A DNA stretch of 49,820 bases from a virus: positions 1 through 49,820 of IMG/VR virus record IMGVR_UViG_3300035670_000316; one strand, 5' to 3'. The notes below the pieces were generated by a model, which saw only the letters and a program-made list of their open reading frames with translations, was not told the DNA's origin and did no database searches. The position numbers and the translations under genes were made by a program. Each line of letters starts with the position of its first letter. Positions within the stretch are counted from its first letter, which is position 1. Positions 1-49,820 of the stretch are shown in pieces.

Positions 1-232
1 AACTTAAAAATGAACCACTTACAAGACCTGAACCTGTAGGGAAAGATCCTGTTATAGAGTTTAAAGTAGCGTATACTGTACGAGGAGTTTGACCTAAGTA
101 ATTAGAAGCAATTTCCATTTTACCAGTGTATCCTGATAAATCTATAGGTTCACCATTTGAGTCTTTATATTGTAATTCAAAATTTAATGTAGCGCCTTGT
201 TCAATTACAAAATTATATAGTCCTGCTCCCAT
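1..232 (-). CDS. Virion structural protein, N-terminal part (cut by window edge)
   Basis: The reading frame opens with ATG at 232 and runs off the left edge after 77 codons without a stop. The product starts MGAGLYNFVIEQGATLNFELQYKD and continues with a polar, beta-rich sequence holding TGSFPTGSGL. Short N-termini of the type YNFxIxQGATxxFxxxxKDxxGxPIDLxGY are known from virion-associated proteins of large marine phages; this is recalled, not searched. It sits downstream of phoH in the same direction, with a TTATAAATA element 9 nt before the start. Function unknown; probably part of the tail, fibre or neck. Confidence 0.7.
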   Translation of the reverse strand, partial: MGAGLYNFVIEQGATLNFELQYKDSNGEPIDLSGYTGKMEIASNYLGQTPRTVYATLNSITGSFPTGSGLVSGSFLS

Positions 233-241
233 ATTTTTTCG

Positions 242-250
242 TTATAAATA
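242..250 (-). promoter_or_regulatory. Intergenic TTATAAATA element (coding strand TATTTATAA)
   Basis: First of 13 copies of a 9-bp element found between genes, always in the same orientation relative to transcription. On the coding strand it reads TATTTATAA, here followed by C. It lies 9 nt upstream of the ATG at 232 and 11 nt after the phoH stop codon. It is the reverse complement of the T4 late-promoter core TATAAATA plus one base, so whether it is a promoter is open. Confidence 0.55.
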
Positions 251-261
251 TGAAAGAAAAA

Positions 262-993
262 TTAATTCTTCCGACCGCTTGAACCTGAATTGCCTAGGTT
301 GATACCTTGTTCAACCGCTTCCTCATAGTAACTGATAAGATCTTCTACAATTGGATGTCTGTGATTTGTTTTAAGAGAAATAGCACACAAGTCTTTTATC
401 TTTTTAGCTGCTGTGTATAAGAATCTAAAACCAGAATCGCGTTTTGATTTTAAGTCTACTTGATTATCGTCCCCACAAATGATCATTTTTGAACGTAAAC
501 CTAAACGGGTTACGATCATTTCCATTTGCTCGTGTGTTACGTTTTGGGCTTCATCCACTATTACGATTGAATCAAGGAATGTACGACCTCGCATAAACGA
601 TAAAGGTACTATCTCGATTTGGCCATTAGTTATGAGTTGTTCCACTTTTACCTTGTCATATAACGCGTACATGTTCTGGTATATCGGCTGCACCCAAGGA
701 TCCATTTTCTCGCGTAAATCACCGGGTAGAAACCCTATTTCCTCTTTTGATACTGTAGGTCTGGTGATGATGACTTTTTCAGCTTCTTTCATAAATAGCT
801 TCTCTAGTGCTATTTGACATGCTAGAAATGTTTTACCTGAGCCTGCTGAACCGGCTAACAACGTAACTGTATGTTGTAATATTTTTGCTTTGGCTTCTTT
901 CTGTTCTGGGTTTAATTCTGTTTTAAACTTGATTGGAGTTTTGGGTTTGCGCTTTTCCTGGAAGATAGGATCTTCATGGTGGTGTGAAGCCAT
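262..993 (-). CDS. phoH: PhoH-like ATPase
   Basis: 243-residue P-loop ATPase of the PhoH family, common in T4-like phages of aquatic hosts. Walker A is GSAGSGKT at about residues 48-55 and Walker B is IVIVDEAQN at about 143-151. The downstream GDDNQVDL and NHRHPIVEDL segments match the conserved C-terminal part of PhoH ATPases. Residues 1-30 form a basic, His-containing extension (HHHED). It follows the capsid gene region and two small virion genes. The exact role in phages is unresolved; RNA metabolism or phosphate-stress functions have been proposed for the family. Family call secure, function uncertain. Confidence 0.93.
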   Translation of the reverse strand: MASHHHEDPIFQEKRKPKTPIKFKTELNPEQKEAKAKILQHTVTLLAGSAGSGKTFLACQIALEKLFMKEAEKVIITRPTVSKEEIGFLPGDLREKMDPWVQPIYQNMYALYDKVKVEQLITNGQIEIVPLSFMRGRTFLDSIVIVDEAQNVTHEQMEMIVTRLGLRSKMIICGDDNQVDLKSKRDSGFRFLYTAAKKIKDLCAISLKTNHRHPIVEDLISYYEEAVEQGINLGNSGSSGRKN

Positions 994-1019
994 AAATAAA
1001 AAATTAGGTTAGACAAAAA

Positions 1020-1679
1020 TTAGAAAGTCTTTGTTAAGGTAAAGATGTTTGAGTAAACAGAATCAGTTACAAGTGAATCTGTTCCCCAAACTGCCTCTAC
1101 TAATAGAGTATTAGATACTGTAGTATCAAAGCTAGAACTATTAATAAAGTTAAAAATTTCTCCCTCTACATTACCTGCGGAGTCTGTTCTATAATGGAAT
1201 ATTCCTGAAGTGGCTATTCTGGCTATACCAGCAGCACCAATTTCTTGAATAGAGAAATTTATATCAAGTACCCAACCTTTACCTGTAGCTTGGGCTAATT
1301 CAAATATACCCGTATCTACTAAAATAGTATTACCTGCTTTAATTTGAATTTCAAAATTATGGTTATTACCACTTGTTATAATACCTGAAGCAGCTACACT
1401 ATAAGCATCTCCTTTAGAGAATCCATTTGCTGGTACTGAAAGAGAGCCAATACCTCCATCTATTAAACTACCGGAAACTATAGTCCCATTTCCACTTCCA
1501 GTAACAGGGGTGCTAGAGCCGGTTTGATTATATAAACCATAAGTATTTCCAGCAATGGGAGCTAAAAATATATTGTTTAAAGTAGTATATTTTGTTACAC
1601 CACCTTGTACAGTTGCAAACAATTCGGCTCCGGTTAATGAACCAGCTGCTGGTAATTGGGATATAGGTAAATTAGGCAT
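1020..1679 (-). CDS. Putative virion / fibre-associated protein
   Basis: 219 residues beginning MPNLPISQLPAAGSLTGAEL. This ISxLPxAxxLTGxEL...VQxGVTK opening is familiar from the N-termini of many phage fibre and structural proteins. The rest is rich in Gly, Ser, Thr and Asn with alternating hydrophobic residues, suggesting beta structure, and has no catalytic motif. It starts two bases after the stop of the upstream 85-aa gene, so the two are probably cotranscribed. The N-terminus may attach to the particle, but no partner can be named. Confidence 0.65.
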   Translation of the reverse strand: MPNLPISQLPAAGSLTGAELFATVQGGVTKYTTLNNIFLAPIAGNTYGLYNQTGSSTPVTGSGNGTIVSGSLIDGGIGSLSVPANGFSKGDAYSVAASGIITSGNNHNFEIQIKAGNTILVDTGIFELAQATGKGWVLDINFSIQEIGAAGIARIATSGIFHYRTDSAGNVEGEIFNFINSSSFDTTVSNTLLVEAVWGTDSLVTDSVYSNIFTLTKTF

Positions 1680-1681
1680 GG

Positions 1682-1939
1682 TTAGGTGATTATAATTTTA
1701 GAGCCATCTTCTTGTAATATAAGATAATAGTCTAATACTCCACTATTATTAAATGATTCTTCTTGAGCTAAATATTTTTCTTCAGGTCCTTTAGTTTGAT
1801 AACTTATCCAACTTTGTCTTGCTGCGTCTAAATCATAGATATATTGTTTGTAAGCTGCTACTTGTTCATTTAAAGGCAACTTACTTACATGTTCAATTTT
1901 AATGAACTGTGGCCACAATATTTCTTCAAAGATATTCAT
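1682..1939 (-). CDS. Small hypothetical protein
   Basis: 85 residues, not recognised. It is mixed-charge with many aromatics and the helical stretch NEQVAAYKQYIYDLDAARQSW at about 24-44, and ends in a beta-like LILQEDGSKIIIT. It lies between the capsid-gene terminator and a putative fibre-type gene, with a TATTTATAA element only 4 nt before the ATG and no Shine-Dalgarno. The pairing with the next gene (2-bp gap) suggests a chaperone or attachment partner for it, as often seen with fibres, but nothing in the sequence proves that. Confidence 0.6.
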   Translation of the reverse strand: MNIFEEILWPQFIKIEHVSKLPLNEQVAAYKQYIYDLDAARQSWISYQTKGPEEKYLAQEESFNNSGVLDYYLILQEDGSKIIIT

Positions 1940-1943
1940 GTGC

Positions 1944-1952
1944 TTATAAATA
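1944..1952 (-). promoter_or_regulatory. Intergenic TTATAAATA element
   Basis: Coding-strand ATATTTATAAG, 4 nt before the ATG at 1939. It lies just downstream of the capsid-gene terminator in the direction of transcription, so the 85-aa gene and those after it need a new start site around here. At this spacing a conventional -10 box would start transcription at or inside the gene. Confidence 0.55.
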
Positions 1953-1960
1953 TAGTATAG

Positions 1961-1992
1961 AAAAATAAAAGAGTCCCGCTTTCGCGGGACTC
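1961..1992 (-). terminator. Rho-independent terminator after the major capsid gene
   Basis: A perfect 9-bp stem (GAGTCCCGC with GCGGGACTC, 1971-1992) closes a GAAA tetraloop on the coding strand. It is followed by the T-rich tract TTTTATTTTT at 1961-1970. It begins 27 bases after the capsid stop codon and is oriented for minus-strand transcripts. It should define the 3' end of a highly expressed scaffold-capsid transcript. Confidence 0.92.
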
Positions 1993-2018
1993 CCTATTTA
2001 ACTCCTATGGTTAATCTA

Positions 2019-3689
2019 TTAAAGGGTGTTCAAACCGTTTACGTAGATCTTACCGTAGAATTCCGGACGAAGCATCTTCTTAGCGTAGCGAGTCAAGAGA
2101 CCTTTTCTTGGAGTGAAGGTATCTGGATCGTAGATAAGAGGAGTCATGATCAACGGAATGTAAGGAGCGAACACAGCACCGGCCTCAAGGAACTGAGTAC
2201 CACGGAAGCCCATAAGGATAGTGTTTTCAGTCATGTAAGGGTTCTTGTAAACTGTGTAGCGGCTGTTCAATTGACCAGCTTTCTGTACACCAAATGCGTA
2301 CTCCATCTTGTCGGCAGAACCGTCGCTGTTAGAAGCGAATCCTGGGATTGACTCGATGATAGTAGCTACAGTTGGAGAACATACCATGAAGTTAGCACCT
2401 CCGCGGAGAGTTAACTGGTGGATCTTGTTGCTCAACTTTTGCATCTTGGTACCAAGAGTTTGGAACCACTGACCTTGAGTGTTGTAGAAAGCACTTGGAG
2501 AAGCTACTGGAGCTGTCTGGGTAGAGCTTGTGATAACGAAGTTGTTGATGGCTGACCAGTACTCAGTACCAGCGGCAGCGTCTTCGATTAACATGTCAAG
2601 GATTTCGAGGTCGATTTCAAGAGAGATGTACTCGCTCATGATGTTAGTAACCTCAGCTTCAGCGTCAAGAGCTTGGTAAGCGTTAAGGTCTTGTGCGAAC
2701 TCAGGAGTCCAAACAGCCTTTAACTTCTTAGTCTTGGCAACGATAGCCTCTGAACGCATACCGATGTTGATCTCTGGGATAACGATTTCAGTAGCGCTTT
2801 CAGCGTTAGGTACAGCGTATGAGTTTCCAGCTTCGAAGTCACCAACGTTGTATGGAGACATTGTAGTAGCCTTGTTGTACTCAACTACCATAGTGCTTGA
2901 ATCAGCGAAGCCAGTTTGGCCAGCAGAAGCAGTAACGTAGAAAGTTAAGTTAGGAGCATTGTAAGTAGTGAATGCAGGTAAGTTAGTAGCTACAGTTACT
3001 TTTGAACCTGTAGACAATACGAAGCCACGAACAGCTTGATCGTCTAAAGAAGCAGTAATAGTAGAAGCATCAACTACGATTTTCTTAACCTGACCAGCAG
3101 CAACAGAAGCTGATAACGCAGAATCAAAGTTTACTTCAGAGAAAGAAGCAGAAGTGATTGAAGCTGTAGTTACAGTGAACGAAGCTGAGAATTGGTTGGT
3201 TGAGTAGGTAAATCTACCGGCACCGTAAAGACCACCTTCAGCAGCTGGAGTGGCGAATGGATACTGTGAACCAGTGTTACCATAGAGTGATTGACCCTGG
3301 GTAAATGGATTCTTAGCAGTTCCGTATTGGAAATCTAAGTAGAATACAAGACCAGAAGGAAGGTTCATTGGTTGAACAGAAACGAATTCCTTAGCAGCGA
3401 TTTGTCCGAAGACCTTACGTACTAATGGAAGAGCGATACCTGCCCACTCAGCGCCTTGACCTACTGAGAAAGCACCGTAGCCAGAACCGCCACCTACTGA
3501 TGACTGCTCAACTACAAGTTGCTTAGCTTGGTTTTCGAGGATAAGAGACATGTTGTTCTTGTCGGTTTCTGAACGAAGACCTTCAAGAAGTCCAGTCACT
3601 TCCCACTTTGCAGCTAATTTAGCTGCGTCAGACTGCATGTTCTTCCATCCAGAAGCTGCAGACTCAAGAAGTTGTTGTACTTGTGACAT
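2019..3689 (-). CDS. gp23: Major capsid protein (T4 gp23-like)
   Basis: 556 residues, close to T4 gp23 (521). It directly follows the protease and scaffold genes in the T4 order 21-22-23. Residues 1-61 form a charged helical pro-region (QQLLESAASGW, NMSLILENQAKQL). VVE/QSSVGGG at 59-67 fits a prohead-protease cleavage site, near the position used in T4 gp23 (E65). GAFSVGQGAEWAGIALPLVRKVF then opens the mature protein, with the conserved C-terminal YIPLIMTPLIYDP and PRKGLLTRYAKKM. The GC content looks higher than in neighbouring genes, as often seen for abundant capsid proteins. A degenerate box (GATATATAAC) precedes the ATG, and a strong terminator follows the gene. Confidence 0.95.
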   Translation of the reverse strand: MSQVQQLLESAASGWKNMQSDAAKLAAKWEVTGLLEGLRSETDKNNMSLILENQAKQLVVEQSSVGGGSGYGAFSVGQGAEWAGIALPLVRKVFGQIAAKEFVSVQPMNLPSGLVFYLDFQYGTAKNPFTQGQSLYGNTGSQYPFATPAAEGGLYGAGRFTYSTNQFSASFTVTTASITSASFSEVNFDSALSASVAAGQVKKIVVDASTITASLDDQAVRGFVLSTGSKVTVATNLPAFTTYNAPNLTFYVTASAGQTGFADSSTMVVEYNKATTMSPYNVGDFEAGNSYAVPNAESATEIVIPEINIGMRSEAIVAKTKKLKAVWTPEFAQDLNAYQALDAEAEVTNIMSEYISLEIDLEILDMLIEDAAAGTEYWSAINNFVITSSTQTAPVASPSAFYNTQGQWFQTLGTKMQKLSNKIHQLTLRGGANFMVCSPTVATIIESIPGFASNSDGSADKMEYAFGVQKAGQLNSRYTVYKNPYMTENTILMGFRGTQFLEAGAVFAPYIPLIMTPLIYDPDTFTPRKGLLTRYAKKMLRPEFYGKIYVNGLNTL

Positions 3690-3713
3690 TGTTATATATC
3701 GAGTTTAAATTAA

Positions 3714-4940
3714 TTATTTTTTGATACCCGCTAAGACTTTCCATCTAGCGAATTGATCGTTTACCTCAAGGATTGGTTTCTTTTCTGGGGCAATTCCTGC
3801 TGCTTTAGAAGCCATACCTCTTACTGATTCGTTAACTGTAGTTTTAGTTTCCTTAACTGTAGTTAATGTTTCGTAAATAAGTTTAGCATCTTTTACAGAG
3901 GCAGCTTTATCAAAAGCTTCCAATACCTTTACTTTTTGTGTTTCAGTTAAATTCTTAGCTCTGAAGATTTTGTTAGAGTAAAGAAGTTTAGCGTTAAGGA
4001 GTTTAGTTTCAGCAAGAGTTGAAGCTAATTCTTCAAGTTCTTGTTTCATTTCTTCCATTTCACTTTCTCCTTCTTCCATACTAGCTTTTTTACCTTTAAT
4101 CAAACGCTTAACAGCTTCAATACCGTCTTTAGCGTAAGCTGCTGCTAATGCTGCTGCTGGAATACCTACGGCACCTGCTAGAATACCAGTGATTATTTCC
4201 ATATCACTAGGGTTCATCATTAGGTCGTAAAGTTCGTTTACTTCTTCTTCTTTTACAAGTTCACCTCTTTCTTTTTCGGTTGACTTACGAAGTTTGTCTT
4301 TTGGATTCTTACCGTAGTAAGCTCTTTCAGCTACCATTTCTTCTTCGTCTTCCATATCGATGTCGATGTCCTCTTCTTCTCCACCTTCTTCGTCGGCTTC
4401 GAATTCTTCACCGGCTTCGAGCTCACCAGCTCTAACCATGTCTTCGATTACATCCTCAATTAAGTCCTTGAGCTCTTCTTCGGTCATGTCTTCAAGGTCG
4501 ATTTCGTCTTCCTCTTCACCTTCAACTTCTTCTTCAGAGTCCATTTCCATTTCCTCTTCTTCTTGTTCGTTTAGGGTTTCTTCCATTTCCTTGTCTTTGC
4601 CCATTTCCTCATCGAGTTCAGCTAGGAGTTCATCAAGATCCATCTCGTCTACCATTTCATCTTCCTCTTCAAGATTACCTTTAGGAGCAGCGCTAAATGC
4701 GTTACCGGTACCTTCTTCACTAGGATCGTTAATAGTTCCAAGACGTTCTTCCATTTTCTCTTCGCTGTAGTTTTCTTCCACTTCTTCTTCAGCTTCCATC
4801 TCAGCTAACTTAGCAGAGAATTTCTCTTTTAAGTATGGAGTGAAGGCTTCCTCAAGAGCGGCTTTGGCGTTTGCGATAGCTGCTTCTTTAACAGATTTAG
4901 CATCAGCAATAGCCTCTTTCAATAGGTCTCTATTTGCCAT
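3714..4940 (-). CDS. gp22: Prohead core scaffolding protein (T4 gp22-like)
   Basis: 408 residues, very acidic between about 45 and 210 (runs of Glu and Asp), with a helical N-terminus MANRDLLKEAIADAKSVKEA typical of T4-like core scaffolds. It lies between the protease and capsid genes. Candidate self-processing sites are LKE/A at residue 9 and LNE/Q at 125, which fits a scaffold degraded by the prohead protease. A hydrophobic Ala/Gly-rich stretch (ITGILAGAVGIPAAALAAAYA) is at about 250-270, and the C-terminal third is helical. Longer than T4 gp22 (269 residues), mainly through the acidic insert. Its own leader holds two inverted repeats and a TATAAT box. Confidence 0.87.
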   Translation of the reverse strand: MANRDLLKEAIADAKSVKEAAIANAKAALEEAFTPYLKEKFSAKLAEMEAEEEVEENYSEEKMEERLGTINDPSEEGTGNAFSAAPKGNLEEEDEMVDEMDLDELLAELDEEMGKDKEMEETLNEQEEEEMEMDSEEEVEGEEEDEIDLEDMTEEELKDLIEDVIEDMVRAGELEAGEEFEADEEGGEEEDIDIDMEDEEEMVAERAYYGKNPKDKLRKSTEKERGELVKEEEVNELYDLMMNPSDMEIITGILAGAVGIPAAALAAAYAKDGIEAVKRLIKGKKASMEEGESEMEEMKQELEELASTLAETKLLNAKLLYSNKIFRAKNLTETQKVKVLEAFDKAASVKDAKLIYETLTTVKETKTTVNESVRGMASKAAGIAPEKKPILEVNDQFARWKVLAGIKK

Positions 4941-5064
4941 TGTTTAAACCACAAAATTTGATTTGGGGGGTACGGTTATTCAATTCAACCGTAATCGGAA
5001 TTATACATTTATGAATGCTATATAAGGATAGCATATTATGTCTATACATATATTGGGATTTTTC
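4941..5064 (-). promoter_or_regulatory. Scaffold gene leader with TATAAT box and two inverted repeats
   Basis: This non-coding gap between the protease-gene terminator and the scaffold ATG holds a perfect TATAAT (coding strand) at 5000-5005, about 60 nt before the ATG. A 7-bp inverted repeat ATGCTAT/ATAGCAT (5015-5021 with 5028-5034) covers the region just upstream of the box. A second 7-bp repeat TACGGTT/AACCGTA (4971-4977 with 4987-4993) lies in the expected leader RNA. No clear -35 box is visible. It probably provides a separate promoter for scaffold and capsid. The upstream repeat is placed like an operator, and the downstream one could form an RNA hairpin. Confidence 0.6.
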
Positions 5065-5097
5065 AAAAATAAAAAAAGGCCCCCTTTCGGGGACCTT
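5065..5097 (-). terminator. Rho-independent terminator after the prohead protease gene
   Basis: On the coding strand AAGGTCCCC-GAAA-GGGGGCCTT (5076-5097) folds into a 9-bp stem with one T-G wobble and a GAAA tetraloop, followed by TTTTTATTTTT at 5065-5075. It starts 27 bases after the protease stop and isolates the protease transcript from scaffold and capsid, allowing very different expression levels. Confidence 0.9.
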
Positions 5098-5123
5098 GCC
5101 TAAGGTAGCAGGCTTTTTAAATA

Positions 5124-5732
5124 TTATATAATAGGGCAAGTACCCTTAGCACATAGAATTTCTGTTAAAATACTACTTGCTTTTCCGTAATGATTTACTG
5201 TATTGTATTCTTTCCCTTCGCGTACTAGATGCATAAATGAGCCTGGGTTAGAAGGGGTTGAAACGAAATCCCAACATAATAATTCGAAATCGTCTTGTAC
5301 TTCCATCATACCTTCTCCCATTGGTTTTAATGAGCCCATACCGCGAGAAGAAACACCCACTTGAACACCATTATCAATTAATGCTTTAAGGATATTGCCG
5401 GAAACTGTTGGTAAAATTTCGATTTTACCTACAACGTGATCACCATCCCACCATATATCGCGAATGATATGACAAACGTTTTTTAGATTGATTATAGAAG
5501 AATCTGGGTGGTCTAGTTCACCTGTTGCTCTATTTTGCTTGACTATATCTGTGTATTTATCTATTTCTCTTTTCCACAAGTCTTTAGCATAATATCTACC
5601 ATTACCATTTCTTACTTGAGCAGTAGCTAGGATTCCTTCTACAATAGGATTACCTGCTGGAGATTTGTAACCTTCAGTTAGCTGAACAGGGTTAACCTGA
5701 AATTCTTGAGTTTCAATTAGTACTTGTTTCAT
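5124..5732 (-). CDS. gp21: Prohead maturation protease (T4 gp21-like)
   Basis: 202-residue serine protease that cleaves scaffold, capsid and internal proteins in the prohead. The catalytic His is in GELDHPD (H75) and the nucleophile in GVSSRGMGS (S128 or S129). WDFVSTPSNPGSF near 154-166 is the conserved strand-turn of herpesvirus-type prohead proteases. QLTE/GYKSP at residues 17-25 is a likely autocleavage site in the (L/I)-x-E form. It overlaps the stop of the upstream internal-protein gene by one base and is followed by a strong terminator. Length matches T4 gp21 (212 residues). Confidence 0.93.
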   Translation of the reverse strand: MKQVLIETQEFQVNPVQLTEGYKSPAGNPIVEGILATAQVRNGNGRYYAKDLWKREIDKYTDIVKQNRATGELDHPDSSIINLKNVCHIIRDIWWDGDHVVGKIEILPTVSGNILKALIDNGVQVGVSSRGMGSLKPMGEGMMEVQDDFELLCWDFVSTPSNPGSFMHLVREGKEYNTVNHYGKASSILTEILCAKGTCPII

Positions 5733-6358
5733 TACTTTTTGATATCACCGTATCCGCTTGCTTTGTATTTTCCTTTAGCTTCTCCAGACTCACCTAAACC
5801 AGGAGCATCTTTAGAGTATCCAATACCTTTAACTCCAAATGCAGCATTTTCTACATAGAACGAAGGATTTTTAGCTAAATTTTTTCTAACGATTTCTTTT
5901 AACTCGTCTACAGTCTTATCAACGTTCTTAGGATCTTTCATTTCAGCGTAATATCCCTCTAAGAACTCTTCACCATATAGGTTATCAATATCCTTTTTAT
6001 TAGAATAATCAAATCCTGTTTCTCTTTGGTTATCTTCTACTTCTTTAGATAATTTAGTATTAACTGCTTTAGTATCGTAAGCACCTGAAGCTTTAGGGGC
6101 TTTAATAGGATTTTCTTGAACTGATGCTTCGTTTACAAATGAATTAAATGCTTGGAAAGGATCAAAAACACGCTTAGTAACTACACCACCAATGCCTTCG
6201 TTTAAAATACCTCTTTGTTTTAAGATAGTTGTAGCTTCACCGTAAGTAGCAAAGTTAGTGATGTACTCAGGAAATAATCTACGAGCTGATTTCAAGAACA
6301 TATCTTTATGTCCTTTTCCTTCCTGGATTAGATTGTATTGTTCTTGTAGTGTTTTCAT
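5732..6358 (-). CDS. Internal head protein candidate with protease-type sites
   Basis: 208 residues from the ATG at 6358. The frame is open further upstream to 6400, but that would run into the preceding gene, and MKTLQEQYNLIQEGKG is the typical internal-protein N-terminus. IQE/G at 11-14, LNE/G at 52-55 and VNE/A at 75-78 match prohead-protease sites. The remainder is charged (DNQRETGFDYSNKKDIDNLYGEEF) and ends with GESGEAKGKYKASGYGDIKK. It sits immediately upstream of the protease gene. No enzyme motif; likely packaged or a core component by analogy to T4 internal proteins. Confidence 0.7.
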   Translation of the reverse strand: MKTLQEQYNLIQEGKGHKDMFLKSARRLFPEYITNFATYGEATTILKQRGILNEGIGGVVTKRVFDPFQAFNSFVNEASVQENPIKAPKASGAYDTKAVNTKLSKEVEDNQRETGFDYSNKKDIDNLYGEEFLEGYYAEMKDPKNVDKTVDELKEIVRKNLAKNPSFYVENAAFGVKGIGYSKDAPGLGESGEAKGKYKASGYGDIKK

Positions 6359-6359
6359 G

Positions 6360-6587
6360 TTATAGGTAAAATAATACAGCTCCTGAAGATAAAGAAGCAC
6401 TTGTTACGTAGATAGGTACAGTTGTTCCAGCTGGAAGAACCCAGTTAGTAGTTGCTAAATTAGTTCCGTTAGCATCTTTTAAAGCAGTAAATACTGCTGA
6501 TCCTGATACTACTGTAAAACCAGCAAAACCACCCTGTACTGAAGTAGTGGTTACAATTCCTGAAGCGTTTGCGGGTATGTTTGCCAT
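6360..6587 (-). CDS. Small beta-rich protein, possible head decoration
   Basis: 75 residues, not recognised. Low charge, rich in Ala, Gly, Thr, Ser and Val, with alternating hydrophobic residues (GFTVVSGSAVFTAL, TTVPIYVTSASLSSGAVLFYL), suggesting a small beta fold. Stop and start are tightly packed between the flanking head genes (1-2 bases). Composition and position would suit a small capsid-surface or fibre-related protein. That is inference only. Confidence 0.5.
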   Translation of the reverse strand: MANIPANASGIVTTTSVQGGFAGFTVVSGSAVFTALKDANGTNLATTNWVLPAGTTVPIYVTSASLSSGAVLFYL

Positions 6588-6589
6588 TT

Positions 6590-6838
6590 TTATTTATTTA
6601 ATAATTCTTCGATGTCGTTTAAATATTCCATAATCAAATCTGTAGGTATTACTACAGCATATGAACCTGGGTTTTCTTTATAGTATGCTATTGTTTCGTC
6701 TTTTGCTCTATCAAGAGAAGTATATAAACTATTTAATCTAGCTTCGATGGCTTTAAATGCTTCGATGCGTTGATTTTGGAACTCTATTCTTTTAGGATCC
6801 GCCTCGTTTAATCTAGATTTTAATTTATACTTATACAT
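6590..6838 (-). CDS. Small helical protein with protease-type site
   Basis: 82 residues. It starts MYKYKLKSRLNEADPKR, where LNE/A (10-13) matches the site found in neighbouring head proteins. The rest is predicted helical and charged (NQRIEAFKAIEARLNSLYTSLDRAKDETIAYY). A TATTTATAA element ends 2 nt before the ATG. It occupies the region between portal and protease genes where T4 has small core proteins (67, 68), but no sequence similarity to them can be claimed. Confidence 0.6.
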   Translation of the reverse strand: MYKYKLKSRLNEADPKRIEFQNQRIEAFKAIEARLNSLYTSLDRAKDETIAYYKENPGSYAVVIPTDLIMEYLNDIEELLNK

Positions 6839-6840
6839 AC

Positions 6841-6849
6841 TTATAAATA
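6841..6849 (-). promoter_or_regulatory. Intergenic TTATAAATA element abutting a stop codon
   Basis: Coding-strand TAA-TATTTATAAG: the element directly follows the TAA stop of the 192-aa gene and ends 2 nt before the next ATG. It fills almost the entire junction. Confidence 0.55.
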
Positions 6850-7428
6850 TTATTTACCCCATAAATATTTAGTGTCTATAGCCTTAGATTGAGCAGCTAA
6901 TTTTTTACTATTAACAGGTTTAAAACCAAAGTTTTTAGTATAGTAATTATTCTTTACACCTGTAGTTCCTGCTTTAGGACCTTTACCTAAAGAAGCACCA
7001 GGATTAGCTTCACCTAATTTTTTCATTTTAGGAGCTAATCTAAAAGCAAATGGAGTAGCATATTGAGCACCAGCTCCTACAGAAAATGAACCAGCACCAG
7101 CCCCACCACCTGTACCTGCCATTTCAAACATACCCTTAATCTTTTGGTATTCAGTTGGGTAATTTTTTCTCATATGAGTTCTAAGATTATTTCTTAAAAC
7201 TCTAAATTGATTATAAATTTCTCCAAATTTAGGATCCTTAATTACATCAGGATCAGTTGCTACTGTTCTAAGTGTATCTAGAGCACGATTAATGTCCTTT
7301 AAAAGGATTTCAAAATCGGGAATATATACTACATCAGATTCAAATTCTTCCTCACCACCAGGTGTGGGTTTAAGGATGAATTTTCTTCCCCTTGCTACTT
7401 CGCGAATTTTATTTAATAGTTGATCCAT
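6850..7428 (-). CDS. Head-region hypothetical protein, Gly-rich
   Basis: 192 residues. The N-terminal 100 residues are helical (ILLKDINRALDTLRTVATDPDVI, YNQFRVLRNNLRTHMRKNYP). A glycine-rich segment AGTGGGAGAGSFSVGAGAQYATP follows at about 104-126, then a basic C-terminus with NNYYTKNFGFKPV. The Gly-rich AGSFSVGAGAQYA resembles the start of the mature capsid protein (GAFSVGQGAEWAG), which may be chance or a shared assembly motif. It overlaps the next upstream gene by 20 bases. Conserved in large marine phages as far as I recall; role unknown. Confidence 0.65.
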   Translation of the reverse strand: MDQLLNKIREVARGRKFILKPTPGGEEEFESDVVYIPDFEILLKDINRALDTLRTVATDPDVIKDPKFGEIYNQFRVLRNNLRTHMRKNYPTEYQKIKGMFEMAGTGGGAGAGSFSVGAGAQYATPFAFRLAPKMKKLGEANPGASLGKGPKAGTTGVKNNYYTKNFGFKPVNSKKLAAQSKAIDTKYLWGK

Positions 7429-8278
7429 TGGCTGCTTTAAGTTCTTCTACGAGTTCGCAGTATTGGAGTAAGTCAACTATATTTTCGTTTTTGATAGGTT
7501 GTGTTTTATCTATCTCAACGATAAGAGGTAATACCTCGTGTAATTTAATTTGTACAGCTTTATCTGTAATATTTTTACTAAGAACTCCTAGTTCTTCTTT
7601 TAACATCTGAATCCTATTATTATAGAATGTTCTTAGTTTGGGGGTTGAATCAACTGAAGTAATAAATTCTTTAAGTACTTCTTTTTGTGATTCGTATAGG
7701 TCTGAATATTTACCGTTAAATTTTTCTAATAAGATTTTGTAAGTTAACATTCTTACATCCTTATCGTATGTTTGAAATTCTTGGATTACCTCGTCTTTTA
7801 CTTTTTCCTGATTTACGGGACCTAAAGTTAAATGTTCTAGGATTGTATACTTGTTAGATACAATTTGCTCAGGGTTGATTAAGTCTGATGAACTTTGAGC
7901 TTCAACTAAAGTATAAAAAGCAGCTTGTGTTTTATAATTAGGGAGTTTGGTTTTAAAGAACTCATCTAAATTATAGTGCTTTTTAATCTCGTTAATAAGA
8001 TTATATTTTTCTCTTTTAAGAGTTTTTCTATTAAGCTTATTAGCTGATTCTAATAGGGTTTGAATAAGTAAATTTGAACGAGATTCGTTTAATTTTTTAC
8101 TCTTAGTTAATGTTTCGTATAATTTAAGTTCTTTACCTAATTCACTCTTTACGAAAAATTTCTTGATAATATTTAATGCGGGAGATTGACCACCATTAAG
8201 GGTATCAGCTGTTACCTGACGAACAAGTAATTCGAATAGGATTCCCGTATTTTTATATTTCGAATGTTTAATATTCAT
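7409..8278 (-). CDS. Conserved helical head-region protein
   Basis: 289 residues, start MNIKHSKYKNTGILFELLVRQVTADTL. The sequence is almost entirely helical and charged, with repeated Lys/Glu/Leu patterns and no catalytic motif. It lies between the portal gene and the small core genes, the position of T4 67/68. I recall similar proteins beginning MNIKHSKYxNTGILFELLVRQ in other T4-like phages, without a known role. LNESRS and LLESAN in the first third resemble protease sites. A TATTTATAA element lies 15 nt upstream. Confidence 0.65.
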   Translation of the reverse strand: MNIKHSKYKNTGILFELLVRQVTADTLNGGQSPALNIIKKFFVKSELGKELKLYETLTKSKKLNESRSNLLIQTLLESANKLNRKTLKREKYNLINEIKKHYNLDEFFKTKLPNYKTQAAFYTLVEAQSSSDLINPEQIVSNKYTILEHLTLGPVNQEKVKDEVIQEFQTYDKDVRMLTYKILLEKFNGKYSDLYESQKEVLKEFITSVDSTPKLRTFYNNRIQMLKEELGVLSKNITDKAVQIKLHEVLPLIVEIDKTQPIKNENIVDLLQYCELVEELKAANGSTIK

Positions 8279-8293
8279 TCCTATTAGGATTTA

Positions 8294-8302
8294 TTATAAA
8301 TA
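8294..8302 (-). promoter_or_regulatory. Intergenic TTATAAATA element
   Basis: Coding-strand ATATTTATAAT, 15 nt before the ATG at 8278 and 11 nt after the portal stop codon. The spacing is compatible with a promoter and a very short leader (CCTAATAGGA). Confidence 0.55.
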
Positions 8303-8313
8303 TATTGAGATAT

Positions 8314-10203
8314 TTAATCAGTCAAATTAGACTCATCTAACAACGATTCTTTAGCTTTATCTTGTTCAAAAACAAGCTTCTTTTGAAGACCCTCTAATAG
8401 AGTTTTATTCTTAGCTAATTCAAGTTTACTATTTTCTAATGCTAAAGGTGAACCACCTTTAAAGTTAGTTCTGATAGACACTTCAGTATCGTCTACTTTC
8501 ATATCTTTTCTACCTAAACGATCGCGTCCAAAGCTATCATCTTGGGTATTACGATTAGTTGATTTTTCTTCAGGACGACCTAGTGGTTTTTTCTCATCGT
8601 ATCCATCTGGTAGTGAATTATCTTCGTATCTTTCTCTACCGTAAAGTGAAGCTAAATCGTGTGGAGTTCCGTACGAACGGCCTGTTTCAACTGGGTCGTT
8701 GCCTTCTTCAGCAATTTGTTGATTACGGAAAGCACGTTTTTGGTCTTGAATAATTAACTCTCTATATTCATCGTATTGATCCTGACTGAATTCAAATACG
8801 TTATCGTAAATCCAATCAGTTGGGATGATTTTAGTTTCAAGCATTTGCTTGGCTAATTCAACTTTTTGGGTTAATAGAGCAATTTTTTCTTGTTCAGCAA
8901 TGATTGAAGGAGTAGTTAACTTAAGTTCAAAGTTTGTTAATTGTTCTCCGTCGTATCCTTGAGTGTAAAGGTGTACTAAAGCGATTTTGTAAAGCTCGGA
9001 AATAAAAATTCTTTGAATACGGTCAATTGTGCGAGCAAAACGAATATCTTCAGCTGCTAATGTTGCTTTACCAGTTAGGTCTTTTTCGTAACCCATGAAT
9101 GCTTTAGGTACCTTAAGAGCAGCAAATAATTTGTCTCTTAAGTAAGCTACGTCTTCAATACCATTGTATTCTAGACCTTTTGTAGTATCAATTTTAGTTG
9201 CAGTATCATTACCTCTTACTGGGATGTAGAAATCCTCAAGTAGGTTCTGCATATTATATTTTAAGTTATATTCACCTGTTTTTTCATCCATCAATGGAGT
9301 TTTCTTCATTGTGTTGATAGTTTTCTGCATAAATGCTTCAACTTCTTGAGGTGGGATATTACCTACGTTAACATAGAAAATACGTTTTTCTGGGGCGCGA
9401 GCAATTCTGTGGATAAGCATCGCATCTTCCATCAAAATATATTGTTTAAATAGACGGCGAGCTGGTTCAAGATATGAACGTCCGTAAGGAAGATAGTTAA
9501 CATCAGTTAATAAACGGAAGTGAGCCATCTCATAATTATCAAACGTAATAGTATTTTCTGTAGGTTTAGTATTTGGTGTAGCATAATAACCTGAACCACC
9601 TGTATAATAACCATCAGGTGAGTATACAAATTGTACCTTAGCAGGATTTTGCATATCAAAGTTTTCGCGTCTTTGAATGTGGTATGCTGTATAAGGTACT
9701 ACATTATATACACCAAATTTTTCTGCAATTTCTAGTTTTAAGAAGAAATCACCGTACTTACACATTTGGCGAACCCAAGACCATAAATTGAATTCAATGT
9801 TAAGTACATCATAAAATAAGTTATAAAGAATTTTCTGGATGTCATCATCGCTACTTCTAATTTGAAGTACTTCACCCATATCATTCTTTAGAGTACACTC
9901 GTCAGCTATAATATCAAGAGAAGATGCTACAATTGCATCTGTATCCATTGTATCATAGTCATTATATAAATAAGTTCTAAGATATTGGTACTGTATGTTA
10001 AATTGAGACCCTAAAAGAGATGTAGCAGCTGGGTTAGTATAGATTTTTCCGAATCTATCTACTAGAGAATTTGTTTGAAATTCACCACTAGTTTGGATGT
10101 GGTCAGTGTCAACTACTTTTAGTTGGCTGCCCCCTTCATTCCTGATAACTACATCAGTTGAAAAGAGTCTTCTTAATCTTGAAAATATACTAGTATCAGC
10201 CAT
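8314..10203 (-). CDS. gp20: Portal vertex protein (T4 gp20-like)
   Basis: 629 residues, longer than T4 gp20 (524). It forms the dodecameric DNA entry channel. Family features include LRTYLYNDYDTMDTDAIVASSLDIIADE near 85-112, the WSWVRQMCKYGDFFLKLE block, AHFRLLTDVNYLPYGRSYLEPARRLFKQY, and RAPEKRIFYVNVGNIP followed by MGYEKDLTGKATLAAEDIRFARTI. The last 120 residues are charged and low complexity (ERYEDNSLPDGYDEKKPLGRPEEK) and account for the extra length. It lies next to the terminase gene, as in T4. A TATTTATAA element is 14 nt before the ATG. Confidence 0.94.
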   Translation of the reverse strand: MADTSIFSRLRRLFSTDVVIRNEGGSQLKVVDTDHIQTSGEFQTNSLVDRFGKIYTNPAATSLLGSQFNIQYQYLRTYLYNDYDTMDTDAIVASSLDIIADECTLKNDMGEVLQIRSSDDDIQKILYNLFYDVLNIEFNLWSWVRQMCKYGDFFLKLEIAEKFGVYNVVPYTAYHIQRRENFDMQNPAKVQFVYSPDGYYTGGSGYYATPNTKPTENTITFDNYEMAHFRLLTDVNYLPYGRSYLEPARRLFKQYILMEDAMLIHRIARAPEKRIFYVNVGNIPPQEVEAFMQKTINTMKKTPLMDEKTGEYNLKYNMQNLLEDFYIPVRGNDTATKIDTTKGLEYNGIEDVAYLRDKLFAALKVPKAFMGYEKDLTGKATLAAEDIRFARTIDRIQRIFISELYKIALVHLYTQGYDGEQLTNFELKLTTPSIIAEQEKIALLTQKVELAKQMLETKIIPTDWIYDNVFEFSQDQYDEYRELIIQDQKRAFRNQQIAEEGNDPVETGRSYGTPHDLASLYGRERYEDNSLPDGYDEKKPLGRPEEKSTNRNTQDDSFGRDRLGRKDMKVDDTEVSIRTNFKGGSPLALENSKLELAKNKTLLEGLQKKLVFEQDKAKESLLDESNLTD

Positions 10204-10217
10204 TGCTTAAATTATTG

Positions 10218-10226
10218 TTATAAATA
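10218..10226 (-). promoter_or_regulatory. Intergenic TTATAAATA element abutting a stop codon
   Basis: Coding strand TGA-TATTTATAAC: it directly follows the terminase stop codon and is 14 nt before the portal ATG. Confidence 0.55.
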
Positions 10227-11792
10227 TCAAAGAAGCCAACGGAGGTCTTCTTGTTGATTTCCTATTTTTTGTGTATATGGGTTTTGAACCATATTTCCTG
10301 AGTATACCCCTCCTTGTGTTTTTGTCATGTTACCTAAAGCAGCACGAGTCATATCTAAACCTTGTTGCTGAAATTTAAGTGAAGTATCTCTTAAAAATTG
10401 GCTTATACCAAATGACATTACCAAGTCATCGTTATATCCTCCTTGTGCTTCTGGGCGTCCGTTTTTCCAAACAAATACTTTCATTTCCTCTAGTAAACGT
10501 TTTGATTGAATTGTTACAGAACGATCTCCAACATATTCTCTAAATTTGTTTACTACTAAGGGTCTAGTTTTCAGTGACATTGTAAAACCAGGTGTTAAAT
10601 TGTTTCCATATTCATATCGGTTAAAATACGACTCAGCTGTTAATTGGTCACTTTTAGGTGACTGATAAAAGTTCTGGTAGCCACGTTCTATAACAGTTTC
10701 AATAGTAGCCCAACCTACAGAAGCATTTTCTACTACTAAAAGAGCATTATTATATTCAGAGGCTAAACCTACAAGAAAATGTCCAAATTCTTTTGGTGAT
10801 AATTGTCCTTTATATTCTGCTACTTGAGTATTGGTTTCAATATCCATTACGTGAGCCGCCGAAAAGTCTCTACCATCACCTCTAGCTACGTCAGCTACTA
10901 CCATGTAATCGCGAGTGTAAGAGGCGGGTTCCCAAACCCATAAGTTTTTATCTGCACCTCGTCTTTCTAGAGGTTCTTTAATAGTGGTTTGAGAGATAAA
11001 TTCAATCCATTCTGGGTAGAATACTGTTTCACCTGAAGTTGAGAAGTCACAGTCACATTCTTGTGCTGCCATTCTAGGATCACCTAGAAGTTCATCTTGT
11101 CGTTTTCTCCAAGCCTCGTCTCGTTCAGGGTGTACGTACCAAGGTAACTTGATAGGTAAAAAGTCGTTCTCCTGAGCTTCCGCTCTCACCCATGTCTGGT
11201 GGAACCAGTTTCCAGTTCCATAAGGGGTTGAGAGTACTATTGCTCCACCACCCGTTGCTAGTGTTTGTTGTGCTGATGCCCATATTTCACCAATGTTTTC
11301 AATGAACGCGGCCTCATCCACTATCAGCAAAGATACTGCTTCTGATCGACCTGCGTCACCAGCTGCTGATACTGCTTTAATTTGAGAACCGTTATTCAGT
11401 CGTAACGTTAATTTGTTATTTTCTTCGGCTGGTACTTTGAGCCATGAAGGTAAATTCTCGTACATGAATTTTACCTTGGTTACCATGTTTTTAGCTGTTT
11501 CTTGTTTGGTTGCTAAACAAAGTACGTTTTTGTCTTTGTGGAACATCATCCACCAAAGCGAATACCCTGCTGCTAGAGTAGAGATACCTAGCTGGCGGGA
11601 TTTAAGTACGATAGAGTATGGGTTGTCTTTCCATAGGTTAAGTACCTTACCTTGGAAAGGATATAAATTAAAGATAACACGACCACGTTGTGGGTGTTGA
11701 ATATAACAGTATTTTCTCATAAAGTGGGCTGGGTCTTGAGCACACTTTACAAATTCCTGTTGTATTATTTTTCTTAAATCTTGATCGCTCAT
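10227..11792 (-). CDS. gp17: Terminase large subunit (T4 gp17-like)
   Basis: 521-residue packaging motor. The ATPase domain has a Walker A variant LKSRQLGIST at about 63-72, Walker B LLIVDEAAF at 155-163, and the coupling segment AIVLSTPYGTGNW near 184-196. The nuclease domain has acidic residues in VVADVARGDGRD (D301), LLVVENASVG (E355) and YNDDLVMS (D455/D456). Length is somewhat shorter than T4 gp17 (610). It overlaps the spanin-like gene upstream by 4 bases. No small terminase gene is obvious next to it in the window. Confidence 0.96.
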   Translation of the reverse strand: MSDQDLRKIIQQEFVKCAQDPAHFMRKYCYIQHPQRGRVIFNLYPFQGKVLNLWKDNPYSIVLKSRQLGISTLAAGYSLWWMMFHKDKNVLCLATKQETAKNMVTKVKFMYENLPSWLKVPAEENNKLTLRLNNGSQIKAVSAAGDAGRSEAVSLLIVDEAAFIENIGEIWASAQQTLATGGGAIVLSTPYGTGNWFHQTWVRAEAQENDFLPIKLPWYVHPERDEAWRKRQDELLGDPRMAAQECDCDFSTSGETVFYPEWIEFISQTTIKEPLERRGADKNLWVWEPASYTRDYMVVADVARGDGRDFSAAHVMDIETNTQVAEYKGQLSPKEFGHFLVGLASEYNNALLVVENASVGWATIETVIERGYQNFYQSPKSDQLTAESYFNRYEYGNNLTPGFTMSLKTRPLVVNKFREYVGDRSVTIQSKRLLEEMKVFVWKNGRPEAQGGYNDDLVMSFGISQFLRDTSLKFQQQGLDMTRAALGNMTKTQGGVYSGNMVQNPYTQKIGNQQEDLRWLL

Positions 11793-12196
11793 ATAAGCTT
11801 AATAACGAGAAAAGTTGTATTTAAAATAGCAACAGCCCAACCAGCTAATGCTTTAACTTTTTCTTGTCTAATTTGTTTATCTTTTATTAAAATAACTTCG
11901 TTTTTAATATCTAACATCCCAATATAGTGCCCCTCATTTTCTTTATATAAAGATATAATAGAGTCTTGAGTAACTGCAAGTGAATCTTGTTTAGCAACTA
12001 TATTAGATAAAATATACACAGAATCCCTTGCTACTACAAGTTGTCCTTTAACAAGCTCACACTCGTTTTTAAAAATTAAGGCATTTTTTAGTGTACGGCA
12101 AGGTACAGAGCAGTACTCTTCTTTATTGGAAAGCGTTTGTGAACTCGCTAACCAAGGCATCGCCAGTAAGCCCAGTAATACGATTATGTTCTTCAT
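11789..12196 (-). CDS. Exported protein, candidate outer spanin-like subunit
   Basis: 135 residues with a hydrophobic signal-like N-terminus (MKNIIVLLGLLAMPWLASSQ; cleavage plausible after ASS). A Cys pair (CSVPC) follows, then a helical middle with repeated Asp-Ser (QDSLAVTQDSIISLY) and a C-terminal hydrophobic segment AVAILNTTFLVIKL. Its first 74 bases overlap, in another frame, the end of a one-pass membrane coiled-coil gene. That nested architecture is typical of Rz/Rz1 spanin pairs. There is no lipobox Cys at the expected cleavage point, so it is not a classical Rz1. Lysis role is an inference from architecture and envelope targeting. Confidence 0.5.
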   Translation of the reverse strand: MKNIIVLLGLLAMPWLASSQTLSNKEEYCSVPCRTLKNALIFKNECELVKGQLVVARDSVYILSNIVAKQDSLAVTQDSIISLYKENEGHYIGMLDIKNEVILIKDKQIRQEKVKALAGWAVAILNTTFLVIKLI

Positions 12197-12467
12197 TGTA
12201 TTTACGTTTAAATAGGTCAGCTTTGGCTTGTAAATCTGCTAGTTTAGCTTTGTCTTCTTGAATTTGAAGTTTGTAACTAGTAGCTACGCTATCTAATTTA
12301 GTGATTTTAGCGTGTGTAGAGTCAACTTGAGCTTGAAGCGAGTCATTAGCTCGCTCAAGCTCGTTGATTTTGTCATTTAAGTCAGTACTATGATCTAACC
12401 TTCTATAAACAGCAATTATAACAAGGATTAGAGCAACGTAACTTAAAATTCTAGTATATTTTTTCAT
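12123..12467 (-). CDS. Membrane-anchored coiled-coil protein, candidate inner spanin (Rz-like)
   Basis: 114 residues: a short basic N-terminus, one transmembrane segment (YVALILVIIAVY, about 10-21), then a long coiled coil (DLNDKINELERANDSLQAQV and following) and an HNRITGLTGDALVSEF tail. This N-in, C-out topology with a periplasmic coiled coil is that of Rz inner-membrane spanins. It ends inside the next, signal-peptide-bearing gene (74-base overlap). Similar proteins are frequent in phages of Bacteroidota. No holin or endolysin is recognised in this window, so the lysis assignment lacks support from the neighbourhood. Confidence 0.55.
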   Translation of the reverse strand: MKKYTRILSYVALILVIIAVYRRLDHSTDLNDKINELERANDSLQAQVDSTHAKITKLDSVATSYKLQIQEDKAKLADLQAKADLFKRKYNEEHNRITGLTGDALVSEFTNAFQ

Positions 12468-13264
12468 TAACTAAGTTTTGACACCTTGTCTTCGATCTCA
12501 ATTTTAGCCTTTGACCACTCTTCAGCGTACTTGTCTTTATCTAAAACACGGTTTGCATTATCTACAATACCCTTGTCTCTCATATCTTTTAAGAAGGCTT
12601 TAACAAGTTTACCTTTTTCTTGAGCACGGAGTTGAGCAGCTTTACCTTTTTCAACTTTACCACCTGATTTGGCTAATTTACGTAGCTCTAGATCTGAAGG
12701 TCCTTCTTCATCATCTGTAGTGTATGATTTATTTAAAGAAGAGGTAGAGAATTTAGGTTCTTTTTTCTTGGTTGGGGTTGCTGATTTAGGACGACCACGC
12801 ATTCCACCTTCTTTTTTCTCTTTAGCTGGTTTATCTGGATCTGCTTTGCGTCCGCGTTGACCAACTTCTCTTTCACCTCTTACAAGATCGATAAATTTGT
12901 TAAGTTGGTTATCAAATAAATCGTCGTCTGGTCCTAGAGCGGCTTGAACGTCATCGTCAGCTTTAATAGCTTTACGTACGTCTTTTTTTTCAGCATCTTT
13001 ATTTTTTTCGATTACTTTTTCGATTGCTACTTTTAGATCACCTGCGATCTTAGCCATTTCCATGAGAGCATCTTCTTCTTGAAGAGTTACACTACCCCCA
13101 GATTCAAGATCTTTTAAAGCAGCAGTTTTAGCTTGGGTATTTAAACTACCAAATTTTGGATCTTTTTGTAAATCAGCTTTAGCATCTTTTCCGGCATAAG
13201 TAGCCTCTTCAAGTTCACTAATGATCATCTCGCGAATAGCGGACTTCAATTCAGATATTTTCAT
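12467..13264 (-). CDS. Internal DNA-binding candidate with AT-hook motif
   Basis: 265 residues. N-terminus MKISELKSAIREMIISELEEATYAG shares the MKxSELK helix with other proteins here. LEE/A at 18-21 and IRE at 10-12 are protease-type sites. The middle is Lys/Asp-rich, with GQRGRKADP (about 135-143) and GMRGRPKSATP (154-164), the second containing the RGRP core of AT-hooks. The C-terminus is basic and helical. It sits just before the spanin-like pair and terminase. Likely a packaged DNA-associated protein; AT-hook binding is inferred from the short motif only. Confidence 0.65.
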   Translation of the reverse strand: MKISELKSAIREMIISELEEATYAGKDAKADLQKDPKFGSLNTQAKTAALKDLESGGSVTLQEEDALMEMAKIAGDLKVAIEKVIEKNKDAEKKDVRKAIKADDDVQAALGPDDDLFDNQLNKFIDLVRGEREVGQRGRKADPDKPAKEKKEGGMRGRPKSATPTKKKEPKFSTSSLNKSYTTDDEEGPSDLELRKLAKSGGKVEKGKAAQLRAQEKGKLVKAFLKDMRDKGIVDNANRVLDKDKYAEEWSKAKIEIEDKVSKLS

Positions 13265-13287
13265 CTCTAGATATAATTATAGTTTTC

Positions 13288-13296
13288 TTATAAATA
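13288..13296 (-). promoter_or_regulatory. Intergenic TTATAAATA element abutting a stop codon
   Basis: Coding strand TAA-TATTTATAAG: it directly follows the stop of the P-loop kinase gene and lies 23 nt before the ATG of the AT-hook protein, the longest spacing of the set. Confidence 0.55.
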
Positions 13297-13827
13297 TTAC
13301 AGACCTAACTGAAATTTAAGCTGTTTAATACGCTCTTCAGTAGATCCTTCTAGAATACCATAATTTTTGATAAGTGAACGTTTAGATTTGATCTGATTAG
13401 TGATTATAAAATCAATTAGAGCACGATATTCAAGATCAGTTTCACGAACACCATTATCTTCCATATCAACTCCTTCAGGAGAAACATAAAAAATATAATC
13501 ATAATCTTTGATTAACAATGTAGCTACCTGCTCAAAATCGTATTTTTCAACGTGATCCATTGATTTAGAAGCACGAGTAAAAGCAATAACATCAATTACA
13601 GTACGATCTGTAATAATGTTTTCTTGAAGTAGCTCTAGAGAACGTTCTGCTAAAAACACCAATTGACCTTTAAAAGTCGAATCAGTATTCAATGGAATAC
13701 CCTGCTCCATTAAATATTTTGAACGTTCAGTTCTAAACATATAATCTTTGAACTCTGGGAGTTCTTTAAGTGCATTGACAAGAGTAGTTTTACCCACACT
13801 CATTGTACCACATAATCCTATTTTCAT
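13297..13827 (-). CDS. NadR-type P-loop kinase/ATPase (AAA_28-like)
   Basis: 176 residues. Walker A is GTMSVGKTT at 7-15. NIITDRTVIDVIAFTRAS near 95-112 fits the substrate or LID-proximal strand and helix, and DYDYIFYVSPEG near 128-139 is the characteristic fourth strand of this family. The fold resembles the ribosylnicotinamide-kinase half of NadR and related small-molecule kinases. It overlaps the cupin gene by 4 bases and is the last gene of a cassette with cupin, MORN-like protein and FAD enzyme. The substrate cannot be read from sequence; a nucleoside, nicotinamide riboside or nucleotide is possible. Confidence 0.75.
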   Translation of the reverse strand: MKIGLCGTMSVGKTTLVNALKELPEFKDYMFRTERSKYLMEQGIPLNTDSTFKGQLVFLAERSLELLQENIITDRTVIDVIAFTRASKSMDHVEKYDFEQVATLLIKDYDYIFYVSPEGVDMEDNGVRETDLEYRALIDFIITNQIKSKRSLIKNYGILEGSTEERIKQLKFQLGL

Positions 13828-14207
13828 TGTTGTGAATCTCCTGGGAATACTCTATAACTATCTTCTTCGTAATGTTTTGTAGATACCTCAAAAATTGTAG
13901 CACCTTGTGTAAGTGCCCTCAATTGGTGGGGTTGTCCACACTCTAAATCTACGACATCTCCTTGACGAATCACAGTTGATTGAACCGAAGCTTTTTCAGT
14001 GTCAATCCAACTATATTCAAATTCTCCTTCAGCTACATACCATGATTCTTCTTTAATCAAATGGTAGTGCATTGAGAATTTCTTGCCTTTTTCAAATACT
14101 AGGAGTTTACCACAGTACAGTTCGTGGTTTACAATCCATAGCTCGTGTCCCCAAGCTTTCTCGTGAATTTCTCCTTGACGTGGGATTGGTTGATATTTAT
14201 GCCCCAT
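13824..14207 (-). CDS. Cupin-domain protein
   Basis: 127-residue single cupin. The first metal motif is in FEKGKKFSMHYHLIKEESWYVAEGE (H47, H49, E53 or E54), and the second in RQGDVVDLECGQPHQLRAL (H94). This pattern resembles the C-terminal cupin of mannose-6-phosphate isomerase/guanylyltransferase-like proteins (HxH, IKEE, WYVxxGE). WGHELWIVNHELYCGKLL matches the lead-in strand. It could be a sugar-phosphate isomerase-like enzyme or a binding protein. It overlaps both neighbours, indicating tight translational coupling in the cassette. Confidence 0.82.
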   Translation of the reverse strand: MGHKYQPIPRQGEIHEKAWGHELWIVNHELYCGKLLVFEKGKKFSMHYHLIKEESWYVAEGEFEYSWIDTEKASVQSTVIRQGDVVDLECGQPHQLRALTQGATIFEVSTKHYEEDSYRVFPGDSQQ

Positions 14208-14479
14208 TAGAATCGTGTAGTTCCTCGCATTGAGGGATTTTTATACCAAGGCAAACCTTCTCTGTTTTTGCGGGCTTCTTCCCATTGCTCCAGAGTTAGT
14301 TGTTTACCGTACAAATAATATTCTTTCTTATGCTCTGTTTCTTCGCCTTCGATAGGGGCAACAGCAGGTCCTTCCCAATTGTGGTATTTCCAAGCTGCGC
14401 TACCACTTTCTTTAAAAAAATAGTGGTATGCTCCTTTAGACCTCATTCGGCGTTCTTCGTAAATTGTTTCTTTTTTCAT
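14207..14479 (-). CDS. MORN-like small protein
   Basis: 90 residues. AWKYHNWEGPAVAPIEGEE followed by KEYYLYGKQLTLEQWEEARK has the form of the short repeat seen in many phage and bacterial proteins (wRY..dGPAvi....YY.nGk.lt.eew), which is MORN-like. The C-terminus GLPWYKNPSMRGTTRF is aromatic and basic. It overlaps the FAD oxidoreductase gene by 4 bases and the cupin gene by one base. No catalytic residues; function unknown. Confidence 0.68.
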   Translation of the reverse strand: MKKETIYEERRMRSKGAYHYFFKESGSAAWKYHNWEGPAVAPIEGEETEHKKEYYLYGKQLTLEQWEEARKNREGLPWYKNPSMRGTTRF

Positions 14480-15846
14480 GCGTAATGGCTAATAAATTCC
14501 GGATATTCGGTATCGCGAAGGTAATAAGAAAGAATGTCTTCGGCAACGTATATTGCCTGAGCTCCTGAAACTGTAATACCACGAGCTGACAAAGCATCTC
14601 CTACAAAGTGTACATTTGGAAACTTGGTTAGAGACAAGTTACGGTAGTTTACAAGTGGTTCAGGTGAAAGATATTTTACTTCAGGCATATAAATTCCCCA
14701 ATCATCACCTAATGTTGGGAATACAATTTGCATTTCTGTAATAAAATCTTCAATGTATTGAGCATATTCTTCACCTAATGCTTCAAACAAGGGATCCATA
14801 TTATCAACTTGAACTGCTGATACTTCATTACCTTCAGATGTAGTAGATGGTTTACGTGAAGGGCTATAGTAAGTGCCAGTACCATTTACTTGAAGTTTTT
14901 TAACTGCCTCTCTTGACCATTCAAAAGGATTAGAAATACCATTGATTTCCATCAAGATGCCAAAATTGGTCATATCGTTTCGGTAACGCATATCTTTTTT
15001 AGCGTGACCATTGTAACTGTGATCACCATATGTTTCTTCTACAGCAACATAAGCGGCGTTATTGTTTGTACAGAATGAGCGAAGCGAAACACCTTTATCT
15101 TCAAATTTTTTATACAACTTAAAGTCGTATGAAATATCAATCAACTTTTGGAAGTGTTTTTGGGGAGCTTCAAAACGTACCCCGATTTGAACTGATTTAG
15201 GTTCATCTGGTAGTTGGTATTTGTTGGCTAATTCTTGAGCAAAGTCAATACCTGATTTACCTACACCAAAGATAAGTTCATTATAAAACATACTATCGTT
15301 ATCCATATTTGCGAATTCAGGTTTAACTGATTTCATGATAACTTCGTTATGTCTAAAATTGATGTTAGATACTTTAGTCTCCCAATGGAATTGTACACCT
15401 TTAGATACTAGATAATCATACCAATTCTTTCCAATCTCAGATAGGTAATCTGTACCTACGTGCCATACAGGAAACAAACGCAAACCAAAATATGGTTTAA
15501 TAAAATCTGGTTCTGCTTCAGGATTTGAACATTGTACCTCCTCTGGTTTAGGGTGGAAACGTTTGAAATTGGTGATGACTTGATCCATCAATTCCATTGC
15601 TTTTTCCTCACCACAATATTTAGACAATTGACCTCCGATTGCAGTATGGTAAGTAAGTTTACCATCAGACCAACCACCTGCACCTAAGAAACCTGTCATT
15701 ACTTCTTCAGGTTTACGATTGTATGGATCTTTACCCATATCAATGATTGTGATTAACTCACCAGGATAACCTTTATCTACAAGCTTAGTAGCAGCATTGA
15801 CACCTGCTACGCCTGCACCTACGATTACGATTTTCTTTTCCTTCAT
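14476..15846 (-). CDS. FAD-dependent oxidoreductase
   Basis: 456-residue flavoprotein. The N-terminal Rossmann dinucleotide motif is IVIVGAGVAGVNAATKL (GxGxxG at 10-15), followed by the strand end TIIDMG near 33-38. GFLGAGGWSDGKL lies near residue 52. A second glycine motif is at FGVGKSGIDFA (about 193-203), and the C-terminal FAD-closing segment VHFVGDALSARGITVSGAQAI is near 412-432. It resembles uncharacterised NAD(FAD)-utilising dehydrogenases (COG2509-like) with a WSDGKLT signature. First gene after a strong terminator, with ATG at 15846, so it heads its own transcription unit. Rare in phages; the substrate is unknown. Confidence 0.87.
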   Translation of the reverse strand: MKEKKIVIVGAGVAGVNAATKLVDKGYPGELITIIDMGKDPYNRKPEEVMTGFLGAGGWSDGKLTYHTAIGGQLSKYCGEEKAMELMDQVITNFKRFHPKPEEVQCSNPEAEPDFIKPYFGLRLFPVWHVGTDYLSEIGKNWYDYLVSKGVQFHWETKVSNINFRHNEVIMKSVKPEFANMDNDSMFYNELIFGVGKSGIDFAQELANKYQLPDEPKSVQIGVRFEAPQKHFQKLIDISYDFKLYKKFEDKGVSLRSFCTNNNAAYVAVEETYGDHSYNGHAKKDMRYRNDMTNFGILMEINGISNPFEWSREAVKKLQVNGTGTYYSPSRKPSTTSEGNEVSAVQVDNMDPLFEALGEEYAQYIEDFITEMQIVFPTLGDDWGIYMPEVKYLSPEPLVNYRNLSLTKFPNVHFVGDALSARGITVSGAQAIYVAEDILSYYLRDTEYPEFISHYA

Positions 15847-15870
15847 ATTTCTATTTGTTACACATTAAGA

Positions 15871-15914
15871 TAAAAAAGAGCTGTGACATCTCCAAATTTG
15901 GTGACGCCACAGCT
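15871..15914 (-). terminator. Rho-independent terminator upstream of the FAD cassette
   Basis: Coding strand AGCTGTGGCGTCACC with GGAGATGTCACAGCT (15879-15914) makes a long stem with two wobbles and one mismatch around an AAATT loop, followed by a TTTTTT run at 15872-15877. A smaller hairpin precedes it. It ends transcription from the virion-protein gene at 15963-16715 and separates the internal-protein operon from the oxidoreductase cassette. Confidence 0.85.
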
Positions 15915-15937
15915 GTCAAAAAGTTTTTAAATAAGGC

Positions 15938-15956
15938 GACGGGCTATGAATCCGTC
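15938..15956 (-). other. Small hairpin after a stop codon
   Basis: GACGG and CCGTC (15938-15942, 15952-15956) form a 5-bp GC-rich stem with a 9-base loop, 6 bases past the stop of the gene ending at 15963 and just ahead of the main terminator. It may stabilise the 3' end. It lacks a T tract and is not a tRNA. Confidence 0.5.
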
Positions 15957-15962
15957 TATAAG

Positions 15963-16715
15963 TTAAGGGTTTACAACAAATTTATATATTGGATAAGACC
16001 CACCAGGTTTAAAGTTAGTAGGAATATCTAAAATAAACTCTCCTCCACCTAGGTCTCTAGGGGCTAAAAATATACCTCCTATACTAGCTACAGCACCCGC
16101 TAATTTTTGTTCTCCTCCTTGCCCATTATCAGCAGCTCCAAAAGTTCTAATTAAAAAATCAGCTTGGTCCTCTGGATTTACGTAAATGTTAGGAGAATAA
16201 GACCCTGAGTTAGATGAATTATCTTCAGCTGTCCAATACCACCTTATATCTTTTAATCCACTTTCAGGGCCTATAACATAAGATCCTGTTAAAATTATAA
16301 TACCTCCTCCTAAACTAAAATCATAATTTCCGTCAATGGCTGTATCAAAGAAAAATGAAGGTAAAATTGTAGAACCTGTTCTGTTATTAAGAGCAACGCT
16401 ATATAAAGCTGATTGGGCGGCTTGGCCTCCTAAACAACCCTCATAAGCACTAGGTCCATTAGTTTCTTGAGCTGTTTTAAAAACAGTTGTAGCTAATTCA
16501 GATCCAGTAGCAAAAGTTAAACCATAATCATTGATAGGAGTGCCTTGAGTAGCTGCTAATGAACCAGAAACTCTCCAAAAGTTAGTAACTAAAGAAGAAG
16601 GGGTGGCAGTTATAAACCACTTTCTATCAGGATCGTTAACTACACCCGCTGTATTACTATCTAAAGATTGAGTGGGATACCAAAAAACATATCCAGTAGT
16701 TATATAGTTAGGCAT
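15963..16715 (-). CDS. Putative virion structural protein
   Basis: 250 residues, MPNYITTGYVFWYPTQSLDS at the start. It is rich in Gly, Ser, Thr, Asn and aromatics with low charge (GSYVIGPESGLKDIRWYWTAEDNSSNSGSYSP), like the other fibre or baseplate proteins of this genome. FVVNP ends the protein. Two terminator-like hairpins follow. It overlaps the upstream 86-aa gene by one base. No enzyme motif. It stands apart from the main baseplate block, among internal-protein genes. Confidence 0.6.
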   Translation of the reverse strand: MPNYITTGYVFWYPTQSLDSNTAGVVNDPDRKWFITATPSSLVTNFWRVSGSLAATQGTPINDYGLTFATGSELATTVFKTAQETNGPSAYEGCLGGQAAQSALYSVALNNRTGSTILPSFFFDTAIDGNYDFSLGGGIIILTGSYVIGPESGLKDIRWYWTAEDNSSNSGSYSPNIYVNPEDQADFLIRTFGAADNGQGGEQKLAGAVASIGGIFLAPRDLGGGEFILDIPTNFKPGGSYPIYKFVVNP

Positions 16716-16975
16716 TAGCTTTTATATATTTTAATTCTTAAGGGTCCTGTTCCTTTAATAGTTCGGTGCCACATATGTCGCGGTATAAATATAGGGCCTT
16801 TTAAGGGAAATGGCAACTGATTATCTAATTGAATTAACCAATCTGTTTCTCCTAGAATCTCGATTGTTCTATCTTCATCATCCCTATGCCACATTAACTC
16901 TATTGGGTCAATGTCTTCGGTAAATTCTCGGATGATGTATTTGTCTGTAACTTCTAGATCAGTGTATGGTTTCAT
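16715..16975 (-). CDS. Small cupin-like phage protein
   Basis: 86 residues. MWHRDDEDRTIEILG (28-42), WLIQLDNQLPFPL and IFIPRHMWHRTIKGTGPLRIKI form a double-stranded beta pattern with conserved WHRD and IPxxxWHR motifs. The two WHR motifs would place His residues together, as in a minimal cupin. I recall a family of 80-90-residue proteins with this WHRDxEDRxxEV...IPxxxxHR pattern in T4-like phages of aquatic bacteria, not characterised. It overlaps neighbours by 1 and 4 bases. Metal binding is a guess from the His spacing. Confidence 0.65.
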   Translation of the reverse strand: MKPYTDLEVTDKYIIREFTEDIDPIELMWHRDDEDRTIEILGETDWLIQLDNQLPFPLKGPIFIPRHMWHRTIKGTGPLRIKIYKS

Positions 16976-17241
16976 TCTCCTTTAGGCATAAACCAATTTG
17001 AACACCATTTTGAAGGGTCTTTGATTGGGTTACCATTATTGTCAACTAGTTCAGCTGGATCTTCTAAATCTGGGAATTGTTCTGAAATGTATTCTTGATA
17101 ATACTTGTTGGAACACATATGTTTTTCATCCTCCAAGTAATGGTATTTACAAACATGGCAACCAAAACCTACAGGAGAAAACATGTAGGGTGGGTAACTG
17201 CTTTCAGGAGACTCTTTTAAAAGATCTGTTAGCTTAATCAT
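16972..17241 (-). CDS. Four-cysteine protein with protease-type leader
   Basis: 89 residues. MIKLTDLLKESPESSYPP gives an LKE/S site at 8-11, the same leader form as the kinase at 27836-28639. The body has four Cys in CHVCKYHYLEDEKHMCSNKYY and KWCSNWFMPKG, a CxxC...C...C set that could bind zinc or an iron-sulfur cluster. YISEQFPDLEDPAELVDNNG lies between. Probably an internal head protein by leader and neighbourhood. What the Cys cluster binds cannot be told from sequence. Confidence 0.65.
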   Translation of the reverse strand: MIKLTDLLKESPESSYPPYMFSPVGFGCHVCKYHYLEDEKHMCSNKYYQEYISEQFPDLEDPAELVDNNGNPIKDPSKWCSNWFMPKGE

Positions 17242-17242
17242 A

Positions 17243-17866
17243 TCACCAAAAACCGCTAAAGTTAGACTTTAAACCAAGTAGTTTAGCATAGCGAGGTAAA
17301 CGACAAGACCAATATGAAGCTTTTGTTTTGTCGTTCTTTTGAGCACAATTGTGACGCTTAGCAAATGCTTGACGTGCTTTAGGGTTATTGATTTTAGCTT
17401 TTAAACCACCTGAACCAAAACGTACTGTTTTAATTTTCTTGGTTTTTGGGTCGCGAACGTATACTTTGTAAGCTTTACCACCTGAAGAAGAGCGCATTGG
17501 TTTACCAATTTTCTTTTTAGCTTCTTCCATCAACAGATTAAATTCTGTCTCGTTTAATTCAATTGGAAAATCTAATGGAACACGAGTTCCATCCTCTAAA
17601 GTACCAAAATGACCCAAATCTGTTTCAGTTAGTACCTCTAAATCGTCTCCTTGTACCTCAATGATGTTGCGGCTGTATAAAGCGCGTGCTTCAGCCCATA
17701 AATTAAAGTAACTATCAGAACCAGCACGGTACACATGTTCTGTAAGAGGTCGTGCGTTATCTAAGTGATATTTCAAACCCTCAGATAGGATTTCTTTTGG
17801 TGCTACACTTTCGTTTAGCATTACTGGTTTTTTATCCTCGCAAATATTACAGCCGCAGTCACACAT
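17243..17866 (-). CDS. Internal protein candidate with basic C-terminal domain
   Basis: 207 residues. It starts MCDCGCNICEDKK, with four Cys in the first nine residues. Two protease-type sites follow: LNE/S (17-20) and LSE/G (27-30). Middle section: RPLTEHVYRAGSDSYFNLWAEARALY and an acidic LxxTDLGxF...VPLDFPIE block. The C-terminal 80 residues are a basic domain (GKAYKVYVRDPKTKKIKTVRF, NNPKARQAFAKRHNCA, YWSCRLPRYAKLLG) that I recall as a recurrent module in T4-like phage head proteins. Likely cleaved and packaged, with the basic part contacting DNA. Confidence 0.7.
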   Translation of the reverse strand: MCDCGCNICEDKKPVMLNESVAPKEILSEGLKYHLDNARPLTEHVYRAGSDSYFNLWAEARALYSRNIIEVQGDDLEVLTETDLGHFGTLEDGTRVPLDFPIELNETEFNLLMEEAKKKIGKPMRSSSGGKAYKVYVRDPKTKKIKTVRFGSGGLKAKINNPKARQAFAKRHNCAQKNDKTKASYWSCRLPRYAKLLGLKSNFSGFW

Positions 17867-17867
17867 A

Positions 17868-18842
17868 TTATTTAAATAATCTAGGGAAGTTCATACCTAA
17901 TTCAGAAGAAGAAACGTAAACACCGTTTAGTATTTTTTCACTTTCTATAGCATCTACTACTGCATCATCCATAATGTAGAATTTACCTTGTCCGTTTTCG
18001 CTTACGTTAAGTACATATCCTACTTCTTTACCCATTCTAGGTTTTTTAAGTAGTTTAGTTTTTAAAATTTGCTTAAGTAGTTTACCTGCTCCTTCTTGTG
18101 GGCTTGCAGATGGTGCTAAATCTAATCTAGAATATAGAGCATCAATACGCTTATATAGTGGTTCAAAAGCATCTATGTCTCTTAATTGTTTGTTTTTTTC
18201 AAACATAGACATGATTTCAAAGGCTGGGAGGATATCGTTTCCTTTAAAGTTACCTGCGTTGATTGTAACATCTGATTCTTCATCGAATTTGCTGAATAGG
18301 GTTAAAATAGCTATTACACTATTTAATAATGCTATATTAGCTTTATCGCCAGCGAATTTACCTAAAGTAATATTAGATGTATCGTATGATTTAATTTCTA
18401 CTCCGTAACCATCAATGGTTAAATCAGGATCTTCTCCTTTTCTAGAGTCAGTAACGTTGTGTTTGTTAACGTTATATTCAAAAGCCCAGTAAGTAGCGAT
18501 TTCTCCTTTACCAGCACCTGCTGTAGGGACATCGCTGTCTTTTTTAAGTGGAAGGATTGGATATAATTTTTTCCAAATTTCTTCGTCTTCACCACTTAAA
18601 TTAAAATCTTCACCTAGCTTTAAAGGAGTATTACAAGTAGGAATTTTATCGCCTTCTTTTAAACCTAAAGCTTTATAGATTCTAACATTATAATTTACTT
18701 GTGCTTCGTTGACAATAACTTCACCCATAAAATCTTCAGCTAGTTCAAATAACATAGCTTTATCTTTTGGGTTATTAATATCAGGATATCCTTTTGGGAA
18801 TTTCCAAGCTACACTTTTAATGAATTTATCGAATTGATCCAT
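17868..18842 (-). CDS. Possible PD-(D/E)xK nuclease-fold protein
   Basis: 324 residues. KGEIATYWAFEYN (E114) followed by GEDPDLTIDGYGVEIKSYD has the order E...D(140)...E(149)-x-K(151) of the PD-(D/E)xK nuclease core. The remainder is mixed helical, with LLKQILKTKLLKKPRMG basic near 255-271. VNE/A at 44-47 is a protease-type site. It lies among candidate internal proteins, so it could be an injected nuclease or a nuclease-fold DNA binder. The match rests on one motif and spacing; activity is unproven. Confidence 0.55.
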   Translation of the reverse strand: MDQFDKFIKSVAWKFPKGYPDINNPKDKAMLFELAEDFMGEVIVNEAQVNYNVRIYKALGLKEGDKIPTCNTPLKLGEDFNLSGEDEEIWKKLYPILPLKKDSDVPTAGAGKGEIATYWAFEYNVNKHNVTDSRKGEDPDLTIDGYGVEIKSYDTSNITLGKFAGDKANIALLNSVIAILTLFSKFDEESDVTINAGNFKGNDILPAFEIMSMFEKNKQLRDIDAFEPLYKRIDALYSRLDLAPSASPQEGAGKLLKQILKTKLLKKPRMGKEVGYVLNVSENGQGKFYIMDDAVVDAIESEKILNGVYVSSSELGMNFPRLFK

Positions 18843-19285
18843 TATACTTCGGGTTCTGCTGCTGGTTCTTCTGCTGGTGTTTCTGGAGTTGCTGCTTCAG
18901 CTCCTTCCGCAGGTGCCTCCGCTTTGCTTCCGTAACGTAATATACGAGAGATAGATTCGCAAGCCGACTCTTCTTCGTTCAAATTAAGTAGATAGTATTT
19001 TTTACCTTCTACTTGAGCGATCCAGCTTTTGGGTGTGTAAATAAGATAGAAATCTTGTCCGTTTTTTAGATTGATACGGAAAGTAGTAGGACGAGGAGCA
19101 ACCCAATCAATTGAGGCTAAAAAGTAGTCGAAATCAGCAGATAACAGATCTACTATAACAGCTTTAAGTTCTGGGAATTTTGTTAGCTCATCGTACTCAG
19201 CAGCAGCAACGTCAGCCTTAAGTCTACCTCTGTAGACATCCTTGGCTAACGTTCTAATTTTGGCTACGAGTTCTTCACGAGTCAT
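18842..19285 (-). CDS. Hypothetical head-region protein with acidic tail
   Basis: 147 residues. An N-terminal helix MTREELVAKIRTLAKDVYRGR is followed by a compact middle (DYFLASIDWVAPRPTTFRINLKNG, FYLIYTPKSWIAQVEGKKYYLL). The last 28 residues are a low-complexity Ala/Pro/Glu tail (EAPAEGAEAATPETPAEEP). It overlaps both neighbours by one base. The tail resembles flexible linkers of scaffold-associated proteins. Not recognised. Confidence 0.6.
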   Translation of the reverse strand: MTREELVAKIRTLAKDVYRGRLKADVAAAEYDELTKFPELKAVIVDLLSADFDYFLASIDWVAPRPTTFRINLKNGQDFYLIYTPKSWIAQVEGKKYYLLNLNEEESACESISRILRYGSKAEAPAEGAEAATPETPAEEPAAEPEV

Positions 19286-20484
19286 TATCCTCTAGCTTTT
19301 TGTTTTGCGGTTGGACCTTTACCACCACCTTTTGCTTTGTATGAAGCTACAGCACCAGCGATTGCTTTAGCTGCTTTTTCTGATTTGCCTTGTTTTTTAA
19401 GTTTACCAACAAGTTTTTCGAATGATTCGTCTACTTGGATTACTCCTTTACTAACTAATTCTCTTGCTCTGTCGGCTACGTTTGATTTTTTTAATCCGTA
19501 TTTACGTGATAGCTTTTCACCGAATTTATTTTCCAAATCATTATACGACATCTTACCTAATTCTTCTCCACTTACACCTGCACTTTTTGCAAAATCTTTT
19601 AGGAATTTGAAATAAGTTTCTTTAGCGTTGTCTGTTCTAGAAGCTTTGGTAGCGAACATATCTACTTGATTTTCGTCTAACTCAGCAGTAGCTTTTTTAA
19701 AGTAGCCTTTTGGTAAACCTTCGTCTACACCTACATTATCTAAAGCACCTGACATATCAATAGCACCTACCATAGCATCGATTTCTGGTTCTTTTGTTTC
19801 GAAATCAAGGTAGTGTTTAGCACTAGAGATCATTTCTTTTGCCTTGATGATTTTTGACTGCCACCAGTGTGGAAAATCAACTTCACCCATACCTTCGAAC
19901 TGATCTACCATCTGGTAAAGTTCCATAGCGTATTTTCCAATACGGTATAGGTCGCCTTTAAGCATGTGTGGTTCGTTGTCGGTATGGCCTAGGTCAAGAT
20001 CTTCTTCTAGGTTTGGATCTTCATAGTCTTCCATATCAACGTCAAAGTCTTTAAGAGCAACTACTACTGTTTGGTCACCTACTCTTACAGCTACAGAGCC
20101 GTTTTTCTTTAGAAGATCATGGTCTTTATCTGTTAAGACAATAGCTTGATTAATGGCTTCTTCCATTTTACCCTTAGCTTTAGAGATAATGGCTTTTTGC
20201 AAACCATCTGGGAGATTCTTTTGACCACCTTTTAAAGCTGGGTCGTTATCGAATTCTTTGGAAAAGCCTGCTTTTTCCTGCATTAAAGCTGCTCTTACTA
20301 GCTCTTTTAGATTTGTTTTTTCCATTTGTGTTTCTGCTACTTTTTTTGCTATGTTAGTGGCGCGACCATACATTACTTTTTCTGCATCTGGACCATAACG
20401 CTTAACAAGACTACGCTTGTTTTTCTTCATCTTTTGGATGACGTCTTCGCGTTTGGCGAGTTCAGCTGCGGAAAGTTTTGCCAT
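19285..20484 (-). CDS. Large modular internal protein candidate
   Basis: 399 residues. The N-terminus includes KRYGPDAEKVMYGRATNIAKK (about 29-49), a short module found in many aquatic T4-like phage proteins. The middle has DLGHTDNEPHMLKGDLYRIGKYA with FPHWWQSKIIKAKEMISSAKHYLDFE (about 175-230), another recurrent module. The C-terminus is basic: FEKLVGKLKKQGKSEKAAKAIAG and GPTAKQKARG. These modules occur in different combinations in related phages, as recalled. No enzyme residues. Position and basic tail suggest a DNA-associated head protein. Confidence 0.68.
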   Translation of the reverse strand: MAKLSAAELAKREDVIQKMKKNKRSLVKRYGPDAEKVMYGRATNIAKKVAETQMEKTNLKELVRAALMQEKAGFSKEFDNDPALKGGQKNLPDGLQKAIISKAKGKMEEAINQAIVLTDKDHDLLKKNGSVAVRVGDQTVVVALKDFDVDMEDYEDPNLEEDLDLGHTDNEPHMLKGDLYRIGKYAMELYQMVDQFEGMGEVDFPHWWQSKIIKAKEMISSAKHYLDFETKEPEIDAMVGAIDMSGALDNVGVDEGLPKGYFKKATAELDENQVDMFATKASRTDNAKETYFKFLKDFAKSAGVSGEELGKMSYNDLENKFGEKLSRKYGLKKSNVADRARELVSKGVIQVDESFEKLVGKLKKQGKSEKAAKAIAGAVASYKAKGGGKGPTAKQKARG

Positions 20485-20490
20485 TTTATT

Positions 20491-20880
20491 TTAAATTAAT
20501 CCAGCTTTTTCAAAAACTGTATCATCAAATATGTTTATCCAATTGGCTTGAATATAACCAACTTCACTCATATCATCTATCAAATTAATAGCAAAGTCAC
20601 TATAATCGTCCTTGCTAATATCTTTACCTTCAGGAAATTCAGATTTGAAGTCATCTAATACACTTTCATCTTCATAGCTCTCTATAATGTCCAATACATC
20701 TTTATAAGAGGCTACAGCAGGTGCATTCTTAAAAGCATCATTTAAATCAACTTCTTCTGTGTCTTCATCATAATAATCATCAATATTAAATCCTTCACTT
20801 ATATTTATTTTGGTTTCAGTGATGATGCCCGCTAGTTTTTGCATACGGGTAAATTCTTCGGATAAGATTTGTTTTTTCAT
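20491..20880 (-). CDS. Small acidic internal protein candidate
   Basis: 129 residues from the ATG at 20880, chosen because MKKQILSEEFTRMQKLAGII is a recurrent leader and the longer frame would overlap the histone-like gene. ITE/T at 20-23 and ISE/G at 27-30 are protease-type sites. The mature part would be acidic (DDYYDEDTEEVDLNDAF, YEDESVLDDFKSEFPEG). The start is one base downstream of the stop of the 57-aa gene. Probably an internal protein; function unknown. Confidence 0.72.
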   Translation of the reverse strand: MKKQILSEEFTRMQKLAGIITETKINISEGFNIDDYYDEDTEEVDLNDAFKNAPAVASYKDVLDIIESYEDESVLDDFKSEFPEGKDISKDDYSDFAINLIDDMSEVGYIQANWINIFDDTVFEKAGLI

Positions 20881-20881
20881 T

Positions 20882-21055
20882 TTATTTTGCTTTATCTTCA
20901 GCAGTAGATGCTTTACGATATTCGGTTGCAAGCTTTTTAAGCTCACCAGCTGCTTTACGAGCGCGTCCGTGAGCTGCTTTAGCTGATTTGTGATGTTCGA
21001 TAGTTAGGGTTTCTAAAACCGCTACCATTTTATCGTGTAGTTCTTGTGATGTCAT
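20882..21055 (-). CDS. Histone H1/Hc1-like small basic protein
   Basis: 57 residues, short enough to be missed by usual length cut-offs. It starts MTSQELHDKMVAVLETLTIE and continues with a Lys/Ala/Arg-rich helix: KSAKAAHGRARKAAGELKKL then TEYRKASTAEDKAK. The pattern KAA-x-RARKA-x-x-L-x-KL-x-x-EYRK-S matches the small Hc1-type histone-like proteins known in Bacteroidota and Chlamydiae. Such proteins bind and condense DNA. It sits between two candidate internal head proteins with almost no gap, suggesting a packaged or DNA-organising role. The family call is by eye and should be profile-tested. Confidence 0.68.
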   Translation of the reverse strand: MTSQELHDKMVAVLETLTIEHHKSAKAAHGRARKAAGELKKLATEYRKASTAEDKAK

Positions 21056-21059
21056 AATA

Positions 21060-21596
21060 TTAACCGTTTAATCTGTTCCATAATGGGAAAGCTACGCTTT
21101 CGTCTACTTTTGCTCTTGTTGGCTCGTCTCCTGCAACTACGAAGTCGCGAGTGAAGAATGTGATTGTATTACCAACCTGAGTGATGAATTTTTGGTCACC
21201 AAACTCTTCAGCTTGTGCTCTTAGAGTTTCGAGTGTGTCAAGGATTTTTCTTGTGTCTTGTGGGAGTGAAGATAGAGAAACAATTTTCTTGTCTACTACG
21301 ATTGAGTCATTTGCTGTTTCTTCTTCACCACCATCTGTAGTTTCTTCTTCAGCGTCAACGTCAACGTCTACTTCTTCCTCTTCTTCTTCGTCTTGTTCGT
21401 TTAACGATACTTCTTCTTCAGAAAGGCGAGCTAACATTTCGTCAAGATCTTCTTCGTACATGTCTTCTGCTTCGTCAACTTTAGGAGAGTACAGGGATGC
21501 TATAGCTGGAGCTGCATCATCGTCTTGATCCGTAGTAAAGTCTGCCTCTGATAAGTAAGCAGCCTTGATCATTTCTTTTAATTCTGATATTTTCAT
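21060..21596 (-). CDS. Acidic internal/core protein candidate
   Basis: 178 residues. Leader MKISELKEMIKAAYLSEADF gives LSE/A at 15-18. A highly acidic middle contains LNE/Q at 65-68 followed by a Glu run, the same LNEQ-acidic junction as in the scaffold (125-126). The C-terminal 70 residues look globular (IVSLSSLPQDTRKILDTLETL, GDQKFITQVGNTITFF, SVAFPLWNRL). Release of the acidic piece by the protease would mirror small acidic peptides known from T4 heads. A TATTTATAA element is 21 nt upstream. Confidence 0.7.
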   Translation of the reverse strand: MKISELKEMIKAAYLSEADFTTDQDDDAAPAIASLYSPKVDEAEDMYEEDLDEMLARLSEEEVSLNEQDEEEEEEVDVDVDAEEETTDGGEEETANDSIVVDKKIVSLSSLPQDTRKILDTLETLRAQAEEFGDQKFITQVGNTITFFTRDFVVAGDEPTRAKVDESVAFPLWNRLNG

Positions 21597-21617
21597 TGCA
21601 ATGAATTTGAGTATATG

Positions 21618-21626
21618 TTATAAATA
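21618..21626 (-). promoter_or_regulatory. Intergenic TTATAAATA element
   Basis: Coding-strand ATATTTATAAC, 21 nt before the ATG at 21596 and 15 nt after the previous stop. This spacing would leave a short untranslated leader. Confidence 0.55.
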
Positions 21627-21641
21627 TATAAAATTTTGTTA

Positions 21642-22226
21642 TTATGTCATAAGACTTTTAATAGCTGGGAAGGCATTAAGAATAGCTTCGTCACTTTTAG
21701 CTATAGTTTTTAAAGATGTTAAAGCTCCTTTAAACCAGTCAGCTTTACCTAAACTTTCAATGGCACTTGCTCCATAACCTGCTGCCATACTAGCAATCAC
21801 AATAGCATAAATAGCTTGGGTTGTTGCTTCTAATTTAGCAGAATCTTTAATAAAAAACGCTAAAACACGTTTGATAGGTGCTTGGAATGCTTTTTCATTA
21901 TCGTGAGCCCAATGATGAACTTTTTCAGCAAAATCTTCACCTTTTTTCCAATTTAGTTTTTTCATTAACTTAGCAGCCATTTTAGAAATAAATCCTATAA
22001 CAGCATTACCTGTTAAAACTGCTGCTATAATTGAGGTTACAACGGCTTCATCTAATTGTCCTTTATCTCCTTGCTTAGCTTTAAGTTCTTTACCTAAAGT
22101 AGAAGCAATTCCATTAGCTACAGACATTAACTCAGAATCAAATGCTTTTTCTTCAGGAGTATTATCTTGAATTTCCTCTAAAAGAGGATTATTAGCTAAA
22201 TATTTTTTTAAATCAAATGTATTCAT
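21642..22226 (-). CDS. Internal protein candidate with two hydrophobic helices
   Basis: 194 residues. Leader MNTFDLKKYLANNPLLEEIQ; LDE/A further on (GQLDEAVV, about 57-64) is protease-type. Immediately after that site comes a hydrophobic helix AVVTSIIAAVLTGNAVIGFI, and a second, AIYAIVIASMAAGYGASAI, is at about 138-156. Between them is a basic amphipathic stretch (KMAAKLMKKLNWKKG). A cleaved product starting with a membrane helix could act on the host membrane during injection; this is speculative. Conserved in aquatic T4-like phages as I recall, without known function. Confidence 0.65.
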   Translation of the reverse strand: MNTFDLKKYLANNPLLEEIQDNTPEEKAFDSELMSVANGIASTLGKELKAKQGDKGQLDEAVVTSIIAAVLTGNAVIGFISKMAAKLMKKLNWKKGEDFAEKVHHWAHDNEKAFQAPIKRVLAFFIKDSAKLEATTQAIYAIVIASMAAGYGASAIESLGKADWFKGALTSLKTIAKSDEAILNAFPAIKSLMT

Positions 22227-22238
22227 TTTTATAATTAT

Positions 22239-22520
22239 TTATTTTCTAAAGCGTACTTTTGCTTTAGGTGTATTAGATACAAACTGTTTACCTTTTTTAC
22301 TACCTGCTACTTTTTTTCTTGCAGTAGCTGCTCTTTGTGCTTTAGTTAAACGTTGAGCTTTTGCTTTTGGTAAGCAACGTGTTGTTGCTTTGCCTGGTTT
22401 CATAGTACCACAAGGACCGGTTATGTTACCCGCAGTATCGATACGCACCCAGTTCTCTTTTTTGAACCAGTCGCGTAGTGATTCTGTGATTATCTCTTGT
22501 AGGCGTTCTTGAGTTATCAT
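22239..22520 (-). CDS. Small basic protein (DUF6321-like)
   Basis: 93 residues. Leader MITQERLQEIITESLRDWFKK with ITE/S at 11-14. Then come NWVRIDTAGNITGPCGTMKP and a strongly basic region TRCLPKAKAQRLTKAQRAAT with ARKKVAGSKKGK. The combination (WVRIDTxGNIxGPCGT, RCLPKAKAQxLTKAQRAATARKK) matches a family I recall as DUF6321. The high Lys/Arg content suggests DNA binding in the head. It overlaps the next upstream gene by 4 bases. Confidence 0.75.
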   Translation of the reverse strand: MITQERLQEIITESLRDWFKKENWVRIDTAGNITGPCGTMKPGKATTRCLPKAKAQRLTKAQRAATARKKVAGSKKGKQFVSNTPKAKVRFRK

Positions 22521-23428
22521 CCCTTCATTTGTCCTTTACATACTTTAACAGCACGGCCTGAAAGATAGGCAGATGATTTTTCACCAGCAGCCATTCTTTT
22601 CTTGATATATGCTTTACCTTTTGGGCAAAGTTCCTCGTAGATAACACCTTCACCTAAACGTGTAGTTTCGTCAATATCGTCTACGTTAGCAATTTTCATC
22701 AAGATTTTGTTTAAAACATCGGGTGTTAAACCTTTTGTTTTACCCCCTGGAAATTCAGGATCATCTTTTAGATATTTTGAGTAGCCCTCTTCTTCTTTGA
22801 TTTCAACGTCTGGGTCAAGTGCTCTGTAAGCATCTTCAAGGGCTTTTTTTAAGATATCAATAGCGGGTTTATTGTCTTGTCTTTTAGAAAAAATTTGAGC
22901 GGCTAGTTTAGCTGCTAAAGCCTCGATTTGATTTTTTGGAACTAAACGAACCTCATCTACTTGTTGAGTTTCTCCAACTAAAGAATTGTAATCGTCCATT
23001 GAAAGAAGACCTCTTAACTTAACGGCCTCTATAGCGCGTTCTGTTACCTCGTGTAGATCAACATCTTCAGCTGCGTCTTCTTTTGCCCATTCTAACATAC
23101 GAAGGAAAAGAGGAACATCCATAGCGATAATGTCTGTTGGGTCTTCTTCTTGTTCGTTTAGATACTGATTAGAATTTTCGATGTATAAAGTATTAGCTTC
23201 ATCACCTTGACCATCAATGTATCTAAGTTTAACTCTATAAACTAAATCGTCGCTAGCATAATCTGCTTTGGATATATCTATAATTTCGCCTTCTGTTCCG
23301 TAAGGGAATTCAAAGCTTGGGAAGGATGCAGGGTTGATTTTGATAGTATCTCCTAGTGATAATTCTCTACCTTCAAATTCGCTTATAGGTCTAGAAAAAA
23401 ATTCTTGTACTTTTTTTAAGTCTTCCAT
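22517..23428 (-). CDS. Internal protein candidate with conserved C-terminal Cys module
   Basis: 303 residues. N-terminus MEDLKKVQEFFSRPISEFEG; an SH3-like beta segment LSLGDTIKINPASFPSFEFPYG with GEIIDI near 24-52; LNE/Q at 90-93 before an acidic patch. A conserved helical part, FLRMLEWAKEDAAEDVDLHEV, follows. The C-terminus LCPKGKAYIKKRMAAGEKSS continuing to GRAVKVCKGQMKG carries two Cys and many Lys and is a recurrent end module in related phages. Likely cleaved into pieces, with the basic end binding DNA. No enzymatic motif. Confidence 0.66.
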   Translation of the reverse strand: MEDLKKVQEFFSRPISEFEGRELSLGDTIKINPASFPSFEFPYGTEGEIIDISKADYASDDLVYRVKLRYIDGQGDEANTLYIENSNQYLNEQEEDPTDIIAMDVPLFLRMLEWAKEDAAEDVDLHEVTERAIEAVKLRGLLSMDDYNSLVGETQQVDEVRLVPKNQIEALAAKLAAQIFSKRQDNKPAIDILKKALEDAYRALDPDVEIKEEEGYSKYLKDDPEFPGGKTKGLTPDVLNKILMKIANVDDIDETTRLGEGVIYEELCPKGKAYIKKRMAAGEKSSAYLSGRAVKVCKGQMKG

Positions 23429-23430
23429 TA

Positions 23431-23973
23431 TTACATCATTTTAGCTAATTCGGGGTTCTTTAAAGCGTAATAACGGAACAATGCTTTACCTAAAGTAGCT
23501 CTTACTTTATTTGAAACATAGTCTTGGAAAGGAACACCCTCTAAATCAGCATCAATCAAGTCATTGAGCTCATCCATCATTTGTCTTGATTTACCGGGTT
23601 GTCCCTCGTATTTGTCAGCAATAGCTTTAATGCTTGCTTTATGTTTGTCTAAAATTTCTCTTGCTTTAGCAGTTGCTGCTGAAAGTGCTTCTGGTGAGTC
23701 TGGGTAATCGTCTGCTACTTCATTTACAGATTCGTTCATACCTAATTCGGCATGAAGAATTCTCATAAAATCTTTTATTTGATCTGATGAAAACCCACTA
23801 TTAAGATCTTTTTCTGTACCTTTAAGAAATTTAGCTATAGCTTTAGCTAGATTAGGATATGATGGATCAACATCATATATAAGGTCATGTATTTTATCTA
23901 CTTCACTTTCTTGAAGAAGACCTGCTTCCGCTAGGTAGCGTCTTTTGTTCCATTTGTGTACGTTGAAGCTCAT
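23431..23973 (-). CDS. Internal protein candidate, helical
   Basis: 180 residues. Leader MSFNVHKWNKRRYLAEAGLL, with LAE/A at 14-17 and LQE/S at 20-23. The rest is helical and mixed charge (IHDLIYDVDPSYPNLAKAIA, REILDKHKASIKAIADKYEG, VRATLGKALFRYYALKN). It overlaps the following upstream small gene by 71 bases in a different frame, unusual for this compact genome. Function unknown. Confidence 0.65.
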   Translation of the reverse strand: MSFNVHKWNKRRYLAEAGLLQESEVDKIHDLIYDVDPSYPNLAKAIAKFLKGTEKDLNSGFSSDQIKDFMRILHAELGMNESVNEVADDYPDSPEALSAATAKAREILDKHKASIKAIADKYEGQPGKSRQMMDELNDLIDADLEGVPFQDYVSNKVRATLGKALFRYYALKNPELAKMM

Positions 23974-24121
23974 TTTCTTCTGATTTAGTTTCCTCTATTA
24001 CTTCTTCAACAGGAGCAGGTTGAGGTGGGTTAAAAGGAGGAACATAAGTATCCTTTACGAAACGAGCACCACCCACTCCGTAAACAGTTTTAGTTCCTTC
24101 TCCTGGTCTAAAATTGATCAT
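23903..24121 (-). CDS. Small Pro-rich protein overlapping the next gene
   Basis: 72 residues: MINFRPGEGTKTVYGVGGARFVKDTY, a proline stretch PPFNPPQPAPVEEVIEET, then a polar tail. The last 23 codons overlap the start of the next gene in another frame, and the SGSRSSSRK end may be a by-product of that overlap. Support for a real gene: a TATTTATAA element directly before the ATG, exactly filling the gap after the preceding stop codon, and a plausible N-terminal domain. No recognised function. Confidence 0.55.
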   Translation of the reverse strand: MINFRPGEGTKTVYGVGGARFVKDTYVPPFNPPQPAPVEEVIEETKSEENELQRTQMEQKTLPSGSRSSSRK

Positions 24122-24123
24122 AC

Positions 24124-24132
24124 TTATAAATA
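24124..24132 (-). promoter_or_regulatory. Intergenic TTATAAATA element abutting a stop codon
   Basis: Coding strand TAA-TATTTATAAG-T-ATG: the element is wedged between the stop of the zinc-ribbon gene and an ATG 2 nt downstream, matching the 6841-6849 copy base for base on both sides. Confidence 0.58.
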
Positions 24133-24714
24133 TTATTGTTTTTTTAGACTCTGTAGATATTTAATGGTTTCTTCCTTTGACTCAAGTAGTTTATTTTTTA
24201 CTGAACCTGTCCATTTTTCTACGTCACCTGCCTCTGTAATGTAAGACTGAATATCACTGTGTTCGATTTCTTCGTTAATCCAAAGTTCAAATTCTTTGAT
24301 CATACCCTCTACATCTGAGTTGTGAAGGAATGTTTGATATTCTTCCCATAGACCCTGAGTACGTAAACTAGTTTCAAAATCAATCTGGCAGTTAAAGCAG
24401 CGTTTGTACATGTTAAACCACCTCTTATCCAGGTGTGGTTTCATCGGTTTTTTACAAGACGGGCAAAAAATCGGAAAATTGACCGTTTCACGCGCCTTAT
24501 CAAGTTTGGTAACGTTTTGTTTAATACCATCCTTAATTGTCCACGTCTTGTCGCCTTCGGTCCATACATCACCTTCGTTGTGTACTTGATTGGCTTCTTT
24601 TGTAAAACCGACTGATACTTGGGATTTATCTGCATGTTTTCCCTTTACTAAATTTCTTAACCTATTAACGTCTTTTTCTGCGAATTGTTTCTTTAAAACA
24701 TTGTCTTTACTCAT
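24133..24714 (-). CDS. Conserved zinc-ribbon phage protein
   Basis: 193 residues. MSKDNVLKKQFAEKDVNRLRNL opens a conserved N-terminal part with WTEGDKTWTIKDGIKQNVTK. A zinc ribbon follows: CPSC (C84, C87) and CFNC (C106, C109), separated by a basic loop. The C-terminal half is helical (EEYQTFLHNSDVEGMIKEFE, SVKNKLLESKEETIKYL). I recall proteins of this pattern in T4-like cyanophages and related phages, still unnamed. It overlaps the polyprotein-like gene by 4 bases. Nucleic-acid binding is plausible. Confidence 0.75.
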   Translation of the reverse strand: MSKDNVLKKQFAEKDVNRLRNLVKGKHADKSQVSVGFTKEANQVHNEGDVWTEGDKTWTIKDGIKQNVTKLDKARETVNFPIFCPSCKKPMKPHLDKRWFNMYKRCFNCQIDFETSLRTQGLWEEYQTFLHNSDVEGMIKEFELWINEEIEHSDIQSYITEAGDVEKWTGSVKNKLLESKEETIKYLQSLKKQ

Positions 24715-27476
24715 AAACCTAGTTGTTGTAACTGTTTGATTGTATTAGCAGCCGATGTGTGAAGTATACCTATACCACCATTAGCATTCCATGAATCGAT
24801 AGTATCTTTTCTATCGTCAATTAAAATTTTATTTGGACCCGCAAAGTCGGCTTTTCTTTGAGCAGAGCGGAAATATATTTTTTTCATGTTAGGTAAACGT
24901 TGAACCCACTCGGTTTTACCTTGCATTGATTCATTGTTTTCTAACTTGTAACGTTCTTCAAATGGAATATCAAAATTAACAGAAGGAGCAGTTAAAACGT
25001 ATGGGTTATATTCTTTAATATAGTCCCAAAGTTGCTTTCCGTCGGGCATCCAATCTAGGTTAGCCCAATATGATCTTTCGGAGATGTCTTTGTTTTTTAG
25101 ACTATCTCTATATAATTTCCAAAATTCGTCTTTACCTTGTGAATCGGCATGTTGGGTGGTTACACCTGTTAGTTCTTTATATCCCTCATCGAAGTCCACT
25201 AACACACCATCCATGTCACAAAATATCACGGGTTTCTTTCCCCCTATCATTCCTCTCATTTCCTCATCCTTTTTTTCAACACCCGTATCATGAAGGTACA
25301 AGATCTCTTTTACGGAGGCACTGGTAAAGGAGGGTAAACCTAAAGCTTTTGCTCTTTTAGCCCATAGATCAAGAATTTCTTTTCTTTCTTCCTGATTAAT
25401 AGGTTGGGTATCTAAGTAATTGTCTATAACCTCTAAGAATGGTTTACGAGATTTTTTAGCTTTAAAATATAGACCTTGAAGCATTGCGTCTACTTCTTTT
25501 TCTAATTTAAAATATTCTGCTTTAGGAAGCAAATTAGCATCGATCATGTCTCGTAAAAACTCATCATCAGCCATTTGTTTGCTAGGTCTTACTAGTCTAG
25601 GATCATCGCTTTGAGTTCCACCTTTTACATTTTCACCATCTTGAGTTAAATGTTCAAGCTCATGTCTGATAACATCTTTTAAGTCAAATGATACTCTCTG
25701 CCAGTCTGGGTTTTTAGGAATTTCAAAGCGAACTGTTAGTAAAGGTTGAATAGGTTTACCTTTTTTATCCCACCCAGCATTTGCACCTCCATCTACTGTA
25801 TAAGTATCGTCTGTGTATTTAGCTTGAACTACAAAATCAAATTCAAACTCATCAGAGATAAAATCTACTTCCTCGTCTGCAGGCCCTACTACAAATAACT
25901 CGTCTATTACTTTTCTACCTACATCGTGCCCGTCTTTCATTAATCCAAACGCAAAACTAGAAAGTTCATTAGCTAATTTATCGTAGCGACCTTCTGTTAA
26001 TACTTCTTCTAAACCTTGAGCTAATTCACGAGCGTATTGGTTTAAACCAAAAGGATCTTTTACTTTACCGCTTGGATTATTTTGTTTTTTATAATCATCC
26101 ATATTTTTTACGGATGTTTTTTGACCATCTTCCTGTAAACCATCAGTCCAGTTACGGAAGGTCATTGTACCTTTTAGATTAGCTTCTTTTTCAAGATCAT
26201 TGATGTGATCGTCCTCTAAAGTATTTGTAGTGGAAACATCACCTAATCTACCTTCAAGGTTTTGAATGTGGTGAATCATTTCGTGAGAGAAAGAACGCAC
26301 AATATCTTTGGGATGACGACCGTAAGTATATAAGGTGATAGACTTATTGATCGGATCATAGTATGCGGTTTTACCCAAGAATTTACCGGCATTTTCCATA
26401 TCATCGTCTACGATTGATATGCTGGGAACAGGATCAATATTATATCCCTTTTCTCTCATATAATTGGTTAACTCGGCTATTTTTTCGAGTATATCAATTG
26501 AAGGGATAGTATTTTCTTTTAATGGCTTATATCCTGAACCAAATGGGGCTGCTTTACCTGTGTGGTTCGGAGCTACATTTTCTTTTTTTAAGCGCTGTGT
26601 TTTTTCCTTAGATGCTTCTTTTCTTTGTTCAGCATAATCCAAAGCAGTTTTTAAACGCTTTTTTACTTCTGGGTCTTTAGCTCTTTCGTAAGCTGCTCTT
26701 ACTCGCTGATGGATCAAATTAATAATTTGAGACTGGCGAGCGTGTGATTTTGATTTGAAAGAGGCTTTAGATAAAGTATCTATAATGTCTTGTTTAGTAG
26801 AGAATTTTACTTTAACAGTATCGCTCGGGTCTTCGTCTGTGTATAATCTGCGACCTGATCCTTTTGGTTTTTTACCTGTACCTACTTTAGGATCACCTTC
26901 TTTTAATACGTTAGGTTCTAAAATATTATAGATGTCTTCTTTTTCGTTATCTGGGATTTCGGTAGGTAAAAATGTAAAGAATTTCTCTTTATCTCCTTTT
27001 TGAAGTGCTTTACGAGCATTTGTTCCGCTCATATCACCAGATGGGGTTTTGATTACTCTAACCTCTAGATTAGGATATTTTTCTTCAACTCCCTTAGTGC
27101 GATTTTTAATGTCTTGTAGATCGTCTTCTCTACCCTCACGATAACCCAAAACAAAATATACTTTCTCATCTGGGTGGTTTTTAGCGTAACGTAAGATATC
27201 TCCGATTGGAGAAGGGGATGGTTCTATTTGAACTTTAGATGGGAGCAATTCCTTGTAAATATCCCATACTTGAAGTGATTGTTCTTGTTCGATTCCATCT
27301 CTAATACCTCCACCAACATAGATTAAAAATTTATCTATGTCTTTGAAATCTTTTAAAGCGGTTTTAACTAAGTCAAAGTGACCTTTGGTAGGTGGTTTAA
27401 AACCACCCCCATAGATCGCAGTAACGGATTGTCCGTCTACTAGTTCTCTAACCAAAAACTTTGTTAGTTGGTCCAT
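24711..27476 (-). CDS. Multidomain candidate polyprotein: nucleotidyltransferase, two zincin-like motifs, HAD nucleotidase
   Basis: 921 residues with four enzyme-like regions. (1) About 18-190: adenylyl/cytidylyltransferase fold, with GGGFKPPTKGHFDL at 23-36 (HxGH-type site) and SGTNARK at 150-156. (2) About 330-480: zincin-type HEMIHH at 398-403. (3) About 497-700: second HExxH, HELEH at 605-609. (4) About 748-921: HAD phosphatase, with CDMDGVLVDFD at 753-763 (D754, D756), LTAPS at 828-832 and LIDDRKD at 885-891, like deoxyribonucleotidases. Junctions carry prohead-protease-type sites: LKE/G (E193), LKE/N (E321), LTE/G (E495). The fusion looks like a precursor cleaved in the head, but no cleavage is shown. 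It sits among candidate internal-protein genes. Confidence 0.8.
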   Translation of the reverse strand: MDQLTKFLVRELVDGQSVTAIYGGGFKPPTKGHFDLVKTALKDFKDIDKFLIYVGGGIRDGIEQEQSLQVWDIYKELLPSKVQIEPSPSPIGDILRYAKNHPDEKVYFVLGYREGREDDLQDIKNRTKGVEEKYPNLEVRVIKTPSGDMSGTNARKALQKGDKEKFFTFLPTEIPDNEKEDIYNILEPNVLKEGDPKVGTGKKPKGSGRRLYTDEDPSDTVKVKFSTKQDIIDTLSKASFKSKSHARQSQIINLIHQRVRAAYERAKDPEVKKRLKTALDYAEQRKEASKEKTQRLKKENVAPNHTGKAAPFGSGYKPLKENTIPSIDILEKIAELTNYMREKGYNIDPVPSISIVDDDMENAGKFLGKTAYYDPINKSITLYTYGRHPKDIVRSFSHEMIHHIQNLEGRLGDVSTTNTLEDDHINDLEKEANLKGTMTFRNWTDGLQEDGQKTSVKNMDDYKKQNNPSGKVKDPFGLNQYARELAQGLEEVLTEGRYDKLANELSSFAFGLMKDGHDVGRKVIDELFVVGPADEEVDFISDEFEFDFVVQAKYTDDTYTVDGGANAGWDKKGKPIQPLLTVRFEIPKNPDWQRVSFDLKDVIRHELEHLTQDGENVKGGTQSDDPRLVRPSKQMADDEFLRDMIDANLLPKAEYFKLEKEVDAMLQGLYFKAKKSRKPFLEVIDNYLDTQPINQEERKEILDLWAKRAKALGLPSFTSASVKEILYLHDTGVEKKDEEMRGMIGGKKPVIFCDMDGVLVDFDEGYKELTGVTTQHADSQGKDEFWKLYRDSLKNKDISERSYWANLDWMPDGKQLWDYIKEYNPYVLTAPSVNFDIPFEERYKLENNESMQGKTEWVQRLPNMKKIYFRSAQRKADFAGPNKILIDDRKDTIDSWNANGGIGILHTSAANTIKQLQQLGL

Positions 27477-27839
27477 TTACTTAAGCTTCATGATAAGCTC
27501 TTTGGCCTTGCTTTTCTTTTCTTCGATTTCTGTTTTAGCCTTTCTGTACTCTTCCATCTCACGCTTAAGAGCTTCTTTCTGCATTTCGTACTCTTTCATA
27601 GCAGTTTTAGCGTGTTTGCGAGCAGCTGATTTATTTGTGCTGGCGTAAGCAGCATTAATCTCGTTCATGTCAATTGTATCGTAGATAGAAGCAGGACGGA
27701 TCATATCGTCCATTGACATACCTCTTTTAGGTTTCATTACAAGGATGATTTCGCCAATCTCGTTATATGGCTCTTTCATTTCCAATGTTTCAGCTTCTAA
27801 AGCTTCCTTGATTAAGTTTTTTAATTCAGATTTTTTCAT
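27477..27839 (-). CDS. Small coiled-coil protein with internal-protein leader
   Basis: 120 residues. Leader MKKSELKNLIKEALEAETLE gives IKE/A at 10-13, nearly identical to the leader at 43703-44098. The middle, IGEIILVMKPKRGMSMDDMI, is followed by a long charged helix to the end (ARKHAKTAMKEYEMQKEALK, EYRKAKTEIEEKKSKAKEL). It starts inside the kinase gene end (4-base overlap) and ends directly before the polyprotein ATG. Function unknown. Confidence 0.7.
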   Translation of the reverse strand: MKKSELKNLIKEALEAETLEMKEPYNEIGEIILVMKPKRGMSMDDMIRPASIYDTIDMNEINAAYASTNKSAARKHAKTAMKEYEMQKEALKREMEEYRKAKTEIEEKKSKAKELIMKLK

Positions 27840-28639
27840 GAGTTAAGGAATTGTTTGATTTTGGATTGTGCTTCTGGGATAGAAACAGTTTGTTGTATAA
27901 TATCTTGAACGTTTTTCTCGTCGCGTAGTGATATAATCTCTTTTTCAAGTGCTGCTTTATCAGCTCTGGATTTAGCGATTTCTTTTTCTGATTTTTCTTT
28001 AGTATCAGTTGGTTTATAAGGATCAATATAGCGTTTAACTATATCTTCTAAACTTGCTTTGCTGAATGGATCCTTGTCTTTTGTAGTTGCTACAAAGTTT
28101 TGACCAAATAAATTAAGGTAAGGGATAAAGTTTTTAGTTACGTTAGCCCACGTTTGCATTACAATTGAAGGCATTAAACTTCTATCCTCACCAGCTGAAC
28201 GCTCAAATCTGTCTTCGTTTTTCTCAAGTGATTTTTCAAGTGAAGAATAAACGTAAACCATCATTACATCATATCCGGCTGCCTCTAAAGTATCTTTTAA
28301 CGATTCTGTTTTCTTGTAAGCAGCAGCAGTACCATCAATTACGATGTCTCCTTTAGAACCAATTTCTTGTGCTAAAGCTACTTGATAATCCTTTTGAGCT
28401 GCAGCCATTGCTTTAGCTGCCCCACTTCTACCTTCAGCATCTGCTTTTTTCAAATCAAGTGAAATACCAGCATCGCGAAGATTTTTAATAAAAAAATCGT
28501 CAATGTTCATTACTTTCAAACCAAGGTCACTGATAATTTCACCTACAACAGATGATTTACCAGCGCCAGGAGCGCCTGCTAAGATAATAGCTTTGGGGGC
28601 ACCTTGTGCCTCTTTAAGTAATTGGACCAATGAGATCAT
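27836..28639 (-). CDS. Zeta-toxin-like P-loop kinase with internal-protein leader
   Basis: 267 residues. MISLVQLLKEAQGAP carries LKE/A at 8-11, then IILAGAPGAGKSSVVGEI has Walker A at 22-30. VMNIDDFF near 43-50, IVIDGTAAAYKKTESLKDTL near 97-116 and MVYVYSSLEKSLEKNEDR follow the layout of zeta-toxin and polynucleotide-kinase-like P-loop enzymes. The last 60 residues are a charged helix. Cleavage after E10 would release an enzyme beginning just before its P-loop strand. The substrate is unknown: UDP-sugar, nucleic-acid end or small molecule. If packaged it could act at infection start. Confidence 0.75.
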   Translation of the reverse strand: MISLVQLLKEAQGAPKAIILAGAPGAGKSSVVGEIISDLGLKVMNIDDFFIKNLRDAGISLDLKKADAEGRSGAAKAMAAAQKDYQVALAQEIGSKGDIVIDGTAAAYKKTESLKDTLEAAGYDVMMVYVYSSLEKSLEKNEDRFERSAGEDRSLMPSIVMQTWANVTKNFIPYLNLFGQNFVATTKDKDPFSKASLEDIVKRYIDPYKPTDTKEKSEKEIAKSRADKAALEKEIISLRDEKNVQDIIQQTVSIPEAQSKIKQFLNS

Positions 28640-28654
28640 ATACGCGCGTTTACG

Positions 28655-28662
28655 TATAAATA
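28655..28662 (-). promoter_or_regulatory. Intergenic TATAAATA element (variant) abutting a stop codon
   Basis: Coding strand TGA-TATTTATACG: directly after the stop codon of the RecB-like nuclease gene, 15 nt before the kinase ATG. The ninth base differs from the other copies. The spacer contains ACGCGCGT. Confidence 0.5.
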
Positions 28663-29436
28663 TCAGAGCTCTCTCTTAACTGTAGTTCTGAATTCAGTAA
28701 AGATAGGTGAGTGACTTGGGTTTTCTAGATCGAACAATTTCTTAACCGTTCTAAATATATTCATGTTTTCCTCTATAGTACGATTAGATTCATAGATTTC
28801 CCATCCCTTACCTTGCATAGCTCCGGTTTTTGGACCGCGCTTAGATGATTTGAGCCACAAAACTGCTGTGCGGTCAACTTGCTTACCGTAGCATTCTTTA
28901 TAACACGTAGCGTAGGCGGCTGTTTGCAAGTCGTATGTTGTTTGTAAATGGTTAGAGGTTTTAAAGTCAATAATCCACAATTTATCTTCTATTTCACAAA
29001 CTAAGTCACAAGTACCTGCTATTTCGTATTCGTCTGAAAACAAGTGAACTTCTGTTTCGATTAGTTTTGGCTTATATGTTTCCCAAAAATCTACAAAACG
29101 AAGAAACATCTGCCATACATCTGGATTGTGTTGTGGGTAGCCTGTTGAGGATAAGAAATTTAATTCTTTACCATTTAGATAATCCTCAATTAGCTCGTGA
29201 GTGGCTGTACCTTCTTCACCTGCTTTTTTAACGATATGTTCAGAAGCATATCCTACTTTTTTTAACCAATCCTCAAAAAACTTTCCTTTAGGATAAGCCG
29301 ACAACACGTAAGTGATAGAAGGATAGTATTTCCCGTTACGTCTATAGTAACGTGAGTCTGGCATTGTAATCTGTTTAGCATCTTCTGAAATCTCTAGGAT
29401 TCGATTATAAGATTGCTTAATGTTTCTTTTACTCAT
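28663..29436 (-). CDS. PD-(D/E)xK nuclease, RecB/Cas4-like
   Basis: 257 residues. Motifs in order: GEEGTATHELIEDYL (H80), ETEV (about 127-130), AGTCDLVCEIE (D144), IIDFKTSN (D157, K159), and DLQTAAYATCY (Q171, Y175). This is the RecB-family nuclease core with no helicase part and no C-terminal iron-sulfur Cys set. It probably acts in recombination or DNA processing. It overlaps the primase gene by 4 bases, so both are coexpressed. Family solid, precise role unknown. Confidence 0.87.
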   Translation of the reverse strand: MSKRNIKQSYNRILEISEDAKQITMPDSRYYRRNGKYYPSITYVLSAYPKGKFFEDWLKKVGYASEHIVKKAGEEGTATHELIEDYLNGKELNFLSSTGYPQHNPDVWQMFLRFVDFWETYKPKLIETEVHLFSDEYEIAGTCDLVCEIEDKLWIIDFKTSNHLQTTYDLQTAAYATCYKECYGKQVDRTAVLWLKSSKRGPKTGAMQGKGWEIYESNRTIEENMNIFRTVKKLFDLENPSHSPIFTEFRTTVKREL

Positions 29437-30365
29437 ATAAGTTCAATTTTCTTAGCCATCAAATCATAAGTGGTTAATGGGTAAGTGTTTTGGATAAGGT
29501 TTGTAAAATTATCAAAACCCATTTCGCTTGGATCTTTTTCATCCAAATCTACGAGGTAAACCTCTTTACCCTCGTTTAATAATAGTTCAGCAAATCGCAA
29601 AGCATCCTTCATCGCGTCTTTATCCAGAGCAATGTAAATCTGTTTTACGGTTGACGTTACAATTTTTTTCATTAAGTTATCTTGCAAATGCTTTCCAAGC
29701 AATGGAATTGCATTACGTTTAATAGCTAAAGCATCAAATGGTCCCTCACACAATACAAGTGGAGAAGACCAGTTTACAAATAACTCGAATGGTACAATAT
29801 TTTTGTTGACTGAAGGATTGCGATATTTGACCGGTGAATTAGGATCAAAGTTACGAGCAACAAAATAGTTTAGTTTACCTTCGCTAGAATACGATGGTAT
29901 AACGATCATTTTATTGTATGTACCCCCTTCACAATAACCAATATTGTATTTAAGTATATCGTGTTTAGAAATACCGCGCTTCTTTAAATAGTTTAGAGCG
30001 TGTCTTCCAATAATATCGTTTTTGGTAAGCTCGGATAGTGGTTTAAACTCTTTTGGAAGTTCTACCTTACTGGAATTTGAATCAACTAGGATTTGTCTTG
30101 TAGCTCCTACTAGTGAGCGCAACTCACTTATTTTGTCTTGTGGAGCATCTATCTTTTTGAATAGGCTAAGTAGTTTAGAGCCTCTAGAATCACAAACCCA
30201 ACAGTGCCAACTTTGATAGTGAGATGAATTCTCGTCAAAATTGATTTCGAGTTTGGGTTTATGGTGGTGGCATATAGGGCAGGTATGAGCCTGATTGCCT
30301 CGAGCAGTAGGTTTGCCTGGTCCTAAAACGGAATTGACTACGTTTACAACTAGTTGATTTACCAT
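29433..30365 (-). CDS. DNA primase (zinc finger plus TOPRIM)
   Basis: 310 residues. N-terminal zinc finger: CPIC (C29, C32) and CWVC (C55, C58). Then comes a primase catalytic core with FVARNFDP near 168-175 and the TOPRIM motifs LCEGPFDALAI (E207) and IALDKDAMKDAL (D248, D250). Size and layout match T4 gp61-type primases; no helicase domain is fused. It is preceded by a hairpin over the stop of the GIY-YIG gene 5 nt before the ATG, which may tune translation. No helicase or polymerase lies in this window. Confidence 0.9.
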   Translation of the reverse strand: MVNQLVVNVVNSVLGPGKPTARGNQAHTCPICHHHKPKLEINFDENSSHYQSWHCWVCDSRGSKLLSLFKKIDAPQDKISELRSLVGATRQILVDSNSSKVELPKEFKPLSELTKNDIIGRHALNYLKKRGISKHDILKYNIGYCEGGTYNKMIVIPSYSSEGKLNYFVARNFDPNSPVKYRNPSVNKNIVPFELFVNWSSPLVLCEGPFDALAIKRNAIPLLGKHLQDNLMKKIVTSTVKQIYIALDKDAMKDALRFAELLLNEGKEVYLVDLDEKDPSEMGFDNFTNLIQNTYPLTTYDLMAKKIELI

Positions 30366-30370
30366 ATTGG

Positions 30371-30393
30371 GTAAGATACGAAAAGTACCTTAC
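30371..30393 (-). promoter_or_regulatory. Hairpin spanning a stop codon ahead of the primase start
   Basis: Coding strand GTAAGGTAC-TTTTC-GTATCTTAC forms a 9-bp stem (one G-U pair). It covers the TAA of the GIY-YIG gene and ends 5 nt before the primase ATG. There is no T tract after it, so it is more likely a translation or RNA-stability element than a terminator. Confidence 0.55.
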
Positions 30394-30836
30394 ATATCAA
30401 AATCTCTTGTGAAAAATTTTCCGAGGATGTTATCGTTATAGAACTCCTCTGGTTTTTCAAGCACTGAATATACAAACAAATATTTTGTCTCGTAGTAAGT
30501 TAATAACTTTTTTGAGGTAGTCAAATGGAGGATTTCACGTTTGAATTCATCCTTTTTACCCTCTTTTAACATAGCTACAATTTCTTTGTTTGAACCATAG
30601 TATGTTTTCCAATCTGATTCATTCATTGCTAGCTTATAGGCTGGTTTTCTGCCAGCCACGTGAGTATACTCTAGTAGTTCCTTTTTAGTGAGTTTTACTT
30701 TCTTTTGATAGAATAGAACTTTTTTACCAATGTAGGTTTTGCCTGTTGGTATATGAACAACCCTATAAATGAAACCAAAGGTCCCTTCAGGGAAGGAGGA
30801 GAGTGCCTCCATAGGTTCGTTTTTATAAGTCCACAT
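30390..30836 (-). CDS. GIY-YIG-like endonuclease
   Basis: 148 residues. GFIYRVVHIPTGKTYIGKKV (21-40) is the GIY-YIG core (FIY, YIG). SDWKTYYGSNKE near 74-85 is typical of the phage branch, and the Glu in TYYETKYLF near 113-121 is a candidate metal ligand. It may be a free-standing homing-type nuclease or a DNA-processing enzyme; no intron or intein is visible beside it. It borders the switch from virion genes to replication genes, a common place for such nucleases in T4-like genomes. Confidence 0.75.
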   Translation of the reverse strand: MWTYKNEPMEALSSFPEGTFGFIYRVVHIPTGKTYIGKKVLFYQKKVKLTKKELLEYTHVAGRKPAYKLAMNESDWKTYYGSNKEIVAMLKEGKKDEFKREILHLTTSKKLLTYYETKYLFVYSVLEKPEEFYNDNILGKFFTRDFDM

Positions 30837-30839
30837 TTT

Positions 30840-31793
30840 TTATCGGTCTAAATTAATAAGAATAGTTGTGTCCGTTGTATTGGATGTTTGTAACGGTTGA
30901 GCCAATTTGGCTACTGCTAACAACTCTTGATTTTCATTGTACAACCCTATTGTTGTTATAAAAGGCGAAAAATATGATGATGTAACATAATCGTATACAG
31001 AACCAGTTGGGTAAGCGAAATTATACCAAGAACCTGAAATTGAATAACTGCTTGATACCGTTGAAGGGTTTAAAGTATAATTAAATTCACTTTCTCTAAT
31101 AGTACATTTATATTGAGTTTCAAAAATTGTATATGAAGAAGAAAATGAACAAGTTACATTCAAAGTAGCTACTGAACCTGAAGCTAAAGCTTGATCAGTT
31201 ATAATAGCTAATCCGTGTGGATAAATTATATTTCCTACATTTACACTAGCTGAAACTAAATTACCCTGACCATCATCGGTTATAGTATGAACACTACCTG
31301 AAGTGAAAGTATAATTGAATGATTGGGGTTGAATATTATCTCCAAATAGTTTAGAGGGTATAGAAATTATTCCTACAAATTCATCCGAACCAGTTGGGAA
31401 ATATCTTGAAGCAGTAAGTGTAGATTGAAGATAATTAAAGTATCTACCTGTTGAATCTGTTGATCCTACTAACCTATCCCCCTCAGAATCAACCCCAGGA
31501 ACTAAACTAGCAGTTTGAGCATTATCTCCATAACTCTGAGATAAAAAGTTTGAGTAATAAAGTTCTTGTATTGAACTATAAACTAATACTTGATATTGAG
31601 TAGATAAAGTACCTGTAGTTGTTTGGTTGGTTTCAAATGAACCACTATTTTGACCTAAAAATCTATCAACGCCTGTTAATTGACCATCAGAACCTGTAGC
31701 AAATTGAGATTCGGGAAGAGAAAATCCTTTATTAACCGTAAACGGTAATAATTTTAAATCAGAGGCTAGGAATTGTTTGTAGGCGATACCCAT
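30840..31793 (-). CDS. Virion structural protein, paralogue of the adjacent gene
   Basis: 317 residues, Ser/Thr/Gly-rich with beta character. Its C-terminal third, ESEFNYTLNPS through ITTIGLYNENQELLAVAKLA and QPL, closely matches the next gene (SSEFNYSENPSF through ITTVGLYNDTNELLAVAKLS). The N-terminal part differs (MGIAYKQFLASDLKLLPFTV). The pair probably arose by duplication of a shared C-terminal domain that could join a baseplate or fibre. No enzyme motif. Confidence 0.72.
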   Translation of the reverse strand: MGIAYKQFLASDLKLLPFTVNKGFSLPESQFATGSDGQLTGVDRFLGQNSGSFETNQTTTGTLSTQYQVLVYSSIQELYYSNFLSQSYGDNAQTASLVPGVDSEGDRLVGSTDSTGRYFNYLQSTLTASRYFPTGSDEFVGIISIPSKLFGDNIQPQSFNYTFTSGSVHTITDDGQGNLVSASVNVGNIIYPHGLAIITDQALASGSVATLNVTCSFSSSYTIFETQYKCTIRESEFNYTLNPSTVSSSYSISGSWYNFAYPTGSVYDYVTSSYFSPFITTIGLYNENQELLAVAKLAQPLQTSNTTDTTILINLDR

Positions 31794-31796
31794 TCA

Positions 31797-32837
31797 TTAG
31801 AAGTCTAGCTTAACGCGGATTAGGGCTTCCTTAGTGAAGTCTTTAAGTAGTGGTCTAGATAATTTAGCTACAGCTAATAATTCATTAGTGTCGTTATACA
31901 AGCCAACTGTAGTAATATATACTTGTGGGTTATCTACAAAACTTGAATATAATACCTCACCAGTTGAACCTGAAATAAATGATGGGTTTTCTGAATAGTT
32001 AAATTCTGAGCTTCTAGGTCTTACAAAGATAAAATCTGAGGTTACTGTTTCTTGGGAATTAAGAGTAAATGTAGCCGCTGTTGAACCTGAAATTGCTCTA
32101 AATAATCTAGCATTATTATTACCTGAAGCATCATAAGATCTACTTACAGCTAAACCAACACCTCCAGCAGCTAATGAACCTGTTAAAGCAGTTGGGTTTA
32201 ATAAAATAGTTCCAATATCAGGTAATAACCAACCATATGAACCCGAAGCAGCACTCCAACCGTCTGTTGTAACACCTGTGTTAGAAGAACCAGCACCTGC
32301 TGCTATAGTACCTGCTGAAGAAGCAGAAATCAAATTGTATACTCTACCAGCCTCAGTAAATGTAGTTGTAGTTACGTAATTACTATCATCAGTTAACTGA
32401 ATAACTCCTAGTGAACCTGAAAGTTCAAGATATAAAGAACCAGGGAAAATAGCTTCTTTATAACGATTTCTTTCTACTGAAATAGCCCAAAAATCAGAAG
32501 ATGTTACATTTCCAAAGATAAAAGCAGCGTTTTCGTCTCCTAATACTAGGTTTTGATATTGACCATAGATAGTAGAAGTATAAGAAGATCCTACTACAGC
32601 ATCGTTATAAAATACACTACCACTTCCATCTACATTACCATAAGCAATTGCAAATTGAATATCAGTTGCGGCCGATGAAGAATAAACATTTAGATAATAG
32701 TTACCTGAAGTACCAGCAGCCTGAACTGAGGAGGTAAAGAAATATGTTAATGTAGGAACGTTACCAACCCACATTGCAGCAGTAATCGAGTCTGAAGAAA
32801 TTACAAAATCGTCGGCTTCTAATCTTTTAAATGACAT
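31797..32837 (-). CDS. Virion structural protein, paralogue of the adjacent gene
   Basis: 346 residues, start MSFKRLEADDFVISSDSITA. It is beta-rich and low in charge, with long Ser/Gly/Ala stretches (SASSAGTIAAGAGSSNTGVT). The C-terminal block NYSENPSFISGSTGEVLYSS to LLAVAKLSRPLLKDF matches the neighbouring gene, ending EALIRVKLDF. N-terminal parts are unrelated by eye, suggesting a shared docking domain with different exposed domains. It lies directly after the MGYLNNS protein gene in the baseplate/fibre block. Confidence 0.72.
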   Translation of the reverse strand: MSFKRLEADDFVISSDSITAAMWVGNVPTLTYFFTSSVQAAGTSGNYYLNVYSSSAATDIQFAIAYGNVDGSGSVFYNDAVVGSSYTSTIYGQYQNLVLGDENAAFIFGNVTSSDFWAISVERNRYKEAIFPGSLYLELSGSLGVIQLTDDSNYVTTTTFTEAGRVYNLISASSAGTIAAGAGSSNTGVTTDGWSAASGSYGWLLPDIGTILLNPTALTGSLAAGGVGLAVSRSYDASGNNNARLFRAISGSTAATFTLNSQETVTSDFIFVRPRSSEFNYSENPSFISGSTGEVLYSSFVDNPQVYITTVGLYNDTNELLAVAKLSRPLLKDFTKEALIRVKLDF

Positions 32838-32847
32838 AGTCTATAAT

Positions 32848-33501
32848 TTAAGATACTTTAGTTACTGTTACTGGGATAGTTAAACGAGCTCCTGAGTCTC
32901 TACCTTCAACTGTTAAAGTTGCATATAAAGCATTTTCTGAACCAAATAATGTATTAACAGTAGTTGCTTTTAAGTTTAATGTAGTACCCACTACTGTTTT
33001 AGAAACATTAGCTCCAACTGTATTAGTTTGGTTAAGAGCTTGGGCTTGTGGAGTATTCACCCCAGCTCCAGTAAACGTGCTCATTAATCTAACATCAGAG
33101 ATAGTAAACGTGTAACCTGAAGGTTCTACTTGGTTACCACCTGTGTAGTTTAGGGTTTGTGGGTTAACTGCTAGTGAAGCACCTTGTTTAATAGTAATTG
33201 AAGAGAAACCTAGATCTAGGATAGGTAGTTTAGCAGTACCACGAGGTAAAGTAACAAGTTTATACTTCATTACTTGTGTTTCGTTAGGGAAAGCTTCAAG
33301 CAAAGGCATGTTTTGGATCGCTTCACCATAGTAAGCAGAACCAGAAGGCTGATTTGGATTATATAAAGTATAATCGATCTCGTCATCAGCTAAAGCAAAC
33401 TGCGTAATTCTAAAAGTACCATCTGCTTGGGCTAATAATTGACGGCCCTTGGTAGTTAAAATAGCATCTACAGTTACTACTGAGTTATTTAAATATCCCA
33501 T
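32848..33501 (-). CDS. Conserved virion structural protein (MGYLNNS family)
   Basis: 217 residues. The N-terminus MGYLNNSVVTVDAILTTKGR with QLLAQADGTFRITQFALADD and EIDYTLYNPNQP is strongly conserved in large aquatic phages in my recollection. The rest is beta-rich, ending GSENALYATLTVEGRDSGARL and TIPVTVTKVS. It precedes the paralogous pair and follows the giant fibre-like gene. Probable baseplate or tail-tip component; no experimental role known to me. A TATTTATAA element is 18 nt upstream. Confidence 0.75.
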   Translation of the reverse strand: MGYLNNSVVTVDAILTTKGRQLLAQADGTFRITQFALADDEIDYTLYNPNQPSGSAYYGEAIQNMPLLEAFPNETQVMKYKLVTLPRGTAKLPILDLGFSSITIKQGASLAVNPQTLNYTGGNQVEPSGYTFTISDVRLMSTFTGAGVNTPQAQALNQTNTVGANVSKTVVGTTLNLKATTVNTLFGSENALYATLTVEGRDSGARLTIPVTVTKVS

Positions 33502-33519
33502 TGTTTAATCTAGATTTTA

Positions 33520-33528
33520 TTATAAATA
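33520..33528 (-). promoter_or_regulatory. Intergenic TTATAAATA element
   Basis: Coding-strand ATATTTATAAT, 18 nt before the ATG at 33501. It lies in a 54-base gap, the loosest junction with this element (27 nt from the previous stop). Confidence 0.55.
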
Positions 33529-33555
33529 TACAAAATTTTTATTTCTTAATCACGT

Positions 33556-36500
33556 TTAATTCATAGGTCTTAAATTTCCACTTGGTGAAGATAATACCCA
33601 TGTTTGATTTCCTTCATTCCAAATGTAAATTTTATTACCTACATTTACTTGTTCCCCATTTGATAAACCACTTCTACCTACTGGGAGGAATAAATTAGTA
33701 TTTTGAGTAGGAGCAGCTCCGGTTGTTGTAGCACCTCCTGTACCTGCTGCTATTGGTAGACTTACTGTAGTAGTACCTGTTGTAGTTACTTGAGGTGTTA
33801 TAGTAGTATTTTGAAGTACTGATAAAGAAGACTTCATACTAGTATTAAAATCTGTAGGTATAGCATATCCTCCCCTTTCACCAATACCTGATGGGAAGTA
33901 ATCTGGTCTAGACTCTAAAATAACGGGTTGTGGGAATGGGTTAGCTTTCCAAATAAGAGCGGACAAACCTGTATTATTATCACTCTTACTACCAGAACCT
34001 AAACCTTTAGCATTGTCTGGAAGAGGTTTATCCACTGTAATCTTAAACGGATTACTAGTAGCTATACCAGCTGGTGAAAATCCTAAAGTTTCAAATGACG
34101 TAATTTTATAAACACCTTGACCTGCTAGTGAGAATTGAGTACTGTAATTATACACACTACCACTATTATAAGGAGATAAACCACCTGAAGCATAAGCATC
34201 TTCTATAGTAGGTAAAGGATATGCTGAACCTGTGTATAAGGTTAAATACCAATCATTACCCGCTGATATACTTTCACTTACTAAAACTGAAGCTGAGATT
34301 ACAGTATATACAGCACTATTTTTACCTGCTGATATTGAAGCTGTAATGTATTGATTATTATCGTTTACTGCTTGAGGGTATAAGATATAGTCTGAGGAAC
34401 AGAGTATAATAGAATTTAAAGATCCGGTCCAGAACACCCCACCAAAACTATCTCCAAAATTTTGTTGTCTTGGAATAAAGTATGTTGAGTTAGCGGGCCA
34501 TCCAATAGTTCCATCTAATGTTCTAATATCATTATCTTTAATAGGAGAAACATCATTAGAGAATATTTCAGCTGATTGACTGTAACCTAAGTACTGGTCT
34601 ATTAAGAAATTAAATACATCAGGAGTATTTTGATCTACAATTTCTGTTTTAGAAGGGTCTTGGAATATGCCAATATTTTTAACATTAAGAGCAGTACCCG
34701 TTGACATTTCAGGGTAAGTACCTTGAACATAATCAATGTTAAATGCAATATTGCCATAATAATTAATAACTGGATCTTTACCAAATGATTGGTCTCCTAA
34801 ACTCCAACTATTGTAAGTTTGGGCTATCATTTTAGAACCACTGTAACGTGGTAATATGCTTCTCCTAACATTCCAGTTATAGGATTGAACTGGGGCTAAA
34901 GTAGCTGACCCTGAACCATATATAGAAGCCGAAATTACAGTTTGATAATTTACAGGTACTGTAATTCCCTGAGTGTAATCAAGATCATAAAATCCTTCTG
35001 CACCTGCCGTTATAACTGCATTATCAATTAAAGCATTAAACTCATTATAGGTAAAATCAACGTTTACTCCTGGTGAAGTTACAACAGGGAAGTTTTGGTT
35101 TGAATATGAAGAGGCTGTTGTATTAAATGGGGCATTTTCCCCTGAATTTAACCCAATTACTGGGATTGGGTTTCCTGTAACATACACAGTAGTTAAAGTA
35201 GGACTCAAAGGAGCTATAGTTACTGGTTGAGGTTGACCCCCAGCGTATGAACCTACTGCAACTGTTGTACCAGTTTTATCAACCCAGTTCATAGTTAAAG
35301 CTTCAACCTGTTGCCATAAAGTAGTATAATTTACTCCTGTAGAAGGAATTCCACTACTACCATCATCCGCGGTATTATTTACAGTAACTCCTACAAAATT
35401 GTATTGTAAAGGATATTCAAAATATAAAGTAATAGTTGAGCCTGGGGCTAGAGCATCTAAACCAAATGTAAAATTAGGATATTCATTTGGGATAATTAAA
35501 GCCCCAGTTAACTCAGTATCTATATCCCCAAAAACAAAATCTTTAGAAAGAGGACCATTTGTAGGATACATTCCATAAAATGGTGCAGTACCCCCTACAT
35601 AAGGACTAGCCCATCCTAAATCAGATTGAACTGTAAACCCTGTTCCTTGTTGATAGAAAGGACCAGTACCTACAGAACCACCATATGAAGCAGATCTAAA
35701 TTGGAAAATTGTATCAAGAGGAACTAAAGTACCATCACCAACATTATCAAAGTTTCCAACAGCATTTAGTTTATCTAAATATAAAACATTTGAACCATTA
35801 TTTCCTCCTATATTTACACCATCCGAACCAGTAGCTAAAACTGTAGTTGTAATAGTACCTGTTCTAGAGCCTGAAGGGATAAAAGTAAATGCAGCTTGCA
35901 TTAGTCCTTCACCTGGGGATCTGGTGATTAAGAAATCTATAGCATTTTGTTTAGCAGTAGTAGAATCAAATACAGCTAAACTAGCAGTATAATAGGTTAC
36001 CGTAGAAGCAGCATTACGAGTTACTAGATCGTATAAAATTGGAGTAGTATTAACTGATAAGAATGGATTACCACCATTTAAATCCCCATTTTCAACTACT
36101 AAATTTGAACCACTTAATTCACCGTCAAAAAATTCTTGAGCATTACTTTGGGTAAATGCTACTGAACCACTTGGTGTAGTATTAAATCCTAACCAGCTTT
36201 GAGTTACATTTAAACCAATAGAATCAGCTATAGGAGAAGCCCATGGAGCAGTAAATACTTGACCATTACTAGCAGTAACTGCACGATCACTTACATAGCT
36301 ATCACCTAAAGTAGCAAATCCACCTGCTTGTGAACCCGTTATAGTTTCTAAAGGAATAGACTCGTAATCAGAAGATGCAGTATAAATAGTTTGCCCATCA
36401 AGTAATCCACGAGTAGAACCAATTGAAGCTGTAATAGTAATATCTTGGAAAGATAAAGGATTATTCATAGCTCCAAATGCTATAGAGCTAGAAATATCTA

Positions 36501-39500
36501 CTTGAGGAACTGGATATTTGTTTCTTTCAAGTAAGTGTTGTTTAATAACTACACCTGAGGTTAGACTTGTACGAGCAGGTACAAAGTCTTTAATCATTTT
36601 AAATAATGAATTATCAAAGAATTTGATAAGTCTTATATAATCATTAGCATCATAATTGCTAGTGTACTTTTCAAAATATGAATTTCTTAAAGCATCTAAA
36701 GCAGGGTATGAAGTTTCTTGTGTAAATACTTGTCTTGGATCACCAATATATTCCCCTAGATTAAGACCAGCTAATTGAGCTGTAATATCGTCATTTATCT
36801 CATTTTGTGGGGAAAATGCTACCTCTAATTGATTAAGATCAGGAGTATATGATTGAGAAACTGGTGAGTTTTGTTGAATACTAATATAAGGAGATAAAGT
36901 GTCTCCTGCTGGTAGAATTTCTTCTACTACTCTTACTTTATCATTTACACGGTTTCTAATACCCGCTATAGGTTCTAATAAGAATACTTGTTCAACGTTA
37001 GGTCCAAAATATGGAGTAACATTAAAATTGAAGTTACTATTAGAAGCAAACGAAGAAGTAGCAACCCAAGAACCAGTTACTTTAGGGTGAATTGAAGCTG
37101 AACCTGTATAAAGTTCACCTCCTAAAGAAGCCCTAAATGCTAATTGATCAGGGGCACCATTTATACCATTACCATCAATAGCATCAGGATCCATTACAAA
37201 ATCATCAAATGATTCTTCGTTTAATACTACTGTGTAATATCTAAGTTCTTGGAATGAACCAGAGAACATATTATAACCTGCTAAGCTACCTGTACCTAAG
37301 TAACTAATACCACTTGAACCTGTCCAAACACTATCTGTATCTGTTAGTGAAGAAGATGCTTGAAAACCAATTTGGGCGGCATCGTCTCCTAAGTAAATAG
37401 TGTTCTTAGCGTATAAGTTATAGTCGTTGTTATCTCTAGTTAACATTACAGACCACCAATTACCATCAAAGAATGGTAAATATACACTAGCGGTTGAATT
37501 TAAATCACTTGTATCTGGATAAAAATCAAGTTTAGCATATTGGTAGTAAGTATCAACTACAGAACCAGAATATGAACCTGAGGTATAAGCAGAACCTGTG
37601 TATTTTAAAGTAATTGCTGAGGTTCCACCTCCACTAGTTAGTGACCATAAACTTTGAGAATATGGGATATTAGAGGTAGGTAAACCATTTGTTTTAAATC
37701 TAAATTCTAAAGTAGCAGGAACATTATCAGGGGCACCCCAAGCTGAGTTGAGTGTCCAAGAAGATGAAATGTAATTGTCTCCTGATGAGGTTAAAGTATA
37801 GTTAAATCTTTGATACCAGTAATCCCAATCATTTGTATTATCTCTATCTTTACCACCAAATTCACTTATTCTTAATTCAGTACTTGGAATACCATAAGAA
37901 GAAATAAGAGCACGAATTGCTTGTGGTGTACCTTTTTTCTTAAGTAAGTAAGGTATATTATGATACAAGCGCTTATAAAGCATTTTATTTGTATCATCTT
38001 GTGGTATAAGCTCGTTCGAAGCAGTTATATACGAGGTTACATAATCTAAACCACTGCCTGTTGGAACCGGTAAAGAACCGGTAGTACCCGGTAAAGTATT
38101 TGTAATTAGACTACCTGAAGGACTTATACCTAGGAAAGCTGTGTATAAACTATCTTGTGAAAAATTATTTTGGTAAATTTTTAAACCAAAATCTCTAATA
38201 GCTTGAGCAACTAAATCTTTAGAAATACCAAAGTTAATACGATTATCTGCATCAAATTTATTAGTTACGTCCTTTAAATAAACCCAGATGTTATCAAAGT
38301 TTTGACCCATCATCTCTATAAAGAGAATATAAGGATCATTTAATGAATTATTTCTTACATATTCTGGGATAGTGTATACAAGATTATTTTGGTTATTATT
38401 ATCAAATGTAGCACCTGATCCTGTATAAGTAGACAACCAGTTTAACCCCGCAACACTACCAGTGTTAGCTAGAATAAATGGTGGTTGTGAGTTTGTTTTA
38501 GGGTAAGCCGCTCCACCTGAAGTAAAATAAAGGTAATACTCAAAATCATCAAAATTTTTGATTAAATTATTTATTTTGTTTTGAGTAACTTCTTGTGAAG
38601 CTGAAGTATAATAAGATGCAGATGTAGAACCTGTAATAGAAAAAATATAAGTATTTAGGTCATCTTGGTAACCCTGAATTAAACTTAATTTTTCATAGAA
38701 ATTCTTAACACGTTGTTCTGCAGAACTAAATTGTATAAAGTTTTCCCATAACATTGTAGAGCCTGAAGCGTATTCAATGTTAATATCTATACCTTTTTCT
38801 TCTAATAAAGATTGTACTTGTTGAAATGAACTTGTTAAAGTTGTACCTACTAACTCAGCATATGATTTAAACTCTGTTGAATTATTAATTTCATCCTTTA
38901 TTTGTAAGTTAACATTAGGGCCCTGAAGATAAGTAATATCAAGATCTATAGGTATAATTTCAGATACAAATGAAACATTATAAGCAATAGGATCAGCTAC
39001 CTTAGTAACAACCCAACAAGTAGATTTTATTACAAACTGCTCAGGTAAAGCCTCATATAATTTAATAAGAACATCAGTTCCGTCTAATTGTGAATTGACA
39101 GCTATTATAATTTTATTATCTCCAAAATTTAAGTAGAAACCATCAAAGTAGCTTGAACTAGCTAATTGAGCACTAAACTCAGGATAGGTTTCTAAAATAG
39201 TAGAACCCGAGATAAAGTTGCTAGAAAGTCTTAATTCGGTTCTATCTGGAGAAATATCTTTAATATAAAATGAAGCGGTAGGATTACTCCCTAGTTCATT
39301 TTGAAAGAAATTATAAACTATATTATAAACACCAACATCATACCCATTATCTACTAATGTAGTAGAAGGATCAATATTCATAGTAGCATAGCCCCCAGAA
39401 GCTATAATACCAGCATCATCTGTAAAAGTATAGTCTACTAATTGACTACCTGTTAATAAAGTGTTATTACCATCGTAAATAAAATATTCTACATAGTCCG

Positions 39501-39618
39501 TAAAAGTGATAAAAGACGAAGTTACTTCAAAATTAGGGACAATAGTGAAGTCCTCGAATGTATAATCCTGGACTGCGAATATATCTGGGTTGATGGGTGT
39601 AATAACAGGTTGTTGCAT
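33556..39618 (-). CDS. Giant virion protein with tail-protein-like core and LamG-like domain
   Basis: 2020 residues, the largest gene here. About 1-540 is beta-rich with coiled stretches. About 550-580 holds YLLKKKGTPQAIRALISSYGIPSTELRISE, whose first part is a conserved helix-turn also seen in P2 gpI-like tail proteins. About 590-810 resembles a LamG/concanavalin-type sandwich: ATLEFRFKTNGLP, WWSVMLTRDNNDYNLYAKN, SGSFQELRYYTVVLNEESFDD. The remainder is long, Ser/Gly/Thr-rich and repetitive (many TGS and GSG turns). The C-terminus is GNKIYIWNEGNQTWVLSSPS. Probably a baseplate-attached fibre or adhesin that binds surface sugars. It precedes the paralogous virion genes and is in one uninterrupted frame. 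Confidence 0.8.
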   Translation of the reverse strand: MQQPVITPINPDIFAVQDYTFEDFTIVPNFEVTSSFITFTDYVEYFIYDGNNTLLTGSQLVDYTFTDDAGIIASGGYATMNIDPSTTLVDNGYDVGVYNIVYNFFQNELGSNPTASFYIKDISPDRTELRLSSNFISGSTILETYPEFSAQLASSSYFDGFYLNFGDNKIIIAVNSQLDGTDVLIKLYEALPEQFVIKSTCWVVTKVADPIAYNVSFVSEIIPIDLDITYLQGPNVNLQIKDEINNSTEFKSYAELVGTTLTSSFQQVQSLLEEKGIDINIEYASGSTMLWENFIQFSSAEQRVKNFYEKLSLIQGYQDDLNTYIFSITGSTSASYYTSASQEVTQNKINNLIKNFDDFEYYLYFTSGGAAYPKTNSQPPFILANTGSVAGLNWLSTYTGSGATFDNNNQNNLVYTIPEYVRNNSLNDPYILFIEMMGQNFDNIWVYLKDVTNKFDADNRINFGISKDLVAQAIRDFGLKIYQNNFSQDSLYTAFLGISPSGSLITNTLPGTTGSLPVPTGSGLDYVTSYITASNELIPQDDTNKMLYKRLYHNIPYLLKKKGTPQAIRALISSYGIPSTELRISEFGGKDRDNTNDWDYWYQRFNYTLTSSGDNYISSSWTLNSAWGAPDNVPATLEFRFKTNGLPTSNIPYSQSLWSLTSGGGTSAITLKYTGSAYTSGSYSGSVVDTYYQYAKLDFYPDTSDLNSTASVYLPFFDGNWWSVMLTRDNNDYNLYAKNTIYLGDDAAQIGFQASSSLTDTDSVWTGSSGISYLGTGSLAGYNMFSGSFQELRYYTVVLNEESFDDFVMDPDAIDGNGINGAPDQLAFRASLGGELYTGSASIHPKVTGSWVATSSFASNSNFNFNVTPYFGPNVEQVFLLEPIAGIRNRVNDKVRVVEEILPAGDTLSPYISIQQNSPVSQSYTPDLNQLEVAFSPQNEINDDITAQLAGLNLGEYIGDPRQVFTQETSYPALDALRNSYFEKYTSNYDANDYIRLIKFFDNSLFKMIKDFVPARTSLTSGVVIKQHLLERNKYPVPQVDISSSIAFGAMNNPLSFQDITITASIGSTRGLLDGQTIYTASSDYESIPLETITGSQAGGFATLGDSYVSDRAVTASNGQVFTAPWASPIADSIGLNVTQSWLGFNTTPSGSVAFTQSNAQEFFDGELSGSNLVVENGDLNGGNPFLSVNTTPILYDLVTRNAASTVTYYTASLAVFDSTTAKQNAIDFLITRSPGEGLMQAAFTFIPSGSRTGTITTTVLATGSDGVNIGGNNGSNVLYLDKLNAVGNFDNVGDGTLVPLDTIFQFRSASYGGSVGTGPFYQQGTGFTVQSDLGWASPYVGGTAPFYGMYPTNGPLSKDFVFGDIDTELTGALIIPNEYPNFTFGLDALAPGSTITLYFEYPLQYNFVGVTVNNTADDGSSGIPSTGVNYTTLWQQVEALTMNWVDKTGTTVAVGSYAGGQPQPVTIAPLSPTLTTVYVTGNPIPVIGLNSGENAPFNTTASSYSNQNFPVVTSPGVNVDFTYNEFNALIDNAVITAGAEGFYDLDYTQGITVPVNYQTVISASIYGSGSATLAPVQSYNWNVRRSILPRYSGSKMIAQTYNSWSLGDQSFGKDPVINYYGNIAFNIDYVQGTYPEMSTGTALNVKNIGIFQDPSKTEIVDQNTPDVFNFLIDQYLGYSQSAEIFSNDVSPIKDNDIRTLDGTIGWPANSTYFIPRQQNFGDSFGGVFWTGSLNSIILCSSDYILYPQAVNDNNQYITASISAGKNSAVYTVISASVLVSESISAGNDWYLTLYTGSAYPLPTIEDAYASGGLSPYNSGSVYNYSTQFSLAGQGVYKITSFETLGFSPAGIATSNPFKITVDKPLPDNAKGLGSGSKSDNNTGLSALIWKANPFPQPVILESRPDYFPSGIGERGGYAIPTDFNTSMKSSLSVLQNTTITPQVTTTGTTTVSLPIAAGTGGATTTGAAPTQNTNLFLPVGRSGLSNGEQVNVGNKIYIWNEGNQTWVLSSPSGNLRPMN

Positions 39619-39950
39619 TATCTAGAAAGGTCTGCTAGTGCTTGGTTTAATTCTAAATTTTCTTGTCTTAATTGAGTTATTTCCTCTAATAAAGCTTGAA
39701 TTTCTTCATTTACTCTATTGAACTCGATATAGGTTCCACTTCGTTCAACTAAATATTGATGTGAATTAATATCTCCTTCTTTTGGGATTTGAAAAAATAA
39801 ATTTTCGTACTGTACAAAAAAATCGTCTACTGTAAAGGTTGGGGTAACGGATGCTGTAGGAGGAACTAGCTGAGTGAACGAAGTGTTCACTGTATTTAAA
39901 AAGTCTTGTTTATTAAAGACATTTTTATTTAAACTAATTTTCTCAGCCAT
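39618..39950 (-). CDS. Small virion protein with C-terminal coiled coil
   Basis: 110 residues. The N-terminal half is polar, with FLNTVNTSFTQLVPPTASVT. The C-terminal 40 residues are a heptad helix (EEIQALLEEITQLRQENLEL). It overlaps the giant gene start by one base and the upstream gene by 8 bases. The coiled coil could mediate trimerisation or docking of the giant protein. Inference from position only. Confidence 0.62.
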   Translation of the reverse strand: MAEKISLNKNVFNKQDFLNTVNTSFTQLVPPTASVTPTFTVDDFFVQYENLFFQIPKEGDINSHQYLVERSGTYIEFNRVNEEIQALLEEITQLRQENLELNQALADLSR

Positions 39951-41061
39951 TTATTACCTTAAATGAGTAATTATTATCTAAAACTATTGTAGAACCACCC
40001 GAAGTAGTTTGTAGTAATATAGTATAATATCTTTGGGGTTCCAAACCATTCATATAAAGATCAAAGTAACTTCCTGAGTGATCAGCACTAATTTTAGTAT
40101 AATTTGAATCGAAATTAACTACATACTCATTAGTATCTAAATCTTTAATAGCATATAAAGATCCTTCTGGGAGGTAGTATTGAGTAGTATAAATAGAAGA
40201 TGTTTGGAATGAACGTTGTGGGAATTGTGGTCTAGCGTTTATTCTAAATCTTTGAATACTCTCACTAAAGAAAAACCCAGGATTATTATCTAAAGAAGCA
40301 TATATATTAGATCCTGTAATTACAGATAAAGAACCAGTTTCCCATTTAAAATCATCCCACTTAAACTCTAAGGCTGGGGGATATATAGTATGAGTATCTA
40401 CTGAAAAATATTTTAAAGTAATTTGGTTATTAGGTAATGCCACAAATTCTTGTGAAGGATCTTGTCTAACAATGAATCCGTAATTGTTCCAAGAACCACT
40501 ATTCCACTTTTCTACTATACCTTTAACATTAAAATTCAAATCAAGATTTGATCTATAAGAAAAAGTTTGACTAGCTTGACTACCTGTCCACCAAACACCA
40601 CCACCTGGGGTATTAATAGGACTATATGAACCTGTAGTACCTGGAGCGTAACTAGCAGTTAACCATTGATTACTCCCAGATTCGTTAGTCCAAATCCAAG
40701 AAACTCCATTTGTAACTTCGGGATCACTTAAAAATCTTCCGGTACCCATATTCCAGGATTGAGATACAGCATTAGCTAATACAACTGTATTAGTTTCAAT
40801 TCCCTCAACATTAGCTACAAATACTTGTAAATTAGCTGTCCAACTAGAGGTACCAATTAAACTAGCAGAAACATAAGCAATATCTGCAGAATTAAATTGA
40901 ACTAAAAATCTAGAAACTTGAGGCAAATCACCATCTATTTGTAAACTTCCAGTTTTAAAGTTAGTAGTAGCTTCTATAATCTCATCTAACCCAGTATTCA
41001 TACTAGGATACGCTGAGTATAGTGTAGCGTCTTGTGTGGGGAATATTTTATATACTGCCAT
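39943..41061 (-). CDS. Virion protein with DNRLRE/CBM-like fold
   Basis: 372 residues. MAVYKIFPTQDATLYSAYPS with SRFLVQFNSADI follows the DNRLRE-type pattern (DAxxxxxxPxxNxG...RxLVxF) found in secreted surface proteins. The domain continues with GIVEKWNSGSWNNYGFIVRQ (the typical WxxG..NNGxxI strand pair) and LKYFSVDTHTIYPPALEFKW. The C-terminus has YYTILLQTTSGGSTIVLDNN. Likely an exposed baseplate or fibre protein; sugar binding would be a family-based guess. Confidence 0.72.
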   Translation of the reverse strand: MAVYKIFPTQDATLYSAYPSMNTGLDEIIEATTNFKTGSLQIDGDLPQVSRFLVQFNSADIAYVSASLIGTSSWTANLQVFVANVEGIETNTVVLANAVSQSWNMGTGRFLSDPEVTNGVSWIWTNESGSNQWLTASYAPGTTGSYSPINTPGGGVWWTGSQASQTFSYRSNLDLNFNVKGIVEKWNSGSWNNYGFIVRQDPSQEFVALPNNQITLKYFSVDTHTIYPPALEFKWDDFKWETGSLSVITGSNIYASLDNNPGFFFSESIQRFRINARPQFPQRSFQTSSIYTTQYYLPEGSLYAIKDLDTNEYVVNFDSNYTKISADHSGSYFDLYMNGLEPQRYYTILLQTTSGGSTIVLDNNYSFKVING

Positions 41062-41063
41062 TT

Positions 41064-41405
41064 TTAATTTCCTCTTCTTCCGGTTCCTCCAATTGCACCT
41101 TCACTTGGTCTTCCTACTACCCTAGGTAAAGAGCCTGCAGCTGCTAATCCTCTAGAATTTACATAATCAATGTAAGTATTTTTAGAGGTAAAGGTTTGAC
41201 CAGGAAAAAATACTTGTTCTTGTCCTATTGTTGCTGAATACGCTAATCCTTTAGTTATGGGACCTCCATAAGGTAGAGGATTTTCCATATCTAAACTGGT
41301 ACGATTAAATGTGTTATCTAAGGGGATTTGAGATACTGTGGTAGGATCTCCACCATTAAAGGATATATTAGAATCCCCATTTAGTAATTTGTCTCGTAGT
41401 CCCAT
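41064..41405 (-). CDS. Small virion-module hypothetical protein
   Basis: 113 residues, low complexity: MGLRDKLLNGDSNISFNGGD, then PLPYGGPITKGLAYSATIGQ, ending GRPSEGAIGGTGRRGN with a basic Gly-rich tail. Probably largely disordered. It sits between the gp6-like gene and the DNRLRE-like gene, with a TATTTATAA element 7 nt upstream. Not recognised. Confidence 0.6.
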   Translation of the reverse strand: MGLRDKLLNGDSNISFNGGDPTTVSQIPLDNTFNRTSLDMENPLPYGGPITKGLAYSATIGQEQVFFPGQTFTSKNTYIDYVNSRGLAAAGSLPRVVGRPSEGAIGGTGRRGN

Positions 41406-41412
41406 GGTTTAT

Positions 41413-41421
41413 TTATAAATA
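41413..41421 (-). promoter_or_regulatory. Intergenic TTATAAATA element
   Basis: Coding-strand ATATTTATAAATAAACC-ATG: 7 nt before the ATG at 41405 and 6 nt after the gp6-like stop codon. The base after the core is A rather than the usual C or G. Confidence 0.5.
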
Positions 41422-41427
41422 TATTTT

Positions 41428-43287
41428 TTAGAAAGTTACTACACGACCAATTATATCACTGTTTGGATATTTTACTTCAAATATTGAAGGGTCAATTGAA
41501 GGGTAAATTGTATTATTTACTGTAGCACCCTGTATATCATACCCATATTGTGAATACCCTAAACTAACCCCAGCTTTATTTACTACTTCAATATTTTTTA
41601 CAGTTTGTACTCCGGGTATTCTGTCTAGAATATTATATAAATCTCTTAAGATAATAGGTTGATTAATTTGCCAATTATCTATGTTAAAGAAAGTTTGTAA
41701 AGCCACAATACAAGCCGCTATAACTTCATTTGAGTTAAAGTTTGGAAGTACAATTATATCAAAATTAACCCCAATATTAATAATAAAGCCATTTTTAATA
41801 TTTACAGTATCGTTTATCATACGATACTGAGATAGATAGGTTTTAAGATTATTTTTAAGAGCTGTAGAAGGTACTTCTAATTGCTTTTGATTATTGTAAG
41901 CTAAAACATAAAGATCTAATGAAGTAATTTTTTCATTAGAAGTTACCTCACTAGCTTTTTGGGGTGTAGTATATACTTTAGCTACTTGACCATATTGAGA
42001 AGGTAAACTCAAAGCTCTAACTAAATAGTCATCTTGGGTTACAGTTCTAAGTTGTGAGCTAAATTGTGAAATTGAATTTTGTCTTAATTCTTCAATTGAA
42101 TCCCCGTCTCCACCCCCAGAAGCAGCAACTAAATTATCAACTGCAAATGAGTTAAATATATCTTGGGCAGTTACAGCATTTAAATTAGATTGTAAAAAAT
42201 TTAAGTTACCGTTAGATAATGTATTTAAAGTACCCACTTGAACGTTTGATGATACCCCACCTCCTGTCAAATATCTCACTGTTAAAGTGGTATTAGACGG
42301 GGCTATACCATAGCTATCTGTAAACATAAAGTTATTAGGAGAATAAGCTACGTTAAGTTTATCTTGTTCAAATGGTAAACCTATACCTACGTTGTCTGGA
42401 TTTGGGGTTACTTGTTCATCAAAGTCTAAAACAGTACCCGCCCCAAATTGTAACTGTAAAGTATTTGAATCTTTAAAACGAGTTACAAATCTTCTAGGAA
42501 CAGTTCTTAATTGAAGTAAATAAGGAACTTGAGATTGGTCTGATGAAAAGTTAGGATCGTTAGTATTTACATTTTGTAAAGGTTCATATACCATATCCTG
42601 TCCTAAGTAATCTACTTCATACCAAATATTTCCTTGACTATCAACAATATCTAATACTTTAATAATTTGTTCATCATTAATTTCAACTGTTGGAAATTGT
42701 TGTGGTGAACCAAAGGTAAATGTTGTAGTATTAATAGTAGCTGAAATTGCTTTTCTGGTCTTTGTTAAAAGATATTTACTAGGTTGATTATTTGTAATTT
42801 GGAAAACGTTTACAACTGTAGGGTCTAATGAACTAGAGAATGAAAAATCAACAGGATCTTGTACTAAAAATGAAGGAGTACCTGTTAAAGTAGACCCAAT
42901 AGCAGCATTTTCAGCTAATTTTAAAGCGTAATCAAAATCAGGTACAGTTACACTACCTGATAATTTAGCTGGGATTTGTTGATAAAATGTAAGTTCAACT
43001 CCCGCAGGACTAGTTACTTTAGGTTTGTAACCTAACATGTAAGCTAAAGTAAGAAGATTTGATTCTTCTCTAGCATATTGTAAAAAGTTTTCTTGAATTT
43101 GATTATCTAAATAAAAAGATAAAACATCACCTACATAAGCAGCCATGTCAATAAACATGGTACCAGGGGATGAAGGTCCAAAATCATTATAAGTGTTTGG
43201 GAAGTAAGTTCTAGCATAGTCTATAAGCTGTTGCTTTAGAACTGTAAAATCTTTTGCTAGATAATTTATATTTTTATTCTCAGCCAT
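41428..43287 (-). CDS. gp6: Baseplate wedge protein (T4 gp6-like, baseplate J family)
   Basis: 619 residues, close to T4 gp6 (660). The N-terminal INYLAKDFTVLKQQLIDYAR and FGPSSPGTMFIDMAAYVGDV with LSFYLDNQIQENFLQYAREE is the hallmark of gp6-type wedge proteins. In the middle, NSISQFSSQLRTVTQDDYLV is the baseplate_J core. The C-terminus has ILRDLYNILDRIPGVQTVKN. It overlaps the gp25-like gene by one base, in the conserved 25-6 gene order. Forms the wedge ring of the contractile baseplate. Confidence 0.94.
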   Translation of the reverse strand: MAENKNINYLAKDFTVLKQQLIDYARTYFPNTYNDFGPSSPGTMFIDMAAYVGDVLSFYLDNQIQENFLQYAREESNLLTLAYMLGYKPKVTSPAGVELTFYQQIPAKLSGSVTVPDFDYALKLAENAAIGSTLTGTPSFLVQDPVDFSFSSSLDPTVVNVFQITNNQPSKYLLTKTRKAISATINTTTFTFGSPQQFPTVEINDEQIIKVLDIVDSQGNIWYEVDYLGQDMVYEPLQNVNTNDPNFSSDQSQVPYLLQLRTVPRRFVTRFKDSNTLQLQFGAGTVLDFDEQVTPNPDNVGIGLPFEQDKLNVAYSPNNFMFTDSYGIAPSNTTLTVRYLTGGGVSSNVQVGTLNTLSNGNLNFLQSNLNAVTAQDIFNSFAVDNLVAASGGGDGDSIEELRQNSISQFSSQLRTVTQDDYLVRALSLPSQYGQVAKVYTTPQKASEVTSNEKITSLDLYVLAYNNQKQLEVPSTALKNNLKTYLSQYRMINDTVNIKNGFIINIGVNFDIIVLPNFNSNEVIAACIVALQTFFNIDNWQINQPIILRDLYNILDRIPGVQTVKNIEVVNKAGVSLGYSQYGYDIQGATVNNTIYPSIDPSIFEVKYPNSDIIGRVVTF

Positions 43288-43703
43288 TATTGGTTAAAAT
43301 TTAAACTAACTGTATCAGTTTCTCCGGATAACACAACTGTATATGTTATATTTACTTGAATTGTATTCAAATCTTCACTTCCTAATACTTCAACTTCTAA
43401 TACTCTAGCTTCTGGGAAATTATTGGTTAAATCCGTTTCTATTTGAGACTTTAAAGCATCTATATTATTAGAGTTTATTTGCTCAAATATAGTTGCTCTT
43501 AAATTCCCCCCATAGTTAGGATAAAATACTCTTTCTCCTTTATTAGTTAAGAAAAAATTAATTATATTAGAATTTAATTGGGATTTAGTAGTATAAGTAG
43601 AATTAAAAACTGCATCACCCTCGCCTGAGAAAGGTAAAGCAACTCCAACAGCCCTAGCAGGTTGAGTATCTATTGGAAATTTTCTACCTATAAAAATTGC
43701 CAT
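43287..43703 (-). CDS. gp25: Baseplate wedge protein (T4 gp25-like)
   Basis: 138 residues (T4 gp25 is 132). NSNIINFFLTNKGERVFYPN with YGGNLRATIFEQINSNNID is the conserved core of the gp25/gpW lysozyme-like fold that links sheath and baseplate. The C-terminal beta strands are VLEVEVLG and NTIQVNITYTVV. It is followed at once by gp6 and preceded by a short protein with an internal-protein-like leader. Confidence 0.93.
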   Translation of the reverse strand: MAIFIGRKFPIDTQPARAVGVALPFSGEGDAVFNSTYTTKSQLNSNIINFFLTNKGERVFYPNYGGNLRATIFEQINSNNIDALKSQIETDLTNNFPEARVLEVEVLGSEDLNTIQVNITYTVVLSGETDTVSLNFNQ

Positions 43704-44098
43704 TATTTACCTCCCTTCATTAAGCCCATAATCATATCTAGACCTACATTACCTTCTGGTAATTTAGAGCCTTCACCTGAAGTGTTCATACCAGGAGCTA
43801 CTTGCAAAGTATTAGCAGTTACACCCATTCCTCTAGCATCCATTGAGTTAAATGAAAGAGTATCTTGACCTCTTCTCATATCACCCATAATACTTTCCAT
43901 CATAGCTCTTTTTTCAGCTGTGGATTTTTGTGGGATTTGAGTGGTAGGAGCGTCAACAGTTACAGGATGCATTTTATAAGCTTCCTGAATTGGTGCTTTA
44001 GGAGCACGAACAGCTTCCAAAAGGATATCTTTTAATTCCTCTTGGATAGCTTCTCTAACTGCTTCTTTGATAAATGATTTTAATTCACTTGGTTTCAT
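43703..44098 (-). CDS. Small protein with MKxSELK leader inside the baseplate block
   Basis: 131 residues. Leader MKPSELKSFIKEAVREAIQE: IKE/A at 10-13, LLE/A at 26-29 and IQE/A at 37-40 are protease-type sites spaced about every 10-16 residues. The rest is polar and Met-rich (EKRAMMESIMGDMRRGQDTL, GNVGLDMIMGLMKGGK). The leader is nearly the same as at 27477-27839, yet this gene lies between the hub-like and gp25-like genes. It may be a packaged head protein encoded out of place, or the leader may serve another assembly role. Confidence 0.66.
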   Translation of the reverse strand: MKPSELKSFIKEAVREAIQEELKDILLEAVRAPKAPIQEAYKMHPVTVDAPTTQIPQKSTAEKRAMMESIMGDMRRGQDTLSFNSMDARGMGVTANTLQVAPGMNTSGEGSKLPEGNVGLDMIMGLMKGGK

Positions 44099-44101
44099 CT
44101 G

Positions 44102-44110
44102 TTATAAATA
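44102..44110 (-). promoter_or_regulatory. Intergenic TTATAAATA element
   Basis: Coding strand AATATTTATAACAG-ATG: 3 nt before the ATG at 44098, 7 nt after the previous stop. Confidence 0.55.
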
Positions 44111-44117
44111 TTGAAAA

Positions 44118-45005
44118 TTAAAGTAATTCTGTTGTAAATGCGATTCTTTCGTTAGGGGCTGAAGCTGCTGCTAACTGTTCATTTAAGTATTTATCTACTT
44201 GAAATTTTACCTCATCTACTAGGATTTGAGTACTTGCACTAAATGAATAATTTCCCACAATTTGAACAGCATCTGTAATACGAGTTGCTACTATTCTTCT
44301 ACGAGGAAATGATAATGTGTTTTCTTTATCATTTTCAAGTACAAATTTAAAATCCTTATAAATTAGAGGATTATTTGAATTAGGAGCTAAGCTATCCTCT
44401 AAAGCTTGACCTCCTGCTATATTAGCTTCTGGTGAAGAAGTAGTGCCTAAAGCACTTAAATTTATACCTAAACTAGTAAAATATTCTTCTTTTTCTTCAT
44501 CAGTTAAACCCGCAGTCTCTCCTTCCAAACACCCTGCTAATAAAGTATCTAATTGAGCTAGTTTATTTAAAATAATTTGAATATCATTATTAAGTGATTG
44601 TACTGCAGGAGCAATGGAAGCTACTATACCTCTATTAGTTTTGATTAAATCCGATAATTTAATTAAGGTATCAGTAAATCTATTAATAACACTAACAGGT
44701 ATACCCACCCCAGGTGGAACCGAGGTAGGTAATGGTAAATTTTTAAGAACTCTAACTGCTATATCTGTTACATTAATAATACCTGTAACAGTTTGCCCTG
44801 TTTGAACCATTGTATTTAAAGCAGTTTGGGTTTGAGTTAAAGCAGTAGTTATAGAATTTTTTTGTCTAATTATAGCTTCTAACTCAGCTTTAGGAGGACA
44901 TACTTGTTGTAAACGTTCTAAAATAGGATCTACAGCTAATTCAAAGTTTACCAATGACGTAGCTGCATTTTTAACTAACCCTCCTATAACGTTTCCTAAA
45001 GCCAT
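44118..45005 (-). CDS. Baseplate-region helical structural protein
   Basis: 295 residues. The N-terminal two thirds is helical with low charge (ILERLQQVCPPKAELEAIIR, SITTALTQTQTALNTMVQTG, LIKTNRGIVASIAPAVQSLN), and a Pro-rich turn LPLPTSVPPGVGIPVSV is near 95-111. The C-terminal third contains FKFVLENDKENTLSFPRRRI and beta strands. Proteins of this form occur beside hub genes in related phages as I recall. A hub or tail-tip connector role is plausible. Not matched to a named T4 gene. Confidence 0.6.
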   Translation of the reverse strand: MALGNVIGGLVKNAATSLVNFELAVDPILERLQQVCPPKAELEAIIRQKNSITTALTQTQTALNTMVQTGQTVTGIINVTDIAVRVLKNLPLPTSVPPGVGIPVSVINRFTDTLIKLSDLIKTNRGIVASIAPAVQSLNNDIQIILNKLAQLDTLLAGCLEGETAGLTDEEKEEYFTSLGINLSALGTTSSPEANIAGGQALEDSLAPNSNNPLIYKDFKFVLENDKENTLSFPRRRIVATRITDAVQIVGNYSFSASTQILVDEVKFQVDKYLNEQLAAASAPNERIAFTTELL

Positions 45006-46237
45006 TAGATTGTTTTATTTTGTTTAGATAATAAAGTATTAAGCTTATTTTTAGAGTTAGTAAGCTTTATTTTTGCTTTAGCGGTAGTTGCTATTAATTT
45101 CGGATCAGGAGCAGCTCCCCCAACTATAGGTTTAACAGCTAACTGACCCAGATCATTTACTACTGAGATAAGTTGGTCAAGTACATCACTTAAAAGGGCT
45201 ACTGTTTTATCACCTAACATAAGTGATTCTGTGGCATCCTTTGAACCTAATTTAATTGAAGTAGAATTTATCACAACATTTGGAGTATCTATATAAGCTC
45301 CCTCTACAGCATTTAAATTAATTGACTTTTTAGAAGTAAGTAAAAGATGATCAGTTGTAGTATTAAAAACTAAACGACCGGAGTTTAATATAAGTTGTTT
45401 ACCTGCAAACTGATCGGGGGATGTAGGTGGGTTTGAGGGGTAACTGTTATAATTAACACTAGAAGCCTGTAACGGAAGTTTCTGAGTACTTGTAAGGTAT
45501 ATGGAAGATAAATCTCCATTTACACTTTCAACAGTAGGAACCCATCCATCAGTAGGTATATTAGGATTTTGACCATTACGAATAATAGTAATGGGATCAC
45601 CATTTGAACCTGTAACAGACCAATCATTAGAGGACCCAGTAACAGTAGATCCAAAACGAATAGAATTACCCCACCTACCTTCATAAATTAAATCTCCTTC
45701 AAAAGGTAAAAGAGGATGAATATCTGGTTCTTCTACAAATGTGCTCCCTAAAAATATCTCAGTGCCACCATCTTGAACACGTCTTACATTACCTGCTTGG
45801 GTTTGTTGATAATCTGGGGTTTGAGTTTCTGTTAGTACAGCCCCGTTGGGTACAGCATTATGGTGTTGGCTATTCCAAATATTAATAGGAGTAAAATAAT
45901 AATTCCCAGCATTATCAGGTTCATCCTGAGATGTAGGAAGAGGTAAGGTAAATAAATAAACAATTTCGTTAATTAATGGAAATTGTTTTATATTAGAAAA
46001 TGCAGGTTTTGCTGTATTTGTAGAAGTATCTTGAGTTGTAGGATTTACTACACTTAAATAATATATAGTTCCTATACCATTCCATCCCCCTACTTCTTCA
46101 AAATTAGGATGGGTTTCATTTAACACTATATCTACAACTCTTACAGGAAAAAAACTAGACCCACCACCACTACCTCCGATTGATAGAGGATTTACTATGG
46201 TGTTTAACCCTGCTAATCCATATAGAGTTTCAGGCAT
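45005..46237 (-). CDS. Baseplate hub/spike-like protein
   Basis: 410 residues. FFPVRVVDIVLNETHPNFEE with IGTIYYLSVVNP and INEIVYLFTLPLPTS resembles an OB-fold start as in T4 gp5. A central FEGDLIYEGRWGNSIRFGST is typical of phage spike/gp5-like proteins. The C-terminal LLLTSKKSINLNAVEGAYID and NVVINSTSIKLGSKDATESL have the short repeated strands of a beta-helical spike, followed by LLSDVLDQLISVVNDLGQL. There is no lysozyme motif, so the murein-degrading domain of T4 gp5 is absent. It probably pierces the envelope. Confidence 0.8.
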   Translation of the reverse strand: MPETLYGLAGLNTIVNPLSIGGSGGGSSFFPVRVVDIVLNETHPNFEEVGGWNGIGTIYYLSVVNPTTQDTSTNTAKPAFSNIKQFPLINEIVYLFTLPLPTSQDEPDNAGNYYFTPINIWNSQHHNAVPNGAVLTETQTPDYQQTQAGNVRRVQDGGTEIFLGSTFVEEPDIHPLLPFEGDLIYEGRWGNSIRFGSTVTGSSNDWSVTGSNGDPITIIRNGQNPNIPTDGWVPTVESVNGDLSSIYLTSTQKLPLQASSVNYNSYPSNPPTSPDQFAGKQLILNSGRLVFNTTTDHLLLTSKKSINLNAVEGAYIDTPNVVINSTSIKLGSKDATESLMLGDKTVALLSDVLDQLISVVNDLGQLAVKPIVGGAAPDPKLIATTAKAKIKLTNSKNKLNTLLSKQNKTI

Positions 46238-46572
46238 TACTCTTCAGATTTAAACTTGCTTATCTCATCAAGTAGTTGTTGTTTTTCTTCGTCTGAAATG
46301 CCTAGTGCACTTTCTCCACCTTCACTGTTCATGGCACGTTGTGCTAGAGCAGCCATTTTAATTAGAAGGTCATCGTTTTTAACTCCTATTTCCATGTATT
46401 CTTTAATTAATGGAACAATAAGAGTAGCGTCACCAATTTCTTCAATCATAGGTTGAAGTTCCTTGATAAGAGCAGTTACCTGCTTATCCTTTCTTTGTTG
46501 GTTGTTATAAATCTCTTCTAAAAGATCCGAGAATTTTTTCTTACCAAATACTATTTTATCAAACTGGCTCAT
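46237..46572 (-). CDS. Small conserved helical protein
   Basis: 111 residues, entirely helical by appearance: MSQFDKIVFGKKKFSDLLEE, TALIKELQPMIEEIGDATLI, KEYMEIGVKNDDLLIKMAAL, ending with an acidic helix. It lies between the late sigma gene and the spike-like gene, with a TATTTATAA element only 2 nt before the ATG. Not recognised; possibly an assembly chaperone or regulator. Confidence 0.62.
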   Translation of the reverse strand: MSQFDKIVFGKKKFSDLLEEIYNNQQRKDKQVTALIKELQPMIEEIGDATLIVPLIKEYMEIGVKNDDLLIKMAALAQRAMNSEGGESALGISDEEKQQLLDEISKFKSEE

Positions 46573-46574
46573 AG

Positions 46575-46583
46575 TTATAAATA
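46575..46583 (-). promoter_or_regulatory. Intergenic TTATAAATA element
   Basis: Coding strand GTATTTATAAC-T-ATG: 2 nt before the ATG at 46572, 5 nt after the stop of the gp55-like sigma gene. It is the copy nearest to the gene for its most obvious possible reader. Confidence 0.55.
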
Positions 46584-46588
46584 CTAGG

Positions 46589-47311
46589 TTATTTAAAATC
46601 TACATAACCGTGCTCTAAATAATATATATAGTTGCGTTTAAATATATCGTATAGTTGATTTGCTATTTTTGTAATTTTAGGTGTTTTAGCATCAACCTGT
46701 TCGCGTATATAAATGTATAGAGCTTTCTTGTTAAATACGTCTATGTCTTCTCTTTTGCGGAACAACTCCAAAATTGCATCAGCTATTTGAGCATCTTCAT
46801 CTTTAGCAAACAATTCAAAAATATTTTCAGTACAATATTCCGTGTACAAGTCTATAAATATAGAAAGTTTATCTTGATATGGATCACTTGCTGTAGTTTC
46901 ATCTATAACGTATGAATGACGTTCATCTTCTTCTACACCTTCTACTGGGGCTTTATCAATTCTACGCTTATAGTTTCGCGTATTAGATATAATTAGATAT
47001 CGTTTAGCAATTGTACCAAAGTAGGAGTATGCTTTAGCTCCTTTAGTCTGATCATACAAGTGCATTTTAGATAAAAGGAAGGTGATTACCTCATGTTGAA
47101 GATCTTCAATATTTTCTACCTCAGTATAATAGAATTTAAAAGTATGAATTATATTTTCAGTAAGTTTAAAAAATGGGTAGTGGATGTATCTATGATAGAT
47201 TTTTTCCTTCTCTAAAGGATTAGTAGATTTATTATACCTTACAATCGCATCTTCTGTCTCTTGAGTAAAGTATTGTACACCTTTTTTCTTTTTAGGGGCT
47301 ATTTCACTCAT
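46589..47311 (-). CDS. gp55: Late-transcription sigma factor (T4 gp55-like)
   Basis: 240 residues. The sigma region 2 core is NIEDLQHEVITFLLSKMHLY with DQTKGAKAYSYFGTIAKRYL (about 67-106), followed by a basic NTRNYKRRID linker. A C-terminal helical part (LYIYIREQVDAKTPKITKIA, YDIFKRNYIYYLEHG) may serve as a reduced region 4. Size and layout match T4 gp55, which directs RNA polymerase to late promoters. It is encoded just upstream of the virion block it would control. Sliding-clamp coupling cannot be judged. Confidence 0.85.
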   Translation of the reverse strand: MSEIAPKKKKGVQYFTQETEDAIVRYNKSTNPLEKEKIYHRYIHYPFFKLTENIIHTFKFYYTEVENIEDLQHEVITFLLSKMHLYDQTKGAKAYSYFGTIAKRYLIISNTRNYKRRIDKAPVEGVEEDERHSYVIDETTASDPYQDKLSIFIDLYTEYCTENIFELFAKDEDAQIADAILELFRKREDIDVFNKKALYIYIREQVDAKTPKITKIANQLYDIFKRNYIYYLEHGYVDFK

Positions 47312-47580
47312 AGTTTAATATTATAGGGTCTTAACATATCGTTTAACATTTTAAGTCGATCAAAGAAAAACCCTACCTCATCATCACTTTTAAAAGTACC
47401 TCTAGAATCAATTTCATCAATTCTTTTGTTAATAAATTCTACAGTACTACCTATACCATTAATGTATTCCTGGTAAGAGATAATAGCGTCTTCAGCTTTC
47501 TCATTTTTCTTGAGAAGGTTAAAGGTCGTGTATCCTAAGATCACGACCAATAGTGATAAAATTATTACAAGATATATCAT
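47308..47580 (-). CDS. One-pass membrane protein, conserved in T4-like phages
   Basis: 90 residues. An N-terminal transmembrane helix (YLVIILSLLVVILGYTTFNLL) is followed by a charged helix and the conserved end GTFKSDDEVGFFFDRLKMLN. I recall the same architecture, including the FKSDDExGFFF motif, in cyanophage and other T4-like genomes, without a known role. It overlaps both neighbours by 4 bases, between the HD enzyme and the sigma factor. Confidence 0.72.
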   Translation of the reverse strand: MIYLVIILSLLVVILGYTTFNLLKKNEKAEDAIISYQEYINGIGSTVEFINKRIDEIDSRGTFKSDDEVGFFFDRLKMLNDMLRPYNIKL

Positions 47581-48353
47581 AGATTATCTAATAGATTTTT
47601 TAATCCTTCACTTCTAACGGAACTAAGTGCCTTTTGTTTTGCAGCTGCAGGAGCAGGCTTCTTGGTTTCCATTTTAAAGTTTTTCTTAGCAGGAACTTCT
47701 CCTTTCAATTTAGGTAACCACTCACGCTCAAATTCAATACGAGCCGCCATCAAATCTGCTTGGTGAAGAATATAGGGTAGAGAGGTACGTGGTTTTTGTT
47801 CAGGCATATAAGTAGCAAGATATTTTTTATTTGCCTCATCGTACAAACCATCATGGGTTTGGATAGCTACCATTTCATTAAATGAATATTGGACACCATG
47901 AGATTGAAGAAGATAAAGACCACGATCAGGAACTGAAGCAAATGGGACTTTAGTGTTGAACATATAGTCTTCACCTAGTTTATCTTTACGCCATTGATCT
48001 GTTTGGGGAATGTATGAATCGTTTTCTTCATCACCCATCTTACCTAAATCGTGGTTGATAGCAGAGAATACAAGCTCTTCAACAGTAAATGTAGTAAGAT
48101 CGGCTCCCATTTCACCCCACAAGTTATTAAGTTTAAGAGCACATTCTACAACTCGGTTTACGTGTTCAACATACCCACCTGGGAAAGCATTATGGTATTC
48201 TTTTTTATGAGCAGCAGGCATCAACATAATGCGATCCTGATACTTTGTATAAAATTCAATAAGTTTTTCTTTACGAGGTGATTCAACCCAAGCTTCGATA
48301 TGTTGAATAAATTGATTCCAATTCTCTTGAATTTGTTCTGCTGTAAGATTCAT
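47577..48353 (-). CDS. HD-domain phosphohydrolase
   Basis: 258 residues. Metal ligands in order: GGYVEHVNRVVE (H64), INHDLGKMGDE (H101, D102), a His in LLQSHGVQY or IQTHDGLYDE, and HQADLMAAR (D200). This is the HD superfamily pattern for nucleotide or cyclic-nucleotide hydrolases. The tail after about 215 is Lys/Ala-rich and probably flexible (KKPAPAAAKQKALSSVRSEG). It may act on nucleotides or signalling molecules; the substrate is unknown. Recurrent in aquatic T4-like phages as recalled. Confidence 0.85.
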   Translation of the reverse strand: MNLTAEQIQENWNQFIQHIEAWVESPRKEKLIEFYTKYQDRIMLMPAAHKKEYHNAFPGGYVEHVNRVVECALKLNNLWGEMGADLTTFTVEELVFSAINHDLGKMGDEENDSYIPQTDQWRKDKLGEDYMFNTKVPFASVPDRGLYLLQSHGVQYSFNEMVAIQTHDGLYDEANKKYLATYMPEQKPRTSLPYILHQADLMAARIEFEREWLPKLKGEVPAKKNFKMETKKPAPAAAKQKALSSVRSEGLKNLLDNL

Positions 48354-48368
48354 AACTTTAATTTAAAA

Positions 48369-48542
48369 TTAACCTTGACGTTGGATCATAGTTTTAAGAT
48401 CAGCAATGATCTCTTCAGATTCAGTCAACATTTGCTTGTATTGATCAGCAGTTACACCAGGGCGGGTAAGCATCACATACATTGTTTTAAGTTTGCCTTC
48501 AAGCTTCTCAAGCTTTTGCATGGCGATTTCTGGATTACGCAT
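48369..48542 (-). CDS. 57-residue coiled-coil protein
   Basis: ATG at 48542, TAA at 48369; short enough to be missed by usual length cut-offs. The sequence begins MRNPEIAMQKLEKLEGKLKT and ends with a second helix, LTESEEIIADLKTMIQRQG, separated by the turn TRPGVTADQYKQM. I recall near-identical small proteins (MRNPExAMxKLExLEGxLK...) in T4-like phages of aquatic bacteria, which supports a real gene. Function unknown. Confidence 0.78.
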   Translation of the reverse strand: MRNPEIAMQKLEKLEGKLKTMYVMLTRPGVTADQYKQMLTESEEIIADLKTMIQRQG

Positions 48543-48591
48543 ATGTAATTTTTTTAGTTATATAATAATATAATGATAGAGTGATATAAAA

Positions 48592-49035
48592 TCACGCTTT
48601 ATCCAATATTTTCTTTATAGTGTCTTGGATTTGTTTAATATGAGCACACTTTTCGTATTCTTCTTTAGTTTCAAAGAAACGAAGTGCCATTTCAGTTGTG
48701 TAAAGTAGATCTTCATCTGCGAATGTAAATAGGGCATCTACATCTACTCTACGGGTTAATTTTACTTTGGAAATATAAAACCATGCTCTGGAATAGGTTA
48801 CCATATCAGCTAAATCGTCACCTTGGCTTATCTCGTTCAATAGTTCTTGTGGTAAGTGGGATTTGAGCTGATGGTAAAATACTTGGTTGTTTAAGATAAT
48901 CTTTTTAAACATCCCAATCCAAAACATAGGTGTTTCTTGGATCAATATAAGATCATCAGCAGCTTTGGCTTTTTTCTCTAATGGAGTGTCAAAATCTGCT
49001 GAACCAAATAGGTCAAATATCTTATTTATGTCCAT
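48592..49035 (-). CDS. Small helical protein with UVR-like C-terminal motif
   Basis: 147 residues from the ATG at 49035 (MDINKIFDLFGSADFDTPLE). Two earlier in-frame ATGs lie inside a perfect hairpin, so the third is preferred. The body is helical (QETPMFWIGMFKKIILNNQV). The C-terminal FFETKEEYEKCAHIKQIQDT resembles the UVR motif (E-Y-E-K-C-A-x-I-K) of UvrB/UvrC and other protein-interaction helices. It lies downstream of the glycosyltransferase. Role unknown. Confidence 0.65.
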   Translation of the reverse strand: MDINKIFDLFGSADFDTPLEKKAKAADDLILIQETPMFWIGMFKKIILNNQVFYHQLKSHLPQELLNEISQGDDLADMVTYSRAWFYISKVKLTRRVDVDALFTFADEDLLYTTEMALRFFETKEEYEKCAHIKQIQDTIKKILDKA

Positions 49036-49036
49036 T

Positions 49037-49054
49037 CGCATATACATATATGCG
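49037..49054 (-). promoter_or_regulatory. Perfect hairpin directly before the start at 49035
   Basis: CGCATAT-ATGT-ATATGCG on the coding strand is a 7-bp stem with a 4-base loop. It sits between the glycosyltransferase stop (49057) and the ATG at 49035, one base from that ATG. It would sequester two decoy ATGs. Probably a translation-control or RNA-stability hairpin. Confidence 0.6.
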
Positions 49055-49056
49055 TT

Positions 49057-49716
49057 TTACAGGATCATCATTTTTTCATGACCTACAATAATTGATGGGT
49101 CAATCCATATGTTATATCCCTTACGTTTTGCTGCTTTAGAAAAACCAACATCTTCTGAGGTAAAATCCATTATCTTTTTACCTTGTATTTCATATTCAAC
49201 ATATTCAGGACGAAACCAAGGATAACCAATAGATTCAAATACACCTTTTTTAACCAACATCCATCCACCTCCTGTATAGTCTACTTTAAATAGTCCTTTT
49301 TTAACTTTAACTGCTCCTCTAGTTAAAAACTGGAAAGAACCATGCTTTTTAAAGAATTCATCATCCCATGTTTCTACTGTGGCGTAATGAGTATTATCGG
49401 ACATCATATAAAGACCAGAGACAATATCTTTATCGTGTTGTAAAAGTTTAAAAAAATGTTGAGGAGAAAATACTATATCAGAATCAATCCACATAATATA
49501 ATCATAGTCTACTTGACCATTAAATGGTAATTGGTCTACTCCTCTTAAATTATCCCCTCCCAAACACATATTACGAGCATAATATACTACTGGGGAATAG
49601 TGTTGGGACATAATAGGTTGAATATCGTTTTGCAAACAAGCATGAACTAATTCAGTCCATGACTGTAAAAAACGACCTGAATAAGATCTACCGGGGAGAG
49701 CAAAGATTATTTTCAT
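49057..49716 (-). CDS. Glycosyltransferase (GT-A fold)
   Basis: 219 residues. The N-terminal IIFALPGRSYSGRFLQSWTE is a typical first strand and helix. YDYIMWIDSDIVF carries the metal-binding DxD (D78, D80). GGGWMLVKKGVFESIGYPWF is the acceptor-side loop, and TSEDVGFSKAAKRKGYNIWI with VGHEK gives the catalytic ED and the C-terminal His. It could modify DNA bases, virion proteins or host surface sugars. It shares the ATGA start/stop overlap with a second, truncated glycosyltransferase-like gene. Confidence 0.85.
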   Translation of the reverse strand: MKIIFALPGRSYSGRFLQSWTELVHACLQNDIQPIMSQHYSPVVYYARNMCLGGDNLRGVDQLPFNGQVDYDYIMWIDSDIVFSPQHFFKLLQHDKDIVSGLYMMSDNTHYATVETWDDEFFKKHGSFQFLTRGAVKVKKGLFKVDYTGGGWMLVKKGVFESIGYPWFRPEYVEYEIQGKKIMDFTSEDVGFSKAAKRKGYNIWIDPSIIVGHEKMMIL

Positions 49717-49820
49717 TTGTTTTCTAAAATATATTTTTTCAGATTACCCTCGTATTCATGCCAACCAACATGTTTAAGATTAACTTCGGGGTGAATGTAT
49801 ACTTTTTCTTTTAGACCACG
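49713..49820 (-). CDS. Glycosyltransferase-like protein, C-terminal end (cut by window edge)
   Basis: Only the last 35 codons are inside the window; the frame is open to the right edge. The end KVYIHPEVNLKHVGWHEYEG resembles the C-terminus of GT-A glycosyltransferases (hydrophobic-Pro-x-hydrophobic-x-hydrophobic-x-His-hydrophobic-Gly), comparable to IWIDPSIIVGHEK in the next gene. Its TGA overlaps the next ATG. A glycosylation pair is likely, but the evidence is short. Confidence 0.6.
   Translation of the reverse strand, partial: RGLKEKVYIHPEVNLKHVGWHEYEGNLKKYILENK

Follow-up and report, generated by a model that had tools for sequence, protein, structure and literature searches.

Head-protease motifs border the exchangeable modules of a candidate cargo polyprotein in a T4-like phage

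The window, a 49,820-nucleotide stretch of viral DNA (IMG/VR record IMGVR_UViG_3300035670_000316), carries on its minus strand an uninterrupted, ATG-initiated open reading frame of 921 aa (24711..27476) that is a candidate cargo polyprotein with 237 relatives in IMG/VR. A sequence-only reading of this DNA had already noted the single frame, leaving its strand unstated; the plus strand over the same interval is crowded with stops. The gene shares its strand with the head genes for gp20, the major capsid protein gp23 (2019..3689; Pfam E 2.7e-71) and a Peptidase_S77 (gp21-like) prohead protease (5124..5732; Pfam E 1.2e-27; phrog_207 E 5.8e-57), the presumed cutter, which scores 97.1 bits against a Pfam PF03420 cut-off of 27. 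All features described here lie on the minus strand. T4 gp21 is described as cutting after L/I-x-E, with about 10 N-terminal residues being enough for packaging (PMC9026906). The N-terminal region of gp23 holds LLE↓S, GLLE↓G, ILE↓N and VVE↓Q (arrows mark predicted cuts), conserved in 13 phages; these putative sites were used to gauge the protease motif independently, and V at P3 was inferred from the gp23 alignments. A scaffold in the gp22 position (3714..4940), presumably the core bound by leaders, contains 15 [LI]xE in 408 aa. Nearby, a zeta-toxin-like P-loop kinase gene adjacent to the 921-aa frame (27836..28639; Pfam Zeta_toxin E 1.5e-14) begins with the leader MISLVQLLKE↓A and, on that sequence, likely encodes another head cargo, and a stand-alone gene (22239..22520; MITQERLQEIITE↓SLRDWFKK) has a homologue that sits inside a 526-aa multi-module ORF in relative L077. 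The source phage is T4-like, of the far-T4 type, and its hosts are probably marine Flavobacteria.

The 921-aa chain begins with a leader helix (aa 1-16, MDQLTKFLVRELVDGQ; 27429..27476) recognized from its sequence, with pLDDT below 50 at residues 10-14. Module 1 (aa 17-187; 26916..27428; phrog_3041) is, by its fold and T/HxGH motif, a NadD/CoaD-type nucleotidylyltransferase and a predicted enzyme; its TKGH and SGTNAR motifs are intact, and its modelled fold resembles PDB 8aih (NadD; Foldseek E 1.5e-6) and 1b6t (TMt 0.78). Module 2 (aa 194-321, DPKxGTGKK...HARQSQIINLIHQRVRAA; 26514..26897) is basic and helical, as delimited by alignment A5 and by its occurrence as a stand-alone gene in many phages. 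Module 3 (aa 322-449; 26130..26513; alignment A3) is a zincin-type domain with the motif HEMIHH, whose members match Pfam DUF6782 and MPTase-PolyVal weakly, the latter in 16 of 33 members with an E no better than 0.015. It is followed by a connecting peptide (aa 450-495, KDPFGLNQYARELAQGLEE↓VLTE; 25992..26129) that forms a lone amphipathic helix and is present in 45 of 62 relatives; it is tempting to speculate that this helix, which recurs as KDPFGLNxYARELxxGLEE↓, may serve as a targeting signal inside the chain. Module 4 (aa 496-724, RHELEH...KEVDAM; 25305..25991) is a second zincin-type domain, with H110, E111, H114 and E166 invariant in alignment A4. Module 5 (aa 725-921; 24714..25304; pLDDT about 90) consists of a linker and a HAD-type 5'(3')-deoxyribonucleotidase, identified as an NT5C-type 5'-nucleotidase by its DxDGV motif and family profile (phrog_2643 E 6.9e-28), with a score of 15.1 bits against Pfam NT5C, under the 24.8 cut-off.

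The motifs on which the sequence-only reading had based a four-enzyme protein, namely GGGFKPPTKGH (residues 23-33), HEMIH (398), HELEH (605) and CDMDGVLVDFD, are all present; the label itself is inexact because residues 194-321 constitute a further conserved module without a recognized enzyme motif. Searching solved structures by sequence, with the full protein as well as module 3 and 4 profiles as queries, returned no convincing match. When genome contigs were scanned for module 3 relatives in cells, just five MAG contigs came up, likely binned phage. These five contigs include Flavobacteriales and Winogradskyella.

Candidate protease sites lie between the modules. LKE193↓G (26898..26906), LKE321↓N (26514..26522) and LTE495↓G (25992..26000) had been proposed before and indeed occupy inter-domain positions; that list had overlooked LQE449↓D (26130..26138), LEE491↓V (26004..26012) and VKE724↓I (25305..25313, with V at P3), which likewise stand at module borders. 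The protein contains 11 [LI]xE in 921 aa (11.9 per 1000), an ordinary density, and this count was dropped as evidence. Sites 193, 321 and 495 are 3 of these 11, and their mere presence therefore proves nothing; only position and conservation are informative. In an AF2 model, an approach the sequence-only reading had suggested for placing E193, E321 and E495, the junction sites fall in predicted disordered linkers (residues 189-215 around site 193, 298-327 around 321, 420-495 around 449 and 720-746 around 724), and 7 of 14 [LIV]xE lie in linkers with pLDDT below 50 versus 2.6 expected (p = 0.008), with five control motifs showing no excess. A second model, of L066 with 19 relatives, had a mean pLDDT of 53.5 with more than half of the chain below 50 and was not counted.

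Site 321 is conserved in 22 of 22 relatives, 495 in 19 of 19, 449 in 15 of 20, 724 in 4 of 5 and 193 in 8 of 18, other sites lying close by in the relatives at this last position; domain-internal sites are conserved in just 7-36%. For site 491, recognized from sequence and from the same peptide end in relatives, the alignment A1 value (0/15) was left unused, as gaps misalign that peptide. Elsewhere, an [LIV]xE follows FRNWTD within 12 aa in 48 of 54 cases, matching site 449, and [LIVM]xE stands before G(R/K/V)YD in relatives, matching site 495. These patterns also bear on the idea that the chain is a sacrificial, scaffold-like core protein shredded by S77, its enzymes spent or inactive. The scaffolds of these phages do carry this motif at high density (28-46 per 1000 aa), but site density inside the domains of the 921-aa family is under chance, the opposite of a scaffold. 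The catalytic motifs, moreover, are intact and conserved across relatives, and real enzymes such as an Fe/Mn superoxide dismutase have been recruited as modules, making this explanation extremely improbable.

Comparisons among relatives (80 of the 237 stretches were retrieved, and 62 non-redundant ones formed the breakpoint set) revealed extensive module exchange. The adenylyltransferase comes first in 47 of 47 chains and the 5'-nucleotidase, when fused, last in 31 of 31; the exchangeable middle modules include the two zincins, zinc ribbons, superoxide dismutase, cupredoxin and others. Among homology breakpoints (at least 60% identity), 36% lie within 3 aa of an [LIV]xE versus 10.7% after circular shift, about 3.4-fold over chance, in counts whose events are not independent. 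Swaps between close relatives have borders exactly at LKE, VKE, LEE or ITE: site 193 is an insertion/deletion border in L002, L003, L004 and L008, and a module swap with L005 (LEE↓ISYLHNTGV) borders exactly at site 724. An [LIV]xE precedes module 3 in 47 of 47 relatives, and an [LIVM]xE directly precedes the GRYD zincin (module 4) in 38 of 38, the preceding module differing, and in 34 of 36 hold-out contexts; zinc ribbon starts (13/13) and ends (17/17) and nucleotidase starts (29/34) are likewise bordered by [LIV]xE. V and M occupy P3 at a minority of borders, which otherwise carry the L/I-x-E of gp21 substrates.

These data make recombinational shuffling of modules evident, and the short conserved linkers could mark the seams of such exchange; the protein might be an ordinary, uncut multidomain protein in which recombination or gene fusion left each border LxE behind as a relic. 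Against this view, only hydrophobic-x-E is kept at the borders while P2 varies, fusions retain the LxE but not the remainder of the leader, and none of nine control motifs is enriched at the borders, all lying at chance or close to it. Sites are also depleted within domains, with [LI]xE at 0.57 of expected in domain cores ([LI]xD 1.37, [LI]xK 1.25) and at 1.10-1.29 of expected in other ORFs. We regard the relic explanation as very unlikely.

Individual modules are also encoded as separate genes, fronted by short leaders in the style of the T4 capsid-targeting sequence that end with LxE, e.g. MIKLVDLLKE↓nucleotidase (L030), MKYIKQFENFLINE↓GRYD (L176) and MISLTKILTEILSE↓GDPK (L197). Among multi-module relatives, an N-terminal helix of about 10-15 aa ending in LxE is found in 32 of 41 with the motif, and most leaders end in [LIV]xE right before the enzyme; the window leader has V-R-E11 only, a leader is absent in about 10 relatives, and targeting therefore stays unexplained in part of the family. 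A leader is likewise missing from some stand-alone module genes (L058, L059, L022, L074, L123). Frame fusion was considered for the leaderless relatives and rejected: the kinase gene lying upstream terminates in a start-stop overlap, and there is no leader in frame. Leader counts over all ORFs (50% downstream and 39% upstream versus 17-20% shuffled) are contaminated by spurious ORFs and were not used.

S77 was found in the window, in all nine tested first-set contigs of at least 118 kb and in the cultured Flavobacterium phage immuto (PF03420 E 6.9e-36). Immuto (MW353175) encodes a 907-aa candidate polyprotein (QQO91862) and, as a separate protein, a nucleotidase (QQO91863), with candidate cuts at LAE↓ALDDGSEVV and MAE↓GRYDTVT in the former and at LLLE↓ESDF in the latter. 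The complete genome of Pelagibacter phage HTVC033P, another kind of phage, has module 2 and lacks S77; in such other-kind phages module 2 starts MAK..DPK/EPK with no leader and no site, and it is leaderless throughout L251-L272. Neither S77 nor gp23 was found in two 46-59 kb contigs of these other-kind phages. Several contigs have an [LIV]xE ahead of module 2, yet neither S77 nor gp23 was found in these possibly incomplete records.

These distributions help to distinguish the family from the polyvalent proteins of Iyer et al. (2017; PMC5512222), which are described as chains of disparate domains, frequently with zincin-like domains, predicted to be co-injected with DNA, and which those authors liken to RNA-virus polyproteins. 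The 921-aa chain, itself joining at least two disparate domains, could be such a protein, injected whole or self-processed by its zincins with the prohead protease uninvolved: it is a head-region protein of several domains, two of them zincin-type, module 3 resembles MPTase-PolyVal weakly, and release through embedded metallopeptidases is what Iyer et al. propose. The border motif, however, is the S77/gp21 motif found also in gp23 and the scaffold of the same phages, pointing to a protease acting in trans; in single-module genes without any zincin, the leader ends in the same LxE; and module 2 has no site in S77-less phages. We judge the polyvalent explanation improbable. The sequence-only reading knew of no described protein with this architecture; polyvalent proteins come near, although the available text of Iyer et al. 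describes no chain with this domain set, and no prohead-protease-cut, cassette-swapping polyprotein was found in the open-access literature.

Because its enzymes are separated by the head-protease motif and swapped at these sites in relatives, the protein looks like a modular cargo precursor. The earlier proposal of a several-enzyme precursor with inter-domain sites for a gp21-like protease agrees with every comparative test run, and on this comparative evidence the 921-aa ORF very probably encodes modular cargo in polyprotein form, which the prohead protease of this T4-like phage processes. The sequences show the architecture and its modularity, the positions and conservation of the sites and the protease gene; from them we infer cleavage, packaging, ejection and the function of each enzyme. 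The polyprotein would be made late, alongside the head proteins, and in most relatives the N-terminal helix, like a T4 capsid-targeting sequence, would bring the chain into the prohead core. There, the S77 protease would cut after the glutamate of [LIV]xE, releasing about six pieces: the adenylyltransferase, the basic helical protein, two zincin-type domains, the helix peptide and the 5'-nucleotidase. The pieces would stay with the DNA and probably be ejected into the host. Each cut site would at the same time be a module border, at which domains could be inserted, deleted or swapped with their neighbours unharmed.

The closest precedents are the T4 internal proteins IPI-III and Alt, described as having a short N-terminal helix ending in LxE, a gp21-type protease in the same genome, and phage-variable cargo genes in a head-gene operon (PMC9026906, PMC3012670). 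T4 cargo, however, is described as encoded by genes that each specify a single protein with terminal propeptides, whereas here several folded enzymes share one chain with sites between them, at which modules are exchanged. In the giant phages phiKZ and SPN3US, trans-acting gp21-related proteases (gp175/gp245) reportedly cut many head proteins after E; those cuts remove propeptides, and the available text of these reports describes no multi-enzyme precursor with exchangeable modules (PMC9026906, PMC10052503). RNA-virus polyproteins also combine several enzymes in a chain and are cleaved at short inter-domain motifs; in contrast to these non-homologous chains, the protein described here comes from a dsDNA phage, its putative cutter is a structural-maturation protease, and its predicted products are cargo rather than replication proteins.

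More generally, it is likely that T4-like phages turn any folded domain into head cargo by placing it between two [LIV]xE or behind a short leader that ends in one, such that adenylyltransferase, superoxide dismutase, cupredoxin, zincins and nucleotidase would be pre-loaded as a polyprotein and freed by maturation. Polyproteins typify RNA viruses and retroviruses; if this reading is correct, a tailed DNA phage would use its head-maturation protease in a new way, freeing injected enzymes from one chain, and cargo could be swapped freely without breaking its neighbours. A sequence rule, with [LIV]xE closing a leader or a module, would then predict head cargo in uncultured T4-like phages, and the cargo list, with its adenylyltransferase, SOD, cupredoxin, ART-like and zincin domains, would hint at what happens in the first minutes of infection.

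The uninterrupted frame that a sequence-only reading had placed at 24711-27476 was borne out as a minus-strand ORF of 921 codons with an ATG start, and the enzyme motifs and the sites at residues 193, 321 and 495 named in that reading are all found in its product. The ORF begins immediately past the stop of the preceding gene, and its end overlaps the next gene by 4 bp. The 921-aa chain has five recognized parts, of which the first is a NadD/CoaD-type nucleotidylyltransferase (Foldseek match 8aih, E 1.5e-6) and the second a conserved basic helical module; the chain also carries two HExxH zincin-type domains (modules 3 and 4), and the last part is a HAD 5'-nucleotidase (phrog_2643, E 6.9e-28). 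Head genes lie on the same strand: terminase (10227-11792), portal gp20 (8314-10203), a Peptidase_S77 prohead protease (5124-5732), a scaffold candidate (3714-4940) and gp23 (2019-3689), all minus.

An AF2 model of the chain, built from 23 relatives (mean pLDDT 72.8), contains segments with pLDDT < 50 at residues 10-14, 189-215, 298-327, 364-367, 420-495, 625-629 and 720-746. E193, E321 and E495, proposed from sequence to fall between domains, all lie in such segments, as do E449, E491, E724 (V-K-E) and E11 (V-R-E), which that reading did not list. The other [LIV]xE motifs (132, 187, 331, 335, 526, 800 and 822) lie outside them, mostly in or beside helices or strands. The low-confidence segments thus hold 7 of 14 [LIV]xE motifs versus 2.6 expected (p=0.008, for this single protein), and control motifs show no excess. 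As this enrichment is modest in one protein, the argument rests on comparison across phages.

An IMG/VR scan returned 237 related stretches, of which the best 80 were fetched. Among complete non-redundant proteins (530 to 1312 aa across relatives), the adenylyltransferase is the first of five detected domains in 47/47 and a fused nucleotidase is last in 31/31; in many relatives the nucleotidase is its own gene immediately downstream. The middle of the chain is variable: the second, third and fourth domains may be missing, change order, be duplicated or give way to another module, and additional modules include zinc ribbons and ART-like, weak RegB-like and YunG-like domains. In locus L058 the polyprotein includes an entire Fe/Mn superoxide dismutase domain (Pfam 4.5e-29) together with a cupredoxin of plastocyanin type (6.8e-14), and a second cupredoxin occurs in L066 (2.2e-17). 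In L058 (3071-6832, aa 488-684 and 826-910) the dismutase signature DVWEHAYY is intact, the cupredoxin has H-C-H-M ligands by eye, and [LIV]xE flanks both domains; the pair may possibly serve as head-delivered protection against oxidative stress. In L066 (8001-10976, aa 893-946), an IrrE/M78-like third zincin type (HEISHL) stands in place of module 4, showing apparent repeated recruitment of different metallopeptidase-like domains.

Module borders were located as BLAST alignment ends among 62 non-redundant relatives (≥60% identity) and compared with circular shifting. Of these ends, 28.5% lay no more than 3 aa from [LI]xE versus 8.2% by shift, and 36.1% lay that close to [LIV]xE versus 10.7%, percentages that are effect sizes rather than p-values because alignment endpoints are non-independent; nine control motifs gave no comparable enrichment in the same relatives. 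An exact swap between close relatives, with / marking the candidate cut, sets SASVKE/ILYLHDTGV in the window against APLEE/ISYLHNTGV in L005, the preceding module being wholly different. L002, L003 and L008 have GSCGY...GLEE/ inserted behind FKE or VKE, and also a 63-aa insert ending DITE/NTIPS. The motif [LIV]xE precedes module 3 in 47/47 relatives and marks zinc ribbon starts (13/13) and ends (17/17) and nucleotidase starts (29/34). Immediately ahead of the module 4 GRYD, [LIVM]xE is found in 38/38, with P2 and the preceding module varying, and an independent hold-out scan placed a site there in 34/36 new contexts. Domain cores contain 0.57 times as many [LI]xE as shuffling predicts (comparison motifs [LI]xD 1.37, [LI]xK 1.25, Ex[LI] 1.19), and the remaining ORFs in these loci and in the window have [LI]xE at 1.10-1.29 of expectation; on these counts, the low value is apparent selection against internal cutting.

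Where modules occur as single genes, their leaders end in the same LxE site as the polyprotein borders: MIKLVDLLKE/FQDSQYTIFCDLDG for the nucleotidase (L030), MKYIKQFENFLINE/GRYDKISN (L176) and MKYIKMFESFTLNE/GRYDKITN (L181) for module 4, and MISLTKILTEILSE/GDPKVGTG (L197) and MIKLVDLLKEITE/GDPKVGTG (L221) for module 2. The single gene L027 reads MKLTDIIFEKLNE/IGDLSQ versus NILNE/IGDLSQ within the L025 polyprotein. These leaders resemble T4 capsid-targeting sequences, which gp21 cleaves after L/I-x-E, the first 10 residues of IPIII being enough for packaging (PMC9026906). A leader ending in [LIV]xE precedes the enzyme in 32/41 polyproteins with the GGFKPP motif; in the leader of the window copy V-R-E is the only such site. 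About 10 relatives are leaderless, and the ones inspected have a start codon that overlaps the stop of the kinase gene upstream; leaderless chains whose start overlaps an upstream stop include L014, L015, L017, L036, L046, L054 and L064. A recurrent helix, KDPFGLNxYARELxxGLEE/, is present in 45/62 proteins and could be a putative internal targeting element.

Numerous small genes at 12467-28639 (minus) start with a short helix ending in LxE (MISLVQLLKE/A, MKKSELKNLIKE/A, MIKLTDLLKE/S, MITQERLQEIITE/S, MKISELKEMIKAAYLSE/A), and taken together this block resembles a cluster of head-cargo genes. Directly upstream in it, a Zeta-toxin-like P-loop kinase (27836-28639, minus; Pfam 1.5e-14) with a CTS-like leader is a candidate packaged effector kinase. 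A 207-aa protein (17243-17866, minus) has three LxE within its first 45 residues (MLNE/S, ILSE/G, PLTE/H) and is possibly another two- or three-piece precursor. At 13297-15846 (minus), AAA/NadR-type kinase-like (13297), cupin-like (13824) and FAD-dependent oxidoreductase-like (14476) genes were recognized by eye.

Flavobacterium phage immuto, a relative in culture that comes from the Baltic Sea and has a genome of 160 kb, carries a collinear cluster and encodes S77; a search for proteomic data on its virions gave none. Its 907-aa polyprotein, annotated as NMN adenylyltransferase, runs from a Pol-beta-type NTase-like region (by eye) through LAE/, adenylyltransferase and HEMIHH to MAE/GRYD...HEIEH; the nucleotidase is a separate gene with an LLLE/ leader, and many small neighbours have leaders such as MKKSELVKLIKE/, MISIYNILKE/ and MENFDLKKFLVE/.

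Conserved across 13 phages of the group, in the N-terminal region of gp23, are LLE/(S/N), GLLE/G, ILE/N and QLVxE/ or a close variant of it, the last at about the T4 gp23 cut position, which suggests that the protease tolerates V at P3. Proteins in the scaffold position contain 28-46 [LI]xE per 1000 aa. S77 was found in 13/25 records, and each of the nine records that reach 118 kb has it. On contig G026, which carries L218, an S77 homologue (G026:C1:50206-50733) has one in-frame TAG, a possible sequencing error or recoding. Module 2, very widespread in phages (at least 600 scan rows), is also present in another phage group, which serves as a natural control. In the complete genome of Pelagibacter phage HTVC033P, S77 was not found, and its module 2 protein (gp40) begins MAKKREPKKGTG. 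Among the matches listed, 22 related contigs (L251-L272) have module 2 without leader or site (e.g. MAKDPKVGTG), and in the two longest (58.6 and 45.7 kb) neither S77 nor gp23 was found. Nine S77-bearing contigs among the matches listed in the same scan all have gp23, with [LIVM]xE ahead of module 2 in 9/9; in seven more listed contigs (47-88 kb), maybe incomplete records, S77 and gp23 were not found and most have the site.

Architecture, modularity, border motif, linkers and protease gene form the directly observed part of the case. In the proposed mechanism, S77 would cut the chain inside the prohead, and the released pieces would remain with the DNA and then be ejected. The closest concept is that of polyvalent proteins, in which disparate domains are joined in one chain that phages and plasmids inject; they have been compared to RNA-virus polyproteins, with release ascribed to embedded zincins (PMC5512222). 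Both are multidomain chains, but in the present family each border with good sampling shows the motif of the prohead protease, and modules exist in parallel as single genes with leaders. In mechanism the nearest match is the packaging of T4 internal proteins, and no description combining the two in one system was found in the open-access literature. From the domain identities, one may speculate that the cargo would supply early enzymes for cofactor or nucleotide metabolism and protect against the host response, and the family is a directly testable system.

What the first reader, a model, noticed from the sequence alone, without database searches (positions are those of the whole stretch)
27836..28639. 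P-loop kinase that would be released by head-protease cleavage
The zeta-toxin-like kinase begins MISLVQLLKEAQGAP, and cleavage at LKE/A would leave an enzyme starting a few residues before its Walker A strand. Combining a targeting leader with a toxin-like kinase suggests an injected enzyme active at the start of infection.
Basis: partly seen in the sequence, partly recalled or inferred. Interest (0 to 1): 0.7.

Follow-up and report, generated by a model that had tools for sequence, protein, structure and literature searches.

The report
Head-targeted P-loop kinase in T4-like phage
A T4-like phage, probably of flavobacteria, carries a small kinase with the same kind of N-terminal shipping tag and protease cut site that T4 uses to pack proteins into its head, so the enzyme is probably delivered into the host with the DNA; what it phosphorylates is unknown.

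Summary
Window 27836-28639, minus strand (the finding gave no strand), encodes a 267-aa kinase starting MISLVQLLKE|AQGAPKAIILAGAPGAGKS. The leader has the register of the T4 internal-protein capsid-targeting sequence (MKTYQEFIAE|A): residues 4/7 target and 8/10 direct cutting in T4. In relatives down to 38% identity, residues 4, 7, 8 and 10 are held while 5, 6, 9 and 11-14 drift. Kinases at 21-29% identity in pelagiphage, methylophage and Straboviridae also carry LxE leaders of other lengths. In the window 14 of 59 genes have [LI]xE[AGS] near the N-terminus (2.8 expected). The same filter on T4 finds 7 known gp21 substrates among 11 hits. A gp21-type protease is encoded in the window. The model shows the leader as a loose helix outside a confident kinase fold. 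The partner adenylyltransferase and nucleotidase genes also carry leaders in most relatives; a cyanophage homologue with an in-register leader was found in purified virions (PMC3037559). Packaging and cleavage are therefore likely but unproven. 'Toxin-like' is weaker: three of four zeta UDP-GlcNAc contacts are missing, and polynucleotide kinases score at least as well structurally.

The parts
28610..28639 (-). N-terminal leader MISLVQLLKE, in the register of the T4 internal-protein capsid-targeting sequence; predicted head-protease cut after E10
   Evidence: T4 register from PMC9026906
27836..28609 (-). predicted mature P-loop kinase (residues 11-267) and stop codon
   Evidence: Pfam Zeta_toxin 1.5e-14; model pLDDT 91; PDB matches
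28553..28576 (-). Walker A, GAPGAGKS (residues 22-29)
   Evidence: G22, G25, G27, K28 invariant
28655..28662 (-). TATTTATA element before the kinase start, shared with the portal gene and ten others
27477..27839 (-). 120-aa protein with leader MKKSELKNLIKE|A, overlapping the kinase end by 4 nt
24711..27476 (-). 921-aa protein: PPAT/NMNAT-fold adenylyltransferase, two HExxH regions, C-terminal 5'-nucleotidase (NT5C); LxE at 193, 321, 495 between domains
5124..5732 (-). gp21-type prohead protease (Peptidase_S77), the proposed cutting enzyme
   Evidence: Pfam 1.2e-27, phrog_207 5.8e-57
2019..3689 (-). major capsid protein (gp23-like)
   Evidence: phrog_138 6e-65; VVE|Q aligns with the T4 LTE|A cut
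3714..4940 (-). probable scaffold/core protein, LKE|A at residue 9 and many LxE sites
   Evidence: identity inferred from position
5732..6358 (-). leader-bearing protein MKTLQEQYNLIQE|G
6590..6838 (-). leader-bearing protein MYKYKLKSRLNE|A
12467..13264 (-). leader-bearing protein MKISELKSAIREMIISELEE|A
16972..17241 (-). leader-bearing protein MIKLTDLLKE|S, same register as the kinase
17243..17866 (-). protein with an LxE site near the N-terminus (LNE|S at residue 19)
21060..21596 (-). leader-bearing protein MKISELKEMIKAAYLSE|A
22239..22520 (-). leader-bearing protein MITQERLQEIITE|S
23431..23973 (-). leader-bearing protein MSFNVHKWNKRRYLAE|A, second site LQE|S
43703..44098 (-). leader-bearing protein MKPSELKSFIKE|A

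Best explanation
The kinase is an internal head protein of a T4-like phage. Residues 1-10 are a capsid-targeting sequence that puts the precursor into the prohead core; the S77 (gp21-type) protease cuts after E10; the mature kinase (from A11) stays in the head with the DNA and enters the cell at infection. There it phosphorylates a hydroxyl of a small molecule or nucleic-acid end, together with a co-conserved adenylyltransferase and 5'-nucleotidase that usually have leaders of their own. Shown by sequence: leader, its conservation in register, presence of the protease, kinase fold, gene partnership. Inferred: targeting, cleavage, ejection, substrate. Confidence given is for targeting plus cleavage; ejection of active enzyme about 0.55; any particular substrate below 0.3.
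For: Leader in the T4 IPIII register, where residues 4 and 7 target and 8 and 10 direct processing (PMC9026906); L4, L7, L8 and E10 are the conserved leader residues, while 5, 6, 9 and 11-14 drift. Leader and linker vary in length in L071, L079, L083, L084, as expected of a separate module. LxE leaders on kinases at 21-29% identity: MIPFILKE|G, MKTFAELQE|G, MNFKEFCQLDE|A. 14/59 window genes against 2.8 expected; on T4 the same filter finds ipI, ipII, ipIII, 68, 22, 23, 24 among 11 hits of 57 genes. Protease present. Leader modelled as an isolated helix, pLDDT about 51. Free-standing NT5C carries its own leader (MPNLLDLYE|A in L091-L094, MYKLTDLYKQIKE|E in L064, LLLEE|S in immuto), which is absent where NT5C is fused. 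S-SM1 cytidylyltransferase, MKKFSAFLNE|A, was found in purified virions (PMC3037559). Kinase and portal share the TATTTATA element.
Against: No virion proteomics for this phage or for any kinase relative. P1' varies (A, V, G, Q, I, L), although the capsid protein's own aligned site is VVE|Q. The window adenylyltransferase has D where the leader usually has E (LVD|G); HTVC008M, GAP32 and L080 adenylyltransferases lack an LxE leader. A short amphipathic helix with LxE is cheap sequence: the T4 filter also returns gp17, e.7 and 24.3.
Confidence: 0.74

Rival explanations
1. The leader targets the kinase to the prohead core, but the enzyme acts in assembly or is cleared, and is not ejected as active enzyme.
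For: T4 core proteins gp22, gp67 and gp68 are degraded; leaders here are shared with small proteins of unknown role.
Against: Catalytic residues are strictly kept and the core has only one further LxE[AGS] site, at residue 256 near the C-terminus, so it should survive the protease.
Confidence: 0.12
2. Ordinary intracellular enzyme of nucleotide or RNA-end metabolism; the N-terminal helix has nothing to do with the head.
For: The neighbours upstream are a Toprim primase and a PDDEXK nuclease; polynucleotide kinase is the best structural match; some relatives sit beside uvsX and gp41.
Against: The leader drifts apart from the core yet keeps E10, and similar leaders sit on unrelated proteins, known head proteins included.
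Confidence: 0.14
3. A true zeta-type toxin phosphorylating UDP-GlcNAc to weaken the wall at entry, as proposed for zeta kinases fused to MuF (PMC5512222).
For: Zeta_toxin is the best Pfam family; zeta and PezT are the top PDB hits by sequence and by Foldseek.
Against: Of the zeta UDP-GlcNAc contacts E100, T118, R120, T128 (PMC3062530) only T118 is kept (T104); the others align with Q86, A106, L114. No antitoxin gene was recognised beside it.
Confidence: 0.12
4. Within the best explanation: the kinase is a polynucleotide- or tRNA-type kinase, part of an end-repair set with the nucleotidase and adenylyltransferase.
For: Clostridium thermocellum Pnkp kinase Z 15.1 at 2.8 A, PSTK 13.7, T4 Pnk about 12; N-x-x-R...R-x-[LV]-x-P motif.
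Against: AvrRxo1 (13.1) and zeta (13.2) are close behind, and a shared fold does not fix the substrate; no ligase gene in the window.
Confidence: 0.28

Closest known systems
T4 internal proteins IPI-IPIII with capsid-targeting sequence, and Alt
   Same: 10-residue leader in the same register, LxE|A, gp21-family protease, T4-type head module
   Different: the cargo is a P-loop kinase; T4 IPs are small non-enzymatic proteins (IPI inhibits a nuclease) and Alt is an ADP-ribosyltransferase
Zeta/PezT toxins (PF06414)
   Same: fold, Walker A, conserved T104 (zeta T118), LID arginines
   Different: no recognised antitoxin, UDP-GlcNAc contacts mostly missing, head leader present
Polynucleotide kinase domain of bacterial and T4 Pnkp
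   Same: highest structural score; D in the Pnkp1 'NRDD' position
   Different: low sequence identity (13-18%); no activity tested
Polyvalent proteins (Iyer et al. 2017, PMC5512222), which include zeta kinases fused to MuF
   Same: virion-carried enzymes thought to act at entry; the 921-aa neighbour is multidomain with peptidase-like regions
   Different: here a stand-alone kinase with a T4-type leader and no MuF
Cyanophage cytidylyltransferase T4-GC190 (S-SM1)
   Same: in-register leader MKKFSAFLNE|A; homologue of the neighbouring enzyme; found in virions
   Different: not the kinase; its cleavage was not described in the text read

Membership tests
T4-type CTS-bearing internal head protein | short N-terminal leader ending [LI]xE, hydrophobic at residues 4, 7, 8 | tested here: met
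T4-type CTS-bearing internal head protein | phage encodes a gp21-type (S77) prohead protease | tested here: met
T4-type CTS-bearing internal head protein | protein present in virions with leader removed | not testable with these tools
   only the homologue of the neighbouring enzyme is reported in virions (PMC3037559)
T4-type CTS-bearing internal head protein | leader sufficient to package a foreign protein | not testable with these tools
   bench experiment
Zeta toxin (PF06414) | Pfam profile above the curated cut-off | tested here: met
   54.3 bits against 22.3
Zeta toxin (PF06414) | UDP-GlcNAc contacts E100, T118, R120, T128 conserved | tested here: not met
   only T118 (T104) kept
Zeta toxin (PF06414) | cognate antitoxin gene adjacent | tested here: inconclusive
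   no antitoxin recognised; the overlapping 120-aa protein has no informative match
Polynucleotide kinase | kinase fold with Walker A, Asp general base and LID arginines | tested here: met
Polynucleotide kinase | activity on 5'-OH nucleic-acid ends | not testable with these tools
   needs an assay
Polyvalent protein | several effector domains in one polypeptide | tested here: not met
   the kinase is single-domain here; the 921-aa neighbour and Atu_ph07 gp053 are multidomain

The most novel reading that the evidence does not exclude
Kinase, adenylyltransferase and 5'-nucleotidase form one virion-delivered enzyme set that repairs or replenishes a nucleotide, cofactor or RNA-end pool attacked by host defence from the first moment of infection; each part keeps its own head-targeting leader when encoded as a separate gene and loses it when fused.
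Probability: 0.3. Interest if true: 0.78.

Novelty: new variant of a known kind. Interest (0 to 1): 0.57.

Why it matters
T4 internal proteins are known for only a few cargoes. If the leader rule holds, the contents of heads of T4-like phages of marine and flavobacterial hosts can be read from sequence, and a kinase, an adenylyltransferase and a nucleotidase become injected enzymes that can be tested, with a natural experiment in the leaders that appear on free-standing NT5C and are absent on the fused form.

Tried and rejected
Near-identical DNA in the phage collection: none. Papers on a zeta kinase in T4-like virions: none found in the open library. Enrichment of LxE sites inside the 921-aa neighbour: number not above chance (3 against 3.9), only the placement at domain borders is suggestive. 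Cellular relatives as leader-free controls: only two Glutamicibacter kinases, one of which by chance contains an LHE near its start and both of which have uncertain start codons, so uninformative. Assigning a substrate from fold: polynucleotide kinase, PSTK, zeta and AvrRxo1 are too close. The kinase is not at this place in the nearest cultured relative, Flavobacterium phage immuto, where a different protein (gp089, with a Pol-beta-like motif) occupies the slot.

Full report
What is there. The ORF at 27836-28639 lies on the minus strand and encodes 267 aa starting MISLVQLLKEAQGAPKAIILAGAPGAGKSS. Pfam names it Zeta_toxin (E 1.5e-14). The window is a fragment of a T4-like phage: major capsid, gp21-type protease, portal and large terminase lie at 2019-11792. 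The nearest cultured relative of the neighbouring 921-aa protein is Flavobacterium phage immuto, and close kinase relatives occur in contigs binned with Winogradskyella and Flavobacteriales, so the host is probably flavobacterial (inference).

Is the leader real? Across 59 window genes, 14 have [LI]xE[AGS] with E at residues 7-25. Random internal stretches of the same proteins give 2.8 (largest of 2000 draws 9), shuffled N-termini give 2.8, and four control motifs stay at chance (binomial 6e-7). The 14 include the expected head-protease substrates (major capsid, scaffold) and the protease itself. On 57 genes of T4 the same filter returns 11, among them ipI, ipII, ipIII, 68, 22, 23 and 24, all known gp21 substrates; the other four are gp2, gp17, e.7 and 24.3. 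A hit is thus informative, not decisive.

Conservation. In 27 representatives under 80% identity, residues 8 and 10 are 96% conserved and residue 4 is 81%, while residues 5, 6, 9 and 11-14 drift; the linker is more variable than the enzyme (mean entropy 2.4 against 1.4 bits). In 48 distinct DNA sequences L4, L8 and E10 never change although both Leu positions use all six codons. In T4 IPIII, residues 4 and 7 matter for targeting and 8 and 10 for processing (PMC9026906), the same register. Leader and linker change in length in L071, L079, L083 and L084. Kinases at 21-29% identity carry LxE leaders of other lengths: HTVC008M MIPFILKE|G, Melnitz MKTFAELQE|G, Aeromonas CC2 MKMKFSEFVQLEE|K, Cronobacter S13 MNFKEFCQLDE|A.

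Anatomy. AlphaFold (28 sequences, mean pLDDT 91) puts residues 4-11 in a helix of pLDDT about 51 outside the domain, with strand beta-1 at 16-21. The capsid protein's site, aligned with the T4 LTE|A cut, is VVE|Q, so E at P1 and an aliphatic P3 fit this protease while P1' seems free.

Neighbourhood. Kinase, adenylyltransferase and 5'-nucleotidase stay together across relatives. In the window the last two are one 921-aa protein; in L091-L094, L064 and immuto the nucleotidase is separate and then has its own leader (MPNLLDLYE|A, MYKLTDLYKQIKE|E, LLLEE|S). The adenylyltransferase domain is modelled at pLDDT 91 and matches PPAT (Z 18.2, 2.3 A, 152 residues); its leader is a lower-confidence helix, and in the window it ends LVD|G, not LxE. 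In T4 an aspartate at position 10 still targets but blocks processing (PMC9026906). A viral protein annotated with a cytidyltransferase-like domain also matches the kinase model (BFVD A0A6J5LF86), which suggests a fusion of the two. The cyanophage homologue of the adenylyltransferase, T4-GC190, was detected in purified S-SM1 virions (PMC3037559); its S-SM1 gene begins MKKFSAFLNE|A, in perfect register. This is the strongest outside support that such leaders mark virion proteins.

Expression. TATTTATA on the coding strand lies mostly 12-17 or 3-4 nt before the kinase start in relatives (25 of 42 exact, 35 within one mismatch). In the window it is strand-biased (18 against 1), and 12 of 18 copies lie within 35 nt of a start codon, including the portal gene. 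This fits co-expression with virion genes. Because nearly all window genes are virion genes, it does not separate late from general expression.

What the kinase does. The enzyme core is intact: Walker A, D47, R144 and R153 are invariant. By sequence zeta and PezT come first; by VIA-align, bacterial polynucleotide kinase (15.1), PSTK (13.7), zeta (13.2) and AvrRxo1 (13.1). Of four zeta residues that contact UDP-GlcNAc (PMC3062530) only T118 is kept, so a cell-wall toxin is not favoured. A substrate among nucleic-acid ends, tRNA or cofactors is equally possible.

Verdict. New variant of a known kind: a T4-type targeted internal protein with an unusual enzymatic cargo and leader-bearing enzyme partners.

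Noticed in passing
window, e.g. 28655-28662, 10219-10226, 8295-8302: TATTTATA on the coding strand, the exact reverse complement of the T4 late promoter TATAAATA, stands 4-32 nt before 12 start codons and is strand-biased 18:1; possibly this phage's late promoter element.
   Followed up: partly
24711-27476: The 921-aa protein combines an adenylyltransferase, two HExxH regions (398, 605) and NT5C with LxE sites at the domain borders, and varies in module content between relatives, like a polyprotein.
   Followed up: partly
12467-13264, 21060-21596, 27477-27839, 43703-44098: A second leader type, MK[KIP]SELKxxI[KR]..., is shared by several otherwise unrelated proteins here and in immuto.
   Followed up: no
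L022:6245-7477 and L100:11296-12270: HTVC008M DUF6267 and S-SM1 GC71 proteins, near the kinase or adenylyltransferase, hold VKWDGAPA, resembling the KxDG motif of nucleic-acid ligases.
   Followed up: no
L024:4221-6557: Agrobacterium phage Atu_ph07 gp053 starts MKWNDLNE|A and carries the kinase domain internally after VTE|G, as if released from a larger precursor.
   Followed up: no
L103:12263-13171: In Flavobacterium phage immuto the kinase slot holds a 302-aa protein with a Pol-beta-like GS...DID motif.
   Followed up: no
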